In this document: positions 1-34,315 of the stretch, piece after piece
Position numbering within the stretch: position 1 is the stretch's first letter
Layout of the letters: every line of letters starts with the position of its first letter
Assembly: GCA_028710615.1 (NCBI GenBank)
Contig: JAQTTT010000003.1
Span: 1 to 34,315 of the forward strand
Reading direction: 5' to 3'
Source of the DNA: Candidatus Nanoarchaeia archaeon
Lineage (GTDB): Archaea > Nanobdellota > Nanobdellia > Tiddalikarchaeales > Tiddalikarchaeaceae
DNA: 34,315 nt
The notes under the pieces: model-generated
Database searches by the model: none
What the model was told of the DNA's origin: nothing
What the model saw: only the letters and a program-made list of their open reading frames with translations
Translations under genes and position numbers: made by a program

Positions 1-595
1 GCAATTCTTCATCAGTTTTTTTTTCAATATTGCTTTTGGCATTAAACATTTCAATGCCCAATTTTTCAATGCTTATTTTTGCAATCTTGTTTAATCTATC
101 TTTAATTTTTAAATCAATATTTGTTGTTGTTGGGGATTTGAACAAATCCATGTCGCTAATCATTCCTGCCAATAATAATTTTGCAGTTTTTTCAGAAAGC
201 TTTATTTCTTCGTAAAAAAAATATTTTGCTATTATTGTGCATGTTGAGCCAACAGGCTCTGAATGATATTTTATTGGCTTAGATGTTTTAATGTCTCCTG
301 AAATGTTGTGGTGGTCAATTACTTCCATGATTTCCGCTTCTTCAAACCCTTCACCCATTTGGCAGCACGCGCAATGGTCAACAAGAATCACTTTTTTCCC
401 TTTTAATGAATCAATTTTTTTTGGCTCTGGAATATTGAATTTTTCAAGAATGAATCTTGTTTCATCATCAATTTTTCCAAAAACAAAAGCTTGGGCATTG
501 ACTCCCTGTATTTTTTTTAATTCAGCATAAGCTATTGCGCTTGCAACAGTGTCCAAATCAGGATTTTTATGCCCCATTATTATAATGCTTTCCAC
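1..595 (-). CDS. ppaC: Manganese-dependent (family II, DHH superfamily) inorganic pyrophosphatase, C-terminus truncated by window edge
   Basis: Manual reverse-strand translation from GTG at 595: VESIIIMGHKNPDLDTVASAIAYAELKK...VILVDHCACCQMGEGFEEAEIMEVIDHHNI...EPVGSTCTIIAKYFF...LLLAGMISDMDLFKSPTTTN. Matches the family II PPase motifs GH.NPD.D, VDH, DHH, EPVGST and SD...FKSPT. Absent from the ORF track because it is open at the window edge. Confidence 0.9.
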   Translation of the reverse strand, partial: MESIIIMGHKNPDLDTVASAIAYAELKKIQGVNAQAFVFGKIDDETRFILEKFNIPEPKKIDSLKGKKVILVDHCACCQMGEGFEEAEIMEVIDHHNISGDIKTSKPIKYHSEPVGSTCTIIAKYFFYEEIKLSEKTAKLLLAGMISDMDLFKSPTTTNIDLKIKDRLNKIAKISIEKLGIEMFNAKSNIEKKTDEEL

Positions 596-652
596 AATGT
601 TTTAATTAATGAAAAAGGTTTAAAAAAACTTTCGGCATAATTAATAATTGAA

Positions 653-1267
653 GTGAGCACCAAAAAAGCAATGCTTGAATCATTAAAAAACGGGAATTTA
701 ATAAAAAATTCAAATATTTTAAAAGCGTTTAATAAGATTAAAAGAGAGGATTTTTTGCCCGATTATTTGAAGGATTTGGCTTATGCTGATGCTCCTTTGC
801 CCATAAGCAAAACAGAAAGCATGAATCAAATCTCCACAACCCTTTTTTTTATTGATGCCTTGAATCTTAATTCAGGGCATACTGTTCTTGAGGTTGGGGC
901 TGGAAGCGGTTATTCCACAGCGATTTTGTCAGAGATTGTGGGAAAAACCGGGAATGTTGTAAGCTTTGAGCTTGACAAGGAACTGCATGAAAAAGCTAAA
1001 AAGAATTTGAAAAAATATTCAAACGTTACATTGGTTTTGGGCAATGGATTAAAAGGGTTTCCCGACAAAGCGCCGTATGACAGGGCAATCTTGTTTGGAG
1101 CTCTTGAAAAAAATCCTGAAGCAATCATGAATCAATTAAAAGTCGGCGGAGTATTGGTTTATCCCAAAGGCTCAATACTTCAGTCCCTTGTCAGGATTAA
1201 AAAGCTCCAGAAAGGATTGAAATCAGAATCTTTGGGAGAATACAGGCTTTCAAAGCTTATCAATTGA
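653..1267 (+). CDS. pcm: Protein-L-isoaspartate O-methyltransferase family (PCMT), GTG start
   Basis: REDFLP...AYADAPLPI......STTLFFIDALNL..GHTVLEVGAGSGYSTAILSEIVG matches the PCMT SAM-binding motif and N-terminal region. Confidence 0.85.
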   Translation: MSTKKAMLESLKNGNLIKNSNILKAFNKIKREDFLPDYLKDLAYADAPLPISKTESMNQISTTLFFIDALNLNSGHTVLEVGAGSGYSTAILSEIVGKTGNVVSFELDKELHEKAKKNLKKYSNVTLVLGNGLKGFPDKAPYDRAILFGALEKNPEAIMNQLKVGGVLVYPKGSILQSLVRIKKLQKGLKSESLGEYRLSKLIN

Positions 1268-1290
1268 ATTGATTTTTTTTTTGATTAAAG

Positions 1291-1304
1291 GAAAGTATTT
1301 AAAC
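1291..1304 (+). promoter_or_regulatory. Archaeal BRE/TATA-like promoter of the cdc6-spoIIM-aglB-aglH block
   Basis: GAAAGTATTTAAAC centred about 27-29 nt upstream of ATG 1327, consistent with a leaderless or very short leader transcript. Confidence 0.55.
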
Positions 1305-1326
1305 TTTTAAAACTTCCTTTAATATC

Positions 1327-2391
1327 ATGTCTTTATTTAATGATTTATTGTCAAGCGAACAGACTTTATTCATTGATGAAAGCGTTTTGGATTTTGATTA
1401 CATTCCTGACTGCATTAAAAACAGGGATTTTGAAATGAATAAGATTGCTGACAGCATTAAGCCCTTGTTTTTTGACAAAAGGCCTGCAAATGTTTTTATC
1501 ACTGGAAAGCCGGGCATTGGAAAGACTTTGACAGTTAGGTATATTTTGCAGGATTTAAGCGAGAACAGGAATGAGGTGATTCCATGCTATATAAACAATT
1601 GGAAGTGCTCAACGTATCACAGCGTTTTTGTTGAATTAAGCAAGTTTTTTGGGGTTCCTTATCCAAGAAAAGGAGTAAGCACCGATGAGATAATAAGGAA
1701 TATTATTAAAAAAATTGAAGGAAAGAAAGGGGTTGTCATTGTTTTTGATGAGATTGACAAGGCAAAAGACACTGATTTTATTTATCCTTTGGTTGAAGGG
1801 CTTGGAAGAAAAATAGGGATAATTTTGATTTCAAATTATTCTGATTTTTTGAAAAGAATGGATTCAAGGCTGATTTCAAGGCTTAACATTGAAAATCTTG
1901 ATTTCAAGGAATATGATTATTCCCAAGTTTCGGATATTTTAAAGGAAAGGGTTAAATACGCTTTTTTTCCTGATGTTTTTGAAAGCGCTGCATTAAAATT
2001 AGTTGTTGACCATTGCTTTGAAAAAAGGGATTTAAGAATGGGGATATCCCTGCTTTTAAAATCAGGAAGGGCTGCAGAGAATGATGCAAGCAGGAAAATA
2101 AAAGAAGAGCATGTTTTGTCAGCAATTAAAACCCTTAAAAATTCTGCCAAGACCGACATGATTAAAGAATTGCAAGAGCATGAAAAAGCAATAATTAATT
2201 TATTGCAAAACAATAACGGATTAATAACAGGGGAATTATATGAATTGTTCATAAAATCAAATAAAGGAGTGAGCCTCAGAACTTTCAGGAAATACTTAAA
2301 CAGGCTGGAAACCCTTGAATTCATCACCACAGAAGAAACCGGGCAGGGTTTCAGGGGAAAGAGCAGGAAAATATTTTTGAGGAAAAATTAA
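1327..2391 (+). CDS. cdc6: Orc1/Cdc6 family replication initiator AAA+ ATPase
   Basis: Walker A GKPGIGKT, Walker B VIVFDEIDK, sensor-like ILISNYSDF...SRL, and a C-terminal winged-helix-like region. Confidence 0.85.
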   Translation: MSLFNDLLSSEQTLFIDESVLDFDYIPDCIKNRDFEMNKIADSIKPLFFDKRPANVFITGKPGIGKTLTVRYILQDLSENRNEVIPCYINNWKCSTYHSVFVELSKFFGVPYPRKGVSTDEIIRNIIKKIEGKKGVVIVFDEIDKAKDTDFIYPLVEGLGRKIGIILISNYSDFLKRMDSRLISRLNIENLDFKEYDYSQVSDILKERVKYAFFPDVFESAALKLVVDHCFEKRDLRMGISLLLKSGRAAENDASRKIKEEHVLSAIKTLKNSAKTDMIKELQEHEKAIINLLQNNNGLITGELYELFIKSNKGVSLRTFRKYLNRLETLEFITTEETGQGFRGKSRKIFLRKN

Positions 2392-3212
2392 TGGTTTTAG
2401 AAAGCTTAATAACTCCGCGTGAAGTCAGAAAAAACAGCTGGTACTTATTTTTTCTTGGAATCATTTTTTCAAGCTCAGGAATAATTCTTTCAATCTTTGT
2501 ATTTCCGGGAAACGCGGGAATATTCTCTGTTTTTTTGACAACTCTTGCGGCTGCGCCGTTATTCATATTGCTTCTTCAGGAAGAGGAATTATTGTCAATA
2601 AGATTGATTGAAAAAAAACAGCCGATATTCAAGAACAACATTGACATAATAAGCGCTTTCTTTTTTTTGTTTTTAGGATTCACGATTTCATGCATTCTAT
2701 GGTTTTGCTTTTTGCCTGAAGGAACATTTAATTTAGCATTTAATGAGCAATTGAATGAGATATCTTCAATTCAGTCAATAGCAACAGGAAACATTGCGTC
2801 TCCAGGATTATTTGAAACAGTATTAAAAAATAATTTAAGAGTCTTGTTTTTCTGCATGCTTTTTTCATTGATTTACGGGGCAGGAGCCGTATTAATACTT
2901 GCGTGGAATGCAAGCGTTTTAGGCACAGCTGTTGGATTGTTTATTCGGGAAAAAATGGCTTCTGATTCAAGCATGGTTGCAGTGTTTTTGTCAAACCTCC
3001 CTTTCGGGCTTGGGCAATACATGTTTCACGGAGCATTTGAATTAACTGCTTATTTTATAGGAAGCCTTATTGGAGGGATTTTAAGCGCGTCAATTGTGAG
3101 AAAAAGCTTCACTAACAGGAACTTTTTTAAATTATTTAAGAACATAATATTTTTATTGCTTATAAGCATAGCATTAATATTCATAGCAGCAATAATTGAA
3201 GTGAATCTGTGA
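2391..3212 (+). CDS. Stage II sporulation protein M (SpoIIM)-like multi-pass membrane protein
   Basis: Multiple hydrophobic helices; NNLRVLFFCMLFSLIYGAGAVLILAWNASVLGTAVGLF...HGAFELTAYFIGSLIGG resembles the SpoIIM/DUF95 family. Start overlaps the upstream stop (TAATG). Confidence 0.75.
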   Translation: MVLESLITPREVRKNSWYLFFLGIIFSSSGIILSIFVFPGNAGIFSVFLTTLAAAPLFILLLQEEELLSIRLIEKKQPIFKNNIDIISAFFFLFLGFTISCILWFCFLPEGTFNLAFNEQLNEISSIQSIATGNIASPGLFETVLKNNLRVLFFCMLFSLIYGAGAVLILAWNASVLGTAVGLFIREKMASDSSMVAVFLSNLPFGLGQYMFHGAFELTAYFIGSLIGGILSASIVRKSFTNRNFFKLFKNIIFLLLISIALIFIAAIIEVNL

Positions 3213-5872
3213 TGGCAAAGAAAAAAAAAGCTAAAAACGCAAAAAAGGCAAAAGATGATGAAGATGATGATTTTGAATTGGATTTTTCAGGAGTCAAAAA
3301 CTGGCTTGTGAAAAAAAAGAAATACACTTATCCTTTGTCAATAATATTATTAATATCAATAGTCTGCTTTTTTGCTTGGAATGTAAGAACCCAGTCAGCC
3401 GCAAATCTGCAGGGCAAGTTTTTGCTTGGGCTTGACCCCTATTTTTTCTTAAGATACGCCAAAGACATTGTCAGCAATGAATACACGGAAACAGACATAA
3501 TGAGGTTTTATCCAACAGGATTTCAAAGGAATTTGGAATTGCCTTCGCCCTCTTTTGGAACAGCGATTTATTATAAAGCCCTTAATTTTTTGGGATTTAA
3601 TCTGTCAGTGACTGAAACTGGAATACTTTTTCCCGCAATTTCAACAATTTTTGCAATGATATTCTTTTTTTTGTTTGTTAAAGAGGTTTTTAAAAGCAAT
3701 AAAATTGCCTTTGTTTCATCAATGCTTTTAAGCGTAGTGCCGGGATTTTTATTCAGGACCAGCGCAGGATTCCTTGACAAAGAAAGCATAGCAATGGTTT
3801 TCTTTTTTGGATTGATGTTTTTCATGCAAAGGGCTTTTAATCAAAAAATCATTCTTAAAAAAGCGTTTTATGGTTTGCTTTCAGGGATTTTCTTAATGGG
3901 TTCAGCACTATCTTGGGGAGGGGCAAACATACTTTTAATTCCAATGGGAATAAGCTTTGTTTTTTTGATATTTTTCAAGATATCAAAAAGAAGCGATTCA
4001 ATCATTTATCTTATTTTAACTTTATTTTCATTCAGCGTTTCACTAATCACTCCCAGGTATGGCGTGGGGATTGATGTGCTGGAGCATTACATGTTTTTAT
4101 TGATTCCAATATCCCTTTTTTTAAACATCTATTGCCATGAAATTTATCCAAAAATATCAAAATATTTAATCAAATACAAGCCCCAAAATTTGCCTGAGCA
4201 TTTTTATATGCTTGCTGTTGCAATCATCATTATTTTTATAGTTAGCCCAATTTTTCCCGGAATTGATTTTTATCAAAGAATATTTGCATTTATTCAGGAG
4301 CAATTGAATCCTGTTGGCGATGCGTTTTCAAGAAGCGTCAGCGAAAATCAGCCCCCATATTTCATAAGCCTGCAAAGCAATGATTGGTGGAGCGCTTTGA
4401 ATTTCATATTTTTTACAATGATAATAGGCTCCTTTTTTTTATTCTATGAAATGCTTAAAAAATTTCCAAAGCAAAGGCTTGTTTTTTCAATAATTTATGC
4501 ATTAATAATCATGGCGTTTATTTTTTCAAGATTCAGCGATTCGCAGGAATATGCAACATTCAACAGCTTTTTTGAGATGAGAATTCTTGGAATAGAACTG
4601 CATTACATAATACTTTCCTTGTTTTTGATATATTCAGCGTATTTTATCTATAAAAACAGAGAAAGGATGGATGATTTCAGCGAGATAAAATTTGAATATT
4701 TATTCTTGTTCATATTGTTTTTTTTATCAATTGTTGTTTCAAGAGGCTCAATAAGGCTGATTTTCATGGTTTGCCCCTCTGCTGCAATTCTTTCAGGATA
4801 TGCTTTTGAAAAATTAAGCGTGCAAGCGTCAAAAATAATAAAATCATCAAATATTTCATATTTTTTGATTGGAGCAATATTTTTGCTAATATTTTTCCAT
4901 AATTACAATATTTCTTTTAACTCAAACAAGAATTTTTACTCAAGCTTCACAACTGAATGGGATGAGGCAATGCAATGGGTAAGGGAAAACACTGCGAATG
5001 ATAGTGTTTTTACGCATTGGTGGGATTACGGCTACTGGGTGCAGACAATGGGAGAGAGAGCCACAACGCTTGATGGAGGAAACTATTATGTTCAAAGAAA
5101 CCATTTGACTGGAAGGTATTTATTTGCATCAAGGATTTATCAGAATGGAGCATATAATATGACTGAGCCTGCAACGCATTTAATCCATGATTTTGCTGAA
5201 CCGGATTATTTCTTAATCATTGATGATGATGTCTTGAAATTTGTCCAGATGGGAAGGATTGGAAAAAGGCCTGTTCATTATTCTGTTGGAGGATTTTCTG
5301 AAGAGATTGAAAATCCGGGAATTGACAATGCAACGCTTTTTCCAAAGTTATTGTTTTTTGATTCAATTTATGGAGCTTTTCCTGTTCAGGAAGATTTTGT
5401 ATACAATAACTTTATTTTTAAAAAAGAATCGACTTTTGTGTTGGCAATAATTTATCCGTTTAATCCCGAAGAATATGCTTTTGGCAACCCATATGCTTAT
5501 ATTTATAATCAATACATACCTGACCAAAGAATTGTAATTCCCTTTAATGGGCAATGCTTTTTTGGTGAAGGATGCTTTACCCACAGGAGTGATGGAGTCA
5601 GGGAATATCCTCTTTTATTGCAGGATGGGGTTGTATTAATAACTGAGAATGCGTCGGATAATTTATTCACGTATTTATATTTGTTGAATATGAGCGTTCC
5701 GGGATTTGAAATAGCGTATGACAATGAAAGGGCTTTGACTGTTCAGGGAATGGCAAGCCAATCTTTGACAGACATTAAAATTTACAAGATTAACTATGAT
5801 GAATTGGGAAAATGGGCATTGGATGAAGGCTTGCCTGAATATTGGTCTTATCCGGGTGATGCAATTTGGTAA
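3209..5872 (+). CDS. aglB: Archaeal oligosaccharyltransferase AglB / STT3 (dolichyl-phosphooligosaccharide-protein glycotransferase)
   Basis: Multi-TM N-terminus, catalytic WWDYG motif (nt 5018-5032) and downstream DxxKxxxM (DVLKFVQM, nt 5228-5251), the DK-type motif of STT3/AglB. In-frame GTG at 3209 is followed by ATG at 3212. Confidence 0.96.
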   Translation: MMAKKKKAKNAKKAKDDEDDDFELDFSGVKNWLVKKKKYTYPLSIILLISIVCFFAWNVRTQSAANLQGKFLLGLDPYFFLRYAKDIVSNEYTETDIMRFYPTGFQRNLELPSPSFGTAIYYKALNFLGFNLSVTETGILFPAISTIFAMIFFFLFVKEVFKSNKIAFVSSMLLSVVPGFLFRTSAGFLDKESIAMVFFFGLMFFMQRAFNQKIILKKAFYGLLSGIFLMGSALSWGGANILLIPMGISFVFLIFFKISKRSDSIIYLILTLFSFSVSLITPRYGVGIDVLEHYMFLLIPISLFLNIYCHEIYPKISKYLIKYKPQNLPEHFYMLAVAIIIIFIVSPIFPGIDFYQRIFAFIQEQLNPVGDAFSRSVSENQPPYFISLQSNDWWSALNFIFFTMIIGSFFLFYEMLKKFPKQRLVFSIIYALIIMAFIFSRFSDSQEYATFNSFFEMRILGIELHYIILSLFLIYSAYFIYKNRERMDDFSEIKFEYLFLFILFFLSIVVSRGSIRLIFMVCPSAAILSGYAFEKLSVQASKIIKSSNISYFLIGAIFLLIFFHNYNISFNSNKNFYSSFTTEWDEAMQWVRENTANDSVFTHWWDYGYWVQTMGERATTLDGGNYYVQRNHLTGRYLFASRIYQNGAYNMTEPATHLIHDFAEPDYFLIIDDDVLKFVQMGRIGKRPVHYSVGGFSEEIENPGIDNATLFPKLLFFDSIYGAFPVQEDFVYNNFIFKKESTFVLAIIYPFNPEEYAFGNPYAYIYNQYIPDQRIVIPFNGQCFFGEGCFTHRSDGVREYPLLLQDGVVLITENASDNLFTYLYLLNMSVPGFEIAYDNERALTVQGMASQSLTDIKIYKINYDELGKWALDEGLPEYWSYPGDAIW

Positions 5873-6882
5873 TCCTGCTTATTTCATTATTTTTAAGTTT
5901 TTTTATCACGTATTTTGCAACCCCCCAGTTTATCAAATTTTTCAAAGAAATAAAAACAGAAAGCACGGATGTTCATAAAAAAAAGAATCCATTGATTCCA
6001 ATGGGAGGGGGAATATGCGCATTATCAGGATTATTGTCCGGAGTTTTTGTATTCATTGCATTGAATACTTTTTTTCTTAAAAGCCAGCAGGATTATACTG
6101 AATTATTTAGCGGAATTATTTCAATAATGATAATAACTTTTTCAGGATTCTTTGATGATTTGGCAAGCAAGCAGGTAAAATATGAGGGATTCACCTATAA
6201 AAAAGGTTTAAAGCAGTGGCAAAAACCGCTATTAACGCTTCCAGCAGTAATACCTCTAATGGTTATAAATGCGGGCTCAACAGTTATTAATCTCCCTGTT
6301 TTTGGATTTATTGATTTAGGCCTGCTTTATCCCTTGCTAATAATACCTGTTGGAATAATTGGCTGCGCAAACATGGTTAATCTATTGGGGGGATTTAATG
6401 GTTTAGAGGCAAGCATGGGAGCTGTTTATACTTTAAGCCTGGGATTATTTGCATTAAGCATTGGGGAAAATTTGGTTGCTTTAATGCTATTGTGCTCAAC
6501 AGCAGCTTTAATCGCATTTCTAATATTTAATTATTTTCCTGCTAAGATTTTTCCAGGAGACAGCTTGACTTATTTTTTGGGGGTTTTGGTTGCTGTTTGC
6601 GCAATAATGGCTGACATGGAAAAATTTGCATTAATAACAATGTCTTTATTCATTATTGAAGGATTGCTGAAAGCAGCGTCTTTTATTAAGCTTAAAAAAT
6701 TTGCTTCAAGCCTGGGAATGCTTGATGATTCTACTGGGATAATAAAATCAAAATATAATAAGATTTATTCCTTGACTCATTTTGCAATGGGCAAAAAAGG
6801 GGCAACAGAGCAGCAGATAGTCATAAGGTTGCTAATAATGCAGGTATTTGTTGCAATAATTCCATGGCTTCTTTATGCATAA
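5866..6882 (+). CDS. aglH: UDP-GlcNAc:dolichyl-phosphate GlcNAc-1-P transferase-like (GT4 / MraY-ALG7 superfamily), AglH-type
   Basis: Polytopic protein with KKNPLIPMGGG, FSGFFDDLASK, NMVNLLGGFNGLEA and FPGDSLTYFLG, in the order seen in the ALG7/AglH family. TTG start overlaps the aglB end. Confidence 0.85.
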   Translation: MVILLISLFLSFFITYFATPQFIKFFKEIKTESTDVHKKKNPLIPMGGGICALSGLLSGVFVFIALNTFFLKSQQDYTELFSGIISIMIITFSGFFDDLASKQVKYEGFTYKKGLKQWQKPLLTLPAVIPLMVINAGSTVINLPVFGFIDLGLLYPLLIIPVGIIGCANMVNLLGGFNGLEASMGAVYTLSLGLFALSIGENLVALMLLCSTAALIAFLIFNYFPAKIFPGDSLTYFLGVLVAVCAIMADMEKFALITMSLFIIEGLLKAASFIKLKKFASSLGMLDDSTGIIKSKYNKIYSLTHFAMGKKGATEQQIVIRLLIMQVFVAIIPWLLYA

Positions 6883-7758
6883 TCATTTGGTGCTTTCAAC
6901 CCTTTTCCAGACCTGCTTGAATTTTTTTTTAGTTAATTTATCATAAAATATTAATATCCATAAATACAATCTTGCTGGAAACAAAATCAAGCTCCAAAAT
7001 AATTCCCTTAAATTTTTAGCATAGCTGATAGCGTAAAAAGGGCCTTTAATTGCTTCAATTAAAAAACTTCTCATTTTAGGAGTTTTTTTAAAATATTTAT
7101 TTAATTGAGGGTATCCTCCGGCGCTTCTTCTTTTTTGCTTAATCCAATCAGAAAAATTATCAGGGTATTTTGCATAAACTTTTGCTTTAGGCACGTATTC
7201 AGTGTCAAATCCCTTATTCCAAACATATTTGCTCATGTACGCGTCTTCGCTTAATAAATCAGCAGGCAATTCGCTTATAATGCCCGCCCTTAATCCGATT
7301 AAGTTTCCGCTGCAATCAATAAAATTCTTGTTTTTTCTTCTTTTTAATTTTTCTTTATGGGCCGCATCTGCCAATAATTTAGACCAATACCCCATCAAAT
7401 TTTTATTTTTATTTGTGCTTAAAACTTTTCCGCCAGAAATTCCGACCTCCTCATTATCAAAAGAATCAATAATTAAATTAATGCTGTCTTTGTCCAAATA
7501 ATTATCCCCATCGCAAAGAATTAATATCCTTCCTTTTGCTTTCTTAAATCCCATATTCAAAGCATTCCATTTGCCTATTGCATTATCCTTTATTAATCTG
7601 GCTTTTGGATTCGCTTTTTTTGCAGAATCCAAGGTTTCCTTGTCAGGAGCAATAATCAATAATTCATAGGGTTCCTTGATTTTTTGGGAGGCAATGGATT
7701 TAATGCATTTTCCAATAGTTTTAGATTCATTATAAGCAGTGATAATGACTGAAATCAT
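6883..7758 (-). CDS. Family 2 glycosyltransferase, GT-A fold with C-terminal TM segment
   Basis: MISVIITAYNESKTIGKCIKSI..., ILILCDGDNYLD and SEDAYMSKYVWNKGF....KQKRRSAGGY typical of processive-like GT2. Confidence 0.9.
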   Translation of the reverse strand: MISVIITAYNESKTIGKCIKSIASQKIKEPYELLIIAPDKETLDSAKKANPKARLIKDNAIGKWNALNMGFKKAKGRILILCDGDNYLDKDSINLIIDSFDNEEVGISGGKVLSTNKNKNLMGYWSKLLADAAHKEKLKRRKNKNFIDCSGNLIGLRAGIISELPADLLSEDAYMSKYVWNKGFDTEYVPKAKVYAKYPDNFSDWIKQKRRSAGGYPQLNKYFKKTPKMRSFLIEAIKGPFYAISYAKNLRELFWSLILFPARLYLWILIFYDKLTKKKFKQVWKRVESTK

Positions 7759-7850
7759 AAAGTTTTAAATTGGTTATGTTTTTTTAAAAGTTATGGGAAA
7801 TAATTTATTGGGATTATCTGATTCATTTCATCTTTTAAGCATTTTTTGGA

Positions 7851-7863
7851 AAAAGATTTAAAC
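7851..7863 (+). promoter_or_regulatory. Archaeal BRE/TATA-like promoter of the GT2-rfbF-rfbG-reductase operon
   Basis: AAAAGATTTAAAC about 25 nt upstream of ATG 7884; same pattern as 1291-1304. Confidence 0.55.
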
Positions 7864-7883
7864 TTAATGCTTATTAATTTATT

Positions 7884-8573
7884 ATGAAGCCAGCTGAATT
7901 GTCTCTTGTAATCCCTCTTTTTAATGAGGAAGAAAATGTTGTTTCTCTTTTGAATGTTTTGACCTCTGCTTTGAAAAAAGAAGGCATTAGTTATGAAGTG
8001 TTGGCAGTTGATAATGGCTCCATGGATAACACTGGGGATTTAATTGATAAATTTTCTAAAAAATGCAGGAATGTCATAAAAATAAAGGTAAAAGAGAATA
8101 AAGGGTATGGCTTTGGAGTTTTGTCCGGATTAAAAAAAGCCAAAGGAAAATACATTGGATATCTTTGGGGGGATAATCAGATTTCTCCAAAAACAACGAT
8201 TCAGGTTTTTAAAAAATTAAAAAAAGAGAATCTGGATCTATGCAAAATAACAAGGATTGAAAGGACAGAGTCATTGTTAAGGATAATCCAATCCATGATA
8301 TATAATTTACTGGTTAAATTATTGTTTGGTGTTGATTCAAAGGACATGAATGGCTGCCCTAAAATATTCAAAAAAGAGGCGTATGAGAAACTGAATCCTG
8401 AATCAAAAGACTGGTTTTTGGATGCTGAAATAATGATAAAATTGAAAAAAAATAATTTAAAATTCGGAGAAATATCAGTTGTTTCAAAAGACAGGGAAGG
8501 TGGAAAATCAAGCGTCAGCTTATTAACGGGGTTTGAGTTCTTAAAGAATATATTTAAATATAGGTTTATTTAA
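7884..8573 (+). CDS. Family 2 glycosyltransferase (dolichol-phosphate sugar synthase-like)
   Basis: LSLVIPLFNEEENVVSLLNVL...VLAVDNGSMDNTGDLID...NKGYGFGVLSGLKKAKGKYIGYLWGDNQ. Confidence 0.88.
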   Translation: MKPAELSLVIPLFNEEENVVSLLNVLTSALKKEGISYEVLAVDNGSMDNTGDLIDKFSKKCRNVIKIKVKENKGYGFGVLSGLKKAKGKYIGYLWGDNQISPKTTIQVFKKLKKENLDLCKITRIERTESLLRIIQSMIYNLLVKLLFGVDSKDMNGCPKIFKKEAYEKLNPESKDWFLDAEIMIKLKKNNLKFGEISVVSKDREGGKSSVSLLTGFEFLKNIFKYRFI

Positions 8574-8582
8574 TTAAATAAT

Positions 8583-9368
8583 ATGGATAATGTTAAAGTA
8601 GTTATTTTTGCCGGAGGAGCGGGAACCAGGCTAAGGGAAGAAACTGAGTATCGGCCTAAACCAATGGTAACTATTGGCGGAATGCCAATATTATTGCACA
8701 TTATGAAAATTTATTCTCATTATGGTTTTAATGATTTTGTCATTGCATTGGGGTATAAGGGGGATATGATAAAAAAATATTTTTTGGATTATCTTGAATT
8801 GAATAATGATATTGAAGTTAATTTAAAAACAAAAGAAGTTAGGTTTTTGACGGATTTAAAAGAAAATTTGAAGGTGACTTTGGTTGATACGGGCTTGGAT
8901 ACCATGACTGGTGGAAGGCTGAAAAAGCTTCAAAAATATGTTGGGGACAGCACGTTCATGGTTACTTATGGGGATGGGGTTGCGAATATTAATCTGAGAA
9001 AATTATATGATTATCATAAAACTCATGGAAAAATTGCAACAATTACAGGGGTTAGGCCTTCTTCAAGGTTTGGAGAATTAAACATTGAAAAAAACATTGT
9101 CATGGATTTCAGGGAAAAGCCCCAGATTTCAGGAAGCTATATTAACGGAGGCTTCTTTGTTTTTGAGCCCGAATTTTTCAATTATTTAAATGATGATGAG
9201 TCATTGATACTTGAAAGGGAGCCTTTGGAAAAAGTGGCAGAAGATAAAAATTTAATGATATTCAAGCATGACGGATTTTGGAAATGCATGGACACTTATA
9301 AGGATTTTTTGGATTTAAACAGAATAATGTCAGAATCTGCGCCATGGATAAAGGATTTGGAGGATTAA
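8583..9368 (+). CDS. rfbF: Glucose-1-phosphate cytidylyltransferase
   Basis: VVIFAGGAGTRLREETEYRPKPMVTIGGMPILLHIMKIYSHYGFNDFVIALGYKGDMIKKYF and GGFFVFEPEFFNYL are signature RfbF regions. Confidence 0.93.
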   Translation: MDNVKVVIFAGGAGTRLREETEYRPKPMVTIGGMPILLHIMKIYSHYGFNDFVIALGYKGDMIKKYFLDYLELNNDIEVNLKTKEVRFLTDLKENLKVTLVDTGLDTMTGGRLKKLQKYVGDSTFMVTYGDGVANINLRKLYDYHKTHGKIATITGVRPSSRFGELNIEKNIVMDFREKPQISGSYINGGFFVFEPEFFNYLNDDESLILEREPLEKVAEDKNLMIFKHDGFWKCMDTYKDFLDLNRIMSESAPWIKDLED

Positions 9369-9372
9369 ATCC

Positions 9373-10446
9373 ATGGATGATTTAAAGGAGTTTTATAATA
9401 ATAAAACAGTTTTAATTACTGGGCACACAGGATTTAAAGGCTCTTGGATGACTTTATGGCTGGTTGAATTAGGGGCAAAGGTTATTGGCTACTCCATTGA
9501 TTCTTCATCTGAAAAAGGCTTGTTTAATCTGTCCGGGTTAAAAGACAAAATTATTGATATCAGGGGGGATATAAGGGATTTAAATAAATTAAAAGAAGTT
9601 TTTGCCAATTATAATCCTGAAATCGTTTTTCATTTGGCAGCTCAATCCCTTGTGAGAAAATCTTATGATGAGCCGATTCATACATTTGAAACAAACATTA
9701 TTGGCACTGCAAACATGCTTGAAGCAATAAAGCACTGCAAAAATGTTAAATCTGCAGTTTTAATAACTTCAGACAAGTGCTATAAAAATAAAAACCATGT
9801 TTGGGGATACAGGGAAAATGATGAATTGGGGGGCGATGACCCTTATAGCGCAAGCAAAGCATGCTCAGAAATGATTATATCTTGCTGCAAAGATTCTTTT
9901 TTTAAAGATTCAAAAACAAACATTGTGTCAGTGAGGGCTGGAAACGTTATTGGCGGAGGGGATTGGGCAGAGGACAGGATAATCCCGGATTGCGTCAGAT
10001 TTTTAGAAAAAGGCGAAAAAATAATTGTAAGAAACCCTGATTCCACTCGGCCTTGGCAGCACGTTCTTGAGCCACTGCAAGGGTATCTGCTTCTTGCGCA
10101 TTCTTTATACAATGACTCCTCATTTTCAGGAGCATGGAATTTTGGACCAAGCAAAAACAATATAATTACAGTAAAAGAATTGGTTGACAGATTTTTGAAT
10201 TGCTGGGGAACAGGCTCTTGGGCCCATAATGGCACAGAACATGAGAAAAAGCATGAAATGAAGCTGTTAAGCCTTGATTCAAGCAAAGCTCATTTTATGC
10301 TGGGATGGAAGCCAATATTAACCTTTGATGAGACAATTGATTTCATTGTTGATTGGTATAAGAATTATAAAAAAGAAGATGCCTATGCTCTTGCTTTAAG
10401 CCAGATCAAAAAATTCAATGAGTTAAAAGAGCAAAGAATAAAATGA
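9373..10446 (+). CDS. rfbG: CDP-glucose 4,6-dehydratase
   Basis: NKTVLITGHTGFKGSWMTLWLVELGAKVIGYS, HLAAQSLVRKSY..P..TF.TN..GT, TSDKCYKNKNHVWGYRE.D.LGG.DPYSASKA and RAGNVIGGGDWA.DRIIPD are diagnostic of RfbG. Confidence 0.95.
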   Translation: MDDLKEFYNNKTVLITGHTGFKGSWMTLWLVELGAKVIGYSIDSSSEKGLFNLSGLKDKIIDIRGDIRDLNKLKEVFANYNPEIVFHLAAQSLVRKSYDEPIHTFETNIIGTANMLEAIKHCKNVKSAVLITSDKCYKNKNHVWGYRENDELGGDDPYSASKACSEMIISCCKDSFFKDSKTNIVSVRAGNVIGGGDWAEDRIIPDCVRFLEKGEKIIVRNPDSTRPWQHVLEPLQGYLLLAHSLYNDSSFSGAWNFGPSKNNIITVKELVDRFLNCWGTGSWAHNGTEHEKKHEMKLLSLDSSKAHFMLGWKPILTFDETIDFIVDWYKNYKKEDAYALALSQIKKFNELKEQRIK

Positions 10447-11336
10447 AAAAAATATTGATTTGCGGAATTGGAGGGCAATTAGGGTTATCATTGAAGAATA
10501 TTTTTTCAAAAGACAATAAATACCAAATTCATGGAATTGATTTAAATCCAGATGGTTCATCAAACATGCATTCTTGCGATATAGCCAATAAAAAAGATTT
10601 GTCGAATATTTTTAAAAAAATAAGCCCTGATATTGTGATAAATGCGGCTGCATTGGTTAATGCTGAAATTTGCGAAGAAAAAAAGGATTTGACATACAGC
10701 ATCAATTATTTGGGTAATAAAAACATTCTTGAGCTTTCAAAAAAATATTCAAGCGATTTTGTTTTCATATCATCTTATTATGTTTTTGATGGAACAAAAA
10801 AAGAATATTATGAAACCAGCACTCCAACGCCAATAAATTATTATGGAATAATGAAATTATTGGCAGAGCAGGATTCATTAAGCTATGAAAAAACATTGGT
10901 AATACGGCCTGGAAAAATATTCAGCCTTGGATATGATTTGCGCAATTTTATTGCAAGAACGCAGCAATCCCTTGCAAGAAATGAAAAAATAAAGGCAATA
11001 AATGACCAATTTAACAACCCAATTCATGCGGATTTCTTGTCAGATTCAATAAAGCAATTGATAGAAAAAGGAGAAAAAGGCATTTATAATGTTGCAGGAA
11101 AAGATTATGTAAGCAATTTTGAATTTGCAAAGCTATTTGCAAAACATTTTAATTTTAATGAATCTTTGATTGATTCCATAAAAACAGATGAAACAAATCA
11201 AATTGCCCAAAGGCCGAAAAATGTTGAATTAAAGCTTGATAAGCTGGAAAAAGCAGGCATTAAAGCGCATTCGCTTGAAAAAATGTTTGAACACATGGAA
11301 TCAATTTTTAGCAAAAACCAGCTCTTTAAGGTATGA
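10443..11336 (+). CDS. SDR-family NDP-4-keto-sugar reductase (RmlD-like), probable reductase in the CDP-sugar operon
   Basis: Rossmann KKILICGIGGQLGLSL, INAAALVNAEICEE, FISSYYVFDGTKKEYYETSTPTPINYYGIMK and VIRPGKIF. Overlaps the rfbG stop by 4 nt. Confidence 0.8.
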   Translation: MKKILICGIGGQLGLSLKNIFSKDNKYQIHGIDLNPDGSSNMHSCDIANKKDLSNIFKKISPDIVINAAALVNAEICEEKKDLTYSINYLGNKNILELSKKYSSDFVFISSYYVFDGTKKEYYETSTPTPINYYGIMKLLAEQDSLSYEKTLVIRPGKIFSLGYDLRNFIARTQQSLARNEKIKAINDQFNNPIHADFLSDSIKQLIEKGEKGIYNVAGKDYVSNFEFAKLFAKHFNFNESLIDSIKTDETNQIAQRPKNVELKLDKLEKAGIKAHSLEKMFEHMESIFSKNQLFKV

Positions 11337-12725
11337 TTTTGCCATGCTTAAAAAATATTTCACTTCATCAAAGGATTTTATTTTCTTTATTTGATTCCAA
11401 ACATATTTTGGAGATTTATAATAATTTTTTAAAACACTGCTTTGCAATTTTATCATTTCATCAGAAGTCATGTAATTCAATTTTTCATATCTTTTCAGGT
11501 TTCCAAACAAGCTGAATTGAGACCAGTCAGGATTTTTTGGCAATAATTTGCTTTTAATCAAAATGTCATAAATTTCTGTTCCAGGAAAAGGGCAAAGAAT
11601 GCTAAACGCAAGAAAATCAGGCATTAATTCATGCATTAATTTTATGGATTTTTCAACATCTTCAATTTTTTCATCAGGATGAGAGCCAATCATAAAAGTG
11701 CATTCAACAAAGCGAATTCCCGCTTTTTTTGCATTTTTCACTGCATTCTTCACATCTTTAATCCTGATATTCTTTTTTATTTTTTTGAGTATTTTTGGGC
11801 TTCCGCTTTCAACGCCAAAAGATATTTTTTTGCATCCTGATTCCGCCATCATTTTCAATAATTTTAAATTAACAGTATTTACCCTGGAGTTGCAATTCCA
11901 AGACAATTTTTTTTCTTTGAAAAATTCGCATAATTTTATCACCAAAGGCCTGTTTATCGTAAAAGTGTCATCTTCTATTGAAATATGATTTATATTAAAT
12001 TTTTCAATGTTTTCCTCGATTTCTTTTTTTATATTTTCAAAACTTCTGAACCGCAACGTGCCTTTGTAATTAACATGCCCAGCGCAAAATATGCATTTAT
12101 TTGGGCAACCCCTGCTGGTTAATATTTCAATTATTTTATTATTTTTCCTGGAAAAACCTCGTGTAACATGGTGCTTTGAATATAATTCCATGTCAATTAA
12201 ATCCCTGTTTGGAAAAGGTATTGAATCCAAATCCTTAATCAATTCCCTTTTTTTATTTATTATAATGCCATTTTTTTCCCTAAAAGCAATGCCAGGGATA
12301 TTATGCATTTTTTTCCCTTTTTTTATAAAATCAACAAGCTCAACAACAGTTTCCTCCCCTTCCCCATGAACCAAAAAATCCAAATTTTTTATTTCTTTCA
12401 TGGTTTCAAAAGGCAAAGCAGAAGCATGGCAGCCCCCAAGAACAGTTATTATTTTTTTATTTTTATCTTTTATAATGTCAATTGTTTCCCCTGCATTATA
12501 AATTGATGAAGTCATAGAAGTCAAACCCGCAATTTGAGGCTTGAATTTTTTAATAATTTTTAGCAATTCTTTTTTAGGCATGACATTCAAATCAATCATC
12601 TTAACTTCATTGTTCGCCTTAATCAGTGAAGAAGCAATGTATCCAAGATTTATTGGATATTGCAATGACAGAAATTCCTTGTTAACAGCTTTTGTTGCTT
12701 CTGGCTGTATTAGCAAAATTTTCAT
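11301..12725 (-). CDS. B12-binding-domain radical SAM protein
   Basis: N-terminal cobalamin-binding-like region (LLIQP....SLQYPINLGYIASSL) followed by TSRGCPNKCIFCAG (CxxxCxxC) and FGVESGSPKILKKIKK. Confidence 0.9.
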   Translation of the reverse strand: MKILLIQPEATKAVNKEFLSLQYPINLGYIASSLIKANNEVKMIDLNVMPKKELLKIIKKFKPQIAGLTSMTSSIYNAGETIDIIKDKNKKIITVLGGCHASALPFETMKEIKNLDFLVHGEGEETVVELVDFIKKGKKMHNIPGIAFREKNGIIINKKRELIKDLDSIPFPNRDLIDMELYSKHHVTRGFSRKNNKIIEILTSRGCPNKCIFCAGHVNYKGTLRFRSFENIKKEIEENIEKFNINHISIEDDTFTINRPLVIKLCEFFKEKKLSWNCNSRVNTVNLKLLKMMAESGCKKISFGVESGSPKILKKIKKNIRIKDVKNAVKNAKKAGIRFVECTFMIGSHPDEKIEDVEKSIKLMHELMPDFLAFSILCPFPGTEIYDILIKSKLLPKNPDWSQFSLFGNLKRYEKLNYMTSDEMIKLQSSVLKNYYKSPKYVWNQIKKIKSFDEVKYFLSMAKSYLKELVFAKN

Positions 12726-12740
12726 AATTAAGCTAATAAA

Positions 12741-12754
12741 GTAAAATTTTTAAC
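12741..12754. promoter_or_regulatory. Shared divergent TATA-like element between radical SAM gene (-) and rfbH (+)
   Basis: GTAAAATTTTTAAC, a near-palindrome in a 54-bp divergent intergenic gap, about 22 nt upstream of 12725- and about 33 nt upstream of 12780+. Confidence 0.5.
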
Positions 12755-12779
12755 TCTTTTTATTGTATATTATTCAGTA

Positions 12780-14072
12780 ATGAACAACAAAAACATAATT
12801 GATTTTATTGAAAAAAACGCTTTTTTTCAAAGCAATGAATTTATTCCGGGAAAAACGCAAATAAAGATTTCAGGCAAAATTTATGACCAAAATGAATTGC
12901 TTTTAGGGATACAATCAATTATTAATGGCTGGTGGACTGAAGGGGAATTCAATAAAATGTTTATATCCAAATTTTCTTCTTTTTTGGGAATCAAGCACGT
13001 TTTGCCCGTTAATTCAGGTTCTTCAGCAAATCTTCTTGCTTTTGCAGCATTAACATCTCCCCTGCTAAAAGAAAAAAGGATAAAAAAAGGGGATGAAGTC
13101 ATAACTGTTGCGTCATGCTTTCCCACAACAGTGAATCCAATATTATTATATGGATGCATTCCAGTATTTGTGGATGTCAATTTAGAGACTTATAATGCTG
13201 ATTGCGATTTAATTGAAAATGCGATAACGCAAAAAACAAAAGCAATATTCTTAGCCCACACATTGGGAAATCCGATTAATCTGGACAAAATTCAAAAAAT
13301 TTGCAAAAAATATGATTTATGGCTGATTGAAGATTGCTGCGATGCTTTAGGCTCTGAATATGGAGGCAAAAAAGTTGGAACTTTTGGAGACATTGGCACA
13401 TTCAGCTTTTATCCTGCGCACCACATTACTGCTGGAGAAGGAGGAGCAGCAGCTACAAATAATGATTTGTTAAATAAGATAATGAAATCAATCAGGGATT
13501 GGGGAAGGGATTGTTTTTGCGAAACAGGGCATGACAATACCTGCCAAAGCAGATTTTGCCAAAAGCACGGAGAATTGCCGCAAGGATATGACCATAAATA
13601 TGTTTATTCCAATATGGGTTTTAATTTAAAATGGACGGATTTTCAGGCAAGCATTGCATGCGCACAAATGGATAAACTGGATTTTTTTATCAAAAAAAGA
13701 AAAGAAAATTTTAATTTACTGCATAAAGGATTAAAAAAATTTGAAAAGCATTTAATTCTTCCAAAGGAAGAGAATAATTCAAATCCCTCATGGTTTGGCT
13801 TCCTGCTCACTGTAAAACCTCCAATCAATAGGAATGATTTAATAGAGCATTTGGAAAATAGCAAAATTTCAACAAGGCTGTTATTTGCAGGCAATGTGAC
13901 AAAGCAGCCGTATTTCAAGGATTTAAAATATAGAATATGCGGAAATTTAAAAAACACGGACATAATCATGAATTCAAGCTTTTGGATAGGGGTATATCCA
14001 GGAATAACACCTGAAATGATAGATTATATTTTGATGAAATTTGAGGATTTTTTTAAAAAATCAGAGAAATAA
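12780..14072 (+). CDS. rfbH: CDP-4-dehydro-6-deoxyglucose 3-dehydratase (E1), DegT/DnrJ/EryC1 fold
   Basis: PVNSGSSANLLAFAAL, EDCCDALGSEYGGKKVGTFGDIGTFSFYPAHHITAGEGGA (His where aminotransferases carry Lys) and RDWGRDCFCETGHDNTCQSRFCQKHGELPQGYDHKYVYSNMGFNLK, the RfbH/DdhC Cys-rich segment. Confidence 0.95.
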   Translation: MNNKNIIDFIEKNAFFQSNEFIPGKTQIKISGKIYDQNELLLGIQSIINGWWTEGEFNKMFISKFSSFLGIKHVLPVNSGSSANLLAFAALTSPLLKEKRIKKGDEVITVASCFPTTVNPILLYGCIPVFVDVNLETYNADCDLIENAITQKTKAIFLAHTLGNPINLDKIQKICKKYDLWLIEDCCDALGSEYGGKKVGTFGDIGTFSFYPAHHITAGEGGAAATNNDLLNKIMKSIRDWGRDCFCETGHDNTCQSRFCQKHGELPQGYDHKYVYSNMGFNLKWTDFQASIACAQMDKLDFFIKKRKENFNLLHKGLKKFEKHLILPKEENNSNPSWFGFLLTVKPPINRNDLIEHLENSKISTRLLFAGNVTKQPYFKDLKYRICGNLKNTDIIMNSSFWIGVYPGITPEMIDYILMKFEDFFKKSEK

Positions 14073-14166
14073 AAAAATATTGCATCGGCATTTAAGAATA
14101 TAATGCAAAATAGACCAAAAAATACGCCCATAATGATTTTAAATCAATAAAGCATTTTAATATTAC

Positions 14167-14838
14167 ATGGTAGATATTATTGTTCCAACACTCAATGAGT
14201 CAGAAAGCATTTTGGAATTCTTTAAAACATTAAAAAAAGAGCTTAAAAGCACTGATTTCAGGGTAATACTTATTGATGATTCAGCGGATAATACCAGCAA
14301 AATAGCAAAAAGTTTTTGCAAAAAAAACAAAATTAAAATAAAGGCAATTAACCGGAAAAAAGCCAAAGGGAAAGGGAGCGCAATTAATAGGGGATTAAAG
14401 GAATTAAATTCTGAGGAGGCAGTCATTATTGATGCAGACATGGAGTATCATCCAAAATATATTTTGCCAATGATAAAAATGCTGAAAAAAAATGATTTGA
14501 TTTTGTCTGTGCGAAAAAGAAAAGACCCTGTTTACAGGAAATTTTTGGGATATTTTTTCAAGCAATTAGTGAAGCTGTTATTCGGATTTAACTTTGACAC
14601 ACAGTCTGGATTAAAAGCATTTAAGGCAAAATCATTAAAAAATCTTGATTTAAAATCAAAAAATTGGGTGTGGGACATAGAATTTATCAATCATTTTTTT
14701 AAAAATAATCTGAAAATAGGTTTTTACGAGATAGAGTATAATACCAGGAAAAAAGGCAAAAGCAAGATAAAAATAAGCAGTTCTTGTGGAATGCTTAAGG
14801 ATTTGATTAAATTAAAAATGCTTAATTTTTTAAAATAA
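14167..14838 (+). CDS. Family 2 glycosyltransferase
   Basis: VDIIVPTLNESESILEFFKTL...VILIDDSADNTSKIA...AKGKGSAINRGLKEL...AVIIDADMEYHP. Confidence 0.88.
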   Translation: MVDIIVPTLNESESILEFFKTLKKELKSTDFRVILIDDSADNTSKIAKSFCKKNKIKIKAINRKKAKGKGSAINRGLKELNSEEAVIIDADMEYHPKYILPMIKMLKKNDLILSVRKRKDPVYRKFLGYFFKQLVKLLFGFNFDTQSGLKAFKAKSLKNLDLKSKNWVWDIEFINHFFKNNLKIGFYEIEYNTRKKGKSKIKISSSCGMLKDLIKLKMLNFLK

Positions 14839-14857
14839 CTTAATTTATAATAATTCA

Positions 14858-15571
14858 ATGGACATAAAGGATTTAAACAAGGGCATAAAATCAGATGATG
14901 ATTCTTTTTATTTCAGGGCAAAAAATGAATTAATAATTCAGCAGGTTTCAAAAATAAACAATAAAAATTTGAAAATATTGATAGTGGGCAATGGGCCTTC
15001 GCAAAACCTTAAAAATTTAAAAAAATATGGGCACGTCTATGCAACTGACATAAACCAAAAAGCTTTGGATTTGATTCCGAGCAACATTTTTTTTAAAAAA
15101 ATGAAACTTGACATAAGCAGCGAGGCAAAATTTAAAAAAAATTATTTTGATGTGATTATTGCTTGCGATGTTTTGGAGCACATTACAAATGATAAAAAAG
15201 CGGTTTTCAATATTTGCAATATCTTGAAAAAAAATGGAGTTGTTTTTTGCACAGTTCCAGCATTCCAGTTTTTATTCAGCGCCCACGATTCTGCTTTGGG
15301 GCATAAAAGGAGATATTCAAAAAACACTTTAAAAAAATTATTTGATGATTTTAAAATAAAGAAATTGAGCTATTGGAATTTTTTAATGTTTGTTCCAATA
15401 GCCATTAAAAGAGCATTAAGCAAAAATTCAGCATCAAAAATTGATGATTTGTCAAAGGTTCCTCCAATAATCAACAAAATACTGTATTTTTTTCTTAAAA
15501 TTGAAAATTTTTTAATCAATTTTGTGGATTTTCCTTTTGGATTATCATTGTTTTTAATTGCAAAAAAATGA
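14858..15571 (+). CDS. Class I SAM-dependent methyltransferase
   Basis: LKILIVGNGPSQNLKNLKKYGHVYATDINQKAL...FDVIIACDVLEHITNDKKAVFNICNILKKNGVVFCTVPAF. Confidence 0.85.
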   Translation: MDIKDLNKGIKSDDDSFYFRAKNELIIQQVSKINNKNLKILIVGNGPSQNLKNLKKYGHVYATDINQKALDLIPSNIFFKKMKLDISSEAKFKKNYFDVIIACDVLEHITNDKKAVFNICNILKKNGVVFCTVPAFQFLFSAHDSALGHKRRYSKNTLKKLFDDFKIKKLSYWNFLMFVPIAIKRALSKNSASKIDDLSKVPPIINKILYFFLKIENFLINFVDFPFGLSLFLIAKK

Positions 15572-15584
15572 TTTTTTTGCAAGA

Positions 15585-16649
15585 TTACTTCAGCAGCTTC
15601 AAATACAATTTTTTATATTTTTCATAAACAGCGTCCCAGCTGAAATTTTTAACCCATTTAATGCCATTAATTGATAATTTTTTGCAAAAAGCCTTATTCT
15701 TATGCAATTTAACTATTTTTTCAATAAATTCCGTCTCATTTCCCTGCTCAAAATATTGGCAAACATTTCCTCCAGCTTCGCGTATTGCAGGCTGGTCAGA
15801 GGCAATTACCGGAACCCCGCAAGCCATTGATTCCAATATTATCAACCCAAAACCTTCAGACATGAATGTGGGAAAAACAACCAAATCGCTTTCAGCAATT
15901 TTTTTGGAATACTCGCTGTTTGAAAGATTTGTAAAATATTTTATTCCGCTCTTTTTCAAAGAATCATAATAGTTTTTGTCGCTTATGTGACCAATAATTC
16001 TCAGCTCGCATTTATCTTTGATTTTATCAGGCAATTTATCAAAGCATTTTATTGTGAAATCCTGCCCTTTTTCAGGGCTAATTCTTGAAATATTGCTTAT
16101 TATGAATTTTTTATTTTTTTTATTTTTAATGGGCTTAAATTCATTTAAGTTTATTCCTCCAGGTATTACGACTATTTTTGCAGTAACTCCCATTTTAACC
16201 AAATCTTTTTTTGTATTATTGCTTATGGTTGTTAATATTGATGCCTTGTTTGCCTGCCAAACCACCAGTTTAGCCATTAATTTATTAATCCAATTTTGAT
16301 GCCTAACGCTTTCATAAATGAAATGTCCAACATGGTGAATTGTTAATATAAACGGCTTTTTGGTTAATCTTAAGCATTCAATATTGGTTGCGTGAATCAA
16401 ATCGCAGTTAAAAACGCTTTTTAAGCTCATATTTTTCATATAATAAAAATAATTTAAAATCTTATTTTTAGTTTTTAATCTTTTGAAAATGGATGAATTT
16501 TTTGGAAAAACTGAATTATCAGAATAACTGCTTATTATTCTGCAATCAAAATCCTTTTTTGCCCTTTTTATAATTTCATAAAAAACCTTTTCAGCGCCGC
16601 CAGGGCTGTCAAGAAAGTAGTTTCTTGACACAAAATTTATTTTTTTCAT
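15585..16649 (-). CDS. Family 4 glycosyltransferase
   Basis: GGAEKVFYEI near the N-terminus; FIISNISRISPEKGQDFTIKCF...ELRIIGH and VFPTFMSEGFGLIILESMACGVPVIASDQPAIRE (E-x7-E GT4 motif). Confidence 0.92.
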   Translation of the reverse strand: MKKINFVSRNYFLDSPGGAEKVFYEIIKRAKKDFDCRIISSYSDNSVFPKNSSIFKRLKTKNKILNYFYYMKNMSLKSVFNCDLIHATNIECLRLTKKPFILTIHHVGHFIYESVRHQNWINKLMAKLVVWQANKASILTTISNNTKKDLVKMGVTAKIVVIPGGINLNEFKPIKNKKNKKFIISNISRISPEKGQDFTIKCFDKLPDKIKDKCELRIIGHISDKNYYDSLKKSGIKYFTNLSNSEYSKKIAESDLVVFPTFMSEGFGLIILESMACGVPVIASDQPAIREAGGNVCQYFEQGNETEFIEKIVKLHKNKAFCKKLSINGIKWVKNFSWDAVYEKYKKLYLKLLK

Positions 16650-16668
16650 ATTTTTATTAATTTCTTAA

Positions 16669-16688
16669 TATTTAAATAATTATATAAA
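16669..16688. promoter_or_regulatory. Paired divergent TATA elements between GT4 gene (-) and YfhO-like gene (+)
   Basis: Perfect palindrome TATTTAAATA (16669-16678) about 24 nt upstream of 16649-, then TATATAAA (16681-16688) about 27 nt upstream of ATG 16712. Confidence 0.5.
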
Positions 16689-16711
16689 TAATAGTCTGTT
16701 TTTTTATTTAG

Positions 16712-19015
16712 ATGAAAAAAGACGCTTATTACTTGCTTTTTTTGGTAATCATAACCATTTTTTTTTATAATAGCATTGTTTTCAAATTTGATGAAATACT
16801 TGATTCGCCAGATGTTTATGATCTCTCATATCCATGGCTGTCCTTTTTTAATGAATATTTTTTAAAAAGCCAGATTCCATTATGGAATCCTTATAATTTT
16901 TTTGGGGACAGTTTTGTCGGAAATCCGCAAACATCAATGTTTTACATGTTTAATTTTATTTTTTCGCAGGTATTCAATGAAAAGTACATCTTTACTTTTG
17001 GTATAATATTTCACACGCTTTTGTCGGGAATTTCCATGTATTATCTATGCAAAACTTTCAAGCTAAATTCAAAATCATCCTTTGTTTCAGCAATACTTTT
17101 CATGTTCAACAGCTTTATGGTGAATAGGGTGGGGCATTATATGCTGTTTTGCGCAATGTCTTATTTTCCGCTCATATTTTTAATTTTTAAAAAAAGCTTG
17201 GATGAAAAAAGCAAATATTTTTCTTTTTTAACAGGATTTTTTTTAGGAATAGTTTTGCTCATAAGCGTTACTCAAATTTTTCTATATTTAATGATGGCAT
17301 TGTTTGCTTTTTGGCTTTTTAATTTTGTTGCAAAAAAGGAGTATGGAAGCAAAAGCCGAATATTGAATTATGCTGTTTTAATGCTAATTCCAGTATTTTT
17401 TTCTGTTTTTATTTCAGGGGCCCAGTTTTTTCCCTCATTAGAACTGTCAAGCCACACACTAAGAAGCCATATGACTTATGAATATGCATCCACGTATTCA
17501 ATGTCTATTGAAAAATATATTAATATTTTTTCGCCGAATTTTTTTGGAAATGGAAAAGATATGCCATTTTGGCTGAAAGGATTAAGTGCAGTGGAAACCG
17601 CGCCGTATATCGGCATTTTTGCATTGTTTTTGGCAATATTTGCCATAAAATTCAAAAATAATAATAAAAATGTCTTGTTTTTTTCTTTGCTTTTATTGCT
17701 AAGTTTTGTTTTCAGTTTTGTAAATCCTTTTTTGTTTAATTTACCGTTTTTCGGAAGCTTCAGGGCATATGCAAGGATATTGATTGTTTCAAATTTTTCC
17801 ATTTCAATTCTCGCGGGATTCGGCTTTGATTTTTTTTTAGGAAAATCATTTAAAAAAAACAAGGAAAGCATATGTAAGACAATAAAGCATTTTTCATTTT
17901 TCATAATTTTATTTTTTGCTCTAAGCTCAATCATTGTTTTATTCAGAGTTTATGAGCAGTTTAATTCGATGAACATAAACATTGAGCAGGATTCTTCAGC
18001 AATATCAAAAATAAGCTATGATAACAAATCATTTTCAATAAAAGATTCATTGATTTTTTCCCTAAAAGACTTTTTTTATTTTGTGTTGTTTTATGCGGGC
18101 AGCATTGCCATCATTTTTTTAAAAATAAAAAATAAAAGCAAACATGTTCCACTCATGGCAATATCATTCATAATATTCAATTTATTCTTTTTTAATTATG
18201 GGGGCATAAAAACAGCGCCATTGGATTCTTTGGAGTCATCCAACAATTTTAATGAAATCAATTCTTATAAAGAAAATTTGGGTTTATACCGCTATTTTGA
18301 CACATTGGATCAGGGCAATTCAAACATGCTTGATAAATATTTTAATATAAGGGGAAATAATCCCTCAAGATTTTATGATTCTGAATTGTTTTTTTCAAAT
18401 AATTATGATTATGGGGCATATTTTAACATAACCACGGACTATAATGACAACCTTACCTATGAAAAATATGATTTAATGGGGGTAAAATACATTTTTTCAG
18501 ATATTTTAATTCATGATTCAAGCTTAGAATTAATCAATGAAACAGACAAACATTTTGTTTATGAAAATACTGATGTTTTGCCAAGGGCATTTTTGCTTTC
18601 AAAAGAAGAAAATTGCAGCAAAACATTCAATTCATCACTGAATTATTTAATAAAAGAAGGTTGCTCATTGAATTTAAGCAACTATTGCTTGCAAGAAGCC
18701 AATATAAGCAATTATTCAATACATGGAGTGGTTTTGTCTTTAAATGCAGGCATCAAAGGTTTTGTTGTTTTAACAGACGCTTATTATGCTGGCTGGAAAG
18801 CAAGCATTGATGGCATTGAGGCGCCCATTATGAAATACTCAAATATTTTCAGGGCTGTTGAAGTTGATGAAAATTCAAAGGAAATCATCTTCTCATATGA
18901 GCCGGAATCTTTCAAATTCGGAAGTCTTTTATCTGTTTCTTCCCTGATTTTTTTCGCAATCATGTCATTTTTTAAAATTATTGGCGTTTATGAAAAAAAA
19001 CTTTTAATAAAATAA
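16712..19015 (+). CDS. YfhO-like / GT-C-type multi-pass membrane protein with C-terminal soluble domain
   Basis: Many TM segments; PLWNPYNFFGDSFVGNPQTSMFY and C-terminal GFVVLTDAYYAGWKASIDG are hallmarks of the YfhO family. Confidence 0.8.
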   Translation: MKKDAYYLLFLVIITIFFYNSIVFKFDEILDSPDVYDLSYPWLSFFNEYFLKSQIPLWNPYNFFGDSFVGNPQTSMFYMFNFIFSQVFNEKYIFTFGIIFHTLLSGISMYYLCKTFKLNSKSSFVSAILFMFNSFMVNRVGHYMLFCAMSYFPLIFLIFKKSLDEKSKYFSFLTGFFLGIVLLISVTQIFLYLMMALFAFWLFNFVAKKEYGSKSRILNYAVLMLIPVFFSVFISGAQFFPSLELSSHTLRSHMTYEYASTYSMSIEKYINIFSPNFFGNGKDMPFWLKGLSAVETAPYIGIFALFLAIFAIKFKNNNKNVLFFSLLLLLSFVFSFVNPFLFNLPFFGSFRAYARILIVSNFSISILAGFGFDFFLGKSFKKNKESICKTIKHFSFFIILFFALSSIIVLFRVYEQFNSMNINIEQDSSAISKISYDNKSFSIKDSLIFSLKDFFYFVLFYAGSIAIIFLKIKNKSKHVPLMAISFIIFNLFFFNYGGIKTAPLDSLESSNNFNEINSYKENLGLYRYFDTLDQGNSNMLDKYFNIRGNNPSRFYDSELFFSNNYDYGAYFNITTDYNDNLTYEKYDLMGVKYIFSDILIHDSSLELINETDKHFVYENTDVLPRAFLLSKEENCSKTFNSSLNYLIKEGCSLNLSNYCLQEANISNYSIHGVVLSLNAGIKGFVVLTDAYYAGWKASIDGIEAPIMKYSNIFRAVEVDENSKEIIFSYEPESFKFGSLLSVSSLIFFAIMSFFKIIGVYEKKLLIK

Positions 19016-19872
19016 AAAAGCATTATTAATTTTGAAAAGACATCAATGAAAGGGTAGCATAGAAATTCCAACAGCATATTTTTTTTTAAAAAATATTTCA
19101 TAAAATTAATTTTTTTAAAATAAAAGCAAAAAAGATAAACCAAGCCATAAATCATGAATATTGGAGAATAAAAGCTTAAAAAAATAGACAGAACAAATGC
19201 AATGGAAAGAAGCATTAAATATGCGGGCTTAAAGTCTTTGGTTTTTTTTATGTATTTTTTTATAGTATTGCCATACCACCTGTATCTTTTGAAAAACAAG
19301 CTAAAATTATCAATTGAAGAGTCATTGAACATCTCTCTTTCTATGGTGATGGGGTTTTTGCTGTTTTTTTCAAGCCTTGAATAAAAATCCGCGTCTTCCC
19401 CGTATTCTAAATTTTCATCAAATCCCGAAGCCATTATTTTTTTTTCAAATATTATGGGCCAAAAAACATCATTTGAATGCGGAGTGTCTTTTATGTTTAT
19501 GATAGTTCTTAGAAATGATTTTTTTTTGGAAGGGTAATGAAATGAAATATTTGCCGCATCCGCATTTTTTTTAATGATTTCATCCATAATGTCGGATATT
19601 ATGTTTTTGTCTTTTTTATATGATGAAAATTCATCAGAATCCCTAAGCATAATGAATTTTCCGGAGGCTTTTTTTATTCCCAAATTTCTTGCATGGCTTG
19701 GGCCCCTTTTCGGATCCTTGATTAAAATAAGGTTTTTTGATTTTATTTTTTTTGTTTCAGGCGTTACCACAATCAATTCTTTGTTTTTATAGGATTGATT
19801 TTTCCAGGTTTTTATGGTATTATTTAATCCGCCATTATATTCTTTTGAAATTATGATTATGGATATTTTCAT
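18988..19872 (-). CDS. Family 2 glycosyltransferase with C-terminal TM helices
   Basis: MKISIIIISKEYNGGLNNTIKTWKNQSYKNKELIVVTPET...RGPSHARNLGIKKASGKFIMLRDSDEF...EYGEDADFYSRL. Confidence 0.85.
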   Translation of the reverse strand: MKISIIIISKEYNGGLNNTIKTWKNQSYKNKELIVVTPETKKIKSKNLILIKDPKRGPSHARNLGIKKASGKFIMLRDSDEFSSYKKDKNIISDIMDEIIKKNADAANISFHYPSKKKSFLRTIINIKDTPHSNDVFWPIIFEKKIMASGFDENLEYGEDADFYSRLEKNSKNPITIEREMFNDSSIDNFSLFFKRYRWYGNTIKKYIKKTKDFKPAYLMLLSIAFVLSIFLSFYSPIFMIYGLVYLFCFYFKKINFMKYFLKKNMLLEFLCYPFIDVFSKLIMLFYFIKSFFS

Positions 19873-19944
19873 TCATTATTTTATTATTTTATTATTTTAT
19901 AAACCTCTCTATATTTTTATATAAAAATCAACGCAAATAAAATG

Positions 19945-20742
19945 CTATTTTGCTTTAATCATTTTTTCTTGGCTCATTTTATGCCCGGCAAATTTGCCTT
20001 TTTTTCTTTTCCCGTATTTTGGGGGCATATAAATTTCTTTTAATGTTTTTTTCACAAAATTATTTTTCATCAATTCTTTTTTTACAAAAAAAGCGTTTGA
20101 GCCGTTGCTGTCGCAGGCAACTAATTCATAACCCTTTAATTTTCCCAGCAAATAAAGCGCTTTTATGCCTGCCCCAAAATAATTGGTTCCATCCCACATT
20201 CTCTTGGGCTCATATTTCACAACCAGAGGTTCATTGTAGGGCACTGATGAATTGTATTCAATAACAACAACCCTTGGTTCATATTTTTTTATTGCTCTCC
20301 AGACATAATAATCATTAAAATCTATGTCAATGGACAGCAAATCAAATTTTTTTGGAACATTGTATTTTTTGAATAATTTATTGATATTTTCAGCAGTGAT
20401 AAATTCTTTTTTAATTAAAGGATTGCCATAACCATTCCCATCCATAATCAGCCCGTTCCATCCCTTTTTTTCTCGCAAATTCCTGGTATTGCATTCTTTT
20501 CCATCTTCAACTCCAAATTCTACAAAATATTTATTGGTGGTGCCGATTTTATCAAACATTATTTCTATTATTCCGTCTTCTCCGTTTTGCGAATAAACAC
20601 GCTTTTCAAATTTGTTGAGATTTTTAATGGGCTTATTTTTTAAGAATAATGAAGATATGGAGTAATTAATATAAAATTTGTGGTTATACTTCAAAAAAAT
20701 GAATATTTTGCGGAGAAACTTGCGAATTGCTTTTTTAAACAA
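19945..20742 (-). CDS. FkbM-like SAM-dependent methyltransferase family protein
   Basis: YSQNGEDGIIEIMFDKIGTTNKYFVEFGVEDGKECNTRNLREKKGWNGLIMDGN...FDLLSIDIDFNDYYVW. Confidence 0.72.
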   Translation of the reverse strand: MFKKAIRKFLRKIFIFLKYNHKFYINYSISSLFLKNKPIKNLNKFEKRVYSQNGEDGIIEIMFDKIGTTNKYFVEFGVEDGKECNTRNLREKKGWNGLIMDGNGYGNPLIKKEFITAENINKLFKKYNVPKKFDLLSIDIDFNDYYVWRAIKKYEPRVVVIEYNSSVPYNEPLVVKYEPKRMWDGTNYFGAGIKALYLLGKLKGYELVACDSNGSNAFFVKKELMKNNFVKKTLKEIYMPPKYGKRKKGKFAGHKMSQEKMIKAK

Positions 20743-20746
20743 AAGA

Positions 20747-21520
20747 TTAACCCCTCCTAATAGCTGTTATCAATCCTGTTTGCTCGTTTTTTTTCATTTT
20801 TTTTATCTCAAAATCATTGTTTTTTAAAAATTTTTTTAATTCATTAAAGCTTTTTCCATTGTCGATATCATGGTATTCCATTGTTATTGTCTTTATTTTT
20901 TTTATATTGTCTTTTTTAGATTTAAATAATATTCCATATTCTGAGCCTTCGCAATCCAATTTAAGCAATTCTATTTTTTTTATTTTATTTTCTTTTATAA
21001 AATCATCAAAGGATATTGTTTTTATTTTTTCTCTTTTTTTTGATTTTATTATTAAGGAATGCCCTCCGCTATTATTGTCATCAATATTTATATAGCACTC
21101 CCCGGAATAATTGAAAAGGGCCTTATTTATTGCAACAACATTTTTATTGTTATTTAATTCAATGTTTTCTTTCAATAATTTAAAGTTGTCTTTCATGGGT
21201 TCAAATGAATAAACCGTTGAATTCGGATATTTCTTTGAAATATAATTTGAAAATACGCCAATTTGGGCCCCAACATCCAATATTATGCTTTTTTTTTTGC
21301 CAATTTTATCATAATACTCTTTATCTATTATTATTTTATTTATTATTTCCAAATCAGTTTTATTTCTCACCTTTAAAACAAGGCCGTTTTTTAGCCTGAT
21401 TATTTTATTTTTAATGAAAGATTTTCTTATAAGAAAATAATCTATGAAACTTTCATAATTATTGATTATTCTGCTTATTTTTTCAGCGAATTTCATATTT
21501 TTAAATATTGATATTAACAT
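20747..21520 (-). CDS. FkbM family methyltransferase
   Basis: ILDVGAQIGVFSNYISKKYPNSTVYSFEPMKDNFKLLKENIELNN...ELLKLDCEGSEYGIL. Confidence 0.9.
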   Translation of the reverse strand: MLISIFKNMKFAEKISRIINNYESFIDYFLIRKSFIKNKIIRLKNGLVLKVRNKTDLEIINKIIIDKEYYDKIGKKKSIILDVGAQIGVFSNYISKKYPNSTVYSFEPMKDNFKLLKENIELNNNKNVVAINKALFNYSGECYINIDDNNSGGHSLIIKSKKREKIKTISFDDFIKENKIKKIELLKLDCEGSEYGILFKSKKDNIKKIKTITMEYHDIDNGKSFNELKKFLKNNDFEIKKMKKNEQTGLITAIRRG

Positions 21521-21540
21521 TATAAATCTTTTTAAAATAT

Positions 21541-22632
21541 TTATTTCATTAAATATTCAAACACTTCATTTAAATGCTCCTTTTTTATTTTATGGGGCAG
21601 TGTTATTTCTTCATTTGAAAGGGGTTTTATTTTATTGTTTTTAATGCTTTGAATTTTTTCTGACAATTCTTTGATTGTTGAAAATACAAACCTGCGAGGC
21701 AATATTTCGCTGATTCCATTGCTAACATGGGATACCATTGGTTTTCCTGAAGACATGCATTCCAAAGGGACTATTCCGAAATCTTCATCATAAGAAGTGT
21801 AAACTGCCAAAAAAGATTTATCATACCATTTTTGGATTTCATTGTCGTCAAGCTCTCCCAAGAATTCAACGGGCAAATTGTTTTCTTTAACAATTTTTTT
21901 TAAATATTCATAATATTTTTGGTTGGATATTTTTCCTATTATTGCTGTTTTAGGCTTATTTTTAATTAATTTTAAAGCTTCCAATAAAATAGCCTGGTTT
22001 TTTTCAGGGCTGATTCTTGAAACGCTAATCAAATATTCGCCTGTTTTATTTGATTTTTTCATTAATTTTCCTGCAGGAGGGTAAAGAACAGAATGCTCAT
22101 TAAATTCGTATATTAAATTAAATTTAGTCCACATTTTATGGGAGTTAACCCAGATTCTATCAAAATATTTAATGCTTTCTTTGTCTAATTTTTCCCCTTT
22201 TTTTAAAATTGCCTTAAAAATCCATTTTTTATCATTCAAAGTCTTGAAAAGCTTTGGATACAGGTGCTTTTCCGGGTGGCTGCAATACCAAAAAATTTTT
22301 GTTTTGTATTTTTTTTTGGCTTTCATTGCTAAAATATTTGTAAAAGGCCTGTAGCAAATAAGGGCATCGTATTTTTCCAGAAATGAAACATCCAAATCAA
22401 TAATGTGCCTTGACAACAATGTGCTTCTTATTTTTTTTTTATTTTCATAATTTTTTGCGTATTCTTTTATTTTAAATTTTTTAAAATCATTTGGAAAAAC
22501 ATTTTTATTGTAATATCCGCACAATATTTCAACATCAAGCCCCTTTTTTTTTAAAAAATTCGCATGGGTTGCAATAAGCCTTTCTGTTCCCGCATTCATT
22601 TCTATTTCAACATTCAATAATCCTATTTTCAT
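21541..22632 (-). CDS. Family 4 glycosyltransferase (ALG2-like)
   Basis: MKIGLLNVEIEMNAGTERLIATHANFLKKKGLDVEILCG...YLISVSRISPEKNQAILLEAL and AVYTSYDEDFGIVPLECMSSGKPMVSHVSNGISE. Confidence 0.9.
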   Translation of the reverse strand: MKIGLLNVEIEMNAGTERLIATHANFLKKKGLDVEILCGYYNKNVFPNDFKKFKIKEYAKNYENKKKIRSTLLSRHIIDLDVSFLEKYDALICYRPFTNILAMKAKKKYKTKIFWYCSHPEKHLYPKLFKTLNDKKWIFKAILKKGEKLDKESIKYFDRIWVNSHKMWTKFNLIYEFNEHSVLYPPAGKLMKKSNKTGEYLISVSRISPEKNQAILLEALKLIKNKPKTAIIGKISNQKYYEYLKKIVKENNLPVEFLGELDDNEIQKWYDKSFLAVYTSYDEDFGIVPLECMSSGKPMVSHVSNGISEILPRRFVFSTIKELSEKIQSIKNNKIKPLSNEEITLPHKIKKEHLNEVFEYLMK

Positions 22633-22637
22633 CTTAT

Positions 22638-23324
22638 TTATTTTATCATCTCATTAAATTTTTTATAGTTGTCGGGAGTTCCTATATCAATATATTTTTC
22701 ATTATATTTCACTGCTTTTAAGCCTTTTTTTATTATTATTGGAAATATCTCTTTTTCCAGGCTGACTTTTTTGTTTTCAGGTATTAAATCCAAGACATTT
22801 TTTTTAAAAATATAAACTCCCGCGTTCATGTATTTGTCGTTTTTTGAAGGATTTTTGGGCCTTTCTTTTAATTCAACAACATCATTGTCTTTGTTAAGTT
22901 TTACAATTGTTACTTCAGAGGGATTGATTGTTTTTGTTATCACCATTAAATGTTTTTTATTTTTATTGAATTCTTTTATTATTTTTTCATAATCCAATTC
23001 GTGGTAGGTGTCTCCATTTAATAGGATAAAATCTTCCCTGATTAAATTTTGAGCATTTTTTAGCGCACCAGCAGTTCCCAATGGCTCTTTTTCAATTGAA
23101 TATTCTATTTTAATTCCATATTCTTTTCCGTCCTCGAAATATTCCATTATTTTTTCATGCTTATGTCCAACGCAAATTATTATTCTGTTAAAATGATTTT
23201 TTAATTGGGAAATGAGATAGTGCAAAAACGGTTTTTTATTAAATTCAGCCATTGACTTTGGCAGATTATTAATTATTCCGCTTAATCGGGTTCCCAGCCC
23301 TCCGGCCAAAATCACTGCTTCCAT
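22638..23324 (-). CDS. hddC: Sugar-phosphate nucleotidyltransferase, HddC-like (D-glycero-D-manno-heptose-1-P guanylyltransferase type)
   Basis: EAVILAGGLGTRLSGIINNLPKSMAEFNKKPFLHYLISQL...EKEPLGTAGALKNAQNLI..DFILLNGDTYHELDY. Adjacent and divergent to an HddA-like kinase. Confidence 0.78.
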   Translation of the reverse strand: MEAVILAGGLGTRLSGIINNLPKSMAEFNKKPFLHYLISQLKNHFNRIIICVGHKHEKIMEYFEDGKEYGIKIEYSIEKEPLGTAGALKNAQNLIREDFILLNGDTYHELDYEKIIKEFNKNKKHLMVITKTINPSEVTIVKLNKDNDVVELKERPKNPSKNDKYMNAGVYIFKKNVLDLIPENKKVSLEKEIFPIIIKKGLKAVKYNEKYIDIGTPDNYKKFNEMIK

Positions 23325-23339
23325 TTTTAATTAATATTA

Positions 23340-23362
23340 GTTAAATATTTAAATATCTTAAC
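23340..23362. promoter_or_regulatory. Palindromic bidirectional TATA-type promoter element between hddC-like (-) and hddA-like (+)
   Basis: GTTAA-ATATTTAAATAT-C-TTAAC: perfect 12-bp palindrome ATATTTAAATAT inside a 23-nt inverted repeat with one bulged nt, centred about 26 nt upstream of both start codons (23324- and 23376+). Confidence 0.65.
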
Positions 23363-23375
23363 TTTTATTATATCC

Positions 23376-24380
23376 ATGATAATTTGCAGGGCTCCGGTAA
23401 GAATTGATTTTGGGGGCGGAGGCACAGATATTGAGCCATATTCTTCTGAGCATACAGGATTTGTTTTAAACTCTGCCATTAATAGGTTTGTTAAAACAAT
23501 TGTGGCAAAAAGAGACGATAAAATAATAAAAATAATATCCAGCGATTTTAATTCAATAATAGAAAAGGAATCAATAAATGATTTGACTTATGATTCAACA
23601 TTGGATTTAATAAAAGGATTGATTAAAAGGATGAACCCTTTAAAAGGAATTGATTTATTCACAAGAAGCGATATTCCAACAAAATCCGGATTGGGGGCGA
23701 GCGCATCGCTTAGCACCAGCGTAATAGGCGCTTTAAATGAGTTGGAAAAAAAGAATTTAACAGAATGTGAAATAGCGGAATTGGGCTATGGCGTGGAGCA
23801 TGATGATTTAAAAAATGAAGGCGGAAGGCAAGACCAATATGTAAGCGTTTTTGGAGGATTTAATCAAATAGAATTTTTAGGGAATTCGAATGTAAAAGTC
23901 AGCAAGCTCACTTTAAAATCATCATTTTTAGAGCATTTAAACAAGAATTTGATTTTAATTTATACTGGAATTCCCCATATTAGCGGAAATATAATTTCAA
24001 AACAAGTTGATTCTTACAATAAAAAGGAGCAAATAGCGGTTGAATCATTGCATAAGGTAAAAGAAATAGCAATGAATATGAAAGATTCTTTGCTAAAGGA
24101 AGATTATGAATCTTTTGCCAAAGGATTGGAAAAAGATTGGGAATATAAGACAAAATTGAATCCCTTAATAACAACTGACAGGATGAGGGCGCTTAATAAT
24201 ATTGCATTAAAAAATGGGGCTATTGGCGGAAGAGTTTGCGGGGCAGGAGGGGGAGGATGCATGATTTGGCTTTGCAATGAAGGAAAAAAAGACGGGGTTG
24301 TTTCTGCATTAAAAAAAGAAAATGCCCATGAAATAAAATATGAATTTAACAGCAAGGGATACGAAGTCGTGGATTTTTAA
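23376..24380 (+). CDS. hddA: GHMP-family sugar kinase, HddA-like (D-glycero-D-manno-heptose-7-P kinase type)
   Basis: IICRAPVRIDFGGGGTDIEPYSSEHTGFVLNSAINRF, SGLGASASLSTSVIGAL, GGRQDQYVSVFGGFNQIEF and GGRVCGAGGGGCMIWL, the HddA-type GHMP kinase motif set. Confidence 0.85.
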   Translation: MIICRAPVRIDFGGGGTDIEPYSSEHTGFVLNSAINRFVKTIVAKRDDKIIKIISSDFNSIIEKESINDLTYDSTLDLIKGLIKRMNPLKGIDLFTRSDIPTKSGLGASASLSTSVIGALNELEKKNLTECEIAELGYGVEHDDLKNEGGRQDQYVSVFGGFNQIEFLGNSNVKVSKLTLKSSFLEHLNKNLILIYTGIPHISGNIISKQVDSYNKKEQIAVESLHKVKEIAMNMKDSLLKEDYESFAKGLEKDWEYKTKLNPLITTDRMRALNNIALKNGAIGGRVCGAGGGGCMIWLCNEGKKDGVVSALKKENAHEIKYEFNSKGYEVVDF

Positions 24381-24428
24381 TTGCCAAAGAAAGATTTTAA
24401 AATGGATAAAGTTTAATTTTTTTATGTT

Positions 24429-25544
24429 TTGAAAAATGTTAGAAAATTGCTTAAAATGCTAAGCACTAAAAATTTTAATTACCTGATTAATATTATTAAG
24501 CACAGAATTGCTGGAATAAATTATAAAAAAATTTCTGAAACAGGCATTGTTAATCCAATATATGTTCAAATAATGCCAACTTTAAAATGCAATCTTAAGT
24601 GCAAAATGTGCCTTCAAAAAGAAATTAAATGCAATAAAAACGAGCTTGATTATGGTAAAATGGTTGTTGTTTTAAAAAACCTTGAAAAAATGGGAATAAA
24701 AAGGGTTGATTTTATTGGGGGAGAAATATTTTTGATGAAAGACATATATAAAATCCTTGATTTGTTTAAAAAAAGGGGATTTATTCTGTCTTTGGGCACA
24801 AATGGAACCTTGTTAAAAGAAAAAGACATGATTTTGCTGTCAAAATATAATAACATCATAAGCATAGGATTTTCTTTGGATGGCCTTGAAAAAACCCATG
24901 ATAACATCCGAGGAGTTAAAGGTTCTTTTAAAAAAACAGTAAATTCAATTGTTGAAATTAAAAAAAGGGGCATTGATGTTGGCATTACCTGTGTTTTGCA
25001 GAAAGACAATTTTGATGAAATACCCAAATTAATGCTTTTTCTTAAAAAAAGAGGCATTAATAATCTTACCATTTTATTTGAAATTTATTCAACGTCAAAT
25101 GATGTGATGATTACAAAAAACATAATTAAAAAAATGATTGGGCATTCTCCTCAAATATTTTTAACCCCTAAAAATGAAATGGATTACTCTCCTGATGAAG
25201 TTGAAAGGGCTGTTAAAAAAATAAAAAAATACGCAAAAAAAATCAAGTTTAATGCAATTTTTAAAAATGAGGATTATATTCCAGAAATTTTCAATAACAC
25301 GGTTAGAAAAAAACATAAAGTTACTTGTGACATTCTTGCAACAGGAAACACTCAAATTGATTGGAATGGCGATTTAAATGTTTGTCCTTTTATAGGCTTA
25401 AATGTTTTGGGGAATCTTTCTAAAAAAGAGATAAAAAAAGACATTTTTAACAGCGATATTTATAAAAAAATAAGGAAAAAGATGCTTAATTGCAATTTAT
25501 TGCCCATATGCGATCATTGTTGCCAATTGAATGTGATTAAATGA
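24429..25544 (+). CDS. Radical SAM/SPASM domain protein (TTG start)
   Basis: CNLKCKMC (CxxxCxxC), GGEIFL, SLDGLEKTHDNIRG, and a C-terminal Cys set CDILATGNTQIDWNGDLNVCPF...CNLLPICDHCC (SPASM). Confidence 0.88.
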   Translation: MKNVRKLLKMLSTKNFNYLINIIKHRIAGINYKKISETGIVNPIYVQIMPTLKCNLKCKMCLQKEIKCNKNELDYGKMVVVLKNLEKMGIKRVDFIGGEIFLMKDIYKILDLFKKRGFILSLGTNGTLLKEKDMILLSKYNNIISIGFSLDGLEKTHDNIRGVKGSFKKTVNSIVEIKKRGIDVGITCVLQKDNFDEIPKLMLFLKKRGINNLTILFEIYSTSNDVMITKNIIKKMIGHSPQIFLTPKNEMDYSPDEVERAVKKIKKYAKKIKFNAIFKNEDYIPEIFNNTVRKKHKVTCDILATGNTQIDWNGDLNVCPFIGLNVLGNLSKKEIKKDIFNSDIYKKIRKKMLNCNLLPICDHCCQLNVIK

Positions 25545-25582
25545 TTTTTAATTTTATAAGACAACAATCAGAAAAATTTAAT

Positions 25583-25598
25583 AGAAAAAGTTATAAAC
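25583..25598 (+). promoter_or_regulatory. Archaeal BRE/TATA-like promoter of the B12-radical SAM gene
   Basis: AGAAAAAGTTATAAAC about 27 nt upstream of ATG 25621. Confidence 0.5.
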
Positions 25599-25620
25599 AT
25601 TTGTAAATTTCTTTTTTATA

Positions 25621-27129
25621 ATGAATACTTCACTGAAAGAAATTTTAAACTTTAAAAAAATAGCGCAGGCAAAGGCTAAAAAAAACATATTATTAATAAA
25701 TCCCAGAAGAGACAATTGTGATGTTTATATTCCCCACATGGGTTTAGCCATGCTTGCGTCAATATTAAAAAAAAGGGGCCATGAGGTTGTGGTTATAGAT
25801 TATGTTTTAACCCCCAATGCTCCCCAAGTTTCTTATTTTTTGAATAAATACAGGCCGGATGTTGTGGGCATAAGCATGATTACAGGAACTTTTTATGAGT
25901 CAATTGATATAATGAAAAAGATAAAATTGCATTATCCAAAACTGCCGGTTATTGTTGGCGGTCCCCATGCTTCGCTTTATCCAGAGCATCTTAAAAAAAT
26001 AAAAGGAATAGATTACGTTGTTGTGGGAGAAGCTGAATATATTATAATTGATTTGGTTGAAAAAGCAAAAAAAAATATTAGTGCAGAGATTATTTATCCA
26101 AAAACCATAGTGGATCCAAAATTGCTTCCTTATCCGGATTATACCGCATTTCATAATTGGAAAGAAATAAATCATTATTCAATAATGACTTCAAGGGGGT
26201 GCCCTTTTAGATGCAGTTTTTGTGCGGTTTGCCATGTTGGTCAAAAGAAATGGAGGCCCAGAGACCCTGAGGATTGCATCAAAGAATTGGAATATGCAAA
26301 AAAGATTTTAAATAAAAAATTCACTGTTTTTGTTCAGGATGATAATCCGTTGGTTATTCCGGAAAGATTTTATGATTTTTTAAGACTGTTTATAAAAAGA
26401 ATAAATTTGCCAATACATGTTATAAATGTCAGGGCAGATAGCATCAATGAAAAATACTTGAATTTAATAAAAAAAGCCGGAATTGATACTGTTGGCATAG
26501 CTGTGGAATCTGCGAATCCAGAAGTTTTTAAAATGATAAATAAAGGCGAAAGCTTAGAAACAATAGAAAAAGCGGTTGGATTAATCAAAAAGCATAAAAT
26601 GTCTTTGAATTTTTGTTTTATTATTGGATTGCCGGGAGACAATTTGGAAAGAGTGAAAGATTCTATTAATTTTGTTAATAAGCACAAGCCCGAAATAGTT
26701 TATTTGAACATGGTCATTCCTTTTAAAAAAACAGATATAAGAAAATGGTTTGAAATGAATGGAACCATTTTTGATGAAATTGGAAAAAGCACTGGAATTT
26801 CCAGAAAAAGCAAAATTAGATGCGATGTTCCTCCTGTTGAAACACCGGATTTTACGAGATGGCAGAGGGAGAAAGCGTATTACATGTTTTTATTCAGGAC
26901 CGTTCATGATGTATTAAAATTAAGGCATGTGGTGGAAATTTTTAAAATAGCAGCAGAGTATAAAGAAATCAATAATTTTTTATATTGGCTTCCCAGGGGA
27001 ATAATGAAATCAATTAAAAAAAAAATAATGCTGTTGTTTAGATTTTTTTATTTTTTAAAAAAGTGGGGGCTTAAGCAAACTTTGAATCGCACAGTCATTT
27101 TTTTTAAGAATAGAACTAAGAAAAATTGA
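25621..27129 (+). CDS. B12-binding-domain radical SAM protein
   Basis: ILLINPRRDN....PHMGLAMLASILKKRGHEVVVIDY, VGGPHASLYPE, SRGCPFRCSFCAVCHVG and VGIAVESANPEVFKMINKGE. Confidence 0.92.
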   Translation: MNTSLKEILNFKKIAQAKAKKNILLINPRRDNCDVYIPHMGLAMLASILKKRGHEVVVIDYVLTPNAPQVSYFLNKYRPDVVGISMITGTFYESIDIMKKIKLHYPKLPVIVGGPHASLYPEHLKKIKGIDYVVVGEAEYIIIDLVEKAKKNISAEIIYPKTIVDPKLLPYPDYTAFHNWKEINHYSIMTSRGCPFRCSFCAVCHVGQKKWRPRDPEDCIKELEYAKKILNKKFTVFVQDDNPLVIPERFYDFLRLFIKRINLPIHVINVRADSINEKYLNLIKKAGIDTVGIAVESANPEVFKMINKGESLETIEKAVGLIKKHKMSLNFCFIIGLPGDNLERVKDSINFVNKHKPEIVYLNMVIPFKKTDIRKWFEMNGTIFDEIGKSTGISRKSKIRCDVPPVETPDFTRWQREKAYYMFLFRTVHDVLKLRHVVEIFKIAAEYKEINNFLYWLPRGIMKSIKKKIMLLFRFFYFLKKWGLKQTLNRTVIFFKNRTKKN

Positions 27130-27205
27130 TTTTTTTTTTTAATTATTTTACATAAATGCAATTAAATTCAAAGAATTTAAAAAACGCAATAGTTAAATTA
27201 AAGCC

Positions 27206-28246
27206 ATGAAAACAGCGATTATTACAGGAATTACTGGCCAGGATGGCAGCTATTTGGCTGAATTGTTATTGTCAAAAGGGTACAGGGTTTATGGCATTCT
27301 TCGCAGGTCAAGCACTCCGCATACCCAAAGAATAAAGCATTTAATGGGCAATCCTGATTTTATATTGCGCCAAGGGGATGTGACAGATAAATCTTCAATT
27401 GAAAGGGTTATATTTGAAGCAAAGCCCGATGAGTTTTATAATCTTGCAGCCCAGTCTTTTGTTCCTGCTTCATGGACTAATCCTGAATTTACAGCAGAAG
27501 CAACAGGATTGGGTGTATTAAGGTGCCTAGAAGCTTTAAGGTATTATGAGGAATATTCCGGGAAAAAAGTAAGGTTTTATCAGGCAGGCTCAAGCGAGCA
27601 GTTTGGAAAAGTAAAGCAAATTCCTCAAAATGAAGAAACTCCATTTTATCCAAGAAGCCCTTATGGCGTGGCAAAATGCTTTGGTTATGAAATAACAAGG
27701 AATTACAGGGAAAGCTATGGAATGTTTGCTGTAACTGGATTATTGTTTAATCATGAGTCTCCAAGAAGGGGATTGGAATTTGTCACGAGAAAGATTACTT
27801 CAACCATTGCAAAAATAAAAAATGGGGAAGACATTGTTCTTGAGCTTGGAAACATATATTCTAAAAGGGATTGGGGTTTTGCCGGAGATTATGTTAAGGC
27901 AATGCACTTAATGCTTCAGCAAAAAGAGCCGAAAGATTATGTTATTGCAACAGGGGAGGAGCATACAATCAAAGAATTTGCGAGTCTTGTATGCGAATGT
28001 GCTGGAATAAAGATAAAATGGGTTGGCGAAGGAATGGATGAGAAAGCAATGGATGAAACAGGCAAAACAATAATGGCAATAAATAAGGAATATTATAGGC
28101 CTGCTGAAGTTGAAACTTTGCTGGGAGATTCAAGCAAAGCAAGGCAAGAGCTGGGATGGAAAATTGAAACAAGCTTTGCTGAATTGGTTGAAATGATGGC
28201 AGAAGAAGACATAAAAAGAGTAAAAAATAATGATTTGAATTATTAA
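27206..28246 (+). CDS. gmd: GDP-mannose 4,6-dehydratase family (possibly a GDP-manno-heptose 4,6-dehydratase)
   Basis: TAIITGITGQDGSYLAELLLSKGYRVYGILRRSS, FYNLAAQSFVPASW, YGVAKCFGYEITRNYRESYG and LFNHESPRRGLEFVTRKITS..A.IK.G....LELGNIYSKRDWGFAGDYVKAM. Confidence 0.93.
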   Translation: MKTAIITGITGQDGSYLAELLLSKGYRVYGILRRSSTPHTQRIKHLMGNPDFILRQGDVTDKSSIERVIFEAKPDEFYNLAAQSFVPASWTNPEFTAEATGLGVLRCLEALRYYEEYSGKKVRFYQAGSSEQFGKVKQIPQNEETPFYPRSPYGVAKCFGYEITRNYRESYGMFAVTGLLFNHESPRRGLEFVTRKITSTIAKIKNGEDIVLELGNIYSKRDWGFAGDYVKAMHLMLQQKEPKDYVIATGEEHTIKEFASLVCECAGIKIKWVGEGMDEKAMDETGKTIMAINKEYYRPAEVETLLGDSSKARQELGWKIETSFAELVEMMAEEDIKRVKNNDLNY

Positions 28247-28258
28247 AAAAATGAAAAA

Positions 28259-29116
28259 ATGGGTTCTTATGATTTTTTTGAAAAAAGCGTTTCATCGCGT
28301 TTTTTTATAACGGGGAATGCGGGATTCATAGGCAAATGGCTTATGAAAGAAACAAATGCTTTTGGATTTGATGCAAAAGATTGCGATATAAGGAATTATG
28401 ATTTGCTGAAAAAAAAAATAATCAGCGCCAAACCAACGCATTTAATTCATTTGGCTGCAATTGCAAATCCTGAAGTTTGCGAAAAAAATCCGAATCTTGC
28501 CTGGGATGTTAATGTGACAGGAACAGAAAATATTTTAAAAATATGCGAAGAGCAGGGAATAAAAGCAACAATAATGAGCACTGCCCAGGTTTACAAGGAA
28601 AAAAACGCGCCTTTAAATGAAAGCAATGAATTAAAGGATTCAGGAAGCGTTTACGTTAATACAAAAATAGAATGCGAAAAGCTTGCAAAAGAATATGGTT
28701 CAACAATAATAAGGGCTTTTAACCAGGAAGGGCCAAACAGGCCTGCTGAATATTTTACAAGCAAAGCAATATTGTCTTGCATTAATAATGATTCTTTAAA
28801 GTTATGGAACCCGAATCAAGTGCGCGAATACATGGATGTTCGTGACGGAGCAAAAGGAATACATTTAATCAGCCTAAAAGGAAAGGGAATATTTAATTTA
28901 AGCACGGGAAGAGGAATAAGCAAATTGGAATATGTGAAGCTTGTTGAAAAAGTATTAAATAAAAAAATAAATTATGTGGTAGAAAAAAATGAGAATAAAT
29001 CAGTGATTGTTGGCGACAATTCACGCTTAAGGGAATTGGGATGGGTGCAGGATTGCCTTTTGGAAAAAACAATATTTGACCAGGCAGAAACATTAAAAAG
29101 CCAATTTATTTTTTAA
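28259..29116 (+). CDS. SDR-family NDP-sugar reductase/epimerase (RMD-like 4-keto reductase)
   Basis: RFFITGNAGFIGKWLMKE, HLAAIANPEVCEKNPNLAWDVNVTGTENIL, IIRAFNQEGPNRPAEYF and REYMDVRDGAKGI. Directly downstream of the GMD-family gene. Confidence 0.78.
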   Translation: MGSYDFFEKSVSSRFFITGNAGFIGKWLMKETNAFGFDAKDCDIRNYDLLKKKIISAKPTHLIHLAAIANPEVCEKNPNLAWDVNVTGTENILKICEEQGIKATIMSTAQVYKEKNAPLNESNELKDSGSVYVNTKIECEKLAKEYGSTIIRAFNQEGPNRPAEYFTSKAILSCINNDSLKLWNPNQVREYMDVRDGAKGIHLISLKGKGIFNLSTGRGISKLEYVKLVEKVLNKKINYVVEKNENKSVIVGDNSRLRELGWVQDCLLEKTIFDQAETLKSQFIF

Positions 29117-29858
29117 GAATTTCTTCAGACTTTTCAGCATCTTCCCAGTTTCCAATGTCAAAAGCCTCTCCTTTTAATTGATGAACCCTTATTTTTTTTT
29201 TATCTCTTAATGCAAGCATTATTGAGTCGGTTATTTGATATTCGTTTTTTGCTCCTGCAGGGGTTTTTTCAATATAATCAAATATTTCTTTTTTAAATAT
29301 GTAAATTGGAGAAACGCATAAATATTTTCCATTATTTGTTTTAAAATTTTCCGCCTGTTTAATTGTTGGCTTTTCAATGGCATCAACCAAATACCCCCTA
29401 TCATCAACTTTTAAAATTCCGTATTTTGTGGGATCGCTTATTTCTTTGGCAAGGACCAAAGCAAAAGGATTTTCTTTATTAAATGTTTGAATTGCCTCCT
29501 TTATTTCGCTTTTTGGATGAATAAAAGAATCTCCTGCATGAACCATGAAATTCTCATTTATGAATCCCTTTCCCCGATAAATTGCGTGCGCCAATCCTTT
29601 TCTTTCTTCCTGAAAAACATAAGCAATTTTTAATTTGCCGGAATTATGCATGCTTCCATCCCCAACATGGTCAATTATTGCCCCCTTATGCGAGCCAACA
29701 ACAACGAAGATTTTGTCAACGCCCGCTTGATCATGAAGCGTTTCTATTGCGTGATCTATTACCGCTTTTCTTTGAATATGGAATAATTCTTTTGGCATTG
29801 CCCGCGTGAAAGGCATCATTCTGGTGCCAGAGCCCGCTGCAGGAATCAACCCAATCAT
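29106..29858 (-). CDS. Sugar nucleotidyltransferase (GalU/RmlA-like)
   Basis: IGLIPAAGSGTRMMPFTRAMPKELFHIQRKAVIDHAIETL...GLAHAIY, TKYGILKVDDRGYLVDAIEKP and GEAFDIGNWEDA. Confidence 0.88.
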   Translation of the reverse strand: MIGLIPAAGSGTRMMPFTRAMPKELFHIQRKAVIDHAIETLHDQAGVDKIFVVVGSHKGAIIDHVGDGSMHNSGKLKIAYVFQEERKGLAHAIYRGKGFINENFMVHAGDSFIHPKSEIKEAIQTFNKENPFALVLAKEISDPTKYGILKVDDRGYLVDAIEKPTIKQAENFKTNNGKYLCVSPIYIFKKEIFDYIEKTPAGAKNEYQITDSIMLALRDKKKIRVHQLKGEAFDIGNWEDAEKSEEILKK

Positions 29859-30033
29859 TTTTTTATATCTCCCATGAATTTAAGACGCTCTTTAAAAGAA
29901 TATCTTGGCTTTCAATTTAATAATTTTTCGGATTTTGAATATAATCACAATCAATTAAATTTTTGCTTAAAATCCGCAATGCAAGCGACAAATACGCAAA
30001 ACTTTATTAATAACTTTTAGATATAAAAATAAT

Positions 30034-30759
30034 ATGGGCATTTTTTTAAAAATTAAAAAAGCAATCCGCAATCCCAAACTTATTTTAGGATATTTGCGCG
30101 AAAAAAAGTCATATTTCAACAAAATGTTTATGGAACGCATGATTGTAAAAAATCATAAAAAATCATTCCCCGATTTTTTTTTTATTCAAATAGGCTCTAA
30201 TGATGGAGTAACCGGAGATCCCATTAGCAAATACATAAAAAAATATTATTGGAAAGGAATTTTTGTAGAGCCGGTAAGATATTTGTTTAAAAAACTTAAA
30301 AAAAATTACGACTCCCATAAAAATGTTTTTTTTGAAAATGTTGCAATTTCGAATAAAACGGGCTTGCGCAATTTTTACAGAATAAAAAAAAATAATGAGC
30401 TGAATAATCCCGTTTGGTATGACCAATTGGGGTCTTTTAATAAAGAGGTTGTATTAAAACATAAAAATTTAATACCTAATTTTGATAAGCATTTTATCCA
30501 AGAAAAAGTGAAATGCGTTACTTTTTTAAATTTATTGAATAAGCATAAAATAAAATCAGTGGATTTTTTGCACATTGACACCGAAGGATATGATTTTGAA
30601 ATAATTAAACTCATACCATTTAAAATCTTGAAGCCCCAAATGATACTTTTTGAATATGTGCATTTGTCAAAAAAAGACCAAAAAAAATCTTTGGAGCTGT
30701 TAAAAAAAGAAAAATACAAATTTTTGTATTTAAATCAAGACATTTTTGCGTATTTGTGA
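30034..30759 (+). CDS. FkbM family methyltransferase
   Basis: DFFFIQIGSNDGVTGDPISKYIKKYYWKGIFVEPVRYLFKKLKKNY...VAISNKTG...SVDFLHIDTEGYDFEIIKLI. Confidence 0.9.
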   Translation: MGIFLKIKKAIRNPKLILGYLREKKSYFNKMFMERMIVKNHKKSFPDFFFIQIGSNDGVTGDPISKYIKKYYWKGIFVEPVRYLFKKLKKNYDSHKNVFFENVAISNKTGLRNFYRIKKNNELNNPVWYDQLGSFNKEVVLKHKNLIPNFDKHFIQEKVKCVTFLNLLNKHKIKSVDFLHIDTEGYDFEIIKLIPFKILKPQMILFEYVHLSKKDQKKSLELLKKEKYKFLYLNQDIFAYL

Positions 30760-30840
30760 CAATTTTTTTTGTGCGCTAAAAAATAAGCAATTTATCGCCC
30801 TTTTTTTTTCATGGTTCATTTTTTAAATAAAAAAAGCATG

Positions 30841-30855
30841 GAAAATATTATAAAC
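30841..30855 (+). promoter_or_regulatory. Archaeal BRE/TATA-like promoter of the GT2 gene
   Basis: GAAAATATTATAAAC about 29 nt upstream of ATG 30879. Confidence 0.5.
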
Positions 30856-30878
30856 ATTGGATTTTAATCAAGGTTAAT

Positions 30879-31712
30879 ATGGTAGTTAAAGTTTCAGTGG
30901 CAATGGGGGTCAGGAACAGGAAAAAAAACATAATAAAATGCATAAAATCTTTAATAAATCAAACGCTTTCAAAAAAATATTTTGAATTAGTGATAACTGA
31001 TTATGGCGGAACCGATGATTTGGAAAAAAGCATAAAACCTTTTTATTCTGAATTAAACATAAAATATATTTTTGTAAAAACAAGTCTTCCTTGGAATGAA
31101 GCAAGGGCAAAAAATATAAGCATAAAAAATTCTTCGCATAGCTTTATAATCTGCACCAATGCGGACATTATTTTTGAAAAAAATGTGCTAAAAAGAATGA
31201 TGGACATAGTGGATAATAATAAAAAAGAATACATATACCTTGTCAATAGATGGGATATTTTAGAAAATAAAAAGATTGTTTTAAGCTTAAAATCCCATAT
31301 TGGCGATTTTCAGGGATTTCATAAAAAAAATTGGCTTGGGGTCAGGGGCTATGATGAATCCATGACTGGTTGGGGTGAACTTGATGGGGATTTAAGGCTT
31401 AGATTTAAGAGAGTCTTGGATAAAGATGAGTTTTGGCTTGATGAAAACCATATTAAGATATTCCACACTTATCATGAACCAAAATTTAATATGCATGACC
31501 TTAGGTTGAATTGGTGGAAATCCAAGCTAAATCATTTTATAAAAGTCAACAATCCTTATTTCGGGGATAAAGAGAATATTTCAAAAACGCCTGTTATTAA
31601 AAATATTTATTTGTTTGCAAGGGTTTCCAATTTCATATACAATTTTTTTAACAGAATTTATTTGTTCATAAATAAAAGCATAAATAATCATTTAAAAAAA
31701 TTATACAAATAA
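30879..31712 (+). CDS. Family 2 glycosyltransferase with galactosyltransferase-like C-terminal region
   Basis: VSVAMGVRNRKKNIIKCIKSLINQTLSKKYFELVITDYGG...ICTNADIIFEKNVLKRM...YDESMTGWGELDGDLRLRFKR. Confidence 0.87.
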   Translation: MVVKVSVAMGVRNRKKNIIKCIKSLINQTLSKKYFELVITDYGGTDDLEKSIKPFYSELNIKYIFVKTSLPWNEARAKNISIKNSSHSFIICTNADIIFEKNVLKRMMDIVDNNKKEYIYLVNRWDILENKKIVLSLKSHIGDFQGFHKKNWLGVRGYDESMTGWGELDGDLRLRFKRVLDKDEFWLDENHIKIFHTYHEPKFNMHDLRLNWWKSKLNHFIKVNNPYFGDKENISKTPVIKNIYLFARVSNFIYNFFNRIYLFINKSINNHLKKLYK

Positions 31713-32768
31713 AAGTTTTAAATTTTCCTTGTTTTCATTCATCCATTCAATTATTTCTATTATTGTTTCTTTCAATTTTTTTTTGGGGCGCCAGCCGCTT
31801 ATTTTCTTTATTTTATTGGAGTCAGTGATGAACCATTTCACATCCGCTTGACGGGTTTTCGGCACCGATTTTATTTTAATTTTGTTTCCAGTCAATTCTT
31901 CGCAAACATTTGTCAGTTCTTTCAATGAAAAACTGTTTTCTTTGCCTCCGCCAACATTATAGATTAAATCTTTGAATTTGCTAAAATCATTTATTTGCAA
32001 ATCAATTAATTCGAATAAGTCGCTGATATTCAAAAAATCCCTGACTTGCTTTCCAGAACCCCCAAAACCAATATAGCTTAATTCCTGATTGAATAAATGC
32101 TTAGCAACCCACAAAGCCATTACGCCTTGGTCGATTTTTCCCATTTGCCAAGGTCCGGAAATAACTCCGCACCTGTTAATAATTGCTTTTAAGCCGTAGG
32201 AATCCGCGTATTCTCTTATTAACAGCTCTGAGCAAAGCTTTGTAGCGCCATATAAAGACCTCGCCTTGTCCAAAGAAAAATCTTCGCTTATGCCTTCATT
32301 TGATGCGCCCCTTATTTTTTGGTTTTCTTTTATCTCAAACCTCGTATTTGTTTCATTAAAATCCAAGGAATTGATGAAATCAATGGGATAAACCCTGCTG
32401 GTTGATAAGAATATTAAACTCGCATTTTTTTTCCTGCACTCTTCCAAGCAATTAATTGTTCCCATTAAATTGGTGTTAAGCAAATATGAGGGCGAAGAAT
32501 TTATTCCAGCCATTACAGAAGGTTCAGCAGAGCATTCAATCATTAAATCAAAATCAGGGATTTGCTCAAAATCCTCTTTATTTCTAATGTCTCCATGCAT
32601 AAACTCTATCCCTTTTTCCTTCAATCTTTTTAAATTAAGCTCTGAGCCCCTTCTTTTCAGATTATCAAAGCAAATTATTTCAGATTTTGGATATTTTTCT
32701 TTAAGCATTATTGCAAGATTAGAGCCGATAAAGCCAGCACCTCCGGTAATCAACACATTTTTATTCAT
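31701..32768 (-). CDS. Extended SDR, CDP-paratose 2-epimerase (CDP-tyvelose epimerase)-like
   Basis: [67 protein letters not shown]...[51 protein letters not shown] and [15 protein letters not shown]. Layout recalls RfbE/Tyv. Confidence 0.8.
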
Positions 32769-33825
32769 TTTTTTTCATCTCAAATTCAACTATTTCTTTA
32801 AGTATGTCATTAATTGAATATTTGTATTCCCAATCAGGATAATCTTTTTTGAATTTTCCAACATCTGAGATGTACCAGATATGATCGCCTTCTCTGGGCT
32901 TTTCCTCGTAATTGATTATTGCTTTTTTTCCGCTTAATTTTTCAATCAATTCAATTGCTTCAAGCATTGAAATATTTGAATGCCTTGAGCCGCCCATATT
33001 GTAAACTTCACCTTTTTTAGGATTATTTGCAAAATGATTAAAAGCGTTTATTAAATCATAAGAATGAATATTGTCCCTCACTTGCTTTCCCTTATGCCCG
33101 ATTATTGTGTAGGGCTTTTGATGAATTATGCATTTAACCAAGTATGATAAAAAGCCATGAAGCTTTGTTCCTGAATGGCAAGGTCCAGTCAAGCATCCTC
33201 CCCTGAATATTCCCGTGTATAATCCAAAGTATTTTCCATATTCTTGAACAAGTATGTCTGCCGCAACTTTGGATGCTCCGAATAGGCTGTGCTTTGAATT
33301 GTCTATGCTCATGCTTTCATCAATGCCGTGTTTTGAAAATTTATGGGAAGAATCGAGTTCAAAGCGTTTTTCCTTTTCCATTATTGGGAGGCTGTTTGGA
33401 GTGTCGCCGTAAACTTTGTTAGTTGATGTGAAAATAAAAACCCCTTTTGGAGAATGTTTTCTGAAACTCTCAAGCAAATTAAGGGTTCCATTAGCATTAA
33501 CTTCAAAATCAGTAAACGGCTCTTTTGCCGCCCAATCATGCGAAGGCTGGGCAGCGGCATGAATAATTATTTCAAAAGGCCCTTCTTTTTTGAATAATTC
33601 CTCGATTTTTATTTTGTCGCGTATATCTATTGAATAATGAACATAATTTTGCTTGCATTCTTTTTTTGTATTTTCATTGTTGCTTTGGGTGCTGGCTTCC
33701 TTGCCGAAATAATAAGCCCGCATATCATTGTCAATGCCTATTACCTTAAAATTTTTTTTTGAGTAAAATTTTACAGCTTCTGAACCTATTAGCCCTGCTG
33801 AACCAGTTATTAATATTTTAAACAT
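32761..33825 (-). CDS. Extended SDR, second CDP-paratose 2-epimerase-like paralog
   Basis: [108 protein letters not shown] and [16 protein letters not shown]. Confidence 0.82.
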
Positions 33826-33977
33826 ACTGTTTAAGTTATTATTTATTATTTATATCTTTTTTGTTGCATTTTTAATCTTTTTTAAGGCATTATTATGAAA
33901 AATAAAGGGCATTAATTGCATTCAAAATCTTTTTTTTTTCAAAAACTATTTAATAAGCAAATAATTTGATTAATTTT

Positions 33978-34315
33978 ATGAAAAAAATAAGGTTTTTATT
34001 CATTAATTTGTTCAATCCCAGATTAAAAAATGAAAAATCTTATTTTCCATTATCCATCAGTTATTTAATAAGCTATGTCAATAAATACCTCAAAAATGCA
34101 AATCTCATTGAATTCAGCATGATAAATGATTGCTTTGAAGAGAATATTAAAAAAATTAAGCCGGACATTATTGGAATTACCTGCGTATCCCAATATTATG
34201 GCTGGGCAAAAAAAATTTCTGATTTTTCAAAAAAAATAGGCATAAAACACGTAATTATAGGGGGCATTCACATATCCTTGCATCCAGAATCCCTCAGTAA
34301 AAATATGGATATCGG
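33978..34315 (+). CDS. B12-binding-domain (radical SAM type) protein, N-terminal fragment truncated by window edge
   Basis: Manual translation from ATG 33978: MKKIRFLFINLFNPRLKNEKSYFPLSISYLISYVNKYLKNANLIEFSMINDCFEENIKKIKPDIIGITCVSQYYGWAKKISDFSKKIGIKHVIIGGIHISLHPESLSKNMDI. Same cobalamin-binding-like N-terminal layout as 25621..27129. Not in the ORF track. Confidence 0.8.
   Translation, partial: MKKIRFLFINLFNPRLKNEKSYFPLSISYLISYVNKYLKNANLIEFSMINDCFEENIKKIKPDIIGITCVSQYYGWAKKISDFSKKIGIKHVIIGGIHISLHPESLSKNMDI

Follow-up and report, generated by a model that had tools for sequence, protein, structure and literature searches.

3,6-Dideoxyhexoses are regarded as rare sugars, known mainly from Salmonella and Yersinia O-antigens. 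Their pathway in those bacteria comprises RfbF, RfbG, RfbH, and RfbI, also designated Ep, Eod, E1, and E3. Two enzymes invite comparison with RfbH (E1): SpnQ, the 3-dehydrase of the spinosyn pathway, which is served by ferredoxin/flavodoxin systems instead of E3 (PMC8987622), and ColD, of the GDP-colitose pathway, which operates without a [2Fe-2S] cluster and whose product is freed by hydrolysis. Laboratory reconstitution of E1/E3 has so far been difficult (PMC7851689). A survey covering 303 archaeal genomes recorded most rare sugars as absent (PMC7725333). The papers searched, a set that did not include the work of Nakagawa 2024 on a DPANN N-glycan (cited in PMC12153357), described no 3,6-dideoxyhexose in any archaeal glycan and contained no earlier report on RfbH, dideoxyhexose, tyvelose, or yersiniose in archaea.

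We analyzed a 34,315-nucleotide stretch of DNA (the window) from a contig assigned to the class Nanoarchaeia (DPANN). The host archaeon has a tiny genome, and the cassette adjoins a protein-glycosylation enzyme. The genes that the sequence-only reading had named, rfbF at 8583, rfbG at 9373, an SDR at 10443, and rfbH at 12780, are all open reading frames there and are matched by family models (Table 1). Together with a GT2 gene, the first three form a tight run with successive gaps of 9, 4, and −4 bp. RfbF passes its model narrowly (308.2 bits against a cut-off of 300.25), and the glucose-1-phosphate cytidylyltransferase structure is by far its best match in the PDB. RfbG scores 490.8 bits against a cut-off of 278.45, its best PDB matches are CDP-glucose 4,6-dehydratases at ∼1e-111, and it possesses both the TxDK and the YxxxK motif, with TSDKCY identical to that of 1wvg. 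In common with the Yersinia/Salmonella pathway, RfbF, RfbG, and RfbH all exceed curated cut-offs, and the residues and fold of E1 are kept. The cassette differs from that pathway in having an RmlD-type reductase and in being archaeal and beside AglB, and no E3 (RfbI) was found in either cassette or genome.

Table 1. Positions of the cassette genes, key RfbH residues, and neighboring features in the window
Feature	Position	Strand	Evidence
AglB/STT3 oligosaccharyltransferase	3209..5872	+	PF02516 8.5e-17, PF21436 6.1e-05; 52% orthologue with cassette on one G248 contig
MraY/AGPT-type glycosyl-1-phosphate transferase (lipid carrier loading)	5866..6882	+	PF00953 1.8e-30; 60% orthologue in G248
GT2 glycosyltransferase, first gene of cassette operon	7884..8573	+	PF00535 5.5e-21; 9-bp gap to rfbF
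RfbF, glucose-1-phosphate cytidylyltransferase	8583..9368	+	TIGR02623 above cut-off; PDB 1tzf 1.2e-71
RfbG, CDP-glucose 4,6-dehydratase	9373..10446	+	TIGR02622; PDB 1wvg/1rkx; TSDKCY, YSASK motifs
RmlD-type NAD(P)-dependent 4-ketoreductase, predicted	10443..11336	+	PF04321; YGIMK at residue 134; 4-bp overlap with rfbG
B12-binding radical SAM enzyme, mid-cassette between SDR and rfbH	11301..12725	−	PF04055, PF02310; CPNKCIFC at residue 207
RfbH/E1, CDP-4-keto-6-deoxyglucose 3-dehydrase, predicted	12780..14072	+	NF011936; 3bcx by sequence and fold
RfbH Cys187, first [2Fe-2S] ligand	13338..13340	+	102/102 aligned homologues
RfbH catalytic His214 (E1 His220)	13419..13421	+	102/102 aligned homologues; changed in 3bb8
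RfbH Cys245, Cys247, Cys255, other [2Fe-2S] ligands	13512..13544	+	98-100/102 homologues
Tyvelose-2-epimerase-like SDR (SDR3), uncertain pathway part	31701..32768	−	PDB 9rl0 1.3e-46, 1orr 1e-40; TSR for TNK
Tyvelose-2-epimerase-like SDR (SDR4), uncertain pathway part	32761..33825	−	PDB 9rl0 1.8e-40, 1orr 9e-37; TNK kept, Tyr to Phe

The assignment of RfbH as a 3-dehydrase is a well-supported prediction from signature residues, family model, and fold. The protein scores 668 bits against NF011936 (cut-off, 423), and 3bcx (E1) ranks first both by sequence (1.5e-156, phmmer) and by predicted fold (E = 2e-56, TM 0.88-0.90, Foldseek). The next family after Yersinia E1 reaches only 2.9e-35 (Foldseek), so the structure check recommended earlier favors E1 by a wide margin. 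The motifs quoted from RfbH in the sequence-only reading were found exactly, and its claim that His replaces the PLP-binding Lys was borne out by alignment: the catalytic Lys of DegT aminotransferases is not present, and His214 occupies its place, aligned with the residue mutated in 3bb8, the E1 H220K structure. The four cysteines are spaced C-X57-C-X1-C-X7-C. ColD shares the fold and the catalytic His with this RfbH, but its structure match is much weaker; a ColD identity was rejected because ColD lacks Fe-S ligands and all four Cys are present here. The earlier proposal that RfbF, RfbG, and RfbH lead through CDP-glucose and CDP-4-keto-6-deoxyglucose to the 3-deoxy derivative finds good support in the family models, residues, and fold. 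RfbF would form CDP-glucose, RfbG would convert it to CDP-4-keto-6-deoxyglucose, and RfbH would remove the C3 hydroxyl by means of pyridoxamine phosphate, His214, and the [2Fe-2S] cluster.

Family searches, on which all genome-wide presence and absence calls for the host are based, detected neither an FNR-type reductase (PF00175) nor a plant-type ferredoxin (Fer2, PF00111) in the assembly, which is 87.7% complete, and thus RfbH appears to have no E3/RfbI partner. E1, unlike SpnQ, has been described with E3 as its donor, which counts against an E3-free reading. At this completeness, an E3 or the epimerase considered below could lie in a gap, but an FNR domain is absent from 10 of 20 rfbH-bearing Nanoarchaeia, one of them a single-contig genome. 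Because a motif search placed an E3 candidate next to rfbH in just 1 of 77 bacterial loci, a missing E3 neighbor alone says little; the genome-wide absence is informative. The host genome carries pyruvate:ferredoxin oxidoreductase (POR) and Fer4 ferredoxins, and reduction of RfbH from ferredoxin, by analogy with SpnQ, is therefore likely. The two electrons would be drawn from the general ferredoxin pool, itself reduced by POR or hydrogenase, rather than from a dedicated NADH-dependent E3. POR, too, is missing from 2 of the 10 FNR-less genomes, so ferredoxin supply is not explained everywhere. SpnQ resembles the proposed system in its [2Fe-2S] cluster, His, pyridoxamine phosphate chemistry, and general ferredoxin/flavodoxin donor; it differs in acting on dTDP-4-keto-2,6-dideoxyglucose, whereas the window protein matches the E1/RfbH family and adjoins CDP-glucose genes.

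Without E3, RfbH might instead serve as an aminotransferase or a ColD-like hydrolytic dehydratase, a reading that draws on the failure to find E3 in the host genome and on the transamination performed by SpnQ in the absence of a reductase (PMC8987622). We judge it very unlikely, given that neither E1 nor ColD transaminates under such reductase-free conditions (PMC8987622), that the catalytic residue is His, and that the cluster ligands absent from ColD are retained.

The ferredoxin-fed dehydration would be followed by reduction at C4, yielding CDP-paratose or CDP-abequose, for which the RmlD-type SDR is the predicted enzyme. It scores 185.8 bits with PF04321 and 177.9 bits with the rmlD equivalog model TIGR01214, under the cut-off of 224.05. 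Its closest PDB entries are dTDP-4-dehydrorhamnose reductases, and as a candidate CDP-paratose/abequose synthase, it presents as an RmlD-like SDR with a YxxxK motif. No RmlC-type 5-epimerase (AscE; PF00908) was found in the 87.7% complete genome, a result that favors a D-sugar, either paratose or abequose, over ascarylose. Tyvelose seemed promising from PDB ranking, as CDP-tyvelose 2-epimerase (RfbE/TyvE) is the best match of both SDR3 and SDR4. The enzyme is recognized by a TNK segment and by catalytic Tyr164/Lys168, residues that proved essential in TaTyvE (PMC13098431); SDR3 lacks the equivalents of Asn125/Lys126, and SDR4 lacks the catalytic Tyr, so tyvelose was set aside. Among the end sugars that the sequence-only reading listed, ascarylose is disfavored and tyvelose lacks support.

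A gene for a B12-binding radical SAM enzyme lies on the opposite strand within the cassette. The sequence-only reading mentioned neither this gene nor the missing E3. If the enzyme acted on the same sugar, a C-methylated (branched) 3,6-dideoxyhexose would result. In favor, the gene occupies the same place in a genome of the same family but another genus (G248; 68% identity), and it is missing together with rfbH from a congener of G248 (G035). We nevertheless consider this role doubtful: the gene runs opposite to the rest of the cassette, other rfbH cassettes lack it, and its standing as a dedicated pathway enzyme is weakened by a 53% homologue that has housekeeping neighbors in G175, a genome lacking rfbH. 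Less probable still is the fuller scheme for DPANN archaea, in which an E3-free, ferredoxin-driven E1 and B12-radical SAM C-methylation would place branched 3,6-dideoxyhexoses on AglB-linked N-glycans; no glycan of this type is known from archaea.

The cassette itself is conserved. One contig of G248 carries it at 55-80% identity together with aglB, AGPT, cdc6, spoIIM, and pcmt, and a sample of 371 genomes from the phylum includes 22 with rfbH. The best-known setting of RfbF/G/H-type enzymes is the bacterial O-antigen, and such genes on an archaeal contig could signal bacterial contamination or a chimeric assembly. This explanation is extremely improbable, as GC and GC3 are even across the cassette, RfbH clusters with archaea, and the island, including aglB, recurs in the independent G248 genome; conservation in another genus excludes a binning error and for practical purposes refutes contamination. 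The RfbH tree, in which the window protein falls in an all-archaeal clade (SH-aLRT 96) with no neighboring bacterial donor, likewise gives no support to recent transfer. Judging by this tree, the earlier label "bacterial-style" is apt for the chemistry but not for a recent bacterial import.

The window and G248 both contain STT3/AglB with a lipid-carrier transferase, as expected of an AglB N-glycosylation island, and rfbH lies within 10 kb of aglB and AGPT in two further Nanoarchaeia. The AglB-glycan link drawn by the sequence-only reading is strengthened by synteny in a second genus and continues to be one of genomic linkage, from which we infer that the dideoxy sugar may decorate an AglB-linked N-glycan. 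The sugar could alternatively be destined for another surface polymer or glycolipid, since the window also encodes a large number of glycosyltransferases, along with two FkbM methyltransferases and a membrane protein of the YfhO family, and among 22 other archaeal loci, aglB lies close to rfbH in only 2, a count limited by contig ends. We hold this to be possible but unlikely: in each of two genera, aglB and AGPT share a contig with the cassette, and this analysis identified no export/ligase system specific to another polymer. The GT2 is a candidate for dideoxy sugar transfer, with similar proteins (at least 100 bits) near rfbH in 6/22 archaeal and 0/77 bacterial loci. It would transfer the sugar onto the lipid carrier or the growing glycan, which the AGPT/AglB machinery would then place on protein. 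A working, ferredoxin-fed CDP-3,6-dideoxyhexose pathway whose product passes via GT2 to AGPT/AglB is, in our assessment, probable in this Nanoarchaeia archaeon.

The cassette would represent a natural case of E1 chemistry without E3, and a ferredoxin-driven form could be useful because E1/E3 is hard to reconstitute. Its conservation in Nanoarchaeia predicts 3,6-dideoxyhexoses on archaeal surfaces, where DPANN cells and their hosts meet.

The four open reading frames that the sequence-only reading had assigned to rfbF, rfbG, an SDR, and rfbH are open as described. Curated family models identified RfbF (308.2 bits; cut-off, 300.25), RfbG (490.8 bits; cut-off, 278.45), and RfbH (668 bits; cut-off, 423), and their closest solved structures are 1tzf, 1wvg/1rkx, and 3bcx, respectively. 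The RfbH motifs quoted in that reading were found in the protein. Across 102 aligned homologues, His214 and Cys187 never vary, Cys245, Cys247, and Cys255 are retained in 98 to 100 sequences, and the cysteine spacing is C-X57-C-X1-C-X7-C. The hallmarks of E1 and SpnQ are a Lys-to-His change and four cysteines binding a [2Fe-2S] cluster, which ColD lacks (PMC8987622). The proposed structure prediction, an AlphaFold2 model (mean pLDDT, 86.2; low confidence in cluster loop 242-281), matched E1 (3bcx) with an E value of 2e-56 and a TM of 0.88 to 0.90, compared with only 2.9e-35 for the next-best family. By its sequence, residues, and predicted fold, the window RfbH is an E1-type 3-dehydrase in predicted activity.

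RfbH was present in 22/371 sampled genomes of the phylum, 19 of them above the cut-off. Two of the 22 proteins (loci L102 and L103) keep the histidine and lack the cluster cysteines, which places them outside E1; they may be ColD-like or form a new group.

Features of the window and of other rfbH loci
Locus	Feature	Coordinates	Strand	Remark
Window	GT2	7884-8573		
Window	rfbF	8583-9368		
Window	rfbG	9373-10446		
Window	RmlD-type SDR	10443-11336		YxxxK motif
Window	B12 radical SAM	11301-12725	-	
Window	rfbH	12780-14072		
Window	Genes like HddC, HddA, GDP-mannose 4,6-dehydratase, GDP-4-keto-6-deoxyhexose-reductase	22638-29116		
Window	SPASM radical SAM, then second B12-binding radical SAM	24429-27129		Separate from cassette's
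Window	SDR3 + SDR4	31701-33825	-	Tandem, overlapping; best match CDP-tyvelose 2-epimerase
L061 (Nitrosarchaeum)	TPP enzyme, acetolactate-synthase type	11256-12977	+	Adjoins rfbH
L108 (Nanoarchaeia)	TPP enzyme, acetolactate-synthase type	10548-12299	-	Adjoins rfbH
L111 (Nanoarchaeia)	Split transketolase-like pair	7631-9372	+	Pfam basis
L111 (Nanoarchaeia)	HMGL-like domain fused to CMP-sugar-type cytidylyltransferase	11297-13048	+	Adjoins rfbH, near aglB
L112 (Nanoarchaeia)	Split transketolase-like pair	3344-5052	+	By corresponding layout

GT2, rfbF, rfbG, and the SDR gene are separated by 9, 4, and -4 bp, and rfbH starts 54 bp beyond the divergent B12 gene. GC3 is 0.26 to 0.34 over the cassette and its neighbors, without sign of recent import. 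The window's genome, of class Nanoarchaeia, comprises 726 kb in 55 contigs (87.7% complete). G248, from another genus of the family, has the identical arrangement GT2-rfbF-rfbG-SDR-(B12 radical SAM, opposite strand)-rfbH (55 to 80% identity), and aglB, AGPT, spoIIM, cdc6, and pcmt share the contig with the cassette; a chimeric contig is thus ruled out. The setting is an archaeal N-glycosylation island. Neither rfbH nor the B12 enzyme was found in G035, placed in the genus of G248, pointing to joint gain or loss of the whole cassette. Near rfbH, GT2 homologues scoring 100 bits or more are present at 6/22 archaeal and 0/77 bacterial loci, from which we infer that the operon GT2 is the best candidate for sugar transfer. 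The B12 gene, which may take part in the dideoxyhexose pathway, is kept inside the cassette in two genera, but G175, in which rfbH is absent, has a 53% homologue among leuS, eRF1, and helicase genes.

The pathway had been called bacterial-style, which holds for its chemistry; the RfbH phylogeny, in contrast, showed no close bacterial donor. The bacterial sequences sampled were those nearest to the query, which makes the deep rooting tentative. The window RfbH pairs with that of G248 in two trees (SH-aLRT, 99), and in the thinned tree both fall within a clade of ten archaeal sequences from Nanoarchaeia and Prometheoarchaeum (SH-aLRT, 96). Support for the wider grouping is weaker in the larger tree, and a single clade of all archaeal RfbH was not rejected (AU P = 0.095).

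No PF00175 or PF00111 match, and therefore no E3, was found in the 87.7% complete assembly. PF00175 is wholly absent from 10/20 rfbH-bearing Nanoarchaeia tested, and the FNR proteins examined in others lack the N-terminal plant-type ferredoxin motif. The window's genome carries Fer4 ferredoxins, POR, and a [NiFe]-hydrogenase-like cluster, and POR_N occurs in 8/10 FNR-less rfbH-bearing genomes. In SpnQ, reduction depends on a ferredoxin or flavodoxin system (PMC8987622); by analogy, the window RfbH would draw on one of these. In G074 and G093, which have rfbH, neither an FNR domain nor POR_N was found that would account for electron supply to E1.

The most likely end product is paratose or abequose. 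No RmlC-type epimerase was found in the incomplete genome, which speaks against ascarylose. Despite their best match to CDP-tyvelose 2-epimerase, SDR3 and SDR4 both have an incomplete catalytic motif, with TSR in place of TNK in one and Phe in place of the catalytic Tyr in the other; the two might work as a pair. TaTyvE loses its activity when its TNK segment carries N125A or K126A (PMC13098431). An SDR4 homologue (41%) lies on the contig that holds rfbH in G179 (L154). The HddC-like and neighboring genes of the island may provide a route to GDP-6-deoxyheptose or GDP-rhamnose. At other loci, the TPP enzymes beside rfbH suggest yersiniose-like branched sugars in archaea, and the transketolase-like pair, located between rfbFG and rfbH in two Nanoarchaeia families, perhaps adds a two-carbon branch.

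Most rare sugars were absent from 303 archaeal genomes, and 3,6-dideoxy sugars occur mainly in Salmonella and Yersinia (PMC7725333). No archaeal report was found in the literature searched, largely open-access article text, and public databases surely name some of these genes through automatic annotation. The first three enzymes are shared with the Yersinia/Salmonella pathway; the archaeal cassette differs in its RmlD-type reductase, in its N-glycosylation surroundings, and in that no E3 was found.
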